From positions 124,001 to 188,000 of the forward strand of contig NZ_JAHBGE010000063.1 in NCBI RefSeq assembly GCF_018390635.1: a DNA stretch of 64,000 bases, given 5' to 3'. Source of the stretch: Ancylobacter lacus. Its GTDB lineage: Bacteria; Pseudomonadota; Alphaproteobacteria; Rhizobiales; Xanthobacteraceae. The first letter of the stretch is position 1; the number at the start of each line of letters is the position of its first letter. Positions 1 through 64,000 of this stretch are shown in pieces. A model generated the notes under the pieces. The model searched no databases, was not told where the DNA came from, and saw only the letters and a program-made list of their open reading frames with translations. A program made the translations under genes and the position numbers.

Positions 1-647
1 GGGCAGGGGCCGGAATTCAGCGGCCCGCGCGAGGCGTAGTACTGGCCCTTGTAGTCGATGGTGTGGACCTTGGCGGGGTCGATCAGCACGCCGTTCTCGC
101 GGTCGTCGAGAATGGCGCCGGGCTCCCAGGAGCCCCACAGGCCCTTGACGATGTCGATATATTCCTCGGCCATGACATAGCGCTGGTCATGGTCCGGCAG
201 CTTGTCCATGCCGAAATTCTGGGCGGAATAGTCCGAGCTGCCGGTCACCATGTTCCAGCCGGCGCGCCCGCCGGAGATCTGGTCCAGCGAGGAGACGATG
301 CGGGCGGTGAGGTAGGGGTGGTAGGCGAAGGTGGAGAGCGTCGGCACGATGCCGAGCCGGCGGGTATTGGCGGCCATCAGCGTCGCCACCACCGAGGGTT
401 CCTGCCGGGGCACGCAGATGCCGCCCTTCAGGAAGATGTCGCGCGAATCCTGCCAGTTCTGGCCGATATAGATCGAGTCCTCGATCAGGATGTAGTCGAA
501 GCAGGCCCGCTCCATGCCCTTGACGAGGTCGACGAACATGTCGGCCGTCATCCATTCCTGCGCGATGTTGCCGGTCCACGGCTCGCCCCACGCCTGAATG
601 CTGGAGCCCTGGAGGAACCAGGACAGATGAAACGGATTGGCCGGCAT
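1..647 (-). CDS. LLM-class flavin monooxygenase, 3' end outside window
   Basis: Luciferase-like (LLM) flavin-dependent monooxygenase, NtaA/SnaA/DszA branch. Such enzymes use FMNH2 from a separate reductase to oxygenate small N-, S- or xenobiotic compounds. The frame runs open from an ATG at 647 to the window edge, so about 215 N-terminal residues of a family usually near 440 are visible. Seen: HLSWFLQG near the start, the SSLDQISGGRAGWNMVTG block around residues 120-137, and QNFGMDKLPDHDQRY after it, all typical of this branch. The second LLM gene at 61785-63158 shares these blocks but differs in sequence. The substrate cannot be read from the sequence; no reductase lies next to it in the window. 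Confidence 0.88.
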   Translation of the reverse strand, partial: MPANPFHLSWFLQGSSIQAWGEPWTGNIAQEWMTADMFVDLVKGMERACFDYILIEDSIYIGQNWQDSRDIFLKGGICVPRQEPSVVATLMAANTRRLGIVPTLSTFAYHPYLTARIVSSLDQISGGRAGWNMVTGSSDYSAQNFGMDKLPDHDQRYVMAEEYIDIVKGLWGSWEPGAILDDRENGVLIDPAKVHTIDYKGQYYASRGPLNSGPC

Positions 648-794
648 CGACGCACCTTTATCCCTTGCTGCAACGGCGCCGGCGCATCTCGACGCATCGG
701 CGATGGACAGAGGGTAAGGCGGGCGGGCGCGGCGGGAGTATCGCGAAGGGGCGAAGCTCAGTTCGTCTGCCCTGCCTGTAGGCGCGCCTAATAT

Positions 795-1238
795 TTAATC
801 TGTTTGCCGCCCCGAGAGCGCGGGGGCGCCCCATCGCACCAGCGTGGCGGCGACGGCGAGGCCCGCCAGCGCCCCGGCGCTGCTGGCAGCGGCATCGGCG
901 AGATGCGGATGCCGGCCGGGCGAGAAGAACTGCAGCAGCTCCATCATCCCCGCCAGGGCCGGCAGGCCGAGGGCAAAACGCCGGTCGAGTGCGAACACTG
1001 GGGCCGGGCCGGGCCGCCAGCCCAGCGCCAGCGGCAGAGCGGCGAGGAAATAGGCGAGGGCGTGTTCCACCACGCCCGGCGCCCCGGTGCGGCGCATCTC
1101 GTCCGCCGGCAGCAGCGAGAGGACGACGATCAGCGCGACCGCCGCCGCGCCGGCCAGCCGGCACAACCGGATCGTCCGCGGGTGGTGCAGAAGGCTCGGA
1201 ATGGGGCGGGACTCGCGGACGGGAGCGTCAGGCGACAC
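795..1238 (-). CDS. VanZ-like small membrane protein
   Basis: Small integral membrane protein resembling the VanZ family, whose biochemical role is unclear outside glycopeptide resistance. About 147 residues from a GTG at 1238. Visible are an Arg-rich N-terminus, a first hydrophobic segment (LAGAAAVALIVVLSLLP), the P-x-D-E-M-R motif common in VanZ proteins, a second segment around HALAYFLAALPLALGW, then ELLQFFSPGRHPHLADAAA and a last hydrophobic helix. The open frame extends upstream to 1382, but that extension is Arg/Gly-rich with no similarity I recognise, so I prefer the GTG. No good Shine-Dalgarno is visible, so the start is uncertain. Confidence 0.7.
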   Translation of the reverse strand: MSPDAPVRESRPIPSLLHHPRTIRLCRLAGAAAVALIVVLSLLPADEMRRTGAPGVVEHALAYFLAALPLALGWRPGPAPVFALDRRFALGLPALAGMMELLQFFSPGRHPHLADAAASSAGALAGLAVAATLVRWGAPALSGRQTD

Positions 1239-1397
1239 TCGGGAGGGGCAAGGGCGACGATGGCCGCAACCTGCCCCTCGCGGGCGGCCTTGTCGAGCGG
1301 CGCCGCGCGAAGCGGCTCGCCGCTCTGGCCCCCGCGCCGCAGAAAATCCGCGCGGCCCACCGTCGCCTTCGACGGCGGGCAACGGAAACGGCCGGCG

Positions 1398-1925
1398 TCA
1401 GTCCGGCAGCTTCTTCGCCATCTCCAGATGGTGCTTCAGCTCCGGCAGCACGGTGCCGGCCCACTGCTTCAGCGCGGCGTTCTCGCCGCCCTTGGCGTAG
1501 CGCTCGAACAGCGAGACCGCCGCCTCATGGGCGTCGATCTGGTCCTCGCGGTATTCCTTGTCGAACTCGCGGCCGTTCAGCTTTTCGAGGTCCGCCAGCT
1601 CGTCCTGGTGCTCCTCGTCCAGCGCGATGGGGAGCGTTCCCTCCACCTTGCCGGTGCCGACCAGCGCCTTGAGCTGCTCGGAGGTCTTGCGGTGCGCGGT
1701 GATCATGTCGGCGGCGAACGCCTTGGTCGCGGCGCTGCCGCGCTGGGTGGCGAGTTCGCTCGAGTCGAGTTCGAACATGTCGCTGATCGCCGCCTTGGTG
1801 ATGAAGTCGGCGGTCGAGGGGCTGATCCCCAGCGTCGCGTTCACGCCGGTCTGCTCGGCGGCCGACTGCGCGGCCGCGGGGCTCGACGCCAGCAGCAGGG
1901 CGACGAGAAGATGGGTGGTTTTCAT
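1398..1925 (-). CDS. DUF4142 secreted protein
   Basis: Exported protein of the DUF4142 family, a helical bundle of unknown function common in the periplasm of proteobacteria. Length is 175 residues. An N-terminal signal peptide is clear (MKTTHLLVALLLASSPAAA, cleavage likely after AAAQ). The mature part shows the family pattern: FITKAAISDMFELDSSELATQ, then Met/His-containing AADMITAHRKTSEQL, then EFDKEYREDQIDAHEAAVSLFERYA and a C-terminal helix ending HHLEMAKKLPD. An AGGAAGACCC element precedes the ATG. It stands alone between the VanZ-like gene and the transporter operon. Related proteins are often stress-induced, but nothing here shows that. Confidence 0.85.
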   Translation of the reverse strand: MKTTHLLVALLLASSPAAAQSAAEQTGVNATLGISPSTADFITKAAISDMFELDSSELATQRGSAATKAFAADMITAHRKTSEQLKALVGTGKVEGTLPIALDEEHQDELADLEKLNGREFDKEYREDQIDAHEAAVSLFERYAKGGENAALKQWAGTVLPELKHHLEMAKKLPD

Positions 1926-2030
1926 GGGTCTTCCTCCGGGCTCGGTTCCGGGGGAGAACCGCGGCCACCCGGCGATGTTCCCTTGGCGGGCGGCCCGCGC
2001 CCGCGCCGGAGGCCCGGCGCGGCCGGTCCG

Positions 2031-3134
2031 TCACCCCTCGCCGGTCTCGAAACCGAGCCGGGCCGGGCTCAGCCGTTCGATCCCCTCCGCCGTGCGCCAG
2101 ATCGGGTCGAGCGCCGGCACCACCACCGCCACCACCTCGCGGCCCGGCTCGACATCGCCGAGGGTGGTCAGCGGTTCGAGGGTGCGGGCATCGAGCACCG
2201 CGATCGGGTCGGGGCTGGAGGCGATGCGTTCCGCCCCGCGCCAGACGAGGTGATGTTCGTTCTTCACCCAGATGCGGAAGGTCTCGCCCTGGTCCGGGCC
2301 GGTGCCGGCGAAATGATAGTCGAGATCGCGGAAGCGGTAGGGCTCGGCGCTGCGCCAGTGCACTTCCGTCGCGGTGCCGGAGAAGAGCCGGCGTCCGCCG
2401 GTGCGGGCGAACAGCGCCTCGAGGCGCGGCGCGGCCGGGCCGGGGCCGCCGAGAAGCGCGCCCACCTCATGGGCCGCCGCCACGCTGCCGGGCACGAGGC
2501 CGGCGGCAAAGGCCCGCATCGGCGCGAGATAGCCGGCGCACGCCAGTCCCCGGCCATGCACCGCCGCGTTCATCCGGCGGGCGAGATGGTCGGTCATCGC
2601 CGCGCCGCTGGTGGCCAGCAGGACGGTCTCGTTGCCGAACCGGTCCACCAGCGCGGCCGGCGCCGGCGACAGCCCGACGAGGTCCAGCTTGGCAAGGCCG
2701 AGCTCGGGAATGGAGCGCCCGGTGCCGTCGGCATCGAGCACCGCCTTGCCGAGCATGTCGGCGGCGACCAGCGTCGCGGCCATGGCGAGGCTGCCAAGCT
2801 CGACGACGGCCAGCGCCGCGATCTCGGTGCCGGTGGCGCGCTCCAGCGCCTGCACGGCGCGGGCGAAGCGCAGCGGCATGGCGAGATCGAGCGCCGGCAC
2901 GCCCAGCCTCGCGCGCTCTTCGGCGGGCATGTCCTCGGCGGGATCGCGCCCGCCGATGACGATGGTGGCGCAGGCCATGGCGTCCGGCGGCAGGTCAGCG
3001 GGCGCGGTGAAGCGCGGCGTCCAGTCCGCGCCGAAATGGCGGAGCAGGGCAAGGCCGGGCTCGGCGCGTCCGCCGCCGCCCGTGCCGTAGAAGACGAGGC
3101 CGCGGAACAGGTCCTCCAGCGCGGGGGTGCTCAT
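2031..3134 (-). CDS. DUF917 family protein
   Basis: Member of the DUF917 family; one structural relative is described as an S-methyl-thiohydantoin desulfurase, and family members often sit beside hydantoin or nitrogen-compound catabolic genes. Length is 367 residues. Seen: the N-terminal LVFYGTGGGGRAEPG, IVIGGRDPAEDMP, a central VVELGSLAMAATLVAADMLG and GSVAAAHEVGALLGG. The ATG at 3134 overlaps the stop of the upstream DUF1989 gene (ATGA arrangement), so the two are translationally coupled and last in the transporter operon starting at 6105. I infer a catabolic or activating role for the imported nitrogen compound; the reaction is unknown. Confidence 0.85.
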   Translation of the reverse strand: MSTPALEDLFRGLVFYGTGGGGRAEPGLALLRHFGADWTPRFTAPADLPPDAMACATIVIGGRDPAEDMPAEERARLGVPALDLAMPLRFARAVQALERATGTEIAALAVVELGSLAMAATLVAADMLGKAVLDADGTGRSIPELGLAKLDLVGLSPAPAALVDRFGNETVLLATSGAAMTDHLARRMNAAVHGRGLACAGYLAPMRAFAAGLVPGSVAAAHEVGALLGGPGPAAPRLEALFARTGGRRLFSGTATEVHWRSAEPYRFRDLDYHFAGTGPDQGETFRIWVKNEHHLVWRGAERIASSPDPIAVLDARTLEPLTTLGDVEPGREVVAVVVPALDPIWRTAEGIERLSPARLGFETGEG

Positions 3135-3811
3135 GCCAGGGCCTGCGCGCGATAGACGACGAGGCCGAGCCGCGTGGCCTTGAAGCCGTTGCAGACATTG
3201 CGCTCCTGCGGGCAGTTCGAGATCGCCACCACGAGGTCCATCTCGGCGCGCAGATCGATGTAGTCGCCCGGCTTCGAGACCGGGGCGATCACCTCGATGT
3301 CGCCGTCCGGGCTCACCGGCACGTTCATGAAGATGTTGAAGGTGTAGGGAATCTCGCTCAGCCGGACGCCGTAGGGCGCCATCACGGCGGCGAGGTTCTC
3401 GCGGCAGTTCGGCTGATGCGCGGCCTGTTCTCCGTAGCGCAGGCGGTTCAGCCCGGGGCAGCAGGACCCGGCGAGTATGTCGTGCCGGCCGACGGTGTCG
3501 CGGGTGATCTTCAGCATGGGATAGGCGTCCACCGAGCGGATGTAGTCGCCGGTGGTCAGATGGATGTTGCCCTTCAGCATCACGGTGGTGCTGTGCGAGA
3601 TCTTGTCGGTGAGGTTGTGCCGGTCGAAGCAGATGAGGTCGGCGACCTGCTGCCCGTCGAGGTCGATGATCCGCAGCGTGTCGCCCTTTTCGAGCTCGAA
3701 GGCGGTACGGCCTTTCGGCGCCATGACGGTTTCCCACCGCCGCGGGCCCGGCTCGTCACCGAGATCGCGCAGCGCCGGCACACTGCCGGGCGCATCGAGC
3801 AACTGGTCCAT
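3131..3811 (-). CDS. DUF1989 (urea carboxylase-associated) protein
   Basis: DUF1989 family, also called urea carboxylase-associated (URA) proteins, often next to urea/allophanate and amine catabolism genes; activity poorly defined. Length is 226 residues from ATG 3811. The family core is visible: KGRTAFELEKGDTLRIIDLDGQQ-type N-terminus, FDRHNLTDKISHSTT, the LAGSCCPGLNRLRYG motif with paired cysteines, NIFMNVPVSPDG, and the C-terminal ISNCPQERNVCNGF with further conserved cysteines. The gene follows the second permease by 45 bases and overlaps the DUF917 gene by 4 bases. Pairing of DUF1989 and DUF917 behind an amino-acid-type importer suggests both act on the same imported compound. Confidence 0.87.
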   Translation of the reverse strand: MDQLLDAPGSVPALRDLGDEPGPRRWETVMAPKGRTAFELEKGDTLRIIDLDGQQVADLICFDRHNLTDKISHSTTVMLKGNIHLTTGDYIRSVDAYPMLKITRDTVGRHDILAGSCCPGLNRLRYGEQAAHQPNCRENLAAVMAPYGVRLSEIPYTFNIFMNVPVSPDGDIEVIAPVSKPGDYIDLRAEMDLVVAISNCPQERNVCNGFKATRLGLVVYRAQALA

Positions 3812-3856
3812 GGCGTCTGTTCCTTTTCTCGTTGAAGACGTTGTTCCGCCTGGCGC

Positions 3857-4573
3857 TCAGCGCCGGTAGCCGTCGAGGGCGAGATAGCGCCGCCCCACCG
3901 CGCTGCCGCGGAGCATGTCCCGGCGCTGGTCCCGCGCGCCACGGTCGAGGCGGTCGAGCAGGGCGCCGAGCGTCGTCGCCAGCAGCCAGTAGAGCGTGGC
4001 GGTGATGATGAAGGTGGCGACCGTGTCGAAGGTCTCGGCCTGGATGCGCAGCGTCGCGTGGGTGAGCTCCGGCACCGCGATGACCGAGAGGATGGCGGAA
4101 TCCTTCAGCAGCATGATCGCCACGACCCGGCCCGCCGGCAGGCCGACGCCCAGCATCTGCGGGCCGACGACGAGGCGCAGGATGTTCAGCCGCGACAGGC
4201 CGAGGCTCCGGGCCGCCTCGGTCTGCCCGTGCGGCACGGCCCTGTAGGCGGCGAGCAGCACCTCGGCGAAATAGGCGGCACCATAGAGCGCGAGCGCGAG
4301 CACACCGCTGCCCCAGGCCGGCAGACGCAGCCCGAGCCTTGGGGCGCCGAAATGCACCAGAAACAGCACCACGATGAAGGGCGCGTTGCGCAGCAGCTCG
4401 ATCGCCACGGCGGCCGGCACCCGCAGCCGCTTGCGGCGGGCGTTCCGGCAGGTGGCCAGCAGTGTCGCGAGAATGAAGCCGAGCCCGATGCCGGCAAGCG
4501 AGACCCAGACGGTGAGCAAAAGCCCGTCTGCCAGCAGCGGCCAGAAACGCCGGGCGAGGTCCAGCGCCGCCAC
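3857..4573 (-). CDS. Polar amino acid ABC permease (second of pair)
   Basis: Inner-membrane subunit of a HisM/GlnP-type amino acid ABC importer. Length is 238 residues from a GTG at 4573, only 3 bases after the stop of the first permease. Several transmembrane helices are visible (LTVWVSLAGIGLGFILATLLA, FIVVLFLVHFG, VLALALYGAAYFAEVLLAAYRAV), followed by the ATPase-contact EAA loop GQTEAARSLGLSRLNILRLVVGPQ. The C-terminus is a charged tail. Together with the partner at 4577-5236 it would form the heterodimeric channel. No ATP-binding subunit is encoded in this operon, so an ATPase from elsewhere must energise it if it works as an importer. Confidence 0.9.
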   Translation of the reverse strand: MAALDLARRFWPLLADGLLLTVWVSLAGIGLGFILATLLATCRNARRKRLRVPAAVAIELLRNAPFIVVLFLVHFGAPRLGLRLPAWGSGVLALALYGAAYFAEVLLAAYRAVPHGQTEAARSLGLSRLNILRLVVGPQMLGVGLPAGRVVAIMLLKDSAILSVIAVPELTHATLRIQAETFDTVATFIITATLYWLLATTLGALLDRLDRGARDQRRDMLRGSAVGRRYLALDGYRR

Positions 4574-4576
4574 GGC

Positions 4577-5236
4577 TCAGCGCATCCCGTTGCAGGTCAT
4601 GGCCTGCAGCCTGCCGCCGAGGCGGCTCGCCAGCACATTGATGGCGACATAGATCGTCGCGAGCGCCAGCAGCGTTTCGAACGGCCGGTAATTCACCGCG
4701 TAGATCTGCTGCGCCGTGCGCATCATGTCGGTGACGGTGACCACCGAGAGCAGCGCCGTCGCCTTGAGCAGAATGGTGAACTCGTTCACCAGCGGGCCGA
4801 GGCTCAGCCGGAGAATCTGCGGCAACAGCACCCGCGACCACACGCAGAACGGCCGCAGGCCGAGCGCGACGCCGGCTTCCACCTGTCCCTGCGGAATGGC
4901 GGCGAGCGCCCCGCCGAAAATCTCGCTCATGAAGAACGCGCTGCAGAGCGCCAGCGCCAGCGTGCCGGCGGCCACCGGCGACAGGTTCAGCCCGATGGCG
5001 GGAAGGACGTAATAGGCGAACAGGATCAGCACCAGCACGGGCACGCCGAAGACGATGCTGCGCAGGGCGGCGAGGACGAGGCTGAGAGGCCGCCATTTGA
5101 GGACGCGCAGCAGCAGCAGCGCGACCCCGCCGCACAGGGCCAGCGCCATGGCGGCGAGGGCGATGGACAGGCTTATCCAGCTCACGGCGCCGAGCTTCAG
5201 CAGCGCGTCGAGATAGGCCGATCCATCGAGTGCCAT
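4577..5236 (-). CDS. Polar amino acid ABC permease (first of pair)
   Basis: HisQ/GlnP-type inner-membrane permease of the same importer. The chosen ATG at 5236 has GGAGGAACC eight bases upstream; a longer frame to 5320 is Arg-rich and unlikely. Length is 219 residues. Hydrophobic helices include WISLSIALAAMALALCGGVALLLL and VPVLVLILFAYYVLPAIG; the EAA loop is GQVEAGVALGLRPFCVWSRVLLPQ. The gene starts 23 bases after the binding-protein stop and is followed at once by the second permease. The pairing of two related permeases with a class-3-type binding protein is typical of polar or opine-like amino acid importers. Confidence 0.9.
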   Translation of the reverse strand: MALDGSAYLDALLKLGAVSWISLSIALAAMALALCGGVALLLLRVLKWRPLSLVLAALRSIVFGVPVLVLILFAYYVLPAIGLNLSPVAAGTLALALCSAFFMSEIFGGALAAIPQGQVEAGVALGLRPFCVWSRVLLPQILRLSLGPLVNEFTILLKATALLSVVTVTDMMRTAQQIYAVNYRPFETLLALATIYVAINVLASRLGGRLQAMTCNGMR

Positions 5237-5259
5237 TGCCGGTTCCTCCCGCCGCGGCT

Positions 5260-6105
5260 TCAGAGCGCGCCGGCGGGGAGGTAGCCGGAGTCGGGGATGT
5301 CCATGGTGAAGCCGAACCACTTCTTCTGGAGTTCGGCCAGCTTGCCGGTGTCGCGCAGCTTCTTGATCACCGCCGAGATGCGGGCCCGCAGATCGGGGTC
5401 GGCCGGCCGGGTGACCCAGGCGATGTAGCGCGGCGTCTGGCTGATGGTCTCGCCGACGGCGAACACGCCGGGCTTTTCCTTGATGAGCGTGGCGACGTTC
5501 GGGCCGCTCTGCACCACCGCGTCCAGCTCGCCGGAGGCGAGGGCCACATAGACCTCGGGGAAGGCCGGGTAGAGCTTCAGCTCCTTGAAGCCCTTGCCGC
5601 CGGCGGCCTTGAGCGCGGCATCGGCCTTGCGGGCTTCCTGCTCGGTGGTGGTGCCGAGCTGGGTTCCGACCACCTTGCCTTCCAGGTCCTTGATGGTGGA
5701 GATCGGGCTGTCGGCGCGCTTGAGGATCACCTCGCTGCTGACCGCGATTGGCATGGTGAAGGCATATTTCGCTGCACGCTCCGGCGTGATGCCGACCGAG
5801 GTGGCGACGAAGTCGAACTTCCTGGCGTCGAGCCCCGGCAGGATGCCCTGGAACGGCACGTCGAGCTGGACCAGCTCGACGCCGAGATCGGCGATGACCG
5901 CGTCGAGAATGTCCTTGCCGTAGCCGACGATCTTGCCGTTCTCGACGAACTCGAACGGCGGAAAGGCGGCCTCGGTGCCGACGGTGACCTTCTTCTCCGC
6001 GAGAATGGTGGCCAGTGTGTCGGCCTTGGCCGACCAGCCCGTGCTCAGGGCGGCGAGGGCGATTGCGGCGGCGGCGGCGAGCCTCCGGCAGCTCCTGTTG
6101 GTCAT
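5260..6105 (-). CDS. Amino-acid-type ABC transporter substrate-binding protein
   Basis: Periplasmic solute-binding protein of the polar amino acid family (SBP_bac_3). Length is 281 residues. A signal peptide is visible (MTNRSCRRLAAAAAIALAALSTGWSAKA). The mature protein has the family hallmarks: TVGTEAAFPPFEFVENGKIVGYGKDILDAVIADLG, VPFQGILPGLDARKFDFVATSVGITPERA, then DLEGKVVGTQLGTT and SGELDAVVQSGP. It is the first gene of the minus-strand operon 6105-2031 and would set ligand specificity for the two permeases behind it. The ligand is unknown; DUF1989 and DUF917 partners hint at a ureide-, hydantoin- or amino-acid-derived nitrogen source (inference). Confidence 0.92.
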   Translation of the reverse strand: MTNRSCRRLAAAAAIALAALSTGWSAKADTLATILAEKKVTVGTEAAFPPFEFVENGKIVGYGKDILDAVIADLGVELVQLDVPFQGILPGLDARKFDFVATSVGITPERAAKYAFTMPIAVSSEVILKRADSPISTIKDLEGKVVGTQLGTTTEQEARKADAALKAAGGKGFKELKLYPAFPEVYVALASGELDAVVQSGPNVATLIKEKPGVFAVGETISQTPRYIAWVTRPADPDLRARISAVIKKLRDTGKLAELQKKWFGFTMDIPDSGYLPAGAL

Positions 6106-6197
6106 TCCATTCTCCCGTTCGGCGCGTCGGCGATGTTGCGTCTGCGAAGAGGCTAGGATCGCCCGCGTCCGCCCGCTAGCATCATTAAATCAGTGAA

Positions 6198-6218
6198 GCG
6201 CTGCCTTTTTGGCAGCGC
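6198..6218. promoter_or_regulatory. Perfect inverted repeat in lysR leader
   Basis: An exact 8-bp inverted repeat, GCGCTGCC, with a TTTTT spacer and GGCAGCGC, sits in the 129-base divergent region between the binding-protein gene (6105) and the LysR-type gene (6235). It lies 17 bases before the lysR ATG. It could be a regulator-binding site or a leader hairpin in the lysR mRNA. The usual LysR T-N11-A signature is not obvious in it, so the role is inferred from position only. Confidence 0.4.
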
Positions 6219-6234
6219 CCATCGGGAGCCCGCC

Positions 6235-7170
6235 ATGCTGCACTCGCGCCTCATGCGCTACATCGACGAGGTCGCCCGCGCGGGATCGATGCGGCAGGCC
6301 GCCGAGCGGCTCGGCATCGCCTCCTCGGCGATCAACCGGCAGATCCTCGCCTTCGAGGAGGAGCTTGGCGTGGCCGTGTTCGAGCGGCTGTCGAGCGGGG
6401 TGCGGCTGACGGCGGCCGGCGAGCTGCTGGTGGAGCACATCCGCGCGACGCTGAAGGACCATGCCCGCACCATCGGCCGCATCAGCGATCTCAAGACGCT
6501 GCGCCGCACGCGGATAAACGTGGCAACGCTGGAAGCCCTGACCGCCGACGTGCTCGCCCCGGTCGTCAGCGCCTGGCACATGACCTACCCGCTGACACGC
6601 ATCACCCTGACCGCCATGCCGGCCGACCGCATCGCGCTCGCGGTCGGCGAGGGGGAGGCGCAGTTCGGCCTCGGCTTCGACCTTCCCCCACAGCCGAACC
6701 TCAACATCTACAGCAGCACGCGCTGCAGCGTCGGCCTCGTGGTGGGGCCGGACCACCCGCTCGCGACGCGCAGCAGCGTCCGGGCAAGCGATCTCGCCGG
6801 GCACGCCTTCGCCCTGCCGGCGGAAGGGCTCACCTTGCGGACGATCTTCGACCGGCTCACCCGGCGCTCGCGCCTGTCGATCGAGCCGATCGTGGAGAGC
6901 AACTCCATCGACCTCCTGAAGCGCCTGGCGCGGCTCAGCGATCTCGCCACCGTGCTGACCCGCGCCGATGTCGAGCTGGAGCGCCTCGGCGGCACGCTGA
7001 CCTTCGTGCCCATCCTGTCGGAGGAGGTGAGCTGGCAGACGCTGGTCATCGTCCACCGCTCCAGCGCCCAGCTCTCCGGCCTCACCATGCGTTTCGCCGA
7101 GAAGCTCGCCGACGTCGTCCAGCAGATCGGCGACGGGGGAGCCGGGGAGCGCAGCTTCCCCGGCCGCTGA
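6235..7170 (+). CDS. LysR-family transcriptional regulator
   Basis: LysR-type regulator: an N-terminal winged helix-turn-helix (about residues 1-60; RYIDEVARAGSMRQAAERLGIASSAINRQI) followed by a periplasmic-binding-protein-like effector domain. Length is 311 residues from ATG 6235, preceded by GGGAG. A GTG at 6193 would add 14 residues, but it lies before the leader inverted repeat and its product looks non-conserved. It is divergent from the operon of amino-acid-type importer, DUF1989 and DUF917, which it most likely controls in response to the transported compound. It converges with the FAH gene ending at 7207. Confidence 0.9.
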   Translation: MLHSRLMRYIDEVARAGSMRQAAERLGIASSAINRQILAFEEELGVAVFERLSSGVRLTAAGELLVEHIRATLKDHARTIGRISDLKTLRRTRINVATLEALTADVLAPVVSAWHMTYPLTRITLTAMPADRIALAVGEGEAQFGLGFDLPPQPNLNIYSSTRCSVGLVVGPDHPLATRSSVRASDLAGHAFALPAEGLTLRTIFDRLTRRSRLSIEPIVESNSIDLLKRLARLSDLATVLTRADVELERLGGTLTFVPILSEEVSWQTLVIVHRSSAQLSGLTMRFAEKLADVVQQIGDGGAGERSFPGR

Positions 7171-7206
7171 CCGGCGAGCCGTCATCAAGGGCGAGGGCGC
7201 GCGGCC

Positions 7207-8397
7207 CTAATGCCCAAGCAGGTTGCGGCGGGCGAGGTTCTCCATCAGCGCCAGCGTTCCGAAGGTCCATTCCGGGATGGCGTCGGAGCGCTCCACCCAG
7301 TTGACCAGCGTGCCGAGTTCCGGCGTGTGAATCCGCACCTCGTCGCCCATGTGATGGGTGAAGCCGAGGCCTTCGCCCTCGCGGTCGACCACCGGGGCGA
7401 ACATGGTGCCGAGGAACAGCACGAAGCCGTCGGGATATTGATGCGCCCGGTTGATGGTCTGGCCGACCAGATCGGCCGGGCTGCGCGAGATGCGCGCCAT
7501 CTCGCTGACGCTTTCCAGCTTGAAACCCTCCGGTCCCTCCACATTCAGCGTCACCGTCATCCGCCCGGCATCGGCCAGGGAGAAGCCGGCGTCGAACAGG
7601 CGGATGAAGGGGCCGATGGCGCAGGAACCGTTATTGTCCTTCGCCTTGCTCAGCAGCAGCGCCGAGCGGCCTTCCACATCGCGCAGATTGACATCGTTGC
7701 CGAGGGTGGCGCCGCGGATTTCGCCGCGCGCATTCACCACCATCACCACCTCCGGCTCGGGGTTGTTCCATTGCGAGATCGGGTGCAGGCCGATCTGCGC
7801 CCCGCAGCCGACGCTCGACATGGGCGGCACCTTGGTGAAGATTTCCGCGTCCGGCCCGATGCCGACCTCCAGATATTGCGACCAGTAGCCGAGCTCCTGC
7901 AGCAGCGCCTTGGCGCGGGAGGCGGCTTCCGAGCCCGGCACGATGGCGCTGAGCCGGTCGCCGACCGCCCGGTGCAGGTCCCGGCGGATGGCCTCGGCCG
8001 CCGACGCGTCGCCCTTGGTCCGTTCGTCGATCACCCGTTCCAGCATGGAGTCGACGAAGGTTACCCCCGCCGCCTTCACCGCCTGCAGGTCGATGGGCGC
8101 CAGCAGCCGGCCGGCCGGGCCTTCGCCGCCGGCGCCGAGATAATCGGCCAGCGCGCCGAGATCGGGATAGGCTGCCGCCTCCCGCGGGAACCAGCCGGGA
8201 AGGTTCATCAGCCCCGCAAGGGTCGGCGCCACGGCGGAGAGGTCGCGCACCCGCCCGTCGGCGACCAGCACCGGGCAGGGCCCGCCGGCCGCGTGCGACC
8301 ACACCCGCCCGATGAGAACCGCGTGGGGATCGGCGGGCAGGATTTCGCCGGGCGTGAGCGGGCGGACACGGGATCGGGGCAGGGCAGGGTCGGTCAC
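7207..8397 (-). CDS. Fumarylacetoacetate hydrolase family protein
   Basis: FAH-superfamily enzyme. Relatives are metal-dependent hydrolases or decarboxylases of beta-diketo acids, including the last step of non-phosphorylative sugar-acid pathways. Length is 396 residues from a GTG at 8397, 20 bases after the DUF3445 gene. The C-terminal FAH fold is seen in the acidic metal-site segment NNPEPEVVMVVNARG, then GATLGNDVNLRDVEGRSALLLSKAKDNN and the terminal PVVDREGEGLGFTHHMGDEVRI. The N-terminal half is the longer form found in sugar-acid clusters. It is the last gene of the operon starting at 14603, so I infer it cleaves or decarboxylates a late intermediate of that pathway. Confidence 0.87.
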   Translation of the reverse strand: MTDPALPRSRVRPLTPGEILPADPHAVLIGRVWSHAAGGPCPVLVADGRVRDLSAVAPTLAGLMNLPGWFPREAAAYPDLGALADYLGAGGEGPAGRLLAPIDLQAVKAAGVTFVDSMLERVIDERTKGDASAAEAIRRDLHRAVGDRLSAIVPGSEAASRAKALLQELGYWSQYLEVGIGPDAEIFTKVPPMSSVGCGAQIGLHPISQWNNPEPEVVMVVNARGEIRGATLGNDVNLRDVEGRSALLLSKAKDNNGSCAIGPFIRLFDAGFSLADAGRMTVTLNVEGPEGFKLESVSEMARISRSPADLVGQTINRAHQYPDGFVLFLGTMFAPVVDREGEGLGFTHHMGDEVRIHTPELGTLVNWVERSDAIPEWTFGTLALMENLARRNLLGH

Positions 8398-8417
8398 GGC
8401 GGGGTCTCCGGCTGCGG

Positions 8418-9446
8418 TCAGAACGGCGCCCGTCCGGGCGCCAGCGGGGCGCCGTCGTCGAACGGCGCGAGATAGGCGACGAGGTCGTCGCGGAACGGCA
8501 CCGCCTTCGCCCGGGCGACGGCCGGATCGAGGTCGCGCAGCACGCGGTGAAGACGCGCCGCCCATTTCGGCACCGTCGCGATTTCGGACAGGCGCGCCAT
8601 GTACACGCGGATGGCGAACAGGATCACATGGCTGCGCCGCAGCCGGTAAAGCTGCTGCACCTCAACGCGCAGAAGCAGATTCCGGCCAAGGTCCGCCGGC
8701 GGCGCTCCCTCATAGAGCCCGGCCCATTCCGCGGCGGTCTCCAGCCCGTTATCGAGGCGCGGGGTGACGCAGATGACCCAGTTGGGGCGGCGGACCTGCG
8801 TCTCCGGCTGCATCCGCAGCGCGAAGGCGAGGCCGCGCTCGATGGCCGCCTGTTCGCGCTCGCCCGTCACCTCGCCATGAATCTCGCGCCAGCTCATGCC
8901 GAGATCGAAGGGCAGGGACCAGCCCTGCGCCGCCGTGAGCATTCCGCCGTCGAGATAGAGCATGTCGCCGCGCTGGGCGAGCAGCACCATGTCGCCCTGG
9001 GTCTGTCGGGCGATGTACTCGAAGGGCGGGCAGGGCAGGCTGTCGGGGTCGCCGAACCGGAAGCTCTGGTCGATGCCGAGCGCCGCGTTGCGCCAGCGCC
9101 AGCGGCGTCCGTCGCGGTCAAGCCTGAACAACTGGGGAAAGTCGCGGGCGAGGCTGCTCATCACCAGCTCGACCACGTCCCATTGGGCGAGGTCGAGATG
9201 CGGCAGCAGCGTGCAGCGTTGCGGGTCGCGCGCCAGCACGAAGGCCTTCTCTTCTATCTCGGCGCGGTAATGCGCGTCGACGTCGAACAGCGCCCGCAGC
9301 GCCGCGCACGGTCCCGTGCGGTCGTTCTGTTCGAGGTTGGCCGCCGTTTCGTAGCGGTCGGCAGCGAAGGGAAAGGGAAAGCGCAGCAACGTCTCCCGCG
9401 CATTGCAGAAGGTCAGCGCGTTGCGGAAGGTCTGCGGTTCGGTCAT
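8418..9446 (-). CDS. DUF3445 heme-dependent oxidative N-demethylase subunit
   Basis: DUF3445 protein, the catalytic-type subunit of heme-dependent oxidative N-demethylases such as dimethylamine monooxygenase. These enzymes remove N-methyl groups as formaldehyde using O2 and electrons from a partner reductase. Length is 342 residues. Typical parts seen: N-terminal FPFPFAADRYETAANLEQ, DDLVAYLAPF near the end, the central GDMVLLAQRGDMLYLDGGMLTAAQGW-type segment with WSLPFDLGMSWREIHGEV, and LRVEVQQLYRLRRSHVILFAIRVYM. It starts 15 bases after the reductase gene. The remaining subunits are the two genes upstream. Substrate is not dimethylamine by necessity; the sugar-type transporter in the operon argues for a larger N-methyl compound. 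Confidence 0.87.
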   Translation of the reverse strand: MTEPQTFRNALTFCNARETLLRFPFPFAADRYETAANLEQNDRTGPCAALRALFDVDAHYRAEIEEKAFVLARDPQRCTLLPHLDLAQWDVVELVMSSLARDFPQLFRLDRDGRRWRWRNAALGIDQSFRFGDPDSLPCPPFEYIARQTQGDMVLLAQRGDMLYLDGGMLTAAQGWSLPFDLGMSWREIHGEVTGEREQAAIERGLAFALRMQPETQVRRPNWVICVTPRLDNGLETAAEWAGLYEGAPPADLGRNLLLRVEVQQLYRLRRSHVILFAIRVYMARLSEIATVPKWAARLHRVLRDLDPAVARAKAVPFRDDLVAYLAPFDDGAPLAPGRAPF

Positions 9447-9461
9447 GACCCCGTTCTCCCC

Positions 9462-10406
9462 CTAGAGGTCCAGCGTCAGCGCATCGTCGCGGGCGCGCGA
9501 CACGCAGGCGAGCATCACCTTGCCGCCGGCGCGCTCTTCGGCGTCCAGCACCCGGTCGCGGTGCTCGGGCCGGCCGGCGAGCACGCCGACGCGGCAGGCG
9601 CCGCATACGCCGCCCCGGCACAGATACGCGACGCTCACCCCGGCGCTCTCCAGGGCCTCCAGCAGCGACTGGCCGGCGCAGACGGAAAGCCGCCCGCCGG
9701 AGCGCGCCAGCCGCACCTCGAAAGCCTGTCCCTCGGCGGCCGTGAAGCGCTCCACATGGACCCGTGCCGGCACCCAGCCCGCCTTGGCCGCCTCCCCGCA
9801 CACCGTCTCCAGAAAGGCGGCGGGACCGCAGGCGGACAGATGGGTGTCGAGCGGCTGATCGAGCCAGTCCGGCCAGCACAGCGCGGCGCGGCCGTCGAGA
9901 AGGGTGATGCGGGCGGGATCGAACGGCGCGGTGAGCCGCGCGAAGGCGGCGCGCTCCTCCGGCCGGACGATCTGCACCAGATGCCAGTCGACCTGCGGGG
10001 GGAACGCCCGAGCGTAGGCGAGGAAGGGGGTGAGGCCGATGCCGGCCGACAGGAGGAGATGGCGCCGCGCGCCCGCCGCCGGCGCGAAGAAATTGCGCGG
10101 CGGGCTGACGCTGAGCCGGGCGCCGACCGCCAGCCCGTGCAGCCGATGCGACACACCGTCGGGCCGCTCGGACCGCCGCACGACGATCTCGTAGCCCGCC
10201 ATGGTCTCGGGATCGCCGATCAGCGAATAGGCGGCGGCGCGGCCGGTGCCCGGCACACGCACGAGGAGATGGGAGCCGGGCGAGGCCGCCATCGGCGCCC
10301 GGTCGCACGGCAGCAGCCGCAGCCGGCGCAGCCGGGGCGACAGGTCCTCGATCTCCGCGACGCGGACCTCCCGCTCCGCCGCTCCGAGGCGGTTCCCGGT
10401 CAGCAT
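9462..10406 (-). CDS. Flavin/2Fe-2S oxidoreductase (phthalate dioxygenase reductase type)
   Basis: PDR/VanB-type reductase passing electrons from NAD(P)H through flavin and a plant-type 2Fe-2S cluster to an oxygenase, here probably the DUF3445 subunit. Length is 314 residues. Domains in order: flavin-binding barrel with RAAAYSLIGDP (about residues 80-90), nucleotide-binding domain with LLSAGIGLTPFLAYARAF, and a C-terminal ferredoxin domain with the cluster motif CRGGVCGACRVGV plus a final cysteine in VMLACVSRA. The ATG at 10406 overlaps the end of the zinc-ribbon gene by 7 bases, showing coupled translation. All four cluster cysteines are present, so it should be redox active. Confidence 0.92.
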   Translation of the reverse strand: MLTGNRLGAAEREVRVAEIEDLSPRLRRLRLLPCDRAPMAASPGSHLLVRVPGTGRAAAYSLIGDPETMAGYEIVVRRSERPDGVSHRLHGLAVGARLSVSPPRNFFAPAAGARRHLLLSAGIGLTPFLAYARAFPPQVDWHLVQIVRPEERAAFARLTAPFDPARITLLDGRAALCWPDWLDQPLDTHLSACGPAAFLETVCGEAAKAGWVPARVHVERFTAAEGQAFEVRLARSGGRLSVCAGQSLLEALESAGVSVAYLCRGGVCGACRVGVLAGRPEHRDRVLDAEERAGGKVMLACVSRARDDALTLDL

Positions 10407-10855
10407 GGCACGCCGAGGCACGCGCCGAGCCGGGGGGAAAGCTGGCGGCGCACCGCGAGCCGCGCGCCGCAGGCACAGTTGATGTGGGCGGCATCGGCCG
10501 GCACGAGCGCGGTGCTGCGGCACGCGGCGCAGACGACGCGGCGCAGCCGTCCCTCCACCGGATGCTGCCGGATTTCATCGGCAAGCATGCCCGCCGCCAG
10601 GGCCGCCGCGGTGAGCTGGGCGAGAAAGGCGTGCCCGCCGCTCAGATAAAGCCGCTCGCCGATCCGGGCCACCGCCAGCCGGCGGGTCAGCGCGGTGGCG
10701 AGATCGTCGAGGCTGGCATGGGTCTCGCCCAGCCGCCAGGTGCACACGTCCGCGACACCGGCGGCGCCGGGAGTCGCGACGTGTTCGTCGAGGATCACCA
10801 GATGGCGGCGGCCATCGGGGTCGAGGCCCGGCGCAGCGGTGTCCGCTCGATCCAT
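10400..10855 (-). CDS. Dimethylamine monooxygenase small-subunit-like zinc-ribbon protein
   Basis: Small protein of 151 residues matching in position and layout the accessory subunit of dimethylamine-monooxygenase-type N-demethylases (DmmA-family in current annotation). Seen: a middle region LYLSGGHAFLAQLTAAALAAGMLADEI, and a C-terminal metal-binding ribbon with VVCAACRSTALVP followed by INCACGARL, i.e. a CxxC and a CxC pair. This could hold zinc or an iron centre. It is cotranslated with the reductase (7-base overlap) and follows the SDR gene by 28 bases. Identification rests on gene order and the cysteine ribbon more than on whole-length similarity. Confidence 0.7.
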   Translation of the reverse strand: MDRADTAAPGLDPDGRRHLVILDEHVATPGAAGVADVCTWRLGETHASLDDLATALTRRLAVARIGERLYLSGGHAFLAQLTAAALAAGMLADEIRQHPVEGRLRRVVCAACRSTALVPADAAHINCACGARLAVRRQLSPRLGACLGVPC

Positions 10856-10883
10856 GCGCGTGTTCCCGCCCCGGCCTGCCGTC

Positions 10884-11642
10884 CTAGGACTTGCCTTCCG
10901 GCAGGGTCTGCCCGCCGTCGATCAGGATGGAGGTGCCGGTGACGAAGCCGGCCTCCGCCGAAGCGAGATAGGCGACCGCTCCGGCCACGTCGTCCGGCGT
11001 GCCGATCCGGCCGATCGGAATGGATCGGGTCATGGCGTCGATGAAATCGGCGCTGCGACCGGCGGTCAGCCCCTCGGTCATGATGTTGCCCGGCTCGACG
11101 GCGTTGACCGTGATGCCGAAGCCGGCGAATTCCAGCGCCGCGGTCTTGATGAAGCCGTTGATGCCGGCCTTGCTGGCGGAATAGGCGGCGGTGCCGCTGG
11201 CGGTGACGCGCGGGCCGGTGATGGACGAGGTGAAGACCATGCGCCCGTAGCGCTGGGCCTGCATGGCGGGCAGCACGGCGCGGCAGGCATAGAAGCTGCC
11301 GGTGAGGTTTACGGCGAGGACACGCTGCCACTGCGCCGGCGAGGTTTCGGCGATCAGGCTTTCGGGATAGATGCCGGCATTCTGCACGAGAATGTCGATG
11401 CGTCCGAAGCGCGCCAGGGTGAAGGCCGCCAGGGCTTCCAGCGCCTCGGCGTCGGCGACGTCCACGCCCATGGACGTTGCCTCGCCCGGCAAGGCATCGG
11501 CCACCTCAGCGGCGCCCTGCGCGTTGAGGTCGGCGACGACGACGCTCGCCCCCTCGGTCGCCAGCCGGTGTGCAATGGCTCGTCCAATTCCCTGTGCCGC
11601 CCCGATCACGATCGCGGTGCGGCCGGCCATGCGCGCATGCAT
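10884..11642 (-). CDS. SDR family oxidoreductase
   Basis: Classical short-chain dehydrogenase/reductase, NAD(P)-dependent, acting on alcohol or sugar hydroxyls. Length is 252 residues from ATG 11642, chosen because GGGAG lies 6 bases upstream; another ATG at 11660 adds six residues. Seen: cofactor motif GAAQGIGRA, DVADAEAL, QNAG, catalytic Ser in FTSSITG and the YSASK pair (Y and K), and a C-terminal GTSILIDGGQTLP typical of glucose/fucose-dehydrogenase-like SDRs. It follows the sugar-binding protein gene after a 61-base gap holding a hairpin, and precedes the N-demethylase genes. I infer oxidation of a hydroxyl or hemiacetal of the imported compound. Confidence 0.92.
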   Translation of the reverse strand: MHARMAGRTAIVIGAAQGIGRAIAHRLATEGASVVVADLNAQGAAEVADALPGEATSMGVDVADAEALEALAAFTLARFGRIDILVQNAGIYPESLIAETSPAQWQRVLAVNLTGSFYACRAVLPAMQAQRYGRMVFTSSITGPRVTASGTAAYSASKAGINGFIKTAALEFAGFGITVNAVEPGNIMTEGLTAGRSADFIDAMTRSIPIGRIGTPDDVAGAVAYLASAEAGFVTGTSILIDGGQTLPEGKS

Positions 11643-11671
11643 GCCTTGCTCCCTGTTCATGCCCGTCGGGA

Positions 11672-11694
11672 GCCGGCGGCGCGGTGCCGCCGGC
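11672..11694 (-). promoter_or_regulatory. Intra-operon hairpin after binding-protein gene
   Basis: Perfect 9-bp stem (GCCGGCGGC / GCCGCCGGC) with a 5-base loop in the 61-base gap between the binding-protein stop (11704) and the SDR start. GC-rich hairpins after binding-protein genes commonly stabilise the upstream mRNA or partly terminate, giving excess binding protein over downstream enzymes. There is no T-run, so full termination is unlikely. Confidence 0.55.
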
Positions 11695-11703
11695 CCGTCG
11701 TTC

Positions 11704-12663
11704 TTACTTGCAGGACGTCTTGTAGAAGGCGGCCTTGATGCTCGGCTCGTTCATGTTGGCGCGGGTCACGACCACCGACGGCAGGAAGTGGTCGTGCTGC
11801 ACATCCGCCTTCTTCACCTCGCCGCGCAGGATGGCGGCGAGGTTCTTCACGGCGTCGTAGCCCATCTGGTAGGGCTCCTGGACGATGAGCGCGTCATAGA
11901 CGCCGTCGCGCAGGTCGCGGATCTGCTGGGGGTCGGCGTCGAAGGACACCAGCTTGATCTTGCCGCGCAGGCCGGCTTCCAGAATGGCGGCGGAGGCGCC
12001 TTCGGCCGCGGCCGAATGGGTGACATACACCCCCTTGATGTCGGGATTGGCCTGGATGGCCGCCGCCACCTGCTGCGCCGCCTTGGTGGACGAGGTCTCG
12101 GGGTAGAGCACCGGCAGGATCTTCGCCTTGGGATTGGCCTTGCTGAAGCTGTCGATGAACCCCTTCACCCGGGCGTCGATGTCGGGAAGGCCCGGCCGCA
12201 TGCCGACCACCACGAAGGTGCCTTCGCCGCCCGCGACCTCGCCCATCGCCTTGCCGGCGGCCTCGCCGCCGAGATAGTGGTTGGACTGGATGCTCTGGGT
12301 CTCCACCGGCTTGTCGAGCGGGGCATCGACGGTGATGACCGGCGTGCCCGCCTTCTCCAGCGCCTCGACCTGCGAGACCAGCGCGCCGCTGTCGGTGGGA
12401 GAGAGGATCACGCCCTCGGGCTTGAGCTGCAGGGCCGCGTCGATGAAGGGCTGCTGCTTGGCGATGTCCCAGTCCGGCGGGCCGTCCCAGGTCAGCTTCA
12501 CGTCGAACTCGCCCGCGGCCTTCTCCGCCCCGCACTGCATGGAGGTGTAGAAGGGGATACCCACCTGTCCCGGCAGCGCCGCGATGGTGACCGTCTTGGC
12601 GGATGCCGGCACCGCCGCCAGCAGCACGATGGCTGCAACACCTGACTTCAACGCGCTCTTCAT
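11704..12663 (-). CDS. Sugar-type ABC transporter substrate-binding protein
   Basis: Periplasmic binding protein of the ribose/galactose class (Peripla_BP_4, RbsB-like). Length is 319 residues from ATG 12663 with AGGAG upstream. Signal peptide MKSALKSGVAAIVLLAAVPASA. Mature hallmarks: VTIAALPGQVGIPFYTSMQCGAEKAA, LKPEGVILSPTDSGAL, VITVDAPLD, FVVVGMRPGLPDIDARVKGFID, and KLVSFDADPQQIRDLRDG, the usual hinge-spanning blocks. It belongs with the permease and single-NBD ATPase just upstream. This class binds sugars, polyols or related ring compounds, so the ligand is probably polyhydroxylated; the downstream N-demethylase suggests it also carries an N-methyl group (inference). Confidence 0.93.
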   Translation of the reverse strand: MKSALKSGVAAIVLLAAVPASAKTVTIAALPGQVGIPFYTSMQCGAEKAAGEFDVKLTWDGPPDWDIAKQQPFIDAALQLKPEGVILSPTDSGALVSQVEALEKAGTPVITVDAPLDKPVETQSIQSNHYLGGEAAGKAMGEVAGGEGTFVVVGMRPGLPDIDARVKGFIDSFSKANPKAKILPVLYPETSSTKAAQQVAAAIQANPDIKGVYVTHSAAAEGASAAILEAGLRGKIKLVSFDADPQQIRDLRDGVYDALIVQEPYQMGYDAVKNLAAILRGEVKKADVQHDHFLPSVVVTRANMNEPSIKAAFYKTSCK

Positions 12664-12726
12664 CAGCTGTTCTCCTGTGAGGAATCTGGAAGGTTGCTGT
12701 TCTTGTTTGGACGGCACGCGAACGGC

Positions 12727-13824
12727 TCAGCGGCTCATGCGCTGGCGGTTCTTCTGGTCGATGGCCACCGCGACGATGACGATGATTCCGACCACGATCA
12801 GCTGGTAGAAGGCGTCCACCCGCATGATGACGAGACCGGTGGCCAGCACGACCGGGATCAGCGCCCCGATCACGGTGCCGCTCATCGAGGCGACGCCGCC
12901 GAAGAGGCTGGTCCCGCCGATCACCGAAGCGGCGATGGCCTGCAGCGCATCGGTCTGGTGACCGGAGATGTTGGTGGTGGCGAAGCGCGAGATGTCGAGC
13001 ATCGCCGCCGCCGCCGACAGGCAGCCCATCAGCACGAAGAGCGACAGCACGTGGCGGTCCACCGGGATGCCCGCCCGCCGCGCCGCTTCCGGCGAGGAGC
13101 CGATGGCCAGGGTGTGGGCGCCGAAGCGGGTCTTGGCGAGCACGAACCACAGCACCGCCAGCACGCCGGCCACGATCACCACCGGCATCGGCACCCCGCC
13201 GAGCACCCGGCGCACGGCAAAGCCGGTCTGCAGCGCGCGGGGTATGTCGGGAACATTGGCGCCATGGGTGATGACCAGTGCCATGCCGAGGCCGATCGCG
13301 GTCGTGGCGAGGGTGACGAGGAAGGAGGACAGCCTGAAGCGCGTCACCAGCACCCCGTTCACCGCCCCGAACAGCGCTCCCGACAGAAAGGCGACCGCCG
13401 TGCCCGCGGCAATGGCCAGGGCGAGGTTGGGGTAGTCGCCCATCGCGACCTCGTCCGGCGTTCCGGCGAGGGCGGTGATGGTCTTGCCGGCCAGCACCGA
13501 GGCCAGCACGACGTTGGAGCCGACCGACAGGTCCATCTGCCGGGCGCCGAGCAGGAAGGTCATGCCCGCGGCGAGAAGGGCAAGCTGCGCGGTGTTGAGC
13601 GCGATGGTGAAGAGGTTGTTCACGCTCAGGAACACGAAGTTCGGCGAGATCAGCGTGAAGCCGGCCACCAGCCCGATGAGGATGACGAACATCCAGAAGG
13701 CGGTGGCTTCCAGGACGCCCAGTCGGTGGCCGTGGGAGCCGGCCGGGAGGGAGGCGTCGCTCATCGTCGGGGTCTCCGCTGTCGGGGTTGCCGGTTCGGG
13801 GGAGGCGGGCGGGTTCGGGCTCAT
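12727..13824 (-). CDS. Sugar-type ABC transporter permease
   Basis: RbsC/BPD_transp_2-type inner-membrane permease, 365 residues. The ATG at 13824 overlaps the ATPase stop (ATGA), so this start is well supported over the longer open frame to 14085. After a Pro-rich cytoplasmic N-terminus come about eight to ten hydrophobic helices (FWMFVILIGLVAGFTLI, LAALLAAGMTFLL-like, VVIVAGVLAVLWFVLA and others). Family marks are ARQMDLSVGSNV, GAVNGVLVTRFRLSSFLVTLATTAIGLG, GIPVDRH and VIGGTSLFGGVASMSGTVIGALI. It sits between its ATPase and its binding protein. A homodimer would form the channel. Confidence 0.93.
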   Translation of the reverse strand: MSPNPPASPEPATPTAETPTMSDASLPAGSHGHRLGVLEATAFWMFVILIGLVAGFTLISPNFVFLSVNNLFTIALNTAQLALLAAGMTFLLGARQMDLSVGSNVVLASVLAGKTITALAGTPDEVAMGDYPNLALAIAAGTAVAFLSGALFGAVNGVLVTRFRLSSFLVTLATTAIGLGMALVITHGANVPDIPRALQTGFAVRRVLGGVPMPVVIVAGVLAVLWFVLAKTRFGAHTLAIGSSPEAARRAGIPVDRHVLSLFVLMGCLSAAAAMLDISRFATTNISGHQTDALQAIAASVIGGTSLFGGVASMSGTVIGALIPVVLATGLVIMRVDAFYQLIVVGIIVIVAVAIDQKNRQRMSR

Positions 13825-14603
13825 GCCGCCTCCCGGGCGCCGAGCATGATGTCGACGATGTCGCGCACGCTGACCTGCGCCGGCAGCACATTCGCCACCG
13901 CCCGGCCCTGCCGCATGACGATGATGCGGTCGGCGAGCTCCAGAACCTGCGGCAGGTCGTGGGAGATCAGCAGCACGGCGAGGCTGCGGGCGGCCGATTT
14001 GCGGATGGCCTCGTAGACCATGTCGCGCTGGCGGGCGCCGAGCGCGGCGGTCGGTTCGTCGAGCAGGATGGCATGGCGGGCCCATTTCAGCGCCCGGGCG
14101 ATGGCCACGCCCTGCCGCTGGCCGCCGGACAGCGACTGGGTCGCCGCGCGATAGGACTTGATGCGCACGCCGAGCTCGACCAGCACGGCGTGGGACTCGT
14201 CCAGCATCCGGCGGCGGTCGATCATGCCGAGCCTGCCGCGCAGCCCCGGCTGCAGCAGTTCGCGACCGAGAAAGATGTTGGCGGGAATGCTGAGGTCCGG
14301 CCCGAGGGCGAGGTCCTGATAGACCGTCTCGATGCCGTAGCGCTGGGCGTCCTGGGTGGAGCGGAACGCGACGGCGCGCCCGCCGATCCGCAGTTCGCCG
14401 GCATCGGGAATATTCTCCCCGCTCAGCGTCTTCATGAAGGTCGACTTGCCGGCGCCGTTGTCGCCGACCACCGCCGTCACCTCGCCACGGCGGAGCGCGA
14501 TGGAGACACCACGCAGCACATTGAGCGAGCCGAAATTCTTGACGATATCGACCGCTTCGATCGCGTAGCCGCCCTGCGTCGGGTCGGCCGCCTGTCCGCT
14601 CAT
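13821..14603 (-). CDS. Sugar-type ABC transporter ATPase, single NBD
   Basis: ATP-binding subunit of a sugar ABC importer. Length is 260 residues, half the size of RbsA-type tandem ATPases, as in FrcA-like systems where two copies dimerise. Seen: Walker A GDNGAGKST, Q-loop VYQDLAL, signature LSGGQRQGVAIARAL, Walker B AILLDEPTAAL and the switch His in LLISHD. It is the first gene of the minus-strand operon 14603-7207. The putative LacI operator at 14646-14663 lies 43 bases upstream of its start codon, where repression would block the whole operon. Confidence 0.94.
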   Translation of the reverse strand: MSGQAADPTQGGYAIEAVDIVKNFGSLNVLRGVSIALRRGEVTAVVGDNGAGKSTFMKTLSGENIPDAGELRIGGRAVAFRSTQDAQRYGIETVYQDLALGPDLSIPANIFLGRELLQPGLRGRLGMIDRRRMLDESHAVLVELGVRIKSYRAATQSLSGGQRQGVAIARALKWARHAILLDEPTAALGARQRDMVYEAIRKSAARSLAVLLISHDLPQVLELADRIIVMRQGRAVANVLPAQVSVRDIVDIMLGAREAA

Positions 14604-14645
14604 GGAACCCCCTGGACCTCTCGGGTTGTCAGCGCGGCGCTGAGA

Positions 14646-14663
14646 TACGTAATCGATTGCTTA
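14646..14663. promoter_or_regulatory. Putative LacI operator before transporter operon
   Basis: TACGTAATCGATTGCTTA, an imperfect 18-bp palindrome centred on CG between 14654 and 14655. It shares TAATCGATT with sites at 14891-14908 and 17386-17403 and 8 of 9 left-half bases with the perfect 17386 copy. LacI-family proteins bind palindromes with a central CG. It lies 43 bases before the ATPase start. Confidence 0.75.
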
Positions 14664-14890
14664 TTGCCATTCGCGGCGCAAGCCCGAATTTGCCGCCGGA
14701 GGTCTTCAGGCCGCGGAATTCTTCAAAATCCGATATGTTTGCTGCGGTTCTGTGCGTGTTGCTTGTCAATTGGACAGCGGCTGATGACGTGCTGTGCAGC
14801 CGCGGGTGCCACATTCCGCGCTGCCCTGTCAGTGCCGGTGTCCTGGCGCAAGCTGTTCTCTCACTTGCGTTTTGTCGCCGTCCTGGTGTT

Positions 14891-14908
14891 TAGTTAATCG
14901 ATTGCAGC
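14891..14908. promoter_or_regulatory. Putative LacI operator before lacI gene
   Basis: TAGTTAATCGATTGCAGC, sharing the central TTAATCGATTGC with the other two sites and centred on CG at 14899/14900. It ends 22 bases before the lacI ATG at 14931, a position suited to autorepression. It and the 14646 site could also be bridged by one tetramer or cooperate across the 245-base spacing. Confidence 0.7.
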
Positions 14909-14930
14909 CCTTGAGGATTCCGCCGCTCCC

Positions 14931-15959
14931 ATGCCACCACGCAGACCGACCATGCAGGATGTGGCGAAGGCCGCCGGCGTCTCCAGCGCGACGGTCTCGC
15001 GGGTCTTCTCCGGCCAGAAGGGGGCCATGTCGAACGAGACGGCCGAGCGGGTGCGCAAGGTCGCCGACGATCTCGGCTATGTCGTGAACACGCTCGCCGC
15101 CAGCCTGCGGGTCCAGCACACCAAGTCCGTCGGCCTCATCCTCGCCGACGTCGCCAATCCGTTTTTCGGCAAGCTGGCGAGCGGGGTCGAGAACACGCTG
15201 AGCGCGGCGGGCTTCGGCGTCATCCTGGGCAACTCCAGCAACCGGATCGAGGAAGAAACCCGGCTGCTGCGGCTGATGATGCAGAAGCAGGTGGACGCCA
15301 TCATCCTCGCCAGCGTCGCCAGCAATGGCGAGCATTTGCGCGATGTGCTCGGCCAGGGCCAGACCATCATCCTCGTCGACAGCGACCTGCCGGGCACCCC
15401 GCTCGATGCCGTGGTGATCGACAACCGCGCCGCCGCCGCGCACGCGGTCGGCCACCTCCTCGATCTCGGCCATCGGCGCATCGCGATCGTCTGCGGCCCG
15501 ATGACCGCTTCCTTCGACCGGGAGCGCCTCGAAGGCTATCGCGCCGCCTTCCGCCAGCGCGGGCTGGAGCCCCCGGAAGATCTCGTGCTCTACGGCGATT
15601 CCACCTATGACGGCGGCAAGGCGGCGGTGGAGGAGATGCTCCTCAGCGAGGCGCGCCCCACCGCGCTGTTCGCCTCGAACAACCTCATGACCATCGGCAC
15701 GCTGGCGGCGCTGCACGAGGTCGGGCTCGCCATTCCCGGCGACATCTCGGTGGTCGGCTTCGACGACCTCGAATGGTACGCGATCTTCAAGCCCCGCATC
15801 ACCGCCGTCGCCCAGCCGGCCTTCGCCATCGGGCGGACCGCGGCCCGCCGCCTGCTCGATCGCCTGAAGCTCGCCACCACTCCGCCGCCGCGCCGCTTCG
15901 TGCTGAACACCGACCTCATCGTGCGCGACAGCACCGCGCCCCTCCATTCCACGCCCTGA
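14931..15959 (+). CDS. LacI-family transcriptional regulator
   Basis: LacI/GalR regulator, 342 residues from ATG 14931. The N-terminal HTH and hinge are clear: TMQDVAKAAGVSSATVSRVFSG (about residues 7-28) and GYVVNTLAASLRVQHT. The rest is a sugar-binding-protein-like effector domain with VGLILADVANPFFG, DAVVIDNRAAAAHAVGHLL, RRIAIVCGP, ALFASNNLMTIGTLAAL and ISVVGFDDLEWY. It is divergent from the sugar-type ABC operon and 34 bases upstream of the amidohydrolase gene, with which it probably shares a transcript. Three TAATCGATT palindromes nearby are its likely targets, and the imported compound or an early metabolite its likely inducer. Confidence 0.94.
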   Translation: MPPRRPTMQDVAKAAGVSSATVSRVFSGQKGAMSNETAERVRKVADDLGYVVNTLAASLRVQHTKSVGLILADVANPFFGKLASGVENTLSAAGFGVILGNSSNRIEEETRLLRLMMQKQVDAIILASVASNGEHLRDVLGQGQTIILVDSDLPGTPLDAVVIDNRAAAAHAVGHLLDLGHRRIAIVCGPMTASFDRERLEGYRAAFRQRGLEPPEDLVLYGDSTYDGGKAAVEEMLLSEARPTALFASNNLMTIGTLAALHEVGLAIPGDISVVGFDDLEWYAIFKPRITAVAQPAFAIGRTAARRLLDRLKLATTPPPRRFVLNTDLIVRDSTAPLHSTP

Positions 15960-15993
15960 TGCCGGCCGATGCCGGATCACCCGAGAGCTTCCC

Positions 15994-16851
15994 ATGCCCG
16001 ACTTCCCCGTCATTGACGCGCATGTGCATTTCATCGCCCCCGGGCGGCTGTCCTACCCGTGGCTGGCCACCGTTCCGGCGATCGACGCCCCCCACGGCCC
16101 GACGCAGTACCGTGCCGCCACCGGCAGGACGGTGGTCGACAGGCTGCTCTTCGTCGAGGTCGATGCCCGGCCGGAGGATCGCTTCGCCGAGATGGCCTAT
16201 GTCGCCGAACTCCGGGCCGAAGAGCCGCGCCTTGCCGGCGTCGTCGCTTCCGCGCTGCTGGAGCGCGGCGCGGCGGCTGCCGAGGAGATCGAGCGGCTGC
16301 GGGCGCTTGGGCGGCTCAAGGGCATCCGCCGGCAGATCCAGAACCGCAGCGAACCCGGCTGGTGCCTCGCCGCGCCGTTTCTGGAGGGCGTGCGGATGCT
16401 GGCCCGCTACGACCTGCCCTTCGACATCTGCATCAAGCATCATCAATTGGCGGAGGCCACCGAACTGGTGCGGCGCTGCCCGGAGGTGACCTTCGTGCTG
16501 GATCACATCGCCAAGCCGCCCATCGCGGCCGGCGGGCTCGAGCCGTGGGCCACCGGGCTGCGGGCCATGGCCGCGCTGCCGAATGTGGTGTGCAAGATGA
16601 CCGGGGTGACCACCGAGGCGGATCACGCCTCCTGGCGGCACGAGGACGTCCGCCCCTATATCGACCACGCCTTCACATGCTTCGGCACCGAGCGCATGCT
16701 GTTCTGCAGCGACTGGCCGGTCATCAACCTGTCGGACAGTTTCGAGGGGTGGGTCGCGACGCTCGACCGCGTGCTGGAGGGCGTCAGCGCCGAGGCCCGC
16801 CGCGCCTTCTACCGCGACAACGCCATTCGCACCTATCGTCTTGAGGTTTGA
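15994..16851 (+). CDS. Amidohydrolase family 2 protein (lactonase type)
   Basis: Metal-dependent hydrolase of the amidohydrolase-related/TIM-barrel family (COG3618-like), whose members open sugar lactones (fucono-, rhamnono-lactone) or 2-pyrone-4,6-dicarboxylate. Length is 285 residues. Metal-site and family motifs: VIDAHVHF (HxH at residues 9-11), FDICIKHHQL, VLDHIAKPPI and LFCSDWPVINL (Asp of the barrel end). It follows lacI by 34 bases. Beside an SDR and an FAH hydrolase it fits an oxidative route: sugar-like compound to lactone to acid. Which lactone is not shown by sequence. Confidence 0.88.
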   Translation: MPDFPVIDAHVHFIAPGRLSYPWLATVPAIDAPHGPTQYRAATGRTVVDRLLFVEVDARPEDRFAEMAYVAELRAEEPRLAGVVASALLERGAAAAEEIERLRALGRLKGIRRQIQNRSEPGWCLAAPFLEGVRMLARYDLPFDICIKHHQLAEATELVRRCPEVTFVLDHIAKPPIAAGGLEPWATGLRAMAALPNVVCKMTGVTTEADHASWRHEDVRPYIDHAFTCFGTERMLFCSDWPVINLSDSFEGWVATLDRVLEGVSAEARRAFYRDNAIRTYRLEV

Positions 16852-16880
16852 AGCGGGGACGTCGCACCCGAACGGGCGGC

Positions 16881-17345
16881 TCAGCCCGCCGCCGTTTCCC
16901 CGGCGAGCTGGGCGCGCAGCGCCATCAGCAGCCGGCCGAGATGATTGTCGCCCGCGCCCTCGAACAAGCCCCAGAAGCGGGCCACGGGACTGTCCTCCGG
17001 CGACCACTCGACGAGGGTGGCCGTCCCGGTCGACAGCAGCAGGCTGCGGAACGGCTCGTCGGCGAATTTCGCCCGGAGAATGCGGGCCATCACCGAAAGC
17101 TGCCCGGTTTCCCAGCCGGGTGTCGTCTGTTCCGCGGTGAGGGCATCGCCCGCGGCGGCGCTCAGCTCCGGCGTCGGAGCCGCCGCCAGCCAGGCCTTCA
17201 TCTCCGCCTCGCGAGCCCGGTAGACCTGGAAGGCATGCTCCGGGGTCGCATAGGTTACGCCCTCGAACCGCAGGGGCACGGGGTGAAGGTTGCTGAGGCC
17301 GCAGAACGGGCCGCGGCGGGGATCATAGAACCGAATGACGGACAC
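16881..17345 (-). CDS. NADAR-domain protein
   Basis: Single NADAR (DUF1768, YbiA-like) domain. Members are N-glycosidases acting on riboflavin-pathway intermediates, and others remove ADP-ribose from guanine. About 154 residues. Family motifs: VIRFYDPRRGPFCGLSNLHP, the YATPEHAFQVYRA helix, QTTPGWETGQLSVMARILRAKF and the C-terminal DNHLGRLLMAL. I prefer the GTG at 17345; the longest frame starts at a TTG at 17387 inside the palindrome at 17386-17403, which would put the operator in the gene. It is divergent from the PLP enzyme and convergent with the amidohydrolase gene, so it may share the LacI control region. Confidence 0.82.
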   Translation of the reverse strand: MSVIRFYDPRRGPFCGLSNLHPVPLRFEGVTYATPEHAFQVYRAREAEMKAWLAAAPTPELSAAAGDALTAEQTTPGWETGQLSVMARILRAKFADEPFRSLLLSTGTATLVEWSPEDSPVARFWGLFEGAGDNHLGRLLMALRAQLAGETAAG

Positions 17346-17385
17346 GACATCACCGTTGACAAGGCGGACGGAGGTGGGGATTGTC

Positions 17386-17403
17386 AACGTAATCGATTAC
17401 GTT
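17386..17403. promoter_or_regulatory. Perfect 18-bp palindrome, putative LacI operator
   Basis: AACGTAATCGATTACGTT is an exact 18-bp palindrome centred on CG, between the NADAR gene and the PLP-enzyme ATG at 17412. It is the consensus-like version of the two imperfect sites flanking the divergent promoters at 14646 and 14891. It overlaps the only space available for the PLP-gene promoter, so bound repressor would block transcription. Confidence 0.78.
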
Positions 17404-17411
17404 CGTCAAGG

Positions 17412-18359
17412 ATGCCCTGTGTGATCAAGCTTGCCGATGTGGAGGCCGCCGCCGCGCGGATCGCGCCGATGATCCGCCGGACGCCGCTGCTCCGGTTCGA
17501 CCGGGCGCGCGAGCCGTTCTGTGCCAACGACCTGTTCCTGAAGCTCGAATTTCTGCAGCCGACCGGCTCCTTCAAGGCGCGTGGCGCGACCAACAAGCTG
17601 CTCACCACCCCGAAGGAGGCGCTGGCCAGCGGCGTCGTCACCGCCTCGGGCGGCAATCACGGTCTCGCCGTCGCCCGGGCCGCCTATGTCAGCGGCGTGG
17701 CGGCCACCATCTTCGTGCCGAGCGCGGTGACGGCGGAAAAGCATCAGCGCCTGTTGAGCTGGGGTGCGGATGTCCGCGTGGTCGGCACGGTGTTCGACGA
17801 GGCGAACGAGGCGGCGCAGGCCTTCGCCCGCGAGCGCGGCGCCGCCTTCTTCCACCCCTTCGCCGATCCGGCGGTCGTTGCCGGGCAGGGCACGATCGGC
17901 CTCGAAATCCTCGAAGACCTGCCGGACGTCGACGTCATCATCATCGCCATCGGCGGCTGCGGCCTCATGGCCGGCATCGCCACGGCGGTGAAGGCACTGA
18001 AGCCCTCGGTGCGGCTGGTCGGGGTCGAGCCGGAAGGCTCGCCGACGCTGCACGATTCGCTCGCCGCCGGCCGGGTGGTGCGCTTGCCCAAGGTGACCAC
18101 CCGCGTCGCGACCATGGCCTGCGGGCGGACCGACGATCGTGTCTTCGATACCGTGCGCCCGGCGGTCGATCACATCGCGCTGGTTTCCGATGAGGAGATG
18201 GCCGCCGCGGCGCGGCGGCTTTGGGACGAACTCGGCATCGCCGCCGATCTGAGCGGTGCGGCGGCGCTGGCGGGTCTCGCCTCCAACCGGATCGCGCTCC
18301 GGCCGGGCGAGACGGTGTGCGCGCTGGTCTGCGGCGCCGGCAGCGACATTTTCCGCTGA
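17412..18359 (+). CDS. Threonine/serine dehydratase-like PLP enzyme
   Basis: Fold-type II PLP enzyme of the threonine dehydratase/serine racemase group: beta-elimination of hydroxy-amino acids to keto acids and ammonia. Length is 315 residues from ATG 17412. Seen: cofactor Lys in PTGSFKARGA (about residue 54), the phosphate-adjacent SGGNHGLAVA, a glycine loop IAIGGCGLMAGIA (usually GGGGL, here GGCGL) and a C-terminal GAGSD. There is no regulatory ACT domain, so it is the catabolic short form. The palindrome at 17386-17403 lies 9 bases before its start, placing it in the inferred LacI regulon, perhaps deaminating an amino intermediate after N-demethylation. Confidence 0.9.
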   Translation: MPCVIKLADVEAAAARIAPMIRRTPLLRFDRAREPFCANDLFLKLEFLQPTGSFKARGATNKLLTTPKEALASGVVTASGGNHGLAVARAAYVSGVAATIFVPSAVTAEKHQRLLSWGADVRVVGTVFDEANEAAQAFARERGAAFFHPFADPAVVAGQGTIGLEILEDLPDVDVIIIAIGGCGLMAGIATAVKALKPSVRLVGVEPEGSPTLHDSLAAGRVVRLPKVTTRVATMACGRTDDRVFDTVRPAVDHIALVSDEEMAAAARRLWDELGIAADLSGAAALAGLASNRIALRPGETVCALVCGAGSDIFR

Positions 18360-18398
18360 CCGACGCGATCGGGCCGGGCGCCCCCGCGTTCCGGCCCG

Positions 18399-18414
18399 CA
18401 GCGCGAACGCGCTG
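18399..18414. terminator. Short hairpin between convergent genes
   Basis: CAGCGCG-AA-CGCGCTG forms a 7-bp inverted repeat in the 133-base gap between the converging PLP-enzyme and Mrr genes. The 2-base loop means the inner pairs would open. There is no T-run, so a terminator role is only suggested by place. Confidence 0.25.
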
Positions 18415-18492
18415 AGGCCAGCGGAAAGGGGCGCGCCGCGTCCGGTCAGGCACGTCGATTTCAAAGAAAGCGCACCGTGGCGCGGGCCCACT

Positions 18493-19461
18493 CTACTCGA
18501 AGAAATCCTCGTCGATTTTCTTGACGTGCAGCACCTCCTCGATCCGGCATCCGACATTGTGACGTATCATCAGTCGGGCCAGATGCTCGCCATTGACCAG
18601 CACAATGCGTTTGCTGAGGTAATCGGCCGTCTGGCGGGCGCTTTCGGTGAAGGTCGAGGTCGTGACAAAAAGGCCCTTGGCGGCCTTGTGCCGGTCGAGA
18701 CTGCCGAAGAAGTCGCGGATCGCGCCCGACCCGACACTGTTGCCGGATGCGTAACGCTTGGCCTGGATATAGACGCGATCCAGCCCCAGAGCGTCCTGAT
18801 CGATCACCCCGTCCACGCCATCATCCCCGCTGCGCCCGAGCGCCCGGCCGGCCTCGGCGGCGGATCCACCATAGCCCATGGCGAGGAGCAGATTGACGAT
18901 GAGCCGTTCGAAGAATTCCGGCGGGGCCAAGCGCACACGGTCCAGCAGTTCCTCGGCCAGTGCGGTCTCGATCCGCCGATGGGCGGCACGCATCACCTCA
19001 TCGGGTGTCTGTTCGACCGCCATGGGCGGCGCTGCAAGGGTCAGATCGACCGCCGCCGCCACCGCCCGCGTCAACGCATCGGCCGGTTCGGCCGGTTCAG
19101 CGGCGCGCGCGGTAAACTGCCGGAACTCGTCGAAGCGGGATAGAAAACGGTTGTCTATCCGGTCGGGATTGTCGGCAAGCACGGCGCTGCCGCGGGGGGT
19201 AAGGCGGAAGTGGCCGCGCCGGGTACTCTCCACAAGACCGGCCTTGGCGAGATAGGTCTTGGCCCAATGGACGCGGTTGGCAAAGACTGTTTGCCGGCCG
19301 GACGCCAGAAGGGTCGCTCGCGCGCCGTCACTGAGGCCCAGCTCACCGGCCAGGCGCTCAACGACCGCGCCGATGCGCTGTTCGCCGCGCGCCGCCGCGC
19401 GCAGCACCGGCAGCATCAGGCTCTGATAATCGGGAACGTCGTCCGTGGCACTCAACCCCAT
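18493..19461 (-). CDS. mrr: Mrr-type restriction endonuclease
   Basis: Type IV (modification-dependent) restriction endonuclease of the Mrr family, expected to cut DNA carrying foreign methylation. Length is 322 residues from ATG 19461, which has GGAGG close upstream; the frame to 19635 is Pro/Arg-rich and looks untranslated. Domains: N-terminal Mrr winged helix (about residues 10-95; LMLPVLRAAA, VHWAKTYLAKAGLVES, HFRLTPRG), then the nuclease core with PPEFFERLIVNLLLAMGYGG, GDDGVDGVIDQD (Asp about 217) and YIQAKRY (Q233, K235), i.e. the intact D...QxK site. No methylase or partner gene is adjacent. It lies next to tRNA-Asn. Confidence 0.92.
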   Translation of the reverse strand: MGLSATDDVPDYQSLMLPVLRAAARGEQRIGAVVERLAGELGLSDGARATLLASGRQTVFANRVHWAKTYLAKAGLVESTRRGHFRLTPRGSAVLADNPDRIDNRFLSRFDEFRQFTARAAEPAEPADALTRAVAAAVDLTLAAPPMAVEQTPDEVMRAAHRRIETALAEELLDRVRLAPPEFFERLIVNLLLAMGYGGSAAEAGRALGRSGDDGVDGVIDQDALGLDRVYIQAKRYASGNSVGSGAIRDFFGSLDRHKAAKGLFVTTSTFTESARQTADYLSKRIVLVNGEHLARLMIRHNVGCRIEEVLHVKKIDEDFFE

Positions 19462-19777
19462 CCCTCCAATACCTTGGCGAAGAGAGGACGGAGCAATACA
19501 CATTACCGACGCAACTTCCACAGGCGGGCCGTTGGAGAGTTTGGACGGGCCTTCGCGGTCTTCGTGACGGCGGGGGCACCATGTCGGGCGACGCCACAGG
19601 CCCCAGCCCTGCGGCCCGCGAGGCGGGCGGGGCATTGGCGTGGGCCAAGAAAGGTCAGCTAAAGCCGTGGACGGATGATGGGCAAGCCGCCGGTGCGGAC
19701 AGGCGAGTCACCGGACAGTGCTGGGCGGCCTGAAAGCAAGGATCGGGAAAACAGAGGCGCCACCGAGGGTGGATAAA
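19462..19777. other. Gene-free stretch upstream of mrr
   Basis: The 316 bases between the mrr start and the tRNA-Asn 3' end. It must hold the mrr promoter and the tRNA downstream region. The open frame read through part of it from mrr (19462-19635) is Pro/Arg-rich and not convincing as protein. I see no repeat of the tRNA 3' end that would mark an integration site. Confidence 0.5.
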
Positions 19778-19853
19778 TGGCTCCCTGAGCAGGACTCGAA
19801 CCTGCGACCATTCGATTAACAGTCGAACGCTCTACCAACTGAGCTATCAGGGA
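19778..19853 (-). tRNA. tRNA-Asn (GTT)
   Basis: Reads on the minus strand as a full cloverleaf of 76 bases with encoded CCA. The acceptor stem TCCCTGA (19853-19847) pairs with TCAGGGA (19788-19782), discriminator G, then CCA. D-arm TAGCTCAGTTGGTAGAGC, anticodon loop CTGTTAA giving GTT, and T-arm with GGTTCGAGTCC are all regular. Anticodon GTT reads asparagine codons. Confidence 0.97.
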
Positions 19854-20000
19854 ACAGGGGCGCCTCGCGGTGAGGCGTCGCCGTCTGTGGTGGGGCGTAT
19901 AGCAACGCCGGGCGGGTTTGTGAAGCCGCCCGGCGTCGATTTCCGGGGATGGCGCAAGCCCGGGGACAGGGCTGTGGATGACGGCCCCGATCCCGAACCC

Positions 20001-21815
<1,815 letters not shown>

Positions 21816-22053
21816 GGCGTCCGGCGGTTCTGGCGCGAGATCAGGTGCCTGCGGCGCGCCGGAATACCGGACAATCGGCTTTCATCAACCCCGAGCCATG
21901 GACGATGTCAAATAGGCCGGGAACGAAAGCATGATGATGCTGCAATGCGGCCACAGCCCCCGCTGGCCGCTCGTCGTCTCGCTGGCCCGGTCCGCTGCCG
22001 GGCGACATGCGCCGCCGTGCCGCATCAGCGACGACGGCGGCGCATGGGCCGCA

Positions 22054-22127
22054 TGGAGGCCACGGAGGGAATCGAACCCCCGTACGCGGATTTGCAGTCC
22101 GCTGCGTAACCACTCCGCCACGTGGCC
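22054..22127 (-). tRNA. tRNA-Cys (GCA)
   Basis: 74 bases on the minus strand including CCA (22056-22054). Acceptor GGCCACG (22127-22121) pairs with CGTGGCC, discriminator T. D-arm with GGCGGAGTGGTTAC, anticodon loop CTGCAAA giving GCA, and T-arm GGGGTTCGATTCCC are regular. The GCA anticodon reads cysteine codons. Confidence 0.97.
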
Positions 22128-22486
22128 GAGGCGGTCGCTTTGCTGTCGGCGACACCGAAGCGACGCGGCCTCATAACAGAGCCCCGGACGAACGGCAACG
22201 CATCCCCGCACGCTTGATCCCTTCCCGGCGTCACCGCCTGTGGATGCCGGAGCGCGCGCGGCGCGAAGGACGAGCGGGGGCGGCTGGGTGCCGGGGCGCG
22301 CGGGCGGGACGACGCACGCGCAACGTTGCATGCCGCTTGGCATGCGCAGCGATGCATGCCGCCGGCGGCCGGCTGCGGGCAGCCCGTGCGTGAGCGGCGG
22401 GCTCGAGCGGCGGGCTCTTGCAATACGCGCGCACCTGCAGCAATTGTCTCGCTGAGACGCTCCACCCCGCCGCCAAGGTTGTTCCG
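22128..22486. other. Gene-free stretch between tRNA-Cys and PIMT-like gene
   Basis: 359 bases holding the tRNA-Cys promoter on one side and the PIMT/tolC-side promoter on the other. It contains a cluster of GCATGC motifs (see 22327-22360) and otherwise GC-rich sequence without a convincing reading frame. Confidence 0.5.
22327..22360. repeat. GCATGC inverted/direct repeat cluster
   Basis: GCATGCC (22328-22334), loop GCTT, GGCATGC (22339-22345) form a perfect 7-bp hairpin. The octamer TGCATGCC occurs at 22327-22334 and again at 22353-22360. It is about 130 bases before the PIMT-like gene. It may be a regulator site or a leader hairpin; function unknown. Confidence 0.4.
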
Positions 22487-23149
22487 ATGATCGATTTCGC
22501 CGAGATGCGCCGCGCCATGGTCGACGCGCAGGTGCGTGCCAATGACGTGACCGATCTGCGCATCGTCGGCGCGATGATGGAGACGCCGCGCGAGCGCTTC
22601 GTGCCGGCCAGCCTGCGCAACTTCGCCTATATCGACGACGACCTGCTGGTGAAGGAGGGGCGTCCCTCCCGCTACCTGATGGAACCGATGGTGCTGGCCA
22701 AGCTGCTGCAGGCCGCCGATGTCGGCCCGCAGGACCTCGTGCTCGATGTCGGCGCGGGAACCGGCTATTCCACCGCCATCCTCTCCCGCCTCGCCGGACA
22801 GGTCGTGGCGCTGGAAGAGGATGCCGAGCTGGCGGCCCAGGGATCGGCCGTCATCGTCGATCTCGGCCTGCTCAACGCCGCCTTCGTGCATGGGCCGCTG
22901 ACCGCCGGCTGGTCGCGCGAGGCCCCTTACGACGTCATCCTCCTCAATGGTTCGGTGGACGCGGTGCCCCCGGCGCTGCTGGCGCAGCTCAAGCCGGGCG
23001 GCCGGCTCGTGGCCGTGGTCGGCGCCGGCCGCGCCGGCCGGGCGACGGTCTTCAGCAACACGCAGGGCGGCATCGGCTCGCGCATCGTGTTCGATGCCGG
23101 CGTGCCGCTCCTGCCCGGTTTCGAAGCCAAGCCGGCCTTCGTGTTCTGA
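22487..23149 (+). CDS. PIMT-like methyltransferase
   Basis: SAM-dependent methyltransferase of the protein-L-isoaspartate O-methyltransferase family, 220 residues from ATG 22487. Seen: MRRAMVDAQVRANDVTDLRIVGAM and PRERFVPASLRNFAYIDDDL (typical PIMT N-terminus), SAM motif I VLDVGAGTGYSTAILSRL (about residues 85-102), and the later motif PYDVILLNGSVDAVPPALLAQLKPGG. The segment that in canonical Pcm reads QTISQP is replaced by RYLMEP, so isoaspartyl specificity is uncertain; compare the canonical copy at 47833. It precedes tolC on the same strand by 175 bases, an order I recall from Hyphomicrobiales. Confidence 0.87.
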   Translation: MIDFAEMRRAMVDAQVRANDVTDLRIVGAMMETPRERFVPASLRNFAYIDDDLLVKEGRPSRYLMEPMVLAKLLQAADVGPQDLVLDVGAGTGYSTAILSRLAGQVVALEEDAELAAQGSAVIVDLGLLNAAFVHGPLTAGWSREAPYDVILLNGSVDAVPPALLAQLKPGGRLVAVVGAGRAGRATVFSNTQGGIGSRIVFDAGVPLLPGFEAKPAFVF

Positions 23150-23203
23150 GGCATTGCGGGAGAGCTGTGGCGATTGTGCCGCGCATGCGGCAAATCGGCG
23201 GCG

Positions 23204-23222
23204 GAACCAAACCGACTGGTTC
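23204..23222. promoter_or_regulatory. Inverted repeat upstream of tolC
   Basis: GAACCA-N7-TGGTTC, a perfect 6-bp inverted repeat spanning 19 bases, about 100 bases before the tolC start. Its size fits a TetR- or MarR-type dimer site. No such regulator is adjacent, so this is only a candidate. Confidence 0.35.
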
Positions 23223-23324
23223 ACATGCCGTAGAAGCCCACCTATTCTCCTGCTTCGTCAAGCAGTCGAGGAGCGTCCCATGCAGGCGCTTCCGGCACTT
23301 TTTGCGTACGCAGGGGTTTGAGCC

Positions 23325-24731
23325 ATGTGGCATCGTGCGACCGGGGGCAAGGTCGTCGCGTCAGCGGCGTTCGCGTTATTTCTAGGAACTGCCTTTCCGG
23401 CCGCTGCACAGACGCTCGATCAGGCTCTGGCCGCCGCCTACATGAAGAATCCGAATCTGAACTCGCAGCGTGCGGCCACCCGCGCGACCGATGAGTATGT
23501 GCCGATCGCCCTTTCGGGCTACCGGCCCCAGGTTTTCGGCAGCGCCTATGCCGGGCAGCAGTGGACCGAGAGCCGAATCTCGGTGTCGAACACCATCGCC
23601 AGCGGCACGGTCACCAACCGGTCGAATCTCTCGCCGACGGGCTATGGCATCACCATCGCCCAGACCATCTATGACGGACTCAAGACCGCGAGCTCGGTGC
23701 GTAGCGCCGAGGCGCAGGTGAAGGGCCAGCGCGAGCTGCTCCGCAACACCGAGCAGACCGTGCTGCTGGACGCCGCCACGGCCTATATGAACGTGCTGCA
23801 GAACTCGGCGCTTCTCGAGCTCAGCAAGCAGAACCTGCAGGCCTTCCAGGAAGAGCTGCGCGCCACCAACGACCGATTCGCGGTCGGCGAAGTGACCCGC
23901 ACCGACGTGGCGCAGGCCCAGGCCAGCGTCGCCAGCGCCGAAAGCCAGCTCGCCGAGGCGGAAGCCAACCTGAACACCGCGCGGGCGACCTTCTATCAGG
24001 TCATCGGCCTGCAGCCGGTGAAGCTCTCGCCGGGCAAGCCGATCGACAACCTGCTGCCGCGCACGCAGGACCTCGCCATCTCGCAGGGGCTTTCCACCCA
24101 TCCGGCGGTGAAGGCCGCCGAGTTCTCGGTGGATGCGGCGCTGCAGAACGTGAAGGTGGCGGAAGCCGCCCTGTCGCCCACCCTGACGCTGAACGGCTCG
24201 GCGGGTCAGGACTACAACAACTCCTCGTCGGTGGAGCTTTCCACCTCCGCCTCGATCGGCCTCAATCTTTCGGTGCCGATCTATCAGGGCGGCGGCGAGT
24301 TCGCGAGCATCCGCCAGTCGAAGGAACTGCTCGGCCAGCAGCGCATCGAGGTGGACGTGAACCGTGCCCAGGTCCGGGCGAATGTCGTGCAGTACTGGGG
24401 CGCCCTGGTCGCCGCCAAGTCGGCCATCCAGTCGGCCCAGGCCTCGGTGGCGGCGAACGAGATCGCGCTCAAGGGCGTGCGCGAGGAATGGCGCGTCGGC
24501 CAGCGCACCACGCTCGACGTGCTGCAGCAGACCACCGACCTGTTCAACGCCCGCGCAAATCTCGTCGTCGCCCAGCGCGACCGGGTGGTCGCCTCCTTCG
24601 CGCTGCTTTCGGCCTCGGGCAACCTGAACTCCAAGTCCCTTGGCCTGAAGGTGAACACCTACAACCCGGTCGTGCATTACGATCAGGTGCGGGACGCCTG
24701 GTTCGGCGTGCGCACGCCGGACGGCCAGTAA
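23325..24731 (+). CDS. tolC: TolC family outer-membrane efflux/secretion protein
   Basis: Outer-membrane channel-tunnel protein serving type I secretion and efflux pumps. Length is 468 residues. A signal peptide is visible (MWHRATGGKVVASAAFALFLGTAFPAAA, cleavage before QTLDQAL). The mature protein has the two repeated OEP halves: first with YGITIAQTIYDGLKTASSV and LDAATAYMNVL, FAVGEVTRTDVAQAQASVASAESQLAEAEANL; second with LNLSVPIYQGGGEFASIRQSKELL and GVREEWRVGQRTTLDVLQQTTDLFNARANLV. Length and repeats match TolC of alphaproteobacteria. The inner-membrane partners are not adjacent; trimerisation would be required for function. Confidence 0.94.
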   Translation: MWHRATGGKVVASAAFALFLGTAFPAAAQTLDQALAAAYMKNPNLNSQRAATRATDEYVPIALSGYRPQVFGSAYAGQQWTESRISVSNTIASGTVTNRSNLSPTGYGITIAQTIYDGLKTASSVRSAEAQVKGQRELLRNTEQTVLLDAATAYMNVLQNSALLELSKQNLQAFQEELRATNDRFAVGEVTRTDVAQAQASVASAESQLAEAEANLNTARATFYQVIGLQPVKLSPGKPIDNLLPRTQDLAISQGLSTHPAVKAAEFSVDAALQNVKVAEAALSPTLTLNGSAGQDYNNSSSVELSTSASIGLNLSVPIYQGGGEFASIRQSKELLGQQRIEVDVNRAQVRANVVQYWGALVAAKSAIQSAQASVAANEIALKGVREEWRVGQRTTLDVLQQTTDLFNARANLVVAQRDRVVASFALLSASGNLNSKSLGLKVNTYNPVVHYDQVRDAWFGVRTPDGQ

Positions 24732-25060
24732 CGCCCTCTCTGCCGGGGACCGGCGTCGAAAACCGAGGCGTCTTCTCGCGCAACGCTCTCGCCGCCGGCT
24801 TGCCCGGCGGCGGGTTGGGGGTCGTGACCGGCGGTGCAGGGGGCGTGCGCTCGGTCTGAACCGTGCAAACCCGGCTGCCGCGGACCCGGGACCTCGTCCG
24901 CGCCGTCTTCATCCCCAAAGTGTCGGCAGGGCCCGATGGTGCCGCCTTCGGTGCGGTGCGATAGTTCAGTCACGACGTCAATGATTCGCCGAGCAGGGGC
25001 GGCCGGGTGTGTTCGCCGGGCCGTGGGGCTCGGGCGTCTGCTCGACCCAGGGATAGCCTC
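24732..25060. other. Gene-free stretch between tolC and popZ
   Basis: 329 bases holding one strong GC hairpin (24790-24812) and presumably the popZ promoter. The short frames across it look non-coding (Arg/Gly/Pro-rich, no similarity I recognise). Confidence 0.5.
24790..24812 (+). terminator. Hairpin after tolC
   Basis: Perfect 9-bp stem CGCCGCCGG / CCGGCGGCG with a 5-base loop, 59 bases after the tolC stop. No T-run follows, so it may act as a weak or Rho-assisted terminator or protect the mRNA 3' end. Confidence 0.4.
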
Positions 25061-26131
25061 ATGTCCGCGACCGCCAGGGCCGTCGACCCCTCCATGGAGG
25101 AGATTCTCGCCTCCATTCGCCGCATCATCACCGACGAGCTGCCGCCGCGCGCGGTGCTGAGCGCCACCGAGGTCGCGACCCGCGTCGGCCAGTCCGGTGC
25201 GCGCCCGGTGCCGGTTCCACGCGAGACGGCGGCTGGCGAGGACGGTGCCGACGAGCGCGTCGCGGCGGCCGATGAGGTGGAGGATGAGGGTGATCTCGCG
25301 GCGGCGGCCGTGAAGGCCACCCCCGCCTCGGTCGCGGAGGGCGCAGCCTCGCCCCGACCGGCGCAAGCCACCTCCGATTCTCCTGCCGTACCCGCTTCAC
25401 GGACCGTGGCGGCGCCCGCCGCCCCTGCACGGTCTCCGGCCTCCGCCCCGACCGCAATTCCGCCCCGCCCGGTGCCCGCCAGCTTCGAGGAGCGGCTGCG
25501 GCCGTCCTCCGTCGCGGCGGAGCTGGCGCGGCTGGAGCGGGAGGCGGAAGCGGCGGGGCAGGGCACCGGCGGCGCGGCCGTCTTTTCCCAGCCCGTATCC
25601 GCCGCGATCCCGTCCCGCGCCGAACCCGCGGCCGGCGCGGAGATTCCGGCCCGTCCCGCCGCCATTCCCGTGGGAATGGCGCGGCCCGACAGCCCGGCCG
25701 CACCGCCGATGACCCCCGCTTCCCGCTTTGGCGAACCGCCGCAGGCGGCGGGAGCCAGCGCGATGCCGGCCGCGCGGCCGGCCTTCGCCGAGCCGCGCCC
25801 GGCGGACCCGGCCCGTCCGGTTCTTCCGCCGCGCGCGCCGCTGACCAGCGCCACCTACCAGCCGCGGCCGCCCTACACCGCGACGCCGTCCGCTTCGCTG
25901 CTGTCGCCGGGCGCCACCGCCTCCGCCAGCGCCGCCTTCGCCGCCCTCAGCCGGCCGCAGCCGGCGGTGCCGGCGGGCTCCACGGCCGGCGCGGCGGGGC
26001 GCAGCCTGGAGGAGGTCGTGGTCGAGGCGATGCGCCCCATGCTGAAGAGCTGGCTGGACGAGAACCTGCCGGAACTGGTGGAGCGCCTCGTGCGCGCCGA
26101 GATCGAGCGGATCGCCCGCGCCGACCAGTAG
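25061..26131 (+). CDS. popZ: PopZ polar organizing protein (DUF2497)
   Basis: PopZ-type scaffold that forms a polar matrix anchoring ParB/chromosome and signalling proteins in alphaproteobacteria. Length is 356 residues from ATG 25061. Domains: conserved N-terminal helix DPSMEEILASIRRIITDE (about residues 10-27), a long disordered Ala/Pro/Glu/Arg-rich linker (about 30-290), and the C-terminal oligomerisation region SLEEVVVEAMRPMLKSWLDENLPELVERLVRAEIERIAR. Both conserved ends are intact. The linker is longer than in Caulobacter PopZ (177 residues in total, as I recall). It lies directly before valS, the usual order in Hyphomicrobiales. Confidence 0.9.
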   Translation: MSATARAVDPSMEEILASIRRIITDELPPRAVLSATEVATRVGQSGARPVPVPRETAAGEDGADERVAAADEVEDEGDLAAAAVKATPASVAEGAASPRPAQATSDSPAVPASRTVAAPAAPARSPASAPTAIPPRPVPASFEERLRPSSVAAELARLEREAEAAGQGTGGAAVFSQPVSAAIPSRAEPAAGAEIPARPAAIPVGMARPDSPAAPPMTPASRFGEPPQAAGASAMPAARPAFAEPRPADPARPVLPPRAPLTSATYQPRPPYTATPSASLLSPGATASASAAFAALSRPQPAVPAGSTAGAAGRSLEEVVVEAMRPMLKSWLDENLPELVERLVRAEIERIARADQ

Positions 26132-26278
26132 GCCCCCGTCGACCCGGCCCCGGCGCCCCCGCGCACCGGGCCCCGCCGCCATCCGTGGTGCCTCGCGCCG
26201 GCGATGGCCACGGCGAAGTTGATTTCGCCGCGCGCCTCTGGTTTGTCTCGGCTCCGTTTCAAGCGCTTCGGAGCCGTC

Positions 26279-29116
26279 ATGCTCGACAACAGGTTCGATC
26301 CCGCCGCCGTCGAAGGCCGCATCTATCAGGCATGGCTGGACGCCGAGGCGTTCAAGGGCGGCCGCCCGGAACGCGCCGGCGCCGAACCCTTCTGCATCGT
26401 GATTCCCCCGCCCAACGTCACCGGCTCGCTGCATATGGGCCACGCGCTCAACAACACGCTGCAGGACATCCTGTGCCGGTTCGAGCGCATGCGCGGCAAG
26501 GACGTGCTGTGGCAGGTCGGCACCGACCATGCCGGCATCGCGACCCAGATGGTGGTGGAACGCCAGCTCGCCGAGCGCCAGCTTCCCGGCCGCCGGGAGA
26601 TGGGGCGCGAGGCCTTTGTCGAGAAGGTGTGGGCGTGGAAGGAAGAGTCCGGCGGCACCATCATCGGCCAGCTCAAGCGGCTCGGCGCCTCCTGCGACTG
26701 GTCGCGCGAGCGCTTCACCATGGACGAGGGGCTCTCCCGCGCCGTGGTGAAGGTCTTCGTGCGGCTCTACAAGGAAGGGCTGATCTACAAGGACAAGCGG
26801 CTGGTGAACTGGGACCCCAAGTTCCAGTCCGCGATCTCCGATCTCGAGGTGCTGCAGGTCGAGGTGAAGGGCCATCTCTGGCACCTGCGCTATCCCCTGG
26901 CCGACGGCGTGACCTATGACCACCCGGTCGAGTTCGACGCCGATGGCCAGCCCACGCTGTACGAGAAGCGCGACTACATCGTCGTCGCCACCACCCGGCC
27001 GGAGACCATGCTCGGCGACACCGCCGTGGCGGTGCACCCGGAGGATCCGCGCTATCTCGGCCTCGTCGCCCAGGGCGCGAAGGTGCGGCTGCCGCTGGTC
27101 GGCCGGCTGATCCCGATCGTTCCCGACAGCTATTCCGACCCCACCAAGGGCACCGGCGCGGTGAAGATCACCCCGGCGCACGACTTCAACGATTTCGAGG
27201 TCGGCCGCCGGCACGACCTTGCCATGATCAACGTGCTCGACGCCGAGGCGCGGCTGGCGCTCGCCGGCAACGATGCCTTCCTCGAGGGCGCCGTCGCCGG
27301 GCCGGAGCTGGATGTCGTGCTGGCGCTGGACGGCCAGAGCCGCGAAGCCGGCCGCAAGGCCGTCGTCGCGCTGATGGAGGAGCGCGGCCTGCTCGACCGC
27401 ATCGAGCCGCACACCCACATGGTACCCCATGGCGACCGCTCCAACGTCGTCATCGAGCCCTGGCTGACCGACCAGTGGTATGTCGACGCCCACACCCTGG
27501 CCCAGCCGGCGCTGGCGGCGGTGCGCGAGGGGGCGACCTCCTTCGTCCCGAAGAACTGGGAGAAGACCTATTTCGAATGGCTGGAGAACATCCAGCCCTG
27601 GTGCGTCTCCCGTCAGCTCTGGTGGGGCCACCAGATTCCGGCGTGGTACGGGCCGGACGGCACCGTCTTCGTCGAGGAGACCGAGGAGGAGGCGGTCGCC
27701 GCCGCGCTGGCGCACTGCGTGCAGGCCGGCATCATCTCCGATGCCGAGGCGCGCGAGCTGGCGGCGGACCCGGAGAAGCGCGCGGGCCTCATCAGTCGCG
27801 ACGAGGATGTGCTCGACACCTGGTTCTCCTCGGCTCTGTGGCCGTTCTCCACGCTCGGCTGGCCGGACGAAACCGCCGAGCTCGCCCGCTTCTACCCCAC
27901 CTCGGTGCTGATCACCGGCTTCGACATCATCTTCTTCTGGGTCGCCCGGATGATGATGATGGGCCTGCACTTCATGGACGGCGAGGCGCCGTTCAAGGAC
28001 GTCTACATCCACGCCCTCGTCCGCGACGAGAAGGGCGCGAAGATGTCGAAGTCGAAGGGCAACGTCATCGACCCGCTGTCGCTGATCGACCAGTACGGCG
28101 CCGACGCGCTGCGCTTCACCCTGGCGGCGATGGCGGCGCAGGGCCGCGACATCAAGCTCGCCACCTCGCGGGTCGAGGGCTACCGCAACTTCGCGACCAA
28201 GCTGTGGAATGCCGCGCGCTTCGCCGAGATGAACGGCTGCGTCCGCGTCGCCGGCTTCGATCCCGCGACGGTGGCGGCGACGCTGAACCGCTGGATCGTC
28301 GGCGAGGCGGAGCGGGCCGGTTCCGACATCACCGCGGCGCTGAAGGACTACCGCTTCAACGAGGCGGCGGGGGCGGCCTACCGCTTCGTCTGGAACATCT
28401 ACTGCGACTGGTACCTCGAACTCGCGAAGCCCGTCTTCACCGGGCAGGACGAGGCGCTGAAGGCGGAGACGCGGGCGACCGCCGCCCATGTTCTCGACGA
28501 GATCCTGAAGCTGCTGCACCCCTTCATGCCCTTCCTCACCGAGGAGCTGTGGGCCCGCACCGCCGAGCAGGGCCCGGCGCGGGACTCGCTGCTGGCGCTG
28601 GCCGCGTGGCCGGCCGGCACCGGGCTGGAGGCGCCCGACGCCGAAGCCGAGCTTGGCTGGCTGGTCGATCTCGTCACCGAGGTGCGCTCGGTGCGCGCCG
28701 AGATGAACGTGCCGGCCGGCGCCCAGCTCCCGCTGGTGCTGGTGGGCGTCGATGCGGCCACGCGGGAGCGGGCGGAGCGCTGGAACGACGCCCTGCTGCG
28801 GCTCGCCCGTCTTTCCAGCGTCACCTTCGCCGGGGAAGCTCCGGCGGGGGCGGTGCAGATCGTGGTGCGCGGCGTCGTGGCGGCGCTGCCGCTCGCCGGC
28901 GTCATCGACATGGCGGCCGAGCTGAACCGGCTCAACAAGGAGCTTTCCAAGGCCCAGGACGACATCGCCCGGGTCGACGCCAAGCTCGGCAACCCCGACT
29001 TCATCGCCCGTGCCAAGGAAGAGGTGATCGAGGAGCAGCGCGAGCGCCGCGAGGCGGCGGAAGCGCGCGCCGGGAAGATCCGCGAGGCACTGGGCCGGCT
29101 CGGCGCGGCGGCCTGA
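26279..29116 (+). CDS. valS: Valyl-tRNA synthetase
   Basis: Class I aminoacyl-tRNA synthetase charging tRNA-Val in the cytosol. Length is 945 residues from ATG 26279, which has GGAG upstream; the frame opens further to 26204 but that extension is not family-like. Seen: the HIGH-type motif [13 protein letters not shown] (H52 to H55), [10 protein letters not shown], the CP1 editing insert in the middle ([13 protein letters not shown]), KMSKS motif AKMSKSKGN (about residue 587), the anticodon-binding domain with [11 protein letters not shown], and a C-terminal coiled-coil [24 protein letters not shown]. Length is normal for the family. It follows popZ by about 150 bases. Confidence 0.97.
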
Positions 29117-29141
29117 CGCCGCGCGGGGAGGGGAGAGGGCC

Positions 29142-29858
29142 GTGCCGTTCATCACCAGCTTCAATGCCGCCGATTTCCTCTCCACCGCCATCAGCCTGCT
29201 GGTCGCCTTCGGGCTCGGCGCGCTGATCGGGCTGGAGCGGCAGTACCGCCAGCGCACGGCGGGACTGCGCACCAATGTGCTGGTCGCGATCGGCGCCTGC
29301 CAGTTCGTGGACATGGCGATGCACCTTGCCGGGCCAGACGGCGCGGTGCGGGTCATCGCCTATGTCGTCTCGGGCATCGGCTTTCTCGGCGCCGGCGTCA
29401 TCATGAAGGAGGGCGCCAATGTGCGCGGCCTCAACACCGCGGCGACGCTGTGGTGCTCGGCGGCGGTGGGCGCCTGCGCGGGCGCCGATCTGGTGGCGCA
29501 GGCGGTGCTGCTGACGGCCTTCGTGCTGGCCGGCAACACCATGCTGCGGCCGCTGGTGCAGCGGCTCGAGCGCATGCCCCGCCATGCCGAGTTCGGCGAG
29601 GCGTCCTATGAAGTGGTGCTGATGGTGAAGGCGGAACTGGCGGCGGAGCTTCAGGACCGACTGGCGAAGCTGCTGGACGCGGCGAAATACCCCGCCAGCA
29701 ATATCGAGGCGGAGGAGCGCGGCGAGAGCCTTGCCGAGCTGACGGCGACGCTGGTCGCGACCTCGGTGCGGCCGGAGGACCTCAACGCCGCCGTGGCCCA
29801 GCTCCGCCAGCTTCCGGGCGTGACCAGCGCCGGCTGGTCCACCAGGATCGCCGACTGA
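29142..29858 (+). CDS. MgtC/SapB family membrane protein
   Basis: Inner-membrane protein of the MgtC/SapB family, linked in pathogens to Mg2+ limitation and F1Fo ATP synthase modulation; role in free-living bacteria unclear. Length is 238 residues from a GTG at 29142 preceded by GGGGAGGGGAG. Family motifs: LLVAFGLGALIGLERQYRQRTAGLRTNVLVAIGA, YVVSGIGFLGAGVIMKEG and GLNTAATLWCSAAVG, within about five hydrophobic helices. The last 80 residues form a soluble ACT-like tail. It follows valS by 25 bases and may be cotranscribed. Confidence 0.92.
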   Translation: MPFITSFNAADFLSTAISLLVAFGLGALIGLERQYRQRTAGLRTNVLVAIGACQFVDMAMHLAGPDGAVRVIAYVVSGIGFLGAGVIMKEGANVRGLNTAATLWCSAAVGACAGADLVAQAVLLTAFVLAGNTMLRPLVQRLERMPRHAEFGEASYEVVLMVKAELAAELQDRLAKLLDAAKYPASNIEAEERGESLAELTATLVATSVRPEDLNAAVAQLRQLPGVTSAGWSTRIAD

Positions 29859-29905
29859 TGCGCGGTCCCGTGCGCGCGGCGCCCCGGCCCCCGCGAGGGC
29901 GGCCG

Positions 29906-30097
29906 TCAGGCCTGCGGCTGGTGCGGCTCGGGCGGGGTCGGCTCTCCCGCCACCTCGACCAGCCGGTCGATCTCCCGGCGCAGCAGCTCGATCACGTCGG
30001 CAGCCTCGGAAAGCTGGTTCTCGACCTGTTCGGGCGCTTGGGCGGCGATGTCGGCGGCCATGGCGCGAAGGCGTTCGACGATGTTGCTGCTCGGCAT
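29906..30097 (-). CDS. Small acidic coiled-coil protein, unknown function
   Basis: 63-residue protein from an ATG at 30097 with a strong GAGGAG element 9 bases upstream. Sequence is acidic and helical (NIVERLRAMAADIAAQAPEQVENQLSEAADVIELLRREIDRLVE), ending in a Pro/His tail, and looks like a short coiled coil. No domain I recognise. A longer open frame continues upstream to 30316, but the ribosome-binding site and composition favour this start. It converges with the MgtC gene and is divergent from exoR. Confidence 0.7.
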   Translation of the reverse strand: MPSSNIVERLRAMAADIAAQAPEQVENQLSEAADVIELLRREIDRLVEVAGEPTPPEPHQPQA

Positions 30098-30269
30098 TGC
30101 ATTTCTCCTCGGCTGCGGTCCGATATTACCGAGCTCTACAACAGCGCGGTGACAGGCGCGAGAGGTGGAGCCGGCCCGGACCTTGAACCGGGGGCGTCCG
30201 GGATCGCTGGCAAGGTCATGGCGCGGGCGTCCACAAGATTGTGACGTCGCAGCAACACAACGGATCATT

Positions 30270-30297
30270 AACCCTTTCGAAAGGAACCTTGAGGGTT
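30270..30297. promoter_or_regulatory. Palindrome upstream of exoR
   Basis: The exact 12-bp palindrome CCTTTCGAAAGG (30273-30284) overlaps a wider AACCCT...AGGGTT inverted repeat (30270-30275 and 30292-30297). It sits in the 300-base gap between the small-protein gene and exoR. The AT-richer context suggests promoter or operator function; no binding protein can be named. Confidence 0.4.
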
Positions 30298-30397
30298 GGC
30301 GCCGCGAAGCCGCCACAAACCGGCACGAAATCCGTCTGAGACGTAGCGGACATTAACGATCGGGCGCCAAGCTCGCGTCACGCTGCTGCCGGGAACC

Positions 30398-31381
30398 GTG
30401 CTTGAAATGGGCGTTACCACCACCATCGATAAGGCGAGGCTGCCGGTCCGGCGCGTGACCGACGGTGCGTGCTGCGTGCCGCGCCGCTTCCACCTGCGGG
30501 CGGTGGGATCGACGCGTGAGCCGGCCCTCCTGCCGGGGTCTCGCGCGCGGGACCTCTCCGACCGCGTGTGGCTGGCGGCGCTCCTGGCGCTGCTGCTCGC
30601 GCCGCTTCCCGTCAGCGCCTTCGACGGCAACACCGAGTCGTCCCCCGCGCCGGGCGCCCCTGCGGCGACGGCGGCTGCCCGGCCGCTGGAGGAGGCGGTG
30701 CGCCTCGGCACCCGGGCGCTGCGCTCGGGCGAGACCGAGAAGGGTATCGATTCCCTGCGCTACGCCGCCGAGCAGGGCCACCCCGGGGCGCAGTGGAAGC
30801 TTGGCCGCATGTATGCGGATGGCGAGGGCGTCGCCCGCGACCAGATCAAGGCGTTCGAGTACTTCACCCAGATCGCCAACATGCACGCCGACGACAACCC
30901 CTCGGCGCCGCAGGCCCGCTTCGTCGCCGACGCCTTCGTCGCGCTCGGCAGCTACTACATGACCGGCATTCCCAACAGCAAGGTGCGCCGCGACTTCGGC
31001 CGCGCCCGCGACATGTTCGCCTATGCCGCGTCCTATTTCGGCGACCCCGACGCCCAATACGAGCTGGCGCGGCTCTATATCGACGGCACCGGCGTGCAGC
31101 GCGACCCGCGCTTTGCCGCCCGCTGGCTCGGCCTTGCCGCGCAGAAGGGCCAGTACCGCGCCCAGGCCGCCCTCGGCGGGCTGCTGTTCAAGGGCGATGA
31201 CGGGGTGCCGCGGCAGGCGGCGCGCGGGCTGATGTGGCTCACCCTCGCCCGCGACGCCGCGGCCGGCGGCGACGACAAGTGGATCGTCGATCTCTATGAC
31301 GAGGCCTTCAGCGCGGCCAGTTCCGATGAGCGGGCGCTGGCGCTGGTCTATCTCGAGCAGCACCTGAAGGTCGACCGCTAA
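30398..31381 (+). CDS. exoR: ExoR-like Sel1-repeat periplasmic regulator
   Basis: Periplasmic Sel1/TPR-like protein resembling ExoR of rhizobia, the negative regulator that binds the ExoS sensor kinase to control exopolysaccharide and motility. Length is 327 residues from GTG 30398; an ATG three codons on (30407) is equally possible. After a long N-terminus comes an export signal (VWLAALLALLLAPLPVSA before FDGN). Repeats: KGIDSLRYAAEQGHPGAQWKLGRMYADGEGVARD, RDMFAYAASYFGDPDAQYELARLYIDGTGVQRD and ARWLGLAAQKGQYRAQAALGGLLFKGD. ExoS/ChvI are not in the window. The name is by resemblance; another Sel1 protein is the alternative. Confidence 0.8.
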   Translation: MLEMGVTTTIDKARLPVRRVTDGACCVPRRFHLRAVGSTREPALLPGSRARDLSDRVWLAALLALLLAPLPVSAFDGNTESSPAPGAPAATAAARPLEEAVRLGTRALRSGETEKGIDSLRYAAEQGHPGAQWKLGRMYADGEGVARDQIKAFEYFTQIANMHADDNPSAPQARFVADAFVALGSYYMTGIPNSKVRRDFGRARDMFAYAASYFGDPDAQYELARLYIDGTGVQRDPRFAARWLGLAAQKGQYRAQAALGGLLFKGDDGVPRQAARGLMWLTLARDAAAGGDDKWIVDLYDEAFSAASSDERALALVYLEQHLKVDR

Positions 31382-31423
31382 GGCCCGGCGCCGCCGGCCG
31401 CCAATGCCACCCGGCGTCGCGCC

Positions 31424-32218
31424 TCAGCCGCGCGGGGCGATGTCGAGGTCGATCCAGACCGGGACATGGTCGGACGGCTTTTCCCAGCCCCGGGTGTGGC
31501 GGTCGATGCCCGCCGCCTTCAGGAGGCCCGCCGCTTGCGGCGACAGCAGTAGGTGGTCGATGCGGATGCCGTTGTTCCGCGGCCAGGCGCCGGCCTGATA
31601 GTCCCAGAAGGTATAGAGCCCGGGCGCGTCGCTCACCGCGCGCAGCGCGTCGGTCAGGCCGAGATTCAGCAGTTCCTGGAAGGCCGCCCGCGTCTGCGGC
31701 AGGAACAGCGCGTCGCCCGCCCAGGCGGCGGGGTCGTGCACATCGGCGGGGGTGGGGATGACGTTGTAGTCGCCGGCCACGACGAACGGCTCCTCCAGCG
31801 CCAGCCGCTGCGCCACCAGCGTCTTGAGCCGCTTCATCCAGCCGAGCTTGTAGCCGTATTTCTCGGTGTCGGGCGGGTTGCCGTTGGGCAGGTAGATGCC
31901 GCAGACCCGCACCACGCCGGTCGCGGTGGACACCACCACCTCGATGAAGCGCGACTGCACGTCGCTGTCGTCGCCCGGCAGGCCGGTCGTCACCTCGTCG
32001 ATGGGGTGGCGCGAGAGGATGGCGACGCCGTTGAAGCCCTTCTGGCCGTGGACCGCGACGTTGTAGCCGGCGGCCTCGAAGGCGGCGCGGGGAAACTGGT
32101 CGTCCTGGCACTTGATCTCCTGCAGGCAGACCAGATCGGGCTGGCGCTCGGCAAGCCAGGCGAGGGTGTTGTCGAGCCGCAGCCGGACCGAGTTCACGTT
32201 CCAGGTGGCGATGCGCAT
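31424..32218 (-). CDS. xthA: Exodeoxyribonuclease III
   Basis: AP endonuclease/3'-5' exonuclease of base-excision repair, Mg2+-dependent. Length is 264 residues from ATG 32218 (GGAGACC upstream); typical family size. Seen: MRIATWNVNSVRLRLDNTLAW, catalytic metal-site LQEIKCQDDQFP (Glu), GFNGVAILSRHPI, the acid-base segment VAGDYNVIPTPADVHDP, and the C-terminal RIDHLLLSP and KPSDHVPVWIDL (catalytic Asp-His). All catalytic blocks are intact. It converges with exoR and lies downstream of mtnN and erpA on the same strand. Confidence 0.96.
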   Translation of the reverse strand: MRIATWNVNSVRLRLDNTLAWLAERQPDLVCLQEIKCQDDQFPRAAFEAAGYNVAVHGQKGFNGVAILSRHPIDEVTTGLPGDDSDVQSRFIEVVVSTATGVVRVCGIYLPNGNPPDTEKYGYKLGWMKRLKTLVAQRLALEEPFVVAGDYNVIPTPADVHDPAAWAGDALFLPQTRAAFQELLNLGLTDALRAVSDAPGLYTFWDYQAGAWPRNNGIRIDHLLLSPQAAGLLKAAGIDRHTRGWEKPSDHVPVWIDLDIAPRG

Positions 32219-32340
32219 GGGCGGTCTCCGGGCGGCGTGGCGGGCCGCGACAATGCCGCGCCGCGGGAGCCGGCGCAATCGAGGCGCCGCGACGGTCCCG
32301 GTCCTGCCGGCACTTGTCCCCGCCAACGCGGCGGCCGGGC

Positions 32341-33102
32341 TCACAGCACCGGCAGCAGCCGGCGCAGGATGCGGGCGGAAGCGAGCGAAACCTCGTCGAC
32401 GAAGGCGTGGAAATCCATCTGCGATTCCCGCCCTGCGAGATCGGACAGCGCCCGCACCACCAGCCAGCGCACCCCGAACGCCTCGCAGGCCTGCGCCATC
32501 GCCGCGCCTTCCATTTCCACCGCCGCGGCGGCGAAGCTCCGGTGCAGCCGCTCGCGCAGCTCCTCGCTGGCGACGAACTGGTCGCCGGTGAGCACCCGGG
32601 CGAAGCAGAGCCGTGGCGCCCGCCCGGCCCCGCCCGCGGCGGCCGAGAGCGGCACCAGCGCCAGATCGGCGAGCGCCGCCCGCACCCGCTCCAGCAGCGC
32701 CGGCTCGGGGGCGTGGCCGAACCGGTCGGTCGGGTTGAAGAAGGGCAGGAAGCCGGCCTGATAGGGCACGAAGCCCTCCGCGCCGGTATAGCCGGCATCG
32801 TGCTGCACGATGTGCTCGGCGATGACCACGTCGCCGATCGCCAGCGCGGGGTCGAGCCCGCCGGCAACCCCGGAGAACACCACCGTGGCCGCGCCGAAAC
32901 GCTCGATCAGCAGGGTGGTGGCGATGGCGGCGTTGACCTTGCCCATGCCCGCCAGCGCCAGCACCACGGCCCGGCCGTCGAGCCGGCCGCGGTGGAAGCG
33001 CATGCCGGCTGCCTCGATCACCTCATCGGCGTCGAGCGCCGCGACCAGGACGGCGAGTTCCCGCGCGAGCGCGCAGAGCACGCCGACCGGGGCGGATGTC
33101 AC
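32341..33102 (-). CDS. mtnN: 5'-methylthioadenosine/S-adenosylhomocysteine nucleosidase
   Basis: Nucleoside phosphorylase-fold enzyme hydrolysing MTA/SAH to adenine and the ribosyl thioether, recycling SAM by-products. Length is 253 residues. The GTG start at 33102 overlaps the erpA stop (GTGA), so the two are coupled. Seen: VGVLCALARELAVL (start of the fold), FSGVAGGLDPALAIGDVVIAEHIVQHD, the active-site AVEMEGAAMAQACEAFGV with Glu, and WLVVRALSDLAGRESQMDF with the catalytic Asp after SDLA. A related phosphorylase is possible, but the SGVAGG and SD pattern fits MtnN. Confidence 0.88.
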   Translation of the reverse strand: MTSAPVGVLCALARELAVLVAALDADEVIEAAGMRFHRGRLDGRAVVLALAGMGKVNAAIATTLLIERFGAATVVFSGVAGGLDPALAIGDVVIAEHIVQHDAGYTGAEGFVPYQAGFLPFFNPTDRFGHAPEPALLERVRAALADLALVPLSAAAGGAGRAPRLCFARVLTGDQFVASEELRERLHRSFAAAAVEMEGAAMAQACEAFGVRWLVVRALSDLAGRESQMDFHAFVDEVSLASARILRRLLPVL

Positions 33103-33473
33103 AGCGCGAAGCTGGTGCCGCAGCCGCAGGAGGCGGTGGCGTGCGGGTTGGCGATGCGGAAGGAGGCGCCGATCAGATCGTCGACGAAGTCGAGCTGCGA
33201 GCCCGACATGTATTCGAGCGAGACCGGATCGACCACGACCGTCGCCCCGTCGCCGCTCACCACGACATCGTCGGCCTCGCGGTCGCGGGTGATGTCGAAC
33301 TTGTACTGGAAGCCGGAGCAGCCGCCGCCTTCCACGCTCACCCGCAGCATGCTGGCGGGCGGCTCGGTGGCGAGGATCTCGGCGATTCGGCGCAGCGCGC
33401 GGTCGGTGACGAGCACCGGGCCGGACGCCGCCGCGGCCGTCGTGTCGGCCGGCAGCGGGGTGGGTGCGTTCAT
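33099..33473 (-). CDS. erpA: Iron-sulfur cluster insertion protein ErpA/IscA type
   Basis: A-type carrier delivering Fe-S clusters to apoproteins. Length is 124 residues from ATG 33473, with a 15-residue Ala/Thr-rich N-terminal lead. The three conserved cysteines are seen: VEGGGCSGFQYKF and the C-terminal SCGCG. Length and the GGCSGFQY pattern match ErpA more than IscA. It lies head-to-head with dgt, a common alphaproteobacterial arrangement, and overlaps mtnN by 4 bases. Confidence 0.93.
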   Translation of the reverse strand: MNAPTPLPADTTAAAASGPVLVTDRALRRIAEILATEPPASMLRVSVEGGGCSGFQYKFDITRDREADDVVVSGDGATVVVDPVSLEYMSGSQLDFVDDLIGASFRIANPHATASCGCGTSFAL

Positions 33474-33617
33474 GGCGCAGCCTTCGGGTTGAATATGACC
33501 TGCCGCAATAGTTAAGTGCTGCCCGCCCCGAGTCAAAGGGGCATGTGCCGGCGCGAGCGGCGGCCACGCGGCGCGCCGGCCGGCGCGGCCGCTTCACTCA
33601 GCACGGGGAGGGCGCCG

Positions 33618-34790
33618 ATGGCAGTGGCCGGAGCGCAGCCGCGGGCGGCCCATGCCGCGCGGGCGGAAGAGAGCCGGGGCCGCCTGGTGCCCGAGCCGGA
33701 GAGCCCGGCCCGCAGCGCCTTTCGCCGCGACGCCGACCGCATCATCCATTCCAGTGCCTTCCGCCGGCTGGCGCACAAGACGCAGGTCTTCGTCTATCAC
33801 GAGGGCGACCATTTCCGCACCCGCCTCACCCACACGCTGGAGGTGGTGCAGGTGGCGCGGTCCATCGCCCGGGCGCTGGGGCTGGACGAGGACCTCGCCG
33901 AGGCTCTCGCGCTGGCGCACGATCTCGGCCATCCCCCCTTCGCCCATGCCGGGGAACGTGTGCTCGACGCCTGCATGCAGGCCTATGGCGGGTTCGACCA
34001 CAACGCCCAGTCGCTGCGCGTCGTCACCCGGCTGGAGAACCGCTACCCCGCCTTCGACGGGCTGAATCTCAGCTGGGAGAGCCACGAGGGCATCGTCAAG
34101 CACAACGGGCCGCTGGCGGCGCCTCTGCCCCACGCCATCGCCGCCCATGCCGAGCGGCAGGACCTCTGGCTGTGGAGCTGGCCGAGCGCCGAGGCGCAGG
34201 TCGCCGCCATCGCCGACGATATCGCCTATGATGTCCACGACATGGATGACGGCCTGCGCGCCGGGCTGTTCGCGCTGGAGGATCTGGCCGACCTGCCGCT
34301 GGCGGGCGAGGTGCTGGCGGGCATCCGGGCGGAGTGGCCGGGCATCGGCGCCTCCCGCACCGTCCACGAGATCGGCCGCCGCCTCATCACCGTGCTGATC
34401 GAGGATGTGGTGGCGGAGAGCCGCCGCCGCGCCGCCGCCGCCGGCTTCGCCGACAGCGATGCGGTGCGCCGCCACGGCAGCGCCGCCGTCGGGTTCTCGG
34501 CCGAGGTCGCGGCGGGGGAGGCGGCGATCAAGGCGTTCCTGTTCCGCCGGATGTACCGTCACGACCGGGTGATGCGGGTGATGGACGAGGCCGGGCAGGT
34601 GGTGCGCGAGCTGTTCGCCCGCTACATGGCCGACCCCGCCGCCCTGCCGCCGGAGTGGCGCGCGACGGTGGAGGCCCAGCCGGAGGAGCGCCGCGCCCGG
34701 CGCATCGCCGACTTCATCGCCGGGCAGACCGACCGCTACGCCCTGGCCGAGCACGCCCGGCTCTTTGACCGCACCCCCGATCTGCGCTAG
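33618..34790 (+). CDS. dgt: Deoxyguanosinetriphosphate triphosphohydrolase-like protein
   Basis: HD-domain dNTP triphosphohydrolase (dGTPase-like), controlling dNTP pools. Length is 390 residues from ATG 33618 (GGGGAGGG upstream). Seen: [13 protein letters not shown], metal-site [23 protein letters not shown], the HD pair in [29 protein letters not shown], and [17 protein letters not shown] with the final metal Asp. These form the complete HD site. The class without the large E. coli insert fits at this length. It is followed by argS 64 bases on. Confidence 0.94.
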
Positions 34791-34854
34791 GGCGAGCCGC
34801 CCTCGCGATCAGGAGGGCGCGCCAGCCGGCGCCCGCCAGCCCGGAGCCTTGCCG

Positions 34855-36621
34855 ATGAACATCTACGCGCTCTTCGCCGATCACGTCCGCGCCGCGCTCG
34901 CCGCGCTGGCCGCCGAGGGGGTGGTGCCCGCCGGCCTCGACGCCGGCCGCGTCGTGGTCGAGCCGCCGCGCGAGGCGAGCCACGGCGACCTCGCGACCAA
35001 TGCCGCGATGGTGCTCTCCAAGGACGCCCGGATGAAGCCGCGCGACCTCGCCGAGAAGCTGGCGGAAAAGCTGCGCGCGGTCGAGGGCGTGGTGCGGGTG
35101 GAGGTCGCCGGCCCCGGCTTCATCAACATCGCGCTCGACGGGGCGGTGTGGCCGACGCTGCTGAAGTCGGTGCTGCTGGCGGGTGCGGCCTATGGCCGGG
35201 CCGATCTCGGCGGCGGCGCGCCGATGAATGTCGAATATGTCTCCGCCAACCCCACCGGCCCGATGCATGTCGGCCATTGCCGCGGCGCTGCCTTCGGCGA
35301 TGCGCTGGCCAGCCTGCTCGCCTTCGCCGGCTGGAAGGTGACGCGGGAGTATTACATCAACGATGCCGGCGTGCAGATCGACGTGCTCGCCCGCTCCGCC
35401 CTGCTGCGCTACCGCGAGGCGCTGGGCGAGGCCATCGAGATTCCCGAGGGGCTCTATCCCGGCGATTACCTCGTGCCGGTGGGGCAGGCTCTGGTGGCGA
35501 AATACGGCCGCGGCCTGAAGGAGCGGGACGAGGCCGAGCAGATCGCGCTGGCCCGGCCGATCGCCATCGACATGATGATGGCGATGATCCGCGACGACCT
35601 CGCCGCGCTCAACATCCGGCACGAGGTGTTCTTCTCCGAGCGCAGCCTGCACGACCGGCCCGGCGGCGAGGCCTCGATCATCGACCGGCTGATGGCCGAG
35701 CTGCGGGCCCGGGACCTCATCTATGACGGCCGGCTGCCGCCGCCCAAGGGCGCGCCGCCGGAAGACTGGGAGGACCGCGAGCAGGTGCTGTTCCGGGCCA
35801 CCGCCTTCGGCGACGAGATCGACCGGCCGCTGGTGAAGTCGGACGGCGCCTACACCTATTTCGCCGCCGACATCGCCTACCACAAGGACAAGTTCGACCG
35901 CGGCTTCGCCCGGATGATCGACGTCTGGGGCGCCGACCATGGCGGCTATGTCAAGCGGATGCAGGCGGCGGTGAAGGCCGCGACCGGCGGCGCCGACACG
36001 CTCGACATCGAGCTGTGCCAGCTGGTGCGGCTGCTGCGCAATGGCGAGCCGGTGAAGATGTCGAAGCGCGCCGGCAATTTCGTCACCCTGCGCGAGGTGG
36101 TGGACGAGGTCGGCTCGGACGCCGTCCGCTTCATGATGATCTACCGCAAGAACGACGCGGTGCTGGACTTCGACCTCGCCAAGGTCATCGAGCAGAGCAA
36201 GGACAACCCGGTCTTCTATGTGCAGTACGCCCACGCCCGGGCCCGCTCCATCCTGCGCAACGCCGCCGCGACGCTGGGCGAGCTTCCCGCCGACCTTTCG
36301 GCCTATGCGCAGGCGCCGCTGTCGCGGCTCGACGACGAGGGCGAGATCGCGCTGATCCGCCAGATCGCCAATTATCCCCGCCTGATCGAGCAGGCGGCGG
36401 CGGCGCGCGAGCCGCATCGGGTGGCATTTTACCTCTACGACCTCGCCAGCGCGCTGCACGCGCAGTGGAATCGCGGTAAAGACCTGCCACATTTACGCTT
36501 CATTATCGAAGATGATCGATTCTTGAGCCATGCGCGGCTGGCGCTGGTGCAGTCGGTGGCTCTCGTGATCGCGTCCGGGCTGGCCATTCTTGGCGTTGCA
36601 GCGCCCGAGGAGATGCGGTGA
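34855..36621 (+). CDS. argS: Arginyl-tRNA synthetase
   Basis: Class I synthetase charging tRNA-Arg. Length is 588 residues from ATG 34855 with GGAG upstream. Seen: N-terminal Add-1 domain (about residues 1-110), [18 protein letters not shown] with HIGH-type HVGH at 138-141, [11 protein letters not shown], a KMSK loop [11 protein letters not shown] (about residue 401), and the C-terminal anticodon-binding domain with [14 protein letters not shown], beginning [16 protein letters not shown]. Length and motifs are normal. It sits between dgt and the SPOR gene, the conserved alphaproteobacterial order. Confidence 0.97.
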
Positions 36622-36714
36622 GCGCCTTGCTGCGGCCGCTCACGAGACGATGCCGGCTCGCCCGAGCCGGCGGGATGCGATGCCGCCCGCGGGGCTGCCA
36701 GATGGATCGGTGCG

Positions 36715-38949
36715 ATGGTTGATGAGAGCAGGGTGCGGTTCCGGCAGGATGAAGCTCATCCCCAGCCCACGCCGGAGCGAACCGCTGCCGACGAGCGGCT
36801 GGCCGAGCTGGCGCGGCTGATCGCGCAGGACGACCCTTTCGCCGATCTCATGCCCGGCGGGGCGCCCCCGGCACCGCCCCGGCGCGACCCCCGCGCCGCC
36901 GCCCCGCCGCGCCCGCCCGAGCCCCGCGCTCCTGAACCGCGCCCCGCCGATCCCCGCTACGCCGAGCCGCGCGCCCCGCAGCCGCCCGAGCCGAGGGGCT
37001 ATGCCCCCCGGGCGCCGGAGCCGCGCGCGCCCGAACCCCGCTACGCCGACCCGCGCTACACCGATCCCCGGCCGTCCGACCCGCGCGCCGCCGAACCCCG
37101 CCCCGTCGCGCCGCCGCCGCGCGGGCCGGCCTCCCGCCCGGCCGACCCCTATGCCCAGTCGACGCCGTCGCGCCCGCCGCGGGAGATGCCGCCGAGCTCG
37201 CCCGGCTCGCTCTCCGCCTATGCCCGCGACGTCTATGCCGATCCGGCGCGGGCGCCGGAGCCCTATCCCAACCAGCCCCATTCCCACGCCATCGCCGATC
37301 AGGCCCGTGACCTGAGCCGCGGCTTCGCGCGCGCGCCGCAGCGCCCGGCAGACCCTTATGCCGATCCTGCCCGCCGCCCGGCGGGTGCCCCCCCGGCTCC
37401 GGGCTACCCGCAGCCGCCGGCCCAGGAGCGGGCGCGGGGCGCGCTCAGCGCGGCGGAGGCGGCGGTTGCCGCCGCCCTCGGCCAGTCGCTTGACTTCGAT
37501 GCGCTGGAGTCGCCGGTGCCGCCGCCGCGCTCCGCCCCGCAGGGCCAGCCCCGCCCGCCGGAACAGCGTGCGCCGGCGCCGCAGCCCCGGTCGGATTATC
37601 GCGCCCCCGAGGCCCGGGCGCCGGAGCCGCGTCCGCAGCCGCCGCGCGCACCGGAGCCCTGGCCGGCGGAAGGCCGTGGGCACGACCCGCGCAGCGAGCG
37701 CCTGAACGACCCCCGCGCCGAGCGCGCGCACGACCCGCGCAGCGAGCGCCTGCCGCTGTCCCGTGCCGAGCCGGCCGCGCCGATCCGCGAGCGCGTTGCG
37801 ATTCCGCCCGCGCCGCCGGCCGCCCCGGCCGCGCGCCAGCCGGTCGCGCCGCCACCGCAGCCGCCCCGCCCGGCCGCCGAGGAAGCCCACCCCGTCGCCT
37901 ATGACGAGGACCGCTCGGCCGAAGCCGAGGACATGTATGAGGAGGACGAGGGCGCCTACGAGTACGAGGCCGAATATGAGGCGGCCGACGAGGAGCAGCG
38001 GGCCCGCAAGCGCCGGCGGCTGGCGGTCGTCACCGTGCTGGTCCTGCTCGCGACCGCGGGCGTGAGCGGCTTCTACTTCTACCGCCACATGGGCGGCGGC
38101 TCCGCCAGCCACGTCGCCTCTTCCGACGGCCAGCCGCCGGTGATCCGCGCCGACGACCAGCCCAACAAGATGACGCCGGAAAAGCAGGCCGGCGGCGCCG
38201 ACAGCCAGAAGATCATCTATGACCGCGTCGGCGGCGACGCCGCCGGCGGCACCGAGCGGGTGGTGCCGCGCGAGGAGCAGCCGGTCGACGTGTCGCAGGC
38301 GGCACAGCCGCGCAACGTCACCTCCGGCTATCCCACGCCGTCGGCCCCCGCGCCGACCGGGGCGATGCCGGCGGAAGGCACCGCGCCCGGCACCGCGGCC
38401 GGCGCCACCGAGCCGAAGCGGGTGCGCACCCTGACCGTGCGCGCCGATGGCAGCGTGGTCGAGAGCCCGTCCGCCGCGCCGGCGCCGGCCGGCGGGCCGA
38501 TGCCGGATTCGCCGGCCGCGACCCCGGCGCCCACCGACGCCGCGCCGATCGCCTATTCCAGCCCGACGCCGGTCGAGGCGCCCGCGGCCAACGTCCCGCT
38601 GCCGCCGACCCGCACCGCCGCCACCCCGCCGGCGAATCTCGCCCAGGCGCCGGCGGCCGGGGCCGCGGCCAATGGCGCCGCTGCCGGTCTCTCCACCGCC
38701 TCGGGCTTCTTCGTGCAGATCGCCGCCGGGCGCTCGCAGGCGGAAGCGCAGGCCGCGTGGAAGACCGCGCAGGGCAAGTATCCGACGGTTCTCGGCAGCT
38801 ACGCCTCCAGCGTCCGCCGGGTCGATCTGGGTGACCGCGGCATCTTCTTCCGCGCCCAGGTCGGGCCGTTCGCCAGCCGCGATCAGGCCGCCAACCTGTG
38901 CCAGAACCTGCGCAACCAGGGCGGCGACTGCATGGTGCAGAAGTACTGA
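36715..38949 (+). CDS. SPOR-domain membrane protein
   Basis: Single-pass inner-membrane protein with a periplasmic SPOR domain that binds denuded peptidoglycan at the division septum. Length is 744 residues. Layout: acidic N-terminus with AELARLIAQDDPFADLMPGG; a very long Pro/Arg/Glu-rich cytoplasmic region (about residues 50-400) built of PEPR-like repeats; an acidic patch; one transmembrane helix AVVTVLVLLATAGVSGFYFY (about 438-457) after KRRR; a disordered linker; and the C-terminal SPOR domain GFFVQIAAGRS to GDCMVQKY (about 663-744). The length is well above most argS-linked homologues I know, because of the repeats. It lies between argS and nagZ. Confidence 0.92.
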   Translation: MVDESRVRFRQDEAHPQPTPERTAADERLAELARLIAQDDPFADLMPGGAPPAPPRRDPRAAAPPRPPEPRAPEPRPADPRYAEPRAPQPPEPRGYAPRAPEPRAPEPRYADPRYTDPRPSDPRAAEPRPVAPPPRGPASRPADPYAQSTPSRPPREMPPSSPGSLSAYARDVYADPARAPEPYPNQPHSHAIADQARDLSRGFARAPQRPADPYADPARRPAGAPPAPGYPQPPAQERARGALSAAEAAVAAALGQSLDFDALESPVPPPRSAPQGQPRPPEQRAPAPQPRSDYRAPEARAPEPRPQPPRAPEPWPAEGRGHDPRSERLNDPRAERAHDPRSERLPLSRAEPAAPIRERVAIPPAPPAAPAARQPVAPPPQPPRPAAEEAHPVAYDEDRSAEAEDMYEEDEGAYEYEAEYEAADEEQRARKRRRLAVVTVLVLLATAGVSGFYFYRHMGGGSASHVASSDGQPPVIRADDQPNKMTPEKQAGGADSQKIIYDRVGGDAAGGTERVVPREEQPVDVSQAAQPRNVTSGYPTPSAPAPTGAMPAEGTAPGTAAGATEPKRVRTLTVRADGSVVESPSAAPAPAGGPMPDSPAATPAPTDAAPIAYSSPTPVEAPAANVPLPPTRTAATPPANLAQAPAAGAAANGAAAGLSTASGFFVQIAAGRSQAEAQAAWKTAQGKYPTVLGSYASSVRRVDLGDRGIFFRAQVGPFASRDQAANLCQNLRNQGGDCMVQKY
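37681..37752 (+). repeat. 24-bp repeat, 48-bp period, in SPOR gene
   Basis: The same 24 bases occur at 37681-37704 and 37729-37752, encoding HDPRSERL twice, with a diverged copy (NDPRAERA) between. In-frame repeat growth within the Pro/Arg-rich cytoplasmic region. Confidence 0.9.
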
Positions 38950-39391
38950 GCCGGTGCCTGAGGCCCGGCGCGTCCAGCGGCGCCGGGGCCTGCCGGGCCT
39001 TCCGGTTCGGCGGGCAGCCTGTGGCGGCCGGGAGCGTGCACGGCGCGAGGCGCGGCGTCGGCTCCCCGTGCCGGTTTCCGGGCTTCTGGCGTCCGTGCCG
39101 CGCGTGCCGGCCTGAAAACGAGGGTCTGCCCTCATGTGTGGCTGGCTCGGGTGGGTAAGGCCGGCGCGGACAGCCTATCAAGGGCCTCAAGCCACACGTC
39201 GACGGCGCCGGATGGCGCCGCCCTGCCGGGCCGCTCGCGCGTTCCTGCTTTCTGACCCGCCGCGCCTTCCTTTCTCACCCGCCGCGTCTTCGCCCCGTCT
39301 CCAGAGCCCGGCCTTCCGCGCGGGCGCGCCGCAGCGCCGCCGATGGCGCCGGCGGTTTGACCCCCGCGCGCCCCTGAGGTTAAACCGCGCC
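38950..39391. other. Gene-free stretch between SPOR gene and nagZ
   Basis: 442 bases. It holds a strong GC inverted-repeat set (38961-39000) just after the SPOR gene and presumably the nagZ promoter. The open frame from 39134 into nagZ is Arg/Ala-rich and lacks similarity I recognise. Confidence 0.5.
38961..39000 (+). terminator. Alternative GC hairpins after SPOR gene
   Basis: AGGCCCGGC (38961-38969) can pair perfectly with GCCGGGCCT (38992-39000), or imperfectly with the CGCCGGGGCCT at 38981-38991. It lies 12 bases after the SPOR stop. Only a short T-pair follows, so termination is likely but not certain. Confidence 0.45.
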
Positions 39392-40426
39392 ATGGCCACG
39401 CTCTCCCCCGCTCCCGTCCGTGCCTTCATCACCGGCTGCGCCGGCCTCGTGCTGTCGCCCGGCGAGGAGGCGTTCCTTGCCGCCACCAACCCGTGGGGGC
39501 TCATCCTCTTCCGCCGCAATGTCGAGAGCCCGGCGCAGGTCGCCGCGCTGGTCGCGGCCTTCCGCGCCGTGGTGGGGCGCCCCGACGCGCCGGTGCTGAT
39601 CGACCAGGAGGGCGGGCGGGTGCAGCGTCTGGCGGCGCCGCACTGGCCGGCCTATCCGCCCGCGGAGCGCTTCGCCCGCCTCGCCGAGGCCGGCGATCTC
39701 GACGCCGCGCGGCGGGCGGCGGCGCTGGGGGCCCGGCTGATGGCCCATGACCTCGCCGCGCTCGGCATCACTGTCGACTGCGTGCCCTGCGCCGATCTGC
39801 GCCTGCCGGAGGGGCACGGCATCATCGGCGACCGCGCCTATGGCTCCACGCCGCCGCAGGTGGCGGCGCTCGCGCGGGCCGCCGCCGAAGGGCTGATGCA
39901 GGGCGGCGTGCTGCCGGTGCTGAAGCACATTCCCGGCCATGGCCGCGCCCGCGCCGACAGCCATGAAAGCCTGCCGGTGGTCGAAACCTCCCGCGCCGAG
40001 CTGGAGGCGACGGATTTCGAGCCGTTCCGGCTGCTGGCCGACCTGCCGCTCGCCATGACCGCGCATGTCGTCTACGCCGCGATCGACCCCGACCGCCCCG
40101 CCACGACCTCGGCCACCGTCATCGGCGAGATCATCCGCGGCCATATCGGCTTCGACGGCGCGCTGATGAGCGACGACCTCTCCATGGGTGCGCTGTCGGG
40201 CACGCTGGCGGGCCGCACTGAGGCCGCCTTCGCCGCCGGCTGCGACCTCGCGCTCCACTGCAACGGGCGGATGGAGGAGATGACCGAGGTGGCCGGCGCC
40301 ACGCCGGTGCTGGCCGGTGCCGCGGCACGGCGCTGCGCGGCGGCGCTGGAACGGCTCCATGCCGCCTCCGTCCTCGAGGTTTCGCAGGCGCGGGAGGAAT
40401 TTTCCGCTATGATCGCGGCATCCTGA
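39392..40426 (+). CDS. nagZ: Beta-N-acetylhexosaminidase
   Basis: GH3-family cytoplasmic N-acetylglucosaminidase that removes GlcNAc from muropeptides in peptidoglycan recycling. Length is 344 residues from ATG 39392. Seen: WGLILFRRNVESPAQV, LIDQEGGRVQRLAAPHWP, the key VLKHIPGHGRARADSHESLPVV with the catalytic His-Asp pair of NagZ, and the nucleophile Asp in GALMSDDLSMGAL. Typical NagZ length without the second GH3 domain. It precedes scpA by 28 bases, an order conserved in alphaproteobacteria. Confidence 0.95.
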   Translation: MATLSPAPVRAFITGCAGLVLSPGEEAFLAATNPWGLILFRRNVESPAQVAALVAAFRAVVGRPDAPVLIDQEGGRVQRLAAPHWPAYPPAERFARLAEAGDLDAARRAAALGARLMAHDLAALGITVDCVPCADLRLPEGHGIIGDRAYGSTPPQVAALARAAAEGLMQGGVLPVLKHIPGHGRARADSHESLPVVETSRAELEATDFEPFRLLADLPLAMTAHVVYAAIDPDRPATTSATVIGEIIRGHIGFDGALMSDDLSMGALSGTLAGRTEAAFAAGCDLALHCNGRMEEMTEVAGATPVLAGAAARRCAAALERLHAASVLEVSQAREEFSAMIAAS

Positions 40427-40454
40427 CCGAAACCGACCGGACGCCGCTGCCGCG

Positions 40455-41261
40455 ATGGCCCAGAGCGAATTCGCCTTCTCTGCGGAGGACGCCGGCCGCG
40501 CGCCCGGCGAGGAGGCGCTCGTCGTCGACGTCGGCGGCTTCGAGGGGCCGCTCGACCTGCTTCTGGCGCTCGCCCGCACCCAGAAGGTCGATCTCTCCCG
40601 CATCTCCATCCTCGATCTCGCCGAGCAGTACCTGCGCTTCGTCGATGCCGCGCGGCGGGTGCGGCTGGAACTGGCGGCGGACTATCTCGTCATGGCGGCG
40701 TGGCTGGCCTATCTCAAGTCGCGCCTGCTGCTGCCGGAAGCGCCGAAGGAAGAAGGGCCGAGCGCGGCCGACCTCGCCGCCGACCTTGCCGAGCGCCTGC
40801 GCCGGCTGGAGCGCATCCGGGCCGCCGCTGCCCATCTCGCCACCCGCGACCGGCTGGGCCACGAGGTGTTCGCCCGCGGCGCCCCGGAGCCGCTGCGCCG
40901 CGAGGGGCCGCCGGTTTACGAGGCCAGCCTCTATGACCTGCTCGCCGCCTATGGCGCGCAGCGCCAGCGCGCCGCGCTCTCGCAGGTGCGTTTCGCCCCG
41001 CGCAACGTGCTCTCCCTCGCGGATGCCCGCGAGCGGCTGGAGCGGCTCATCGGGCGGCTGCCCGCGGACGGGGACTGGGCCCGGCTGGATGGCTTCCTGC
41101 TGAACTGGATGGCGGACCCGAAGCTGCGGGCCACCGCGCTCGCCTCGGGCTTTTCCGCCAGCCTCGAAATGGTGCGCGAAGGCCTCATCGACCTGCAGCA
41201 GGACGGCGCCTTCGCGCCGATCTGGATCCGCCCCCGCCTCCACGGGGAGGAGGGGCGATGA
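40455..41261 (+). CDS. scpA: Segregation and condensation protein A
   Basis: Kleisin subunit of the bacterial condensin SMC-ScpAB, bridging SMC heads for chromosome organisation. Length is 268 residues. Seen: N-terminal FEGPLDLLLALARTQKVDLSRISILDLAEQYLRF, DYLVMAAWLAYLKSRLLLPE, a variable acidic middle, and the C-terminal winged-helix region with SLEMVREGLIDLQQDGAFAPIWI. The stop overlaps the scpB ATG (ATGA), typical of this pair. SMC itself is not in the window. Confidence 0.95.
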   Translation: MAQSEFAFSAEDAGRAPGEEALVVDVGGFEGPLDLLLALARTQKVDLSRISILDLAEQYLRFVDAARRVRLELAADYLVMAAWLAYLKSRLLLPEAPKEEGPSAADLAADLAERLRRLERIRAAAAHLATRDRLGHEVFARGAPEPLRREGPPVYEASLYDLLAAYGAQRQRAALSQVRFAPRNVLSLADARERLERLIGRLPADGDWARLDGFLLNWMADPKLRATALASGFSASLEMVREGLIDLQQDGAFAPIWIRPRLHGEEGR

Positions 41262-41959
41262 GCGAGGCCGCGCGGGCCCGCGCGGCGGCGGAACCCGAGG
41301 CCGGCCCGCGGCCGCTGGCGCTGCGGCTGCTGGAGGCGATGCTGTTCGCCAGCGACGAGCCGCTGGATGAGGCGACGCTCGCCGCCCGCCTGCCGGAGGG
41401 TGCCGACCTGCCCCGGCTGCTGGCCACGCTGTCCGCCGACTACGCGCCGCGCGGGGTCAATCTGGTGCGTGTCGCCGGCAAGTGGATGATGCGCACCGCG
41501 CCCGATCTCGGCTTCCTGCTGGCGCGCGACAAGCCGGAGCCGCGCCGGCTCTCCCGCGCGGCGCTGGAGACGCTGGCGATCATCGCCTACCACCAGCCGG
41601 TGACGCGCGCCGAGATCGAGGAGATTCGCGGCGTCTCGACCAACAAGGGCACGCTGGACGTGCTGCTCGAATCCGGCTGGATCCGCATGCGCGGGCGCCG
41701 CCGCAGTCCCGGCCGGCCGATCACCTACGGCACCACCGCCGGTTTCCTCAGCCATTTCGGGCTCGAATCGATCCAGGACCTGCCGGGGATCGAGGAGCTG
41801 AAGGGCACCGGGCTGATCGACGCCCGCGTGCCGGCGGGCCTCACCGTGCCGCTGCCGAATGACGACGAGGGGTTGCGCGACGACGAGGATCCGGTGGAGC
41901 CGGACCTTGTGGATCTCGCCCTTGCGCCCTATCCGACACCGGACGACGACGAGGAATGA
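41258..41959 (+). CDS. scpB: Segregation and condensation protein B
   Basis: Second non-SMC condensin subunit. Length is 233 residues, overlapping scpA by 4 bases. Two winged-helix domains are visible: RLLEAMLFASDEPLDEATLAARLP first, then LSRAALETLAIIAYHQPVTRAEIEEIRGVSTNKGTLDVLLESGWIRMRGRRRSPGRPITYGTTAGF second (listed in pieces: AALETLAIIAYHQPVTR, EIEEIRGV, GRPITYGTT). An acidic C-terminal tail ends DDDEE. It dimerises on ScpA. Confidence 0.95.
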   Translation: MSEAARARAAAEPEAGPRPLALRLLEAMLFASDEPLDEATLAARLPEGADLPRLLATLSADYAPRGVNLVRVAGKWMMRTAPDLGFLLARDKPEPRRLSRAALETLAIIAYHQPVTRAEIEEIRGVSTNKGTLDVLLESGWIRMRGRRRSPGRPITYGTTAGFLSHFGLESIQDLPGIEELKGTGLIDARVPAGLTVPLPNDDEGLRDDEDPVEPDLVDLALAPYPTPDDDEE

Positions 41960-41987
41960 GCCCGGCAGGACAGGGGAGACGAGCGAC

Positions 41988-43118
41988 ATGGCCATGCTGA
42001 AGGACCCGCCGCGCACCGGGACGGCCACGGCCGCCCCCGCCGCGCGCCCCAGCCTGCGCACTCCGGTGTCGCTGGCGAGCCGGCTGATTCTGGAGGATGT
42101 CCGCCATTCCTATGGCGATGTCCCGGCGGTGCGGGGCGTCTCCTTCACCGCCGAGCCGGGGGAGATCATCTGCCTGCTCGGCCATTCCGGCTGCGGCAAG
42201 ACCACGCTGCTGCGGCTGATCGCCGGCATCGAGCGGCCGGATGCCGGCCGCATCCTGCTGGACGAGAGGGTGCTGGCGGGGCCGGACAGCTTCGTTCCGC
42301 CGGAGAAGCGCAATATCGGCCTCGTCTTCCAGGACTACGCGCTGTTTCCCCATCTCACCAATCTGGAGAATGTCGCCTTCGGCCTGCGCGGCATGAGCAA
42401 GGCGGAGGTGGAGGGCGCGGCGCGGCGGGCGCTGGCGCGGGTGGGGCTGGAGCACCACGCCCTCGATTATCCCCACACCCTCTCCGGCGGCGAGCAGCAG
42501 CGCGTGGCGCTGGCCCGTGCGCTGGCGCCGCGGCCGGGCATCCTGCTGATGGACGAGCCGTTCTCCGGCCTTGACCGCCGGCTGCGCGACAATGTGCGCA
42601 CCGAGACGCTGAACGTGCTGCGCGAGGCCCGCGCCACCTCGATCATCGTCACCCACGACCCCGAGGAGGCGATGCGGCTCGGCGACCGCATCGGGCTGAT
42701 GCGGGGCGGGCGGCTGGTGCAGCTCGGCACGCCCGAGGAGCTCTACCGTAACCCGGCGGACCTGATCGCCGCCCGCTTCTTCTGCGAGATGAACGAGGTG
42801 CCGGGCGTGGTGGCGGCCGGGCAGCTCGAAACCGCGATCGGCCGCTTTCCCGCGCCGGGGCTGGAGGAGGGGGCCGCGGGTATCGCGGCGGTGCGGCCGC
42901 AGGGGGTGGACCTGCGGGCGCCGGGCAGCGGCACCCCCGGCCGGGTCGTCGCCCACCGCTTCCTCGGCGAGCTCGACCTCTACGAGGTGGCGGTGGAAGG
43001 GCTCGACCACCCGGTCATCGTGCGCCGCCGCGGCATAGCCGGGCTTTCACGTGGGCATGAAGTGGGCGTCCACATTGATGGGGCTGAGGTTCTTGTTTTC
43101 GCCGCGACCGGGTCCTAG
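41988..43118 (+). CDS. Iron(III)/spermidine-type ABC transporter ATPase (FbpC-like)
   Basis: ATPase of the CUT1/Fe3+-type importer group, 376 residues from ATG 41988 (GGGGAGA upstream). Seen: Walker A GHSGCGKTT, Q-loop LVFQDYALFPHLTN, signature LSGGEQQRVALARAL, Walker B ILLMDEPFSGLD, switch IVTHDPEEA, and a C-terminal TOBE-like region (about residues 280-376; VAAVRPQGVDL, RFLGELDLYEV). FbpC is best guessed from the LFPHLTN and TOBE pattern. No permease or binding protein is adjacent; it lies between scpB and tatA on the same strand. Confidence 0.88.
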   Translation: MAMLKDPPRTGTATAAPAARPSLRTPVSLASRLILEDVRHSYGDVPAVRGVSFTAEPGEIICLLGHSGCGKTTLLRLIAGIERPDAGRILLDERVLAGPDSFVPPEKRNIGLVFQDYALFPHLTNLENVAFGLRGMSKAEVEGAARRALARVGLEHHALDYPHTLSGGEQQRVALARALAPRPGILLMDEPFSGLDRRLRDNVRTETLNVLREARATSIIVTHDPEEAMRLGDRIGLMRGGRLVQLGTPEELYRNPADLIAARFFCEMNEVPGVVAAGQLETAIGRFPAPGLEEGAAGIAAVRPQGVDLRAPGSGTPGRVVAHRFLGELDLYEVAVEGLDHPVIVRRRGIAGLSRGHEVGVHIDGAEVLVFAATGS

Positions 43119-43217
43119 TGTCCCCGGGAGTTCACGCGGACGACGCGGAAGCGGTCGGGTCGGACGGGGCGGCATCAGGCGTTCCCCGGCGCGGTCGAGG
43201 AAACAGGAGTTTAAGTC

Positions 43218-43445
43218 ATGGGTTCGCTGAGCATCTGGCACTGGATCATCGTTCTGCTGGTGGTGCTTCTGCTGTTCGGCCGCGGCAAGCTGTCGGAGCT
43301 GATGGGCGACGCCGCCAAGGGCATCAAGGCCTTCAAGAAGGGCATGGCCGACGACGAGACCCCGCCGCCCGCTACCCCGGCCGAGCCGGTGCGCAATCTC
43401 GACCACCAGCCCGTGGTCGAGCCCGAGCGCAGCAAGGTCGGCTGA
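43218..43445 (+). CDS. tatA: Twin-arginine translocase subunit TatA
   Basis: TatA, which oligomerises to permit passage of folded proteins across the inner membrane. Length is 75 residues. Seen: short N-terminus, one transmembrane helix [16 protein letters not shown], then the hinge [22 protein letters not shown] amphipathic helix and a Pro-rich acidic tail. AGGAG lies 8 bases before the ATG. First gene of tatABC. Confidence 0.95.
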
Positions 43446-43493
43446 CCGGCCCCGCCGGTCGCGCCTCGAAACCTGAAAGCTCCGGAAAGGGGA

Positions 43494-43515
43494 GGGGCCG
43501 CTTTCACGCGGCCCC
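43494..43515 (+). promoter_or_regulatory. Hairpin abutting the tatB start
   Basis: Perfect 8-bp stem GGGGCCGC / GCGGCCCC with loop TTTCAC, ending one base before the ATG at 43516. It would bury GGAGG-type sequence (43491-43497) that could serve as the ribosome-binding site. Possible control of TatB synthesis relative to TatA, or an mRNA processing site. Confidence 0.5.
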
Positions 43516-44526
43516 ATGCGCGTCATGTTCGATATAGGCTGGTCGGAACTCCTGGTGATCGGCGTGGTGGCGCTGGTCGTGATCGGCCCCAAGGAGCTGC
43601 CCGGCGTGCTGCGCTCGGCCGGGCAGGCGGTGCGCAAGCTTCGCCGCATGGCGGGCGAGTTCCAGGGGCAATTCCACGAGGCGCTGCGCGAGGCCGACCT
43701 CGCGGACCTGAAGAACGAGCTGACCGGCTTCGCGCAGGACGCGAAGTCCGGTTTCAGCGCGGCCAAGTCCGGCATCGGCGCCGCGATCCCGACCAACCCG
43801 CTGCTCGACATCGGCCGTGACGTGCGCGCGGCGGTCGACCAGATCGAGGGCCGCACGCCCGAGCCGCCCGGCTCGGGCATGGCCCCGGCCGAGCCGGGCC
43901 CGGCCCCCGCGCCGCCGGCCGAAAATCCGGTCCTCGGCACCGCCGCGCCGGGAACGCCGGTGGCCCCGGTCGCGTCGGCGCCGGTGATTCCTACCGTGGT
44001 GCCGGCCGCCATTCCCCCGGCGCCGCCGGCCGCGGCTGCTCTCCCGCCCGCGCCGCTGCCCGCCGCGCCGACCGCCCCGGTCACCATCGCCGATCTCGCT
44101 CCCCCGCCGTCGGCGCCGGCGTCCGGCGAGGCGATCACCGCGCAGATCCGGGCCGAGGCCGCACCGGCCACGCCCGCACCCGCCTCTTCTCCTGCCGTCT
44201 CTTCTCCTGCCGCCGCGGAGCCCGCCGCCAAGCCTGCGCGCAAGCCGCGGGCCAAGGCGGCGGACGCCGCAGCCGCCGAGCCGGCGGCGAAGCCCCGCGC
44301 CCCGCGCAAGGCCGCCAAGCCGGCGGCCCCCGCCGTGCCGTCGGAGAGCGCCGCGATCGCGGACGCCGCCGCGTCGCTGGACGGGCCGGCGGCACCCAGG
44401 CCGCGGACCCGCCGTAGCGCCGCGAAGACGGCGGGCCCCGCCACCACCCCTGCACCGGAGGAGCCCTCCATTCCCGCCAGCCCGACCGCCGCCAAGCCGG
44501 CCGGCGATGAAGGAGCCGCCTCGTGA
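43516..44526 (+). CDS. tatB: Twin-arginine translocase subunit TatB
   Basis: TatB, the TatC-associated receptor subunit for twin-arginine signal peptides. Length is 336 residues, with an ATG at 43516 and another at 43525 (MFDIGWSEL, closer to family starts). Seen: [26 protein letters not shown] transmembrane/hinge and [21 protein letters not shown] amphipathic helix; then a very long Ala/Pro/Lys-rich disordered tail, much longer than the roughly 170 residues of E. coli TatB but as seen in other alphaproteobacteria. Stop overlaps tatC. Confidence 0.93.
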
Positions 44527-45320
44527 GCCAGGAGGATATCGACGCCTCGAAGGCGCCGCTGCTCGATCACCTGATCGAACTGCGCGCCCGGCTCATCAAG
44601 TCGCTGATCGCGTTCTTCGTCGCGTTCTTCGCCTGCTTCATGCTGGGCAAATACATCTACAACATCCTGCTGTGGCCCTATGAGTTCGCCGCCGGCGGCT
44701 CCGAGCACGTCAAGCTCATCTACACCGCGCCGCAGGAGTTCCTCTTCACCCAGATCAAGCTCGGCATGTTCGGCGCGGCCTTCATCTCCTTCCCGGTGGT
44801 GGCGACGCAGATCTACATGTTCGTGGCGCCGGGCCTCTACAAGCACGAGCGCAGCGCCTTCCGGCCCTATCTGATCGCGACCCCGGTCTGCTTCCTCATC
44901 GGCGCCAGCTTCGTCTATTTCGTCGCGATGCCGCTGGCGATGACCTACTTCCTCTCGATGCAGCAGCTCGCCGGGCCGAGCGCGGCGGAAATCTCGATGC
45001 TGCCGCAGGTGAGCGAATATCTCTCGCTCATCATGACGCTGATCTTCGCCTTCGGCCTGTGCTTCCAGCTCCCGGTGATCCTCACTTTGCTGGCGCAGAT
45101 CGGGGTGGTGTCCTCGGCGCAGCTCAGGAAGACACGGCGCTACGCCATCGTCGGCGTGTTCGCCGCCGCGGCGGTGCTGACGCCGCCGGACGTGGTGAGC
45201 CAGTTCGCTCTCGCCATCCCCACCTTGCTTCTCTACGAGGTCTCGGTCTACCTCGTGCGCGTCGTCGAGAAGAGGCGCGCGGCGACGGAGGCGGCGGAAG
45301 CGGAGAGCACCGCGGCCTGA
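44523..45320 (+). CDS. tatC: Twin-arginine translocase subunit TatC
   Basis: TatC, core receptor for RR signal peptides, six transmembrane helices. Length is 265 residues from a GTG at 44523 overlapping the tatB stop (GTGA). Seen: [27 protein letters not shown] (first helix with conserved LxELR), the periplasmic [37 protein letters not shown], and [19 protein letters not shown] with a Glu-containing later helix [19 protein letters not shown]. Family motifs are intact. serS follows by about 40 bases. Confidence 0.95.
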
Positions 45321-45362
45321 CATCGGCGGCGGCGCATCCGGCGGACTTCGAGGGGCTGTACC

Positions 45363-46856
45363 ATGCATGACATCAAGTGGATCCGCGAGGAGCCCCAGGG
45401 CCTCATCCGCGCGCTGACCCGGCGCGGCAGTGATGAGGCCGAGGCGCGGGCGCTGGTCGACGGGCTCATCGCCCTCGACGAGCGCCGCCGCGCCGGCATC
45501 GTGAAGCTGGAAGAGCTGCAGGCGCGCGCGAATAGCCGGGCTAAGCTTATAGGCGCGGCCATGAAGGCCAAGGACTTCGAGTTAGCTGATCGTCTCAAGG
45601 CGGAGGGGACAGGACTTAAAGAGCTGTTCCCTGTCCTAGAAGCCGAGGTGAAGGCCGCCGAGGAGGAGCTGACCGCCGCCCTCGCCGCCATCCCCAACGT
45701 GCCGCTGGACGACGTGCCGGACGGCAAGGACGAGACCGAGAACGTCGATTACGAGCTGGTGCCGCGCGAGGACCTGCCCTCCGGCACCGTGCCGGTGCCG
45801 ATGTGGCGGGAGTACATCTTCACGCCCGAGCAGCATTTCGAGATCGGCGAGGCGATGGGGCTGATGGACTTCGAGGCGGGGGCGAAGCTCTCCGGCGCCC
45901 GCTTCGTGGTGCTCAAGGGCCAGCTCGCGCGGCTGGAGCGCGCCATCGGCCAGTTCTTCCTCGACACCCACACCAGCGAGCACGGCTACACCGAGATCGC
46001 CCCGCCGGTGCTGGTGAAGGACGAGGCGATGTTCGGCACCGCGCAACTGCCCAAGTTCCGGGATGATCAGTTCGCTGCAACGCAATTTCTAGGATCGGAC
46101 GAGCGTGATGCTGAGGCGCGGTTGCTCGCAGATTTGCTATGGGATGAAATTGAAGCGGAGCCAGAATTGGCTGATGCTCACCCGAAGGTGAGGGACAGAA
46201 TTCGAGCCTATCTTGCGAGAGTGAACACCCCGGGCGCTAAACGGGACCTTTGGCTCATCCCCACCGCCGAAGTGCCGCTGACCAATCTCGTCGCCCAGAG
46301 CATCGTGGCGGAGGAGGAGCTGCCACTGCGCCTCACCGCGCTCACCCCCTGCTTCCGCGCCGAGGCCGGGGCGGCGGGGCGCGACACCCGCGGCATGATC
46401 CGCCAGCACCAGTTCAACAAGGTGGAGCTGGTCTCCATCACCACACCGGAACAGTCGGCCTTCGAGCATGAGCGCATGCTGGCCTGCGCCCAGGCAGTGC
46501 TGAAGAAGCTCGGCCTGCATTACCGGGTGATGCGGCTGTGCACCGGCGACATGGGCTTCGCCTCGGCCAAGACCTACGACATCGAGGTGTGGCTGCCGGG
46601 CCAGAACGCCTATCGCGAGATTTCCTCCTGCTCGACCTGCACCGATTTCCAGGCCCGGCGGATGAACGCGCGCTACCGGCCGAAGGAAGGCAAGGGCCCG
46701 CGCTTCGTCCACACGCTGAATGGCTCGGGCGTCGCCGTGGGCCGGGCCATGGTGGCGATCCTCGAGACCTACCAGAACGCGGACGGCTCGGTCGCGGTGC
46801 CGGACGTGCTGAAGCCCTATATGGGCGGGCTCAACCGGATCGAGAAGCCGGTCTGA
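45363..46856 (+). CDS. serS: Seryl-tRNA synthetase with insertion and mosaic codon use
   Basis: Class II synthetase charging tRNA-Ser (and tRNA-Sec where present). Length is 497 residues against the usual about 425-430. Order: N-terminal coiled-coil arm (about residues 30-110), catalytic core with [12 protein letters not shown] (motif 1 region), [33 protein letters not shown] (motif 2; FRAEAG seen) and [24 protein letters not shown] (motif 3). An extra stretch of about 55 residues (about 240-295, [22 protein letters not shown]...) splits LPKFRDDQF from [13 protein letters not shown]. It and part of the arm (45528-45650) use codons rare in the neighbours (TTA, CTA, ATA, AGA); 46081-46200 counts 65 G/C of 120. 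Motifs look intact, so it is probably functional. Confidence 0.95.
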
Positions 46857-46992
46857 GCACCGTCGGCGGGGCCATGGCGGCGTCACGGCGGCATGGCAGA
46901 AGGTGAGGGCCTCCCGGTCGCCACGGGTGAGCCCCGGCCCGCGCGGTGCGGGCGGTGCGCCCCGGCGGGGCGGAACAGGGACGGATATCGGC

Positions 46993-47757
46993 ATGCGCAT
47001 TCTGGTCACCAATGACGACGGCATCCACGCTCCGGGCCTCGACGTGTGCGCGCGCATCGCGGCGGCGCTGTCCGACGATGTGTGGGTGGTGGCGCCGGAA
47101 ACCGACCAGTCCGGCGTGTCGCATTCGCTCTCGCTGTCCGATCCGCTGCGGCTGCGCCGGGTTGAGGAGAAGCGCTTCGCGGTCAAGGGCACCCCGACCG
47201 ATTGCGTCATCATGGGGGTGCGCCACATCCTCGCCGGCCACAAGCCGGACCTCGTGCTCTCCGGCGTCAATCGCGGCCAGAACGTCGCCGAGGATGTCGG
47301 CTATTCCGGCACCGTGGCGGGGGCGATGGAAGGCACGGTGCTCGGCATCCCCTCCATCGCGCTGTCGCAGGCCTATGGCCTCGAGACCCGCACCTTTCCG
47401 CCCTACGACGTCGCCGAGCATTTCGGCGCCGGGGTGGTGCGCAGCCTCCTCGAGGCCGGCATCCCGCGCGGCATCGTGGTGAACGTCAATTTCCCCAATC
47501 GCCCGGTGGCGGAGGTGAAGGGCGTCGCGGTGACGGCCCAGGGCCGGCGCGACCAGGACCTGATCCGCATCGACCCCCGCAATGACGGCCGCGGCAACCC
47601 CTATTACTGGATCGCCTTCGAGAAGCGCATCTTCGAGACGGTGAACGGCTCCGACCTCCACGCGCTGGACGAGGGCCGCATCTCGGTCACCCCGCTGCGG
47701 CTGGACATGACCGACGAGCCGGAGATGACCCGGCTCGCCCGCCACTTCGCGGGGTGA
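46993..47757 (+). CDS. surE: 5'/3'-nucleotidase SurE
   Basis: Metal-dependent nucleoside monophosphatase/exopolyphosphatase, stress survival. Length is 254 residues from ATG 46993. The signature [16 protein letters not shown] with Asp8-Asp9 is intact, followed by [67 protein letters not shown] and [15 protein letters not shown]. It is first in the surE-pcm-nlpD arrangement, known from many proteobacteria; pcm follows after 75 bases. Confidence 0.96.
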
Positions 47758-47832
47758 GGGCGGCTGGCCTCGGGCGCCGCCCGGATTACGCTTGGGCAGC
47801 GCGATGATTCGCCGGCCCGCAGGACCTGACGC

Positions 47833-48498
47833 GTGAGCGAGACCGCACCCGAGGACGACACCGACGACGTCAGGCGCGCCGCGCTGATTCTGGCGCTGCG
47901 CCAGCGCGGCATCCGCGATCCCCGGCTGATGCGGGTGCTGGAGACGGTGCCGCGCGAGCGCTTCGTCGCCCCGGAATACCGGGCGCTGGCCTATGCCGAC
48001 CAAGCGCTGCCGATCGCCTGCGGGCAGACCATCAGCCAGCCGGTGGTGGTGGCGCTGATGACGGAGCGGCTCGATCTCCAGCCGCGCCATTCGGTGCTGG
48101 AGGTGGGCACCGGCAGCGGCTACCACGCCGCCATCCTCAGCCGGCTGGCGGGGCGGGTGGTGACGGTGGAGCGGTTCCGCGGCCTCGCCCGCAGCGCCGG
48201 GGAGCGGCTGAAGGAGCTAGGCTTCGACAATGTCGAGGTGCGCCTCGCCGATGGCACCTTCGGCGATCCCGCCCGGGCGCCGTTCGACCGCATCGTGGTC
48301 ACCGCGGCGGTGCCGGAACTGCCGCCCGCCCTGCTGGCGCAGCTTCTGCCCGGCGGCGTGCTGGTCGCCCCCGTCGGCCCGGCCGAGGGACCTCAGCGCC
48401 TCATCCGGTTCGAGCGCACCCCGGAGGGGCTGACGCAGCGGGATGTGATGGCCGTGCGCTTCGTGCCGCTGCTGCCCGGCGTCGCCGCCGTGCTGTGA
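47833..48498 (+). CDS. pcm: Protein-L-isoaspartate O-methyltransferase
   Basis: Repairs isoaspartyl residues in aged proteins using SAM. Length is 221 residues from GTG 47833. Seen: RVLETVPRERFVAPEYRALAYADQALPIACGQTISQPVVVALM (canonical substrate-binding GQTISQP), SAM motif I VLEVGTGSGYHAAILSRLAG, DGTFGDPARAPFDRIVVTAAVPELP, and LLPGGVLVAPVG. The full canonical segment contrasts with the divergent paralogue at 22487. It lies between surE and the nlpD-like gene as in E. coli, though the spacing differs. Confidence 0.94.
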   Translation: MSETAPEDDTDDVRRAALILALRQRGIRDPRLMRVLETVPRERFVAPEYRALAYADQALPIACGQTISQPVVVALMTERLDLQPRHSVLEVGTGSGYHAAILSRLAGRVVTVERFRGLARSAGERLKELGFDNVEVRLADGTFGDPARAPFDRIVVTAAVPELPPALLAQLLPGGVLVAPVGPAEGPQRLIRFERTPEGLTQRDVMAVRFVPLLPGVAAVL

Positions 48499-48608
48499 CA
48501 ATTCGGTCACGGCGAAGCCGGGTCTTTATCCACAACAAGGCCTGCTTAAGGCGCTGTTTACCTATACGGCGGCTTAATTCCCCACGTATTTCAAGCGTGG
48601 TGGGTGCG

Positions 48609-50084
48609 ATGCGTAGCTCTTTCAAGGCCTCCGACTGGCGACACCTCTCCCGGATCGGCGTTGTGGCCCTGATGGCAGGTTCCGCAGCGGCGTGCAGCTC
48701 CAGCAGCAGCCGTTTCGCCGATCCCAATTCCAATCCCTTCGAGACCGGCAGCGCCGGCCCGGCCTATACCGGCTCCGTCGCTGCCGCGCCCACCCCGGCG
48801 GTGCAGCGTGAGCCGATCGGCGGCTATGGCGCCGGTGGCAGTGCCGGCTATGCCTCCGCCTCGAACGGCTATCCCCCGCCGTCCTATCCCGCCGGTGCCG
48901 CGCCCGCCCCGTACCAGACCGCCGCCGCGCCCGCGCCGTACCAGACCCCCGCGCCCTATCAGGCGCCCGCGCCGTATCAGCCGGCTCCGGCTCCCTACCA
49001 GACCGCGGCGCTGAGCCCGCCGGCCGCCACCCCGACCCCCTATGCGCCGGCCCAGCCGCGCTACGCCGCGCCGGCACAGGCGGCCTCGGCCTATCCGGCC
49101 GCCGCGCCCACCCCGCTCGCCCCGGCGACGGCGCCGACCTATGCCGCCGCGCCCCAGCCGATCTACGGCGCCCGGCCGCAGCCGGTCGCGGCCGCGCCGG
49201 CTCCGGTGGCGCCGCAGGTGGCGGCGCAGCCGCGCGCCGGCCAGCCCGCGGTCGCCGCGGCGGCGGGCGGCACCCATGTCGTCACCCCCGGCGAGACGCT
49301 GTCGTCGCTGGCCCGCATGTATGGCGTGCCGCGCGCCACCATCGCCGCCGCCAACGGCATCTCGCCCGATACCGCGGTGCAGATCGGCCAGCGTCTCGTG
49401 ATCCCCGGCACCACCGCCGCGACGGTCGCGGCGCACACCCCGCCCGCCCACACCGCGGCCCCGGTCGCGGTCGCGGCTGCCGCCCCCGTTCCCCCGGCGC
49501 AGCCCGTCGCCGCCGCCCCGCGCACCGTGGCGGTGGACAAGACCCAGCCGGTTGCCACCGCCTCGCTGGCGCAGCCGCCGGCCAAGCCCGCCGCGGCCAA
49601 GCCGGCCGTCGCCGCCGCTGCGCCCGCCGCCGAGCCCAAGCCGCAGACGGTCGCCGCCGTCCAGCCGGCCGCGCCGGTGGACGACGACGCCCGCAACGAC
49701 AACGGCCTGCAGTTCCGCTGGCCGGTGCGCGGCCGCGTCATCTCCACCTTCGGGCCGAAGCCGGGTGGCCAGCAGAATGAGGGCATCAACGTCTCGGTGC
49801 CGGAAGGCACCGCGGTGAAGGCCGCCGAGGACGGCGTCGTCGCCTATGCCGGCAACGAGCTGAAGGGCTACGGCAACCTCGTGCTGATCAAGCACGCCGA
49901 CGGCTACGTCACCGCCTATGCCCACAACAGCGAGATCGACGTGAAGAAGGGCCAGAGCGTGAAGCGCGGCCAGGTCATCGCCAAGGCCGGCCAGACCGGC
50001 AACGTCACCTCGCCGCAGGTGCATTTCGAAATCCGCAAGGGCTCGCAGCCGATCGACCCCTCGCAGCACCTCGCCGGTCTCTGA
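48609..50084 (+). CDS. nlpD: NlpD-like LysM/M23 lipoprotein
   Basis: Outer-membrane lipoprotein with LysM and LytM (M23-like) domains; NlpD activates septal amidases rather than cutting peptidoglycan itself. Length is 491 residues from ATG 48609. Seen: lipoprotein signal RIGVVALMAGSAAAC (Cys29), a long Ala/Pro/Tyr-Gln-rich spacer with PAPYQ repeats (about residues 90-220), LysM domain VVTPGETLSSLARMYGV to RLVIPG (about 223-268), a second Ala/Pro spacer, and the C-terminal LytM domain (FRWPVRGRVISTFGP to VHFEIRKGSQPIDP). The metal ligands are replaced (NEGIN for HxGxD; YAHN; QVHF for HxH), so it is probably non-catalytic. Gene order pcm-nlpD supports the name. Confidence 0.9.
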   Translation: MRSSFKASDWRHLSRIGVVALMAGSAAACSSSSSRFADPNSNPFETGSAGPAYTGSVAAAPTPAVQREPIGGYGAGGSAGYASASNGYPPPSYPAGAAPAPYQTAAAPAPYQTPAPYQAPAPYQPAPAPYQTAALSPPAATPTPYAPAQPRYAAPAQAASAYPAAAPTPLAPATAPTYAAAPQPIYGARPQPVAAAPAPVAPQVAAQPRAGQPAVAAAAGGTHVVTPGETLSSLARMYGVPRATIAAANGISPDTAVQIGQRLVIPGTTAATVAAHTPPAHTAAPVAVAAAAPVPPAQPVAAAPRTVAVDKTQPVATASLAQPPAKPAAAKPAVAAAAPAAEPKPQTVAAVQPAAPVDDDARNDNGLQFRWPVRGRVISTFGPKPGGQQNEGINVSVPEGTAVKAAEDGVVAYAGNELKGYGNLVLIKHADGYVTAYAHNSEIDVKKGQSVKRGQVIAKAGQTGNVTSPQVHFEIRKGSQPIDPSQHLAGL

Positions 50085-50098
50085 GCCGAGGTCCGGCA

Positions 50099-50124
50099 GG
50101 CGGGCCGGCGCCTTCGGGCCCGCC
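50099..50124 (+). terminator. Hairpin after nlpD-like gene
   Basis: Perfect 8-bp stem GGCGGGCC / GGCCCGCC, 10-base loop, 15 bases after the nlpD stop, followed by CGTCTGTCTG. It lies between convergent genes, so it fits a terminator for the plus strand. Confidence 0.5.
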
Positions 50125-50145
50125 CGTCTGTCTGCTGTGAAAGCC

Positions 50146-50166
50146 GGCCCGCCGCTTCGGCGGGCC
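50146..50166 (-). terminator. Hairpin after DUF815 gene
   Basis: Perfect 9-bp stem GGCCCGCCG / CGGCGGGCC with a 3-base loop, 25 bases past the DUF815 stop on the minus strand. With the hairpin at 50099-50124 it probably forms a bidirectional terminator region. Confidence 0.5.
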
Positions 50167-50170
50167 CGAG

Positions 50171-50204
50171 CCGGCTACCGCGCCGCGCCGGCTACCGCGC
50201 CGCG
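50171..50204. repeat. 17-bp tandem duplication at DUF815 stop
   Basis: The 17-base unit CCGGCTACCGCGCCGCG is repeated exactly at 50171-50187 and 50188-50204, with a partial third. The second copy includes the DUF815 stop codon (50192-50194), so the duplication extends past the gene end and does not alter the protein. Confidence 0.9.
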
Positions 50205-51082
50205 CCGGCCAGCGACACGCCGAGCCGTCCCGCCACATCCTGCACATACTGCCAGGCGGTGCGCCCCGAGCGGGCGCCGCGCGTGGTCGCCCATTCCAGC
50301 GCTTCCGCACGCAGCGTGGCGGCATCCAGCGGGATGCCGAAATGGGCGACATAACCTTCCACCATGGCGAGATACTCGTCCTGCGAGCATTTGTGGAAGC
50401 CGAGCCACAGCCCGAAGCGGTCGGAGAGCGACACCTTTTCCTCCACCGCCTCGCCGGGATTGATCGCGGTGGAGCGCTCGTTCTCCATCATGTCGCGCGG
50501 CAGCAGGTGGCGGCGGTTGGAGGTGGCGTAGAAGATCACATTCTCCGGCCGCCCCTCGATGCCGCCTTCCAGCACCGCCTTGAGCGACTTGTAGGAGGTG
50601 TCGTCGGCATCGAAGGAAAGGTCGTCGCAGAACACGATGAAGCGGAAGGGCGCCGGACGCATCAGCGCCATCAGTGCCGGCAGGGTCTCGATGTCCTCGC
50701 GGTGGATCTCCACCAGCTTCAGCGCCGGCCGCCCGCTCGCCGCCATCTCGACATTGACGCTGGCATGGGCCGCCTTCACCAGCGAGCTCTTGCCCATGCC
50801 GCGCGCGCCCCAGAGCAGGGCGTTGTTGGCGGGCAGGCCGCGGGCGAAGCGGGCGGTGTTGTCGAGAAGCTGGTCGCGGGTGCGCTCGATGCCGTGCAGC
50901 AGCGCCATCTCGACCCGGTTGACCCGCGGCACCGGCTCCAGCCGGCGCTCCGCCGCCTGCCAGACGAAGGCGTCGGCGGCGGTGAAATCGGCCCGCGCGG
51001 TGCGACTCGGGGCGAGCCGGTCCAGCGCGTCGGCGATCCGGGCGAGCAGGGGCAGAAGGTCGGGCGCGGCAGGGTCGGTCAT
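50192..51082 (-). CDS. DUF815 AAA-type ATPase
   Basis: DUF815 family P-loop ATPase, found in most alphaproteobacteria; exact role not established. Length is 296 residues from ATG 51082 with GAGGAG upstream; a longer frame to 51124 is unnecessary. Seen: VNRVEMALLHGIERTRDQLLDNTARFARGLPANNALLWGARGMGKSSLVKAA (Walker A GARGMGKSS), Walker B FIVFCDDLSFD, sensor-like IFYATSNRRHLLPRDMMEN, and LSDRFGLWLGFHKCSQDEYL. It converges with nlpD and is divergent from yajC. Confidence 0.92.
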   Translation of the reverse strand: MTDPAAPDLLPLLARIADALDRLAPSRTARADFTAADAFVWQAAERRLEPVPRVNRVEMALLHGIERTRDQLLDNTARFARGLPANNALLWGARGMGKSSLVKAAHASVNVEMAASGRPALKLVEIHREDIETLPALMALMRPAPFRFIVFCDDLSFDADDTSYKSLKAVLEGGIEGRPENVIFYATSNRRHLLPRDMMENERSTAINPGEAVEEKVSLSDRFGLWLGFHKCSQDEYLAMVEGYVAHFGIPLDAATLRAEALEWATTRGARSGRTAWQYVQDVAGRLGVSLAGAAR

Positions 51083-51224
51083 CGTCGGCTCCTCGGGTCC
51101 GGTCCCGGCATATCGGGGCGGCATCGTGCCGGCAAGGGAGACCGCGGCCGGCCATAGGGTCGCGATGACGTCCGTTTGATCGGGAAAGCCTGCCTCTGCG
51201 GCAGGTGGCGCGGTGCGGGCGACG

Positions 51225-51252
51225 TTGCATTCGGCAGGCGCACCAGTATAGT
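51225..51252 (+). promoter_or_regulatory. Likely sigma-70 promoter of yajC-secDF
   Basis: TTGCAT (51225-51230), 16-base spacer, TATAGT (51247-51252), 60 bases before the yajC ATG, in the 230-base gap after the divergent DUF815 gene. It matches the alphaproteobacterial housekeeping consensus better than neighbouring sequence. Confidence 0.55.
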
Positions 51253-51312
51253 CCGCGCCGCTTGCGCCGGCCTCGCCCGCGCTCCCGAGCTCTCGACGGA
51301 CAAGGAACGTCT

Positions 51313-51654
51313 ATGTTCATTTCGCCCGCCTTCGCGCAGGCCGCCGGCGCTCCGGGCGGCACCGACATGCTGATGTCGCTGCTGCCCTTCGTGCTCATCT
51401 TCGTCATCATGTATTTCCTGATCCTGCGCCCGCAGCAGCGCAAGGCGAAGGCGCACCAGGACATGGTCAAGAACATCCGCCGCGGCGACACCGTCGTCAC
51501 CTCCGGCGGCCTCATCGGCAAGGTCACCCGCGTGGTCGACGAGGCCGAGGTGGAAATCCTGATCGGCGAGAATGTGAAGGTCCGCCAGCTCCGTTCCCTC
51601 ATCTCCGACGTGCGCGCCAAGGGCGAGCCGGCGAAGGACGAAGCCGCCGCCTAA
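51313..51654 (+). CDS. yajC: Preprotein translocase subunit YajC
   Basis: Small membrane subunit of the Sec-DF-YajC holotranslocon. Length is 113 residues from ATG 51313. Seen: MFISPAFAQAAG N-terminus, transmembrane LPFVLIFVIMYFLILRPQQRKAK (the RPQQ motif follows), VTSGGLIGKVTRVVD and a short charged C-terminus. First of yajC-secD-secF with secD 60 bases on. Confidence 0.95.
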   Translation: MFISPAFAQAAGAPGGTDMLMSLLPFVLIFVIMYFLILRPQQRKAKAHQDMVKNIRRGDTVVTSGGLIGKVTRVVDEAEVEILIGENVKVRQLRSLISDVRAKGEPAKDEAAA

Positions 51655-51714
51655 TCCATCGTTGCCCAGCACGACCGCGCGCCCGCAGCGGCGGGCGCGA
51701 CCGGAAAGATCGAC

Positions 51715-53313
51715 ATGCTCTATTTTTCGCGATGGAAGGCTCTGGCGATTGTGGCGTTCTGCGCCGTCATCTGCCTCATGGCCGCGCCGAGCCTCCTGCC
51801 CCAGTCGACCTTCGACGCGCTGCCGCACGCGCTGCAGCGCAAGATCGTGCTCGGCCTCGATCTTCAGGGCGGCTCCTATATCGTCCTTCAGGTCGCGCAG
51901 GCGGACGTCCGCAAGGGCCGCCTCGAACAGCTTCGCGACGATGCCCGCGGCGCGCTGCGCGAGGCGCGCATCGGCTATAGCGGCCTCGCCATCCAGGGCA
52001 ATGCGGTCCAGGTGACGATTCGCGACGGGCAGGACGCCGCCGGCGCCTATCAGAAGCTGCGCGGCCTCGCCCAGCCGATCGGCGGCATGGTGGCCCAGAG
52101 CGGCCAGCTCGACACCGACGTCACCCAGAACGGCAATGTCATCACCCTGACCCCGACCGAGGCGGGCATCAATGCCCGCACCATTCAGGCGGTGTCGCAG
52201 TCGATCGAGATCGTCCGCAAGCGCATCGACCAGCTCGGCACCACCGAGCCCTCGATCCAGCGGCAGGGTTCGGACCGCATCCAGGTGCAGGTGCCCGGCC
52301 TGCAGGACCCCTCGCGGCTGAAGGCGCTGCTCGGCCAGACCGCCAAGCTCAGCTTCCGCCTCGTCGACACCTCGATGAACCCGCAGCAGGCGCTGCAGGG
52401 CCGCCCGCCCGCCGGCACCGAGGTGCTGTATTCGCAGGGCGAGCCGAAGGTGCCCTACGTCATCGAGCAGCACGTGCTGGTCGCCGGCGAGGACCTGATC
52501 GACGCCCAGCCCAGCTTCGATCCCAACACCCGCGAGCCCGTCGTCACCTTCCGCTTCAACGGCAACGGCGCCCGCCGCTTCGCCGAGGCGACCCAGGCCA
52601 ATGTCGGCCGTCCCTTCGCCATCGTGCTCGACAACCAGGTCATCTCCGCCCCGGTCATCCGCGAGCCGATCACCGGCGGCTCCGGCCAGATCAGCGGCAG
52701 CTTCACCGTGCAGCAGGCCAACGACCTCGCCATCCTGCTGCGTGCCGGCGCGCTGCCGGTGCCGCTGCAGGTGGTGGAGGAGCGCACGGTCGGTCCCGGC
52801 CTCGGCGCCGATTCCATCCGCGCCGGCATCCTCGCCTCCATTGTCGGCGCCCTTCTCGTCGCCGGCTTCATGATCGCGACCTACGGCCTGTTCGGCGTTG
52901 TGGCGGTGGTGGCGGTGGCGGTGAACGTCGGCATGATCCTCGGCCTGCTCGCCATGCTCGGCGCCACGCTGACCCTGCCGGGCATCGCCGGCATCGTGCT
53001 CACCGTCGGCATCGCGGTCGATTCGAACGTGCTGATCTATGAGCGCATCCGTGAGGAGGCGCGGGCCGGCCGCTCGGCGATCTCGGCGATCGACGCCGGC
53101 TTCTCCCGCGCGCTGTCGACCATTCTCGATTCGAACATCACCACCTTCATCGCGGCGGCGGTGCTGTTCTACATCGGTTCGGGCCCGGTGCGCGGCTTCG
53201 CCATCACCTTCGGCATCGGCATCATCACCACGGTGTTCACCGCCTTCACCCTCACCCGCCTGATGGTGGCGATGTGGGTTCGTGCGCGGCGTCCGCAGCA
53301 CGTGCCGATCTGA
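51715..53313 (+). CDS. secD: Protein translocase subunit SecD
   Basis: SecD, RND-like membrane subunit that uses proton motive force to complete export. Length is 532 residues. Seen: first transmembrane helix LAIVAFCAVICLM, LDLQGGSYIVLQV (D1 motif), SIEIVRKRIDQLGTTEPSIQRQGSDRIQVQVPG in the P1 periplasmic domain, then five C-terminal helices with VGPGLGADSIRAG, VDSNVLIYERIREEARAGRS (D5/D6 motif) and FGIGIITTVFTAF. Family motifs intact; secF follows by 14 bases. Confidence 0.96.
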   Translation: MLYFSRWKALAIVAFCAVICLMAAPSLLPQSTFDALPHALQRKIVLGLDLQGGSYIVLQVAQADVRKGRLEQLRDDARGALREARIGYSGLAIQGNAVQVTIRDGQDAAGAYQKLRGLAQPIGGMVAQSGQLDTDVTQNGNVITLTPTEAGINARTIQAVSQSIEIVRKRIDQLGTTEPSIQRQGSDRIQVQVPGLQDPSRLKALLGQTAKLSFRLVDTSMNPQQALQGRPPAGTEVLYSQGEPKVPYVIEQHVLVAGEDLIDAQPSFDPNTREPVVTFRFNGNGARRFAEATQANVGRPFAIVLDNQVISAPVIREPITGGSGQISGSFTVQQANDLAILLRAGALPVPLQVVEERTVGPGLGADSIRAGILASIVGALLVAGFMIATYGLFGVVAVVAVAVNVGMILGLLAMLGATLTLPGIAGIVLTVGIAVDSNVLIYERIREEARAGRSAISAIDAGFSRALSTILDSNITTFIAAAVLFYIGSGPVRGFAITFGIGIITTVFTAFTLTRLMVAMWVRARRPQHVPI

Positions 53314-53327
53314 GAAAGGCGAGCCCC

Positions 53328-54308
53328 ATGCGTCTGCTTCGCATCGTCCCCGACGATACCCATTTCGACTTCATGCGCTTCCGGCGCATCAGCTTCCCGA
53401 TCTCGGCGCTGCTCTCCATCGTCGCGCTCGTCGCCTTCGCGACGATGGGGCTGAACTTCGGCATCGACTTTAAGGGCGGCACCCTGCTCGAAGTGCGCTA
53501 CCCCAACAACACGCTGAATATCGGCGAGGTCCGCTCCAAGCTGGAGGGGCTGAACTTCGGCGAGGTGCAGATCCAGCAGATCGGCACTGACGGCGAGGTG
53601 CTGATCCGCGTGGCCCAGCAGCCCGGCGGCGAGGCGGCGCAGCAGGCGGTGGTCGGCACCATCCGCACCACGCTCGGCGACCAGGTGGAATACCGCCGGG
53701 TGGAGGTGGTGGGTCCGCGCGTCTCGCAGGAGCTGCTCAGCTACGGCATCATCGGGCTGATGCTCGCGGTCGTCGCGATCCTGATCTATCTGTGGTTCCG
53801 CTTCGAGTGGCAGTTCGCGCTCGGCGCCTCGATCGCCAATTTCCACGACATCGTGCTGACGATCGGCTTCATGTCGATCTTCCAGATCGATTTCGACCTC
53901 ACCAGCGTGGCGGCGCTGCTGACCATTCTCGGCTATTCGCTGAACGACACCATCGTCATCTACGACCGCATCCGCGAGCTGCTGCGGCGCTACAAGAAGA
54001 TGCCGATCGACGAACTGCTGAACCAGTCGGTCAACTCGACCCTGTCGCGCTCGGTCATCACCCATGTCACCGTCACGCTGGCGCTGCTGTCGCTGGTGCT
54101 GTTCGGCGGGCGGGCGATCCATTCCTTCTCGGTCACGATGATGTTCGGCGTGGTGCTGGTCGGCACCTACACCTCGATCTTCATCGCCTCGCCGCTGCTC
54201 ATCTATCTCGGGGTGAACACCCGGGCGATGGAAGAGGCGGCGGCCAAGGACGCCGCCAAGGACGCCGCGCGCAGCAAGGCCGCCCGGGCCGAGCGCACGG
54301 CGGGCTGA
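53328..54308 (+). CDS. secF: Protein translocase subunit SecF
   Basis: SecF partner of SecD, six transmembrane helices. Length is 326 residues from ATG 53328. Seen: LNFGIDFKGGTLLEVRYP (D1 motif), SQELLSYGIIGLMLAVVAILIYLWFRFEWQFALGA, HDIVLTIGFMSIFQIDFDLTSVAALLTILGYSLNDTIVIYDRIRE (D5/D6 motif) and a charged C-terminal tail rich in Ala/Lys. It is followed 2 bases on by the Mth938-domain gene. Confidence 0.96.
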   Translation: MRLLRIVPDDTHFDFMRFRRISFPISALLSIVALVAFATMGLNFGIDFKGGTLLEVRYPNNTLNIGEVRSKLEGLNFGEVQIQQIGTDGEVLIRVAQQPGGEAAQQAVVGTIRTTLGDQVEYRRVEVVGPRVSQELLSYGIIGLMLAVVAILIYLWFRFEWQFALGASIANFHDIVLTIGFMSIFQIDFDLTSVAALLTILGYSLNDTIVIYDRIRELLRRYKKMPIDELLNQSVNSTLSRSVITHVTVTLALLSLVLFGGRAIHSFSVTMMFGVVLVGTYTSIFIASPLLIYLGVNTRAMEEAAAKDAAKDAARSKAARAERTAG

Positions 54309-54310
54309 GC

Positions 54311-54724
54311 GTGGCCGGGCCCGCCGACCGCCGGCCAGGGGCGCCCGTCGCGGGGGCGCCCGCGCACCTGCCCCGACAGGTGCCGATCGAAGGCTATGGC
54401 GCCGGCTTCTTCCACTTTGCCGGCATGGCCTCGTCCGGCTCGGTGCTGGCGCTGCCCTCCGGCATCCATGGCTGGGCGCCGCGCCTTCCCGTCGAGATCA
54501 CCGAGGCGGCGCTCGCCCCGGTCTTCGCCGAGGCGGCGGCGCTGGAACTGCTGCTGATCGGCACCGGCGCCGAGCCGTGGGCCCTGCCGGAGGCGCTGCG
54601 CTGGCGCTTCCGCGACGCCGGCCTCCGGGTCGACGCGCTGCCGACACGCTCGGCCGCCGCCACCTATAACGTGCTGCTCGACGAGGGGCGGGCGGTCGGC
54701 GCCGCCCTGCTCGCAATTTCCTGA
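54311..54724 (+). CDS. Mth938-like domain protein
   Basis: Small protein with an Mth938 (DUF498) domain, related to mitochondrial NDUFAF3, a complex I assembly factor; bacterial role not settled. Length is 137 residues from a GTG at 54311. Seen: VPIEGYGAGFFHFAGMASSGSVLALPSGIHGW, ELLLIGTGAEPWALPEALRWRFRDAGL and PTRSAAATYNVLLDEGRAVGAALLAI, all typical. It lies straight after secF in many alphaproteobacteria. The first 25 residues are Pro/Ala-rich and variable; the start could be later. Confidence 0.88.
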   Translation: MAGPADRRPGAPVAGAPAHLPRQVPIEGYGAGFFHFAGMASSGSVLALPSGIHGWAPRLPVEITEAALAPVFAEAAALELLLIGTGAEPWALPEALRWRFRDAGLRVDALPTRSAAATYNVLLDEGRAVGAALLAIS

Positions 54725-54797
54725 TGTCCCGCGCCGCGTCGCGCCTCTTTCGGCCCGCTCCCTTGAAGCGGCCGGCCTTCCGCCACACGTGGCTTCC

Positions 54798-55646
54798 ATG
54801 ACCGCTGAACCCGACTATTGCGCCGGCATTGTCCGCACCCTCGACCGCGACCGCTATGTCGCCGACCTCTACGCCCCGGCGGAGCGGCGCGGCGCGCTGT
54901 TCGCGCTGCACGCCTTCAATGCGGAGGTGGCGCGGGTGCGCGAGGCGATCAGCACCCCCATGGCCGGGGAGGTGCGGCTGCAATGGTGGAACGACGCGCT
55001 GATCGGCGAGGCGCGGGGCGATGTCGCCGCCAATCCGGTCGCCGCCGCGCTGCTGGCCGCGGTCGAGGCCTACCGGCTGCCGCGCGAGGCGCTCTACGCG
55101 CTGATCGACGCCCGCATCTTCGATCTCTATGACGACCCGATGCCGAGCGTGGCCGATCTGGAAGGCTATGCCGGCGAGACCTCCTCGGCGCTGATCCGGC
55201 TCGGCTGCCTCATCCTCGGCGGCCCGGCCGACCGCGCCTCGGCCGATGCCGCCGGCCATGCCGGGGTGGCCTATGCCGTCACCGGCCTCCTGCGCAGCTT
55301 TCCGATCCACGCCCGTCGCGGCCAGTGCTTCGTGCCGCTCGACCTGCTGAAGGCCCATGGCGTCGGGCGGGACGAGGCGGTCTCGGGCACGCCGACCCCG
55401 GGCCTGCGCGCGGCGCTGGCCGATCTGCGGCGGCTGGCGCGGCGCCATTACGAGGAGGCCCGCGCCGCCCTCGCCGCGGTCGATCCCGCCACGCGGCCCG
55501 CCTTCCTGCCGCTGGCGCTGGTTCCCGGCGATCTCGCCCGGATGGAGCGGGCGCACGATCCCTTCCGCGAGGTGCCGGCCACGCCGCCGCTCGGCCGGCT
55601 GTGGCGGCTGTGGCGGGCGGCGCGGCGGCCTTTCCCGGGGGTGTGA
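54798..55646 (+). CDS. Squalene/phytoene synthase family protein
   Basis: Trans-isoprenyl head-to-head synthase fold; related to NDUFAF6, a complex I assembly factor. Length is 282 residues; a GTG at 54789 adds three. Seen: DYCAGIVRTLDRDRYVADLYAPAE, LHAFNAEVARVREAI, EVRLQWWNDALIGEA and the second acidic stretch DLYDDPMPSVADLEGYAGETSSALIRL. The usual DxxxD signatures of real synthases are changed (N-A-E-V, D-L-Y-D-D-P), so enzymic activity is doubtful, fitting the NDUFAF6-like group. It sits beside the Mth938/NDUFAF3-like gene, suggesting a complex I assembly pair. Confidence 0.82.
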   Translation: MTAEPDYCAGIVRTLDRDRYVADLYAPAERRGALFALHAFNAEVARVREAISTPMAGEVRLQWWNDALIGEARGDVAANPVAAALLAAVEAYRLPREALYALIDARIFDLYDDPMPSVADLEGYAGETSSALIRLGCLILGGPADRASADAAGHAGVAYAVTGLLRSFPIHARRGQCFVPLDLLKAHGVGRDEAVSGTPTPGLRAALADLRRLARRHYEEARAALAAVDPATRPAFLPLALVPGDLARMERAHDPFREVPATPPLGRLWRLWRAARRPFPGV

Positions 55647-55664
55647 CGCCCGGCGCGTGACGGG

Positions 55665-56618
55665 TCAGGGTGCCGGCGTCGGCCGGAACACGCCATTGGC
55701 GTCGCGCTTCAGCGGTGCCGGCTGTGTCGGTAGCGGTGCCCCCGGCGCGTCGGCAATCGTCACGCCTTCCGGCCAGTCCGCCGGGGCGATGGCGATGTAG
55801 CGGGCATAGCCGCCCGAGCCACCCAGCGGCCTGGCGAAGCCGATGGTGATGAGGGCGCCGGCCTCCGGCACCTTGTCGAGATTGGCGACGCCTTCGGCCT
55901 GGGCGAAGTTGTTGTGCATCAGCCAGTGCTCGCCTTCCAGCGTCGGCGTGGTGTCGGTGTCCAGCGGCTCATGGCCGTGGAACAGGATCTTGCGTTCGAG
56001 GTGCAGGAACTTCAGCGCGGCGAGGCTGACACCGGGGAAGGGCGCATTGGCGAAGCGCTCGCGCTCTTTCCATTTCTTGTACCAGTCGGAGCGGACGAAC
56101 ACGACCGCGCCTTCCGGAATCCGGCCATGCCTGGCCTCCCATTCCTCGATGTCCGAGATCTGGAGGTGATAGCCCTCGTCCTTCGCCGCCTTGTCCGCGA
56201 TGTTGATGACCACCAGCGGGCGGATCGCGAAGGTGGCCGGCAGGTCGGAGATGGTGGCGCCGAGCGGATTCCAGTGCGAGGGCGGGTCGAGCTGGGTGCC
56301 GTACTGGTCGGTGGTGAGGTCGTAGGCGGTGGCGACGAAGCCGTGCTTCTCGTAGGTGAATTCCTCGCCCTTCTTCACATAGCCCTCGATGTCCTGCCCC
56401 GCGACGGCGGGCTTGAACACCGCAGGCCCGAAGCCGGGCCACACCGGCTGCACCGGCTCGAAGGCGTGGGTGAGGTCGATGTATTTGGCGCTCTTCAGCG
56501 ATTGGTCATAGAGCTTCCAGAGCGCGGGTTCATCCGCGCGGGCCGCCGAGGCGGCGCCGAGAGCCGCCGGTCCCAGCACGATGCCAAGTCCCAGCGCCAG
56601 GAGAAGGGCCTTCTTCAT
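55665..56618 (-). CDS. Exported cyclase-family protein (kynurenine formamidase fold)
   Basis: Putative metal-dependent hydrolase of the cyclase/kynurenine formamidase fold, probably periplasmic. Length is 317 residues with a signal peptide (MKKALLLALGLGIVLGPAALGAASAARA). Seen: KYIDLTHAFEPVQPVWPG, and the metal-site segment DQYGTQLDPPSHW, in which both His of the canonical HxGTHxDxPxH are Gln; later VVINIADKAAKDEGY, GAVVFVRSDWYKKW and the C-terminal GSGGYARYIAIAP. The GTQ form occurs in other cyclase-family members as I recall, so function may be altered or lost. The upstream operator-like repeat is at 56631-56659. Confidence 0.8.
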   Translation of the reverse strand: MKKALLLALGLGIVLGPAALGAASAARADEPALWKLYDQSLKSAKYIDLTHAFEPVQPVWPGFGPAVFKPAVAGQDIEGYVKKGEEFTYEKHGFVATAYDLTTDQYGTQLDPPSHWNPLGATISDLPATFAIRPLVVINIADKAAKDEGYHLQISDIEEWEARHGRIPEGAVVFVRSDWYKKWKERERFANAPFPGVSLAALKFLHLERKILFHGHEPLDTDTTPTLEGEHWLMHNNFAQAEGVANLDKVPEAGALITIGFARPLGGSGGYARYIAIAPADWPEGVTIADAPGAPLPTQPAPLKRDANGVFRPTPAP

Positions 56619-56630
56619 GCGTCGTCTCCA

Positions 56631-56659
56631 TCCATGTAATAGAAGACTATTATGATGGA
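56631..56659. promoter_or_regulatory. AT-rich palindrome before cyclase gene
   Basis: TCCATG-TAATAG-AAGA-CTATTA-TGATGGA, an almost perfect inverted repeat (core TAATAG/CTATTA, 4-base spacer) in the 83-base gap upstream of the cyclase ATG at 56618. In a genome this GC-rich an AT-rich palindrome at a promoter is a strong operator candidate. No regulator gene is adjacent. Confidence 0.55.
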
Positions 56660-56701
56660 CTATAACGCGCTTGCAAGCGCCCTTGCCGTAGCGGCGCCGC
56701 C

Positions 56702-57820
56702 TCAGATGCCGCGCCGCACCCGGTCGGTCAGGTTCAGCCGGCCGCGGATGATCGGCTCCAGCGTCGCGCGGTCGGCCTCGCTCTGCGGCAGCAGGGCGAG
56801 CTGGTCGATCTGGTTGAGCGCGACGAGGCGCAGCAGGTCGTCCCGCACCGCGCCGCCGGCGTCGCGCGGCAGCGCCTCGACGATCTGGATGTGCTCGGGC
56901 GGAAGCTGCCCGGGCAGCGCGGCGGCCAGCTGCGCCCGCAGCCCTTCGGCCGAGAGCGCCGCGCCGGGCGCCGCCTCGACGAAGGCATAGAGCCCGAAGC
57001 TGCCGCCGGGGGTCGGGAAGTCGGCGATGTGCGCCTCGCGCACGCCCGCGGCCTTGCCCAGCTCCGCGGCGAGGCGGGGGCCCTGCTCCATGGCGCGGGG
57101 GCCGCGCCCTTCGGTGTCGTGGTAGTTCAGCAGCTTGCGGGTGACGAAGATGTAGACCTGCTTGCCGGTGGACATCCAGATGCGGTTGATCAGGCTCTTG
57201 CGGGCCAGCATCCGCTTTTCGCTCGAGGTCAGCGCCTCCGGGCAGAAGCTGCGCTTCTGCTTCAGCAGGTGGCGGATGTCCTCATGCGCGGCGATGCGGA
57301 ACAGCTTGCTGCGGGGGCGCAGCCGGCGGCCGTTCTCGTCCCAGCGGCGCGAGCATATGGCGAGCTGGAAATCCATCAGCAGCGCGGTGCCGTCGGCCCG
57401 GCGCAGCCAGTTCTGCGGCTTGGCGAGGTCGTTATGGACGATGCCGCGGCGGTGCACGGCGCGCAGCCCGGCCCGCGCCGAGGCGAAGAAGGCGCGGTCG
57501 CCCACCGGCCGGGCGATCTGGAGCGGCACCCCGTCCACCCAGCCGCGCACCAGGAATCCTTCCTCGAGCGCATAGAGCGGCACGGTGTAGCCGCAGCCTT
57601 CCGCCCGCTTCAGCGCCCGCGCCTCGCGGCGGGCGAAGTGGCGCGCCAGCGGCTTCACCCACCAGGCGACGTCGCTGTAGCGCCGGCGCACCGCGGGAAA
57701 GGCGTTGCCCGCGCCGTCGTGCCAGATGCCGCGCTCGATGGTGGAGAAGATGTCGCGCTTCAGCACGCTGTCGAGCTCGAAATGGGCGGCGGCCGCCGCC
57801 GGCTTCACCGGCCGGTTCAT
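56702..57820 (-). CDS. Kinase-like protein fused to acyl-adenylate C-domain-like tail
   Basis: 372 residues; the ATG at 57820 overlaps the trmFO stop (ATGA). N-terminal about 230 residues look like a small RIO/Ser-Thr-type kinase: [12 protein letters not shown] (catalytic H129-x-D131 and N137) and LLMDFQLA (D150 where DFG is expected, here DFQ). No glycine loop is clear. After a Tyr/Lys-rich joint ([16 protein letters not shown]), residues about 245-345 resemble the small C-terminal domain of acyl-adenylate enzymes: [61 protein letters not shown], but the catalytic Lys of the usual GK is absent (GGAVR). I infer a lipopolysaccharide- or lipid-related kinase-like protein; function unknown. Confidence 0.7.
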
Positions 57821-59262
57821 TCCGCGGCCTCGCGGGTGAAGCGGTTGCCGGCGGCCCAGGCGACGATGTCCGCCAGCGCCCGCCGCGCCATCTCCTGCTT
57901 GCGGGCGGCGCCCTTCTGCGGGCCGCGCAGGCGCTTGCCGTCCGCGCCGAGCAGGGGGGCGTCGACCAGCGGGGGAAACAGCCCGAAATTCACGTTCATC
58001 GGCTGGAACGAGCGCGGCTTCGCCTCGCCCTCCTCGCCCGCGTCCTCGTCCAGCAGATGCCCGCCCGTGATGTGGGCGAGCAGCGCGCCGTGCGCCGTGG
58101 TCGGCGGCGGCGGGGCGAGGTCCAGCCCGTGCCGTTCGGCGGCGGCGAAGCGGCCGGCCAGCAGGCCGATGCTGGCGCTCTCGACATAGCCCTCGCAGCC
58201 GGTGATCTGCCCGGCGAAGCGCAGCCGCGGCGCCGCCTTCAGCCGCAGCGTGCCGTCCAGCAGCTTGGGCGAATTGAGGTAGGTGTTGCGGTGCAGCCCG
58301 CCGAGCCGGGCGAATTCCGCCTTCTCCAGCCCCGGAATCATGCGGAAGATGCGCACCTGCTCGGCATGGCGGGCCTTGGTCTGGAAGCCGACCATGTTGA
58401 ACAGCGTGCCGAGCGCGTTGTCCTGCCGAAGCTGCACGATGGCGTGGCACTTCACCGTGGGGTTGCGCGGGTTGGTGAGGCCGACCGGCTTCATCGGGCC
58501 GTGGCGCAGCGTCTCGGGCCCGCGCGCGGCCATCACCTCGATCGGCAGGCAGCCGTCGAAATAGGGCGTGTTCGCCTCGAACTCGCGGAACGGCACGGTG
58601 TCGGAGGCGATCAGCGCGGCGACGAAGGCGTCGTACTGCGCCTTGTCCATGGGACAGTTGATGTAGTCCGCCCCGGTGCCGCCCGGGCCGGGCTTGTCGT
58701 AGCGGGACTGGAACCACGCGACGTCCATGTCGATCGAATCGAAATGGACGATGGGGGCTATGGCGTCGAAGAAGGCGAGCGAATCCTCGCCGGTCTCCGC
58801 CCGCAGCGCCTGCGCCAGCGCCGGGGAGGTGAGGGGGCCGGTGGCGATGACGACGCTGTCCCAGCTCTCCGGCGGCAGGACATCCACCTCCTCGCGCGCC
58901 AGCGTGATGAGCGGCTCCGCGGCGATGGCGGCGGTGACGGCGGCGGAAAACCCGTCGCGGTCCACCGCCAGCGCGCCGCCGGCGGGGATCTGGTGGCGGT
59001 CGGCGCAGTCCATGATGAGCGAGCCGAGCCGGCGCATTTCCTCGTGCAGCACGCCCACCGCATTGGCGGTGTGGTCGTCGGAGCGGAAGGAATTGGAGCA
59101 GACCAGCTCGGCGAGGCCGTCGCCCTTGTGGGCGTCGGTCGCGCGCAGCGGGCGCATCTCGTGGAGGATCACCGGGATTCCGGCGCGCGCCAGTTGCCAC
59201 GCCGCTTCCGATCCCGCGAGCCCGCCGCCGATCACATGCACCGGGCGCATCGCTTCCGCCAT
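57817..59262 (-). CDS. trmFO: tRNA (uracil-5-)-methyltransferase TrmFO
   Basis: Folate- and FAD-dependent enzyme making 5-methyluridine at tRNA position 54. Length is 481 residues from ATG 59262 (GAGGGG upstream). Seen: FAD-binding [54 protein letters not shown], the central [22 protein letters not shown]-type region, [44 protein letters not shown] and [20 protein letters not shown]. These are TrmFO-specific blocks. It overlaps the kinase-like gene by 4 bases. Confidence 0.95.
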
Positions 59263-59451
59263 CGAGACCCCTCGTCCTTGCTCCCCGGCCGCTGCCGGTC
59301 CTTCACGGCGCCCCCTTAGCACGGATCGCCCGCGCGTGCAGGCGGGGCGGGCCGGCAACGGGAGGCTCGCACCGGGCGGGCGTGGCGCGCGCGGGCTTGC
59401 CATCGCGCCGGGACTCCGTTTCAGTCGCCGGCCTCCACAGGCTTGCGGTGA

Positions 59452-60093
59452 ATGTCCATGCAGCTTCTCCTCCTCCGCCACGGCAACACCTTCGAGGCCG
59501 GCCAGCCGAGCCATTGGGTCGGCGCCCGCACCGATCTGCCGCTGACGGCGGAGGGCGTCGCCCAGGCCCGCGCGGTCGGCGAGATGCTGAAGCGCGAGGG
59601 CGTGCGGCCGGACGCGATCCGGCGCGGGCCGCTGCGCCGCCACCGCGAGAGCGCGTCCGCGCTCGCCGCCGAGCTGGGGCAGGACGAGGCCGCCATCGCG
59701 CTCGACACCCGCCTTCAGGAGATCGACTACGGCACCTGGGAAGGCCGCACCAACGCCGAGCTGGACGGGCAGGTGCCCGCCGCCACGCTGGCGGCCTGGA
59801 GTGCCGAAGGGGTGTGGCCGGCCGGGGCCGGCTGGGTCACGCAGGAGGCCGACTTCCTCGCGGCGCTGACGGATTTCCTCGCCGAGATGGCGGCGCGGCC
59901 GGCGGGCGAGACGGTGCTGGCGGCAACGTCCGGCGGCACGCTGCGCGGCCTGTTCCGCGTGGCGGGGTTCGCAACCTCGCCCGAGCTTCCGCACAGCCGG
60001 GTGCGCACCGGCGCGCTCTGCCGCCTCGTCCATGAGGGCGGGCGCTGGCGGCTGGTGGAATGGGACCGCCGCCCGCCCGCGCCGGGGGCCTGA
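59452..60093 (+). CDS. Histidine phosphatase-fold protein
   Basis: Phosphoglycerate-mutase-like (histidine phosphatase) fold, 213 residues; ATGs at 59452 and 59458. Seen: phosphohistidine motif [10 protein letters not shown] (R9, H10), [26 protein letters not shown] and the acid [11 protein letters not shown]. The second catalytic His usually found in a SHGG-type motif is Ser here ([11 protein letters not shown]), so phosphatase activity may be weak, different or absent. It is divergent from trmFO and converges with amn 17 bases on. Sequence otherwise intact. Confidence 0.85.
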
Positions 60094-60110
60094 GCGGCCG
60101 GCCCGCCGCG

Positions 60111-61565
60111 TCAGCGGAAGGGCGGCTCGTCGAAGGAGCGCAGCTTGCGCGAGTGGATGGTGGCCCCGGTCTGCTTCAGCCGCTCCAGCGCGGCGAGCCC
60201 GATCTTCAGGTGCTCGCTCACCGCCCGCTCGTAAAAGGCGTTGGCCGCGCCCGGCAGCTTGATCTCGCCGTGCAGCGGCTTGTCGGAGATGCAGAGCAGC
60301 GTGCCGTAGGGCACCCGCAGCCGGTAGCCCTGCGCGGCGATGGTGCCCGATTCCATGTCGACGGCGATGGCACGGGAGAGGTTGATCCGCCGGCGCTCCT
60401 GGGTCCAGCGCAGTTCCCAGTTGCGGTCGTCCTGCGTCACCACGGTGCCGGTGCGCAGGCGCTGCTTCAGCCGGTCGCCGCTCTCCCCGGTCACTTCCGC
60501 CGCCGCCTGTTCCAGCGCGACCTGGACTTCGGCCAGCGCGGGAATCGGGATGTCCGGCGGCACGAGCTGGTCGAGAATGCCGTCCTGCCGGAGATAGGCG
60601 TGGGCGAGCACATAATCGCCGATGATCTGGGTCTGCCGCAGCCCGCCGCAATGGCCCACCATCAGCCAGCAATGCGGCCGCAGCACCGCGAGGTGGTCGG
60701 TAATGGTCTTTGCGTTGGAGGGGCCGACGCCGATATTCACCAGCGTCACCCCGGCGCCGCCGGCCCGGACGAGGTGATAGGCCGGCATCTGGAAGCGGTG
60801 CCACGGCGCCGCCATCACCCGGTCGAAGGCCTCGGCGTCCAGCGTGTCGCGGTCGATGCGGATGCCGCCCGGTGTCACCAGCGCCTCGGCGCTGCCGGCC
60901 GCGATCTCGGCGAGGCCGAGCCGCACGAACTGGTCGACATAGCGGTGGTAGTTGGTCAGCAGCACCCAGGGCTGCACGGCGCGCCAGTCGGTGCCGGTGT
61001 AGTGCACCAGCCGGCGCAGCGAGAAGTCCACCCGCACCGCGTCGAACAGCGCCAGCGGGCGCGGCTCGCCCTCCACCAGCTCATAGGTGCCGTCGGCGAT
61101 TTCGTCGCCGACCAGCGACAGCAGCGGGGTCGGGAAGTGGCGGGCCAGCTCGGAGGCGGTGACCTTGCCGCGGCCCAGCTCGTCGCCGCCGTCCAGCGCG
61201 TAGGGGTAGGGGATTTCCTGCGTGCTGATGCCGGTCTCGATGGTGGCGCCGTAATCGGCGACCAGCGGCCGGAGCTGGTCGAGCAGATAGGGCCGGAACT
61301 CGGCCGGCTGGGTGACGGTGGTCTGGTGCACGCCGGCAAAGGCGAACTTGCCGTAGCCGCGCTGGCTGCGGGCGCCGGAGGCCTTCAGCGGGTCGTAGGT
61401 CATGCGCAGCAGGGGGTAGCGGTAGCGCGCCCTTTCCGCCGCGTCCGGCGCCCGCCCGGTTTCGAAGAAGCGGGCGAGGTCGTGGCGCAGCGCCTCGCGG
61501 GCCTCGCCATACAGCGCCTCCAGCCGGTCGATGGCCTCCTCGGGAGTGGTCGCCGTCCTGAACAT
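60111..61565 (-). CDS. amn: AMP nucleosidase
   Basis: Hydrolyses AMP to adenine and ribose 5-phosphate; purine-pool control. Length is 484 residues from ATG 61565. An N-terminal regulatory domain (about residues 1-200; [29 protein letters not shown]) precedes the phosphorylase-type catalytic domain, with [75 protein letters not shown] and the C-terminal [10 protein letters not shown]. Length and motifs match E. coli-type Amn. It converges with the histidine-phosphatase gene. Confidence 0.94.
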
Positions 61566-61784
61566 GGTGCCTCGCTCTGTCGGCCCGCCGGCAGGGCGGC
61601 GGGGCACGCGTCCTTGCCCCGGCCGTTGCCCCGGCCGGTGTGGCGCGTGCTCTAGCCTGTCCCGCCGCGCGCGGGAAGCCACGATCGCGGTTCAGGCGCT
61701 GTCCACAGCCGCGCCCCGGCGCACGGCGCCGGGCGCGCTCTTTCTCGTTCGGGAGCCGGGTTGTCGGCGGGACGGGGCGGGGCG

Positions 61785-63158
61785 TCAGCCGTTCGCCGCC
61801 ACCGGCCGGCTGGCGGCCGCCTCGCGGGCGAGGGTGTAGCGGTTGGCCGGACGCTGAAGGCCGAGGCTGTCGCGCAGCGTCGTGCCTTCATAGGCGGTGC
61901 GGAACAGCCCGCGGCGCTGCAGCTCCGGCACCACCGTGGTGGTGAATTCGACGAGGCTGTCCGGCAGCACGGGAAAGGCCATCATGAAGCCGTCGGAGGC
62001 GCCGCCCTCGACCCAGGCCTGCATCTGGTCCGCGATCGCGACCGGGGTGCCGAAGAAGATCGCCTTGCTGCGGTTGTAGCGCTTGCACACCTCGCGCAGC
62101 GTCAGCCCCTGCCGGATGAGGCCGACGATCTCGTCGAAATAGACATGGGTGAAGTTGGCCGATTCCGGGATGCGGTGCAGCGGCACCGGCTCGTCCAGCG
62201 GCAGGTCGGAGAGGTCGGTCTCGAGATCGGTCTTCAGGTACATCAGCCCGATGTCGATATGCACGTTGTCCTGCCAGTACGCCCATTTCTCGCGGGCATG
62301 CTGCTCGCTGTCGCCGACCACGATGGAGACGCCGGACAGGATCTTCAGCTCGTCGGGGTGGCGCCCGAACCGGGCCATCCGCCCCTTGAGGTCGCGGTAG
62401 AACTGCACGGCCTCCTCATGCGTCACCGCGGCGCCGAACACCACCTCGGCGGTCTCGGCGGCGAGGTCGCGACCCGGCTCGGAGGCGCCGGCCTGGAAGA
62501 TCACCGGGCTGCCCTGCGGCGGGCGGGCCATGTTCAGCCCGCCATGCACCCGGAAGAACTCGCCCTGGTGGTCGAGCATGTGGAACTTCGCCGGGTCGAA
62601 CATGCGCGCGCCGGCCCTGTCGTAGATGAAGGCGTCGTCCTCCCATGTGTCCCACAGCGCCCGCACCACCTCGTAGAACTCGCGGGCCTTGGCGTAGCGC
62701 TTGTTGTGCGGGGGCAGGCGGTCGAGGCCGAAATTGCGGGCGGCGAAGTCGTTGGAGGAGGTCACCACGTTCCACGCCGCGCGGCCGTGGCTGATGTGGT
62801 CGAGCGAGGCGAACAGCCGCGCGACGTTGTAGGGCTCGTAGAAGCTGGTGGAGGCGGTGGCGCCCAGCCCGATCCGCGAGGTGGCGGTCGCGACCGCCGA
62901 GAGCAGGGTGAGCGGCTCCAGCATGTTCATGTAGAGCGGGCCGCGGGTCCAGGCGTCGAGCTTCTCGGTGCGGGCGGCCGGGGTGTCGGCGAGAAAGAAG
63001 AAGTCGAGGAGGCCGGCTTCGGCGATCTGCGCGATGCGCTGGAAATAGGCGACATCGGTGGCCGCATTGTCCTGCGCGCTCGGCAGCAGCCAGGCGGAGG
63101 AATGATAGCCATTCGCCTCGAACAGGCCGCCGAGAACCATGTGCTTCGTTGACGACAT
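61785..63158 (-). CDS. LLM-class flavin monooxygenase (NtaA/SnaA/DszA family)
   Basis: Flavin-dependent monooxygenase of the LLM superfamily, 457 residues from ATG 63158 with GGAAG upstream; a longer Pro/Ala-rich frame to 63308 is unlikely. Seen: GGLFEANGYHSSAWLLP, ADTPAARTEKLDAW, TATSRIGLGATASTSFYEPYN, ASLDHISHGRAAWNVVTSSNDFAARNFGLDRLPPHNKRY, and VIFQAGASEPGRDLAAETAEVVFGAAVT, the flavin/phosphate-site region. It is complete, unlike the one at the left edge. Neighbouring genes give no substrate hint; family members often attack sulfonates, aminopolycarboxylates or other xenobiotics. Confidence 0.93.
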   Translation of the reverse strand: MSSTKHMVLGGLFEANGYHSSAWLLPSAQDNAATDVAYFQRIAQIAEAGLLDFFFLADTPAARTEKLDAWTRGPLYMNMLEPLTLLSAVATATSRIGLGATASTSFYEPYNVARLFASLDHISHGRAAWNVVTSSNDFAARNFGLDRLPPHNKRYAKAREFYEVVRALWDTWEDDAFIYDRAGARMFDPAKFHMLDHQGEFFRVHGGLNMARPPQGSPVIFQAGASEPGRDLAAETAEVVFGAAVTHEEAVQFYRDLKGRMARFGRHPDELKILSGVSIVVGDSEQHAREKWAYWQDNVHIDIGLMYLKTDLETDLSDLPLDEPVPLHRIPESANFTHVYFDEIVGLIRQGLTLREVCKRYNRSKAIFFGTPVAIADQMQAWVEGGASDGFMMAFPVLPDSLVEFTTTVVPELQRRGLFRTAYEGTTLRDSLGLQRPANRYTLAREAAASRPVAANG

Positions 63159-63371
63159 CGGGATGCTTCCGGGCTGACGCTGTGGCGGGGGCGGCGACGC
63201 CGCGAGGGGCCCGGCCGCAGGTGACGGCGCCGATAGTGGCGGCAGCGGCGCGGCGTGGAAACCGGGAAAGTGGGCTCCGCCGGCGCAAGTCGCCGTTTTT
63301 TCCGCCATCGCCGGCCGGTGCCCACATGCGCGCCAGAGGCGGCTGCCGTGGCCGGTGCCGGCCGGCGCGCC

Positions 63372-64000
63372 TCACCCCTCGCCGTCGTAGAGCCCGTGCT
63401 GGAGCGGGTCGCCGGCACGGGCGAGGTGCTGCTCGGCGAGCGCGGCGTCCTGCGGTGTGTCGATGCCCCACATGGCGATGCGGGCCGGCTTCACCGCCAC
63501 GGTCTGGATCGGCACCCCCGCCTCGAGGAAGCGGAGCTGCTCCAGCCCTTCGAGCTGCTCGTAATGGCCGACCGGCGCGGCGACGAAGAAGCGCAGCGCC
63601 TCGGCGCGGTAGCCATAGAGCCCGATGTGGCGGAACACCGGCGCCAGCGGCCCGGCGGCGCGCAGGCCCGCCTCGTCGCGCAGGGCCGGCAGGATGTTCT
63701 TGGAGAACCAGTGCGCCCGGCCGCCCTGGCCGACGATGCAGGTGGTGCCGCTGAAGGGGGTGATCTGCTTGCGGGCGCGCAGCCCGTCCAGCGCCTCCCA
63801 GGAGAGCTGGACCACCGGGGTGAAGACCTGGGGGGCGCCGTCCCCGGTCCCGCTGGCGCGGGCGGCCTCGATGAGGCCGGCGACATAGCTCGGCGGGGTG
63901 AAGGGCAGGTCGCCCTGCAGGTTGACGATGAAGTCGGCATCCGGGGCGTGGGCCTGCGCCGCGGCCAGGGCACGGTCGGAGCCGGAGGCGAGCTTGGGCG
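63372..64000 (-). CDS. kdsB: 3-deoxy-manno-octulosonate cytidylyltransferase, 5' end outside window
   Basis: CMP-Kdo synthetase, activating Kdo for lipopolysaccharide core. The frame is open to the right edge, leaving about 209 C-terminal residues of some 250. Seen: SGSDRALAAAQ near the window edge (family SGTDR), DFIVNLQGDLPFTPPSYVAGLIEAARA, the catalytic region VFTPVVQLSWEAL, HIGLYGYRAEALRFF, and the C-terminal EQLRFLEAGVPIQTVAVKP and GIDTPQDAALAEQHL. VNLQGD instead of VNVQGDEP is a change I also recall in Rhizobiales homologues. The start codon is not visible. Confidence 0.88.
   Translation of the reverse strand, partial: PKLASGSDRALAAAQAHAPDADFIVNLQGDLPFTPPSYVAGLIEAARASGTGDGAPQVFTPVVQLSWEALDGLRARKQITPFSGTTCIVGQGGRAHWFSKNILPALRDEAGLRAAGPLAPVFRHIGLYGYRAEALRFFVAAPVGHYEQLEGLEQLRFLEAGVPIQTVAVKPARIAMWGIDTPQDAALAEQHLARAGDPLQHGLYDGEG

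Follow-up and report, generated by a model that had tools for sequence, protein, structure and literature searches.

A rare twelve-gene cluster of Ancylobacter lacus as a candidate LacI regulon for use of an N-alkylated sugar-like compound

Analysis of a 64,000-nucleotide stretch of the Ancylobacter lacus genome (the window) led to a rare set of twelve genes that is apparently under joint control. We propose, with about an even chance of being right, that these genes form a LacI regulon by which an N-alkylated sugar-like compound serves as carbon and nitrogen source; the substrate would most likely be an amino sugar with an N-methyl or other N-substituent. No published description of this gene set was found in the literature.

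Gene organisation

Eight genes run head to tail on the minus strand from 14603 to 7207, in the order ABC ATPase, permease, binding protein, SDR, DmmA-like protein, reductase, HODM and FAH protein; Pfam and ORF analysis bears out both this run and the domains named in a first-pass annotation of the window. The overlaps of 4 bases (ABC stop 13821, permease ATG 13824) and 7 bases (DmmA stop 10400, reductase ATG 10406) described there also stand, whereas the gaps, given as 61 bases or less, now range from 9 to 63 depending on the starts chosen. The gap between permease and binding protein, for example, is 63 bases with ATG 12663 and 9 with GTG 12717, and the FAH gene starts 20 bases past the HODM stop. 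Of the three genes described as divergent from the operon, lacI and the Amidohydro_2 gene do form a run, but the PLP dehydratase gene lies outside it because a minus-strand NADAR/YbiA-like gene, missed in the earlier inventory, intervenes between the amidohydrolase and PLP genes. Motifs for cofactor binding and catalysis, which we take to be those of the respective families, are found in the cluster proteins. The features are:

7207..8397, minus strand: FAH-superfamily protein, 2-keto-3-deoxy-sugar-acid dehydratase-like, 396 aa from GTG 8397 (FAA_hydrolase 35.3 bits)
8418..9446, minus strand: HODM alpha/DmmC-like putative haem N-dealkylase of a divergent subfamily (PF11927; PDB 5lte; tree; alignment columns)
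9462..10406, minus strand: DmmB-like flavin/2Fe-2S reductase (FAD_binding_6 and Fer2; CxxxxCxxC motif)
10400..10855, minus strand: DmmA-like zinc-ribbon subunit (DmmA-like_N 28.9 bits, cut-off 33; DmmA-like_C 25.3 bits, cut-off 27.4; both matches below cut-off)
10884..11660, minus strand: SDR dehydrogenase, start 11660, 11642 or 11630 (adh_short_C2 215 bits; GxxxGxG and YxxxK)
11704..12663, minus strand: CUT2/ribose-class substrate-binding protein, ATG 12663 (Peripla_BP_4 194 bits; best PDB matches 5dkv, 4rxt, 4wut)
12727..13824, minus strand: CUT2 permease, ATG 13824 (BPD_transp_2 107.7 bits)
13821..14603, minus strand: single-domain importer ABC ATPase (ABC_tran 95 bits; Walker A, LSGGQ, Walker B)
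14649..14660, plus strand: predicted operator copy 1, upstream of the importer operon (GTAATCGATTGC, exact match)
14894..14905, plus strand: predicted operator copy 2, upstream of lacI (TTAATCGATTGC, one mismatch to GYAATCGATTRC)
14931..15959, plus strand: LacI-family regulator (LacI HTH 53.7 bits; Peripla_BP_3 128 bits)
15994..16851, plus strand: Amidohydro_2 protein, lactonase-like (PF04909 164.5 bits; PDB 4dlf E 9.8e-27)
16881..17387, minus strand: NADAR/YbiA-like putative N-glycosidase (PF08719 68.7 bits, cut-off 35.1; YbiA 2b3w E 1.8e-15)
17389..17400, plus strand: predicted operator copy 3, between the NADAR and PLP dehydratase genes (GTAATCGATTAC, exact palindrome)
17412..18359, plus strand: Ser/Thr-dehydratase-like PLP enzyme (PALP 281 bits in the long ORF; SFKAR motif)

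The PLP gene likely starts at ATG 17412. A longer reading frame of 503 residues (16848-18359) was rejected, since the PALP match starts at residue 206 and the first 188 residues are antisense to the NADAR gene.

Conservation and predicted regulation

A second copy of the cluster, L083, is present in a genome from another family of the same order. It has 11 of the 12 genes (42-82% identity), arranged and oriented relative to one another as in the window, as well as the operator places; only the FAH gene is missing. In each of the 11 common genes the third codon position is less conserved than the first two. Because of this synteny and codon-position conservation the arrangement appears to be more than chance. 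Importer and N-demethylase genes are thus kept together in a relative, contrary to the outcome that the first-pass annotation had named as refuting its reading.

Searches with the binding protein gave no third cluster: the only genome found was the own one among 30 of the genus (E 1e-60), 385 of the class (E 1e-80) and 398 of the phylum (E 1e-50), with up to five candidates scored per genome in the overlapping class and phylum samples, and in the family of genome G241 only G241 itself was found among three genomes (E 1e-100). The family sample (198 genomes) and order sample (397) were queried with the HODM only. The L083 HODM had a best other match of 53% in a phylum sample (398), and a scan of the genome contigs with the HODM gave only two relatives (46-47%). 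Among the samples searched the gene set is found in two genomes only, and the regulon was probably gained horizontally.

The regulator has a helix-turn-helix and a ligand domain, and the palindrome GYAATCGATTRC lies ahead of both the importer operon and lacI, and again in the gap separating the NADAR and dehydratase genes, at places where we infer that LacI binds. We derived the motif from the lacI-importer gaps of the two genomes; a copy afterwards turned up in the NADAR-dehydratase gap of each as well. The pattern TAATCGATTR occurs three times in the own 4.63 Mb genome, all within the cluster (reversed control 0), so that a single LacI regulon spanning the twelve genes is well supported as a sequence-based prediction. 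Exact GYAATCGATTRC occurs twice, both times within the cluster; allowing one mismatch gives 6 sites, 3 of them outside it. At up to two mismatches the motif is not enriched in the window (3 observed, 5.0 expected; 87 of 100 shuffles reach 3). In the L083 genome, the importer-side sites carry one mismatch each, and there are three TAATCGATTR sites, one of them elsewhere, with 3 matches for the reversed control as well. The three operator places and the synteny in the second genome support the earlier proposal of a single LacI regulon comprising importer, HODM set, SDR, lactonase-type enzyme and PLP enzyme.

The importer and its putative ligand

A Peripla_BP_4 binding protein, a BPD_transp_2 permease and an ABC ATPase together make up a CUT2 importer. 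Like other ribose/fructose-class importers associated with LacI, it has the binding protein, permease, ATPase and lacI genes, but its ATPase contains one ABC domain (260 aa), and the cluster genes include no kinase or isomerase; instead, oxygenase genes come next. One SDR relative (54%) closes a CUT2 importer operon, in the one such region read. The predicted structure of the binding protein (mean pLDDT 46.0) was too poor for use.

The best NCBIfam model for the binding protein is the rhizopine binding protein (rhzpin_SBP), which raises the option that a methylated or aminated rhizopine-like cyclitol is imported, oxidised and ring-opened, with the oxygenase acting as an O-dealkylase or oxidative deaminase. 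The lack of a DmmD/GcvT-like gene in both copies and the alteration of some near-invariant HODM columns would suit such chemistry. The model score, however, is 98.8 bits where the cut-off is 420, the Pfam matches of the cluster genes contain no domain characteristic of other moc genes, and the HODM retains 64 columns that are invariant across all 61 rows, the window copy included (two remote rows were removed before counting). We consider the cyclitol option unlikely.

A divergent HODM

The HODM is a member of its family, with 181.3 bits to PF11927 (cut-off 25) and E 9.9e-91 to PDB 5lte, a 'heme dependent oxidative N-demethylase' to which it is about half identical. The reductase and DmmA-like genes adjoin it, and the four cysteines of the DmmA-like protein (C109, C112, C127, C129) and the gene order DmmA, reductase, HODM with an overlap are as in DmmABC dimethylamine monooxygenase. 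The predicted HODM structure (mean pLDDT 41.8) was too poor for use.

Unlike DmmABC, the window trio has a divergent HODM, lacks a DmmD/GcvT-like gene and is located inside a sugar importer regulon. The mean identity of the window HODM is 46.9% to the other 58 rows, to which we give the label DMA-type for their presumed substrate; these rows share 71% among themselves. A gene of the DmmD/GcvT-like, formaldehyde-tetrahydrofolate type is found near 26 of 30 HODM loci (one being the query's own; the remote locus L053 was left out), whereas none is present in the window (E 1e-4) or in L083 (E 1e-6), so that removal of another N-alkyl group or O-dealkylation is possible. In the accessible part of one paper, dmmDABC of Ruegeria pomeroyi and sugar ABC transporter genes are given as separate entries, not as one cluster.

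That a plain dimethylamine monooxygenase has come to lie beside a sugar operon by chance seems very improbable. The HODM is indeed about half identical to the DMA-type rows as well, but the same genome carries a separate HODM (L042) that groups with these rows and has a GcvT-like gene about 5.5 kb away (32%; another at 36%), and the divergent HODM of the cluster is part of the operon in members of two families. This assignment was rejected on account of the divergence, the missing DmmD/GcvT-like gene and the separate DMA-type copy.

A related setting outside the two clusters is locus L036 on a plasmid of Agrobacterium sp. T29 (NZ_CP040642.1), where a HODM trio without DmmD-like gene occurs in a sugar-acid context with SDR, aldolase, SMP-30-type lactonase and PLP dehydratase genes. 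It differs from the window in its importers and regulator, has no NADAR match, and its HODM, which sits on a long branch, is only 46% identical. The L036 HODM groups with the window HODM (support 98/99) in a tree from which 22 loci were omitted by a hand-written list aimed at repeats of longer loci, and from which identical rows, stop-bearing rows and most rows with fewer than 250 aligned residues were dropped by script. The window row is fast-evolving, with an end branch of 0.84 against 0.13 for the L083 copy, and the grouping may be a misplacement due to a long-branch effect; the best identities of the L036 HODM are 50.7% to the L083 copy and 48.2% to a DMA-type row.

Sugar-acid enzymes and the proposed pathway

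From the gene families we infer the substrate, the order of steps and the individual reactions as follows. The importer would take up an N-alkylated amino-sugar-like compound, and oxidation of the sugar by the SDR would yield a lactone for the Amidohydro_2 enzyme to open. The DmmABC-type haem oxygenase (HODM, reductase and DmmA) would remove the N-substituent oxidatively, after which the PLP enzyme could convert a 2-amino-3-hydroxy acid to ammonia and a 2-keto-3-deoxy acid, which in this strain the FAH-type dehydratase would direct towards central metabolism. The NADAR protein may act on the substrate or an intermediate by hydrolysing its N-glycosidic or glycosylamine form. This overall scheme of sugar, amine and sugar-acid chemistry, already proposed by the first-pass annotation, fits the gene families. 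Its assumption of C-C cleavage by the FAH protein is not supported: a C-C hydrolase was rejected because the protein is closest to 2-keto-3-deoxy-sugar-acid dehydratase-like proteins (PDB 9kkt, E 1.4e-117; 2q18, '2-keto-3-deoxy-D-arabinonate dehydratase', E 3.2e-16), and the gene is absent from the L083 cluster. That absence, the occurrence of the set in two genomes only and the NADAR gene, which fits only loosely, count against the proposal. The same holds for the lack of any semialdehyde- or formaldehyde-handling domain in the domain matches of the cluster genes, for the operator counts at looser mismatch limits and in the L083 genome, and for the fast evolution of the window HODM. No publication on N-methylglucosamine catabolism was found by title, and mycosporine-type substrates were dropped as speculation, with nothing on their breakdown by title among the matches listed.

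The best PDB matches of the PLP enzyme are serine racemase and threonine deaminase. Removal of an N-substituent ahead of this dehydratase may recur, by analogy, because an AstE/aspartoacylase-type (N-deacylase) gene directly precedes close PLP relatives (57-63%) in all three annotated regions read, out of 107 matched records. One amidohydrolase relative (58%) is found beside SDR, mannitol-dehydrogenase-family and CUT2 genes, in the one such region read. The genome of L083 has two FAH relatives elsewhere, one of which, by eye and from ORF starts only, lies near dehydrogenase and sugar-kinase-like genes.

Weimberg-type pathways are oxidative non-phosphorylative sugar-acid routes, and the cluster has in common with them an SDR, a lactonase-type amidohydrolase and an XylX/AraD-type FAH protein resembling 2-keto-3-deoxy-acid dehydratases. 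Together with the surroundings of the FAH relative just mentioned, this could indicate a regulon for an ordinary pentose, with HODM and NADAR as passengers or detoxifiers of side compounds. Yet the domain matches of the cluster genes include neither an IlvD/EDD-type or enolase-type sugar-acid dehydratase, whose place a PLP dehydratase takes, nor a semialdehyde dehydrogenase. Moreover, FAH is the sole non-conserved gene, whereas the HODM trio and the NADAR and PLP genes recur, together with the operator places, in both families. An ordinary pentose is therefore an improbable substrate.

The NADAR protein

The NADAR protein has EHAFQ and LVE motifs, with glutamates at YbiA-aligned places. In the accessible part of PMC11125620 a NADAR glutamate is located in the last strand, the family carries an N-glycosidase annotation, with a role on riboflavin intermediates suggested, and its wider roles are called poorly understood. 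We read the LVE of the window protein as probably containing this last-strand glutamate. Unlike known NADARs, it is encoded in an apparent catabolic regulon and not with riboflavin or ADP-ribosyltransferase genes.

A less favoured but conceivable reading is that the substrate is an N-glycoside (glycosylamine) which NADAR splits into a sugar part, a pentose or hexose passing to SDR, lactonase and FAH dehydratase, and an amine part, an amine or N-alkyl beta-hydroxy amino acid passing to HODM and the PLP enzyme. Every gene then gets a use, the N-glycosidase annotation fits, and NADAR and PLP genes flank one operator gap in both genomes. A NADAR match above the Pfam cut-off occurs in only one of 30 genomes of the genus, namely that of the window and within this cluster; a second genome has a match below the cut-off. 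Against the N-glycoside reading, known NADAR substrates include phosphorylated ribosylamino-pyrimidines and ADP-ribosylated guanine, and no catabolic NADAR precedent was found among the literature matches listed. In addition, in the three plasmid records read, out of 35 matched, NADAR has as its neighbours a helix-turn-helix gene and a PfkB-type kinase or HAD gene, with no importer operon beside it.

Implications

It is possible, though we offer it tentatively, that a HODM subfamily has moved away from dimethylamine metabolism and now serves as an N-dealkylase of amino sugars or N-glycosides, acting with a catabolic NADAR N-glycosidase and a PLP dehydratase. Since the cluster encodes a binding protein and a LacI regulator, its substrate is directly testable. 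If the HODM subfamily has indeed changed in this way, the result would be an undescribed O2-dependent route for N-substituted sugars. Dimethylamine use is the only assigned role that we met for the haem PAS oxygenase family, and a regulon around a divergent member would widen its chemistry, place NADAR in a catabolic pathway and point to an unnamed class of compounds eaten by bacteria.

Gene organization of the cluster

The cluster comprises twelve genes in one putative LacI regulon:

14603-7207, minus strand: eight head-to-tail genes for an ABC ATPase, permease, binding protein, SDR, DmmA-like protein, flavin/2Fe-2S reductase, HODM alpha-like protein and FAH-superfamily protein (FAH, 7207-8397)
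14931-15959 and 15994-16851, divergent from the importer run: LacI regulator and Amidohydro_2 gene
16881-17387, minus strand: NADAR/YbiA-like gene, between the amidohydrolase and PLP genes
17412-18359: Ser/Thr-dehydratase-like PLP enzyme

The 4- and 7-base overlaps that the first-pass annotation described in the minus-strand run were reproduced by a check of starts and stops, and domain matches confirmed that the LacI and Amidohydro_2 genes diverge from the importer run. The 503-residue PLP reading frame was judged overlong because the PALP match begins only at residue 206, the likely start being the ATG at 17412, and the NADAR gene was absent from the first-pass gene list. Motifs characteristic of the respective families are present in the cluster proteins. 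An Mrr-type restriction endonuclease gene (18493-19635) adjoins the PLP gene and is followed by tRNA-Asn (19778-19853). Past the operon end lie an apparently separate DUF1989 gene, a family-3 solute-binding protein and a LysR regulator (3131-7170).

Conservation and distribution

In locus L083, whose host belongs to a different family within the order, 11 of the 12 genes are retained with unchanged order and relative orientation; the refuting outcome that importer and N-demethylase genes never stay together in relatives was thus not observed. Identities to the window are 82% for the binding protein, 78% (ABC), 72% (permease), 70% (LacI), 69% (SDR), 67% (amidohydrolase and PLP enzyme), 64% (HODM), 61% (NADAR), 50% (reductase) and 42% (DmmA). 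The counterparts are open frames, and codon positions 1 and 2 are more conserved than position 3 in 11/11 genes. FAH was not found in the L083 cluster; two relatives (57-58%) are encoded elsewhere in that genome.

Searches of 30 genus, 385 class and 398 phylum genomes with the binding protein each hit a single genome, that of the window. Among 397 order genomes, HODM proteins above 60% identity occur, own genome aside, only in that of L083. Among 30 genomes of the genus, NADAR exceeds the Pfam cut-off in that of the window alone; a further, weak match stays under the cut-off. Since the gene set is patchy and rare across the genomes searched, its distribution suggests horizontal gain.

Putative operators

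The window and L083 share the palindrome GYAATCGATTRC in the gap between lacI and the importer; the motif was defined from these gaps and afterwards searched elsewhere. An exact copy is also present in the NADAR-PLP gap of both genomes. Across the own genome (90 contigs, 4.63 Mb), exact GYAATCGATTRC has two sites, both in the cluster, and TAATCGATTR has three, again all in the cluster (reversed control, 0); allowing one mismatch to GYAATCGATTRC gives six, three in the cluster and three elsewhere (reversed control, 1). At up to two mismatches, the window shows no excess (3 sites found versus 5.0 expected; 87/100 shuffles reach 3), and L083 has five versus 2.04 expected (7/200 shuffles reach 5), four of them within one mismatch and located in the three cluster gaps. 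Of the three TAATCGATTR sites in the L083 genome, one is outside the cluster, beside a gene that looked LysR-like by eye, and the reversed control gives three hits. Judged from these sequences, LacI would bind the cluster palindromes.

The HODM oxygenase and its partners

The sole solved relative found for the window HODM (PF11927) is 5lte, a heme-dependent oxidative N-demethylase. The HODM alignment had 61 rows, two remote tree rows having been removed before columns were counted; 58 rows, which we label DMA-type (for dimethylamine), share a mean mutual identity of 71% (minimum 60%), and the window HODM is 46.9% identical to them. In all, 64 columns are invariant over all 61 rows, and 69 of 119 near-invariant DMA-type columns are retained alike in the window, L083 and L036, an Agrobacterium sp. 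T29 plasmid locus. The tree joins the window and L083 copies (100/98) and that pair with L036 (98/99), subject to a long-branch warning. The best match of the L036 protein is the L083 copy (50.7%), with a DMA-type row close behind (48.2%), so that kinship of L036 to the pair is only suggestive.

The window HODM is fast-evolving (end branch 0.84 versus 0.13 for its L083 partner), was flagged for odd amino-acid composition and is altered in several columns that the L083 copy retains. The own genome also encodes a separate DMA-type HODM (L042), with GcvT-like genes 32-36% identical within 7 kb, and a third, remote PF11927 protein (L053, G000:C77; 26% identical), which groups on one branch with a PF11927 protein of another genome in the genus.

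A DmmD/GcvT-like gene is present in the same stretch at 26 of 30 HODM loci of at least 12 kb, the nearest 1.1-6.7 kb from HODM; matches are 30-64% identical to the query, its own locus aside, and the low ones are perhaps other GcvT-family proteins. None was found at L036, L047 (locus cut short), L083, L089 or in the window. According to PMC5520151, DmmD likely couples formaldehyde to tetrahydrofolate.

L036 (NZ_CP040642.1, 213782-238789) places an HODM trio in a second sugar-type setting: the surrounding genes are of SDR, mandelate racemase-type, aldolase, aldehyde dehydrogenase and acetolactate-synthase-like kinds, and genes for a PLP dehydratase, RidA and SMP-30 lie close by.

Sugar-acid, PLP and NADAR enzymes

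The closest structures to FAH are 9kkt (E 1.4e-117) and then 2q18, by name a 2-keto-3-deoxy-D-arabinonate dehydratase; we also take FAH to resemble Caulobacter XylX. For the amidohydrolase the closest is 4dlf, presumably an L-fucono-lactonase. One amidohydrolase relative (58%; the one examined of 230 records) lies by SDR, mannitol-dehydrogenase-family and CUT2 (ribose-class importer) genes, and an SDR relative (54%; the one examined of 6 records) is the last gene of a CUT2 importer operon.

PLP relatives were matched in 107 plasmid records. In all three annotated regions examined (L140, L141 and L142; 57-63% identity) the gene immediately before is of the succinylglutamate desuccinylase/aspartoacylase (AstE) type, and N-substituent removal may therefore precede the dehydratase elsewhere too. 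L142 additionally holds LacI and CUT2-like genes; importers differ among the three plasmids.

Of 35 plasmid records with NADAR relatives, three (44-47%) were examined; in each, NADAR has a helix-turn-helix gene and either a PfkB kinase or a HAD gene as neighbours, one region having RidA and oxidoreductase genes farther upstream. These loci (L103, L104 and L105, on Bosea, Rhizobium and Sphingomonas plasmids) show a recurring NADAR/helix-turn-helix/PfkB-type kinase set with large hypothetical or HAD genes. Passages of PMC11125620 describe NADARs as annotated N-glycosidases suggested for riboflavin intermediates and as reversing guanine ADP-ribosylation, name at least four processes, and term their wider roles poorly understood.

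Proposed pathway

The best-supported mechanism is an uptake-to-dehydration route for an N-substituted amino-sugar-like compound. As we infer the reactions and their order, the compound would be imported and oxidized at C1, the lactone opened, the nitrogen oxidatively dealkylated and ammonia eliminated by the PLP enzyme; in the window strain, the 2-keto-3-deoxy acid would then be dehydrated. Of all the parts, NADAR is the hardest to account for. That it acts first, cleaving an N-glycoside, would give every cluster gene a use, and we regard this as rather unlikely. Among the papers listed, judged by title and start of abstract, none described this gene set. The individual parts are members of known families; the gene combination, the divergent HODM and the presence of NADAR inside an apparently catabolic regulon are new forms of familiar types.
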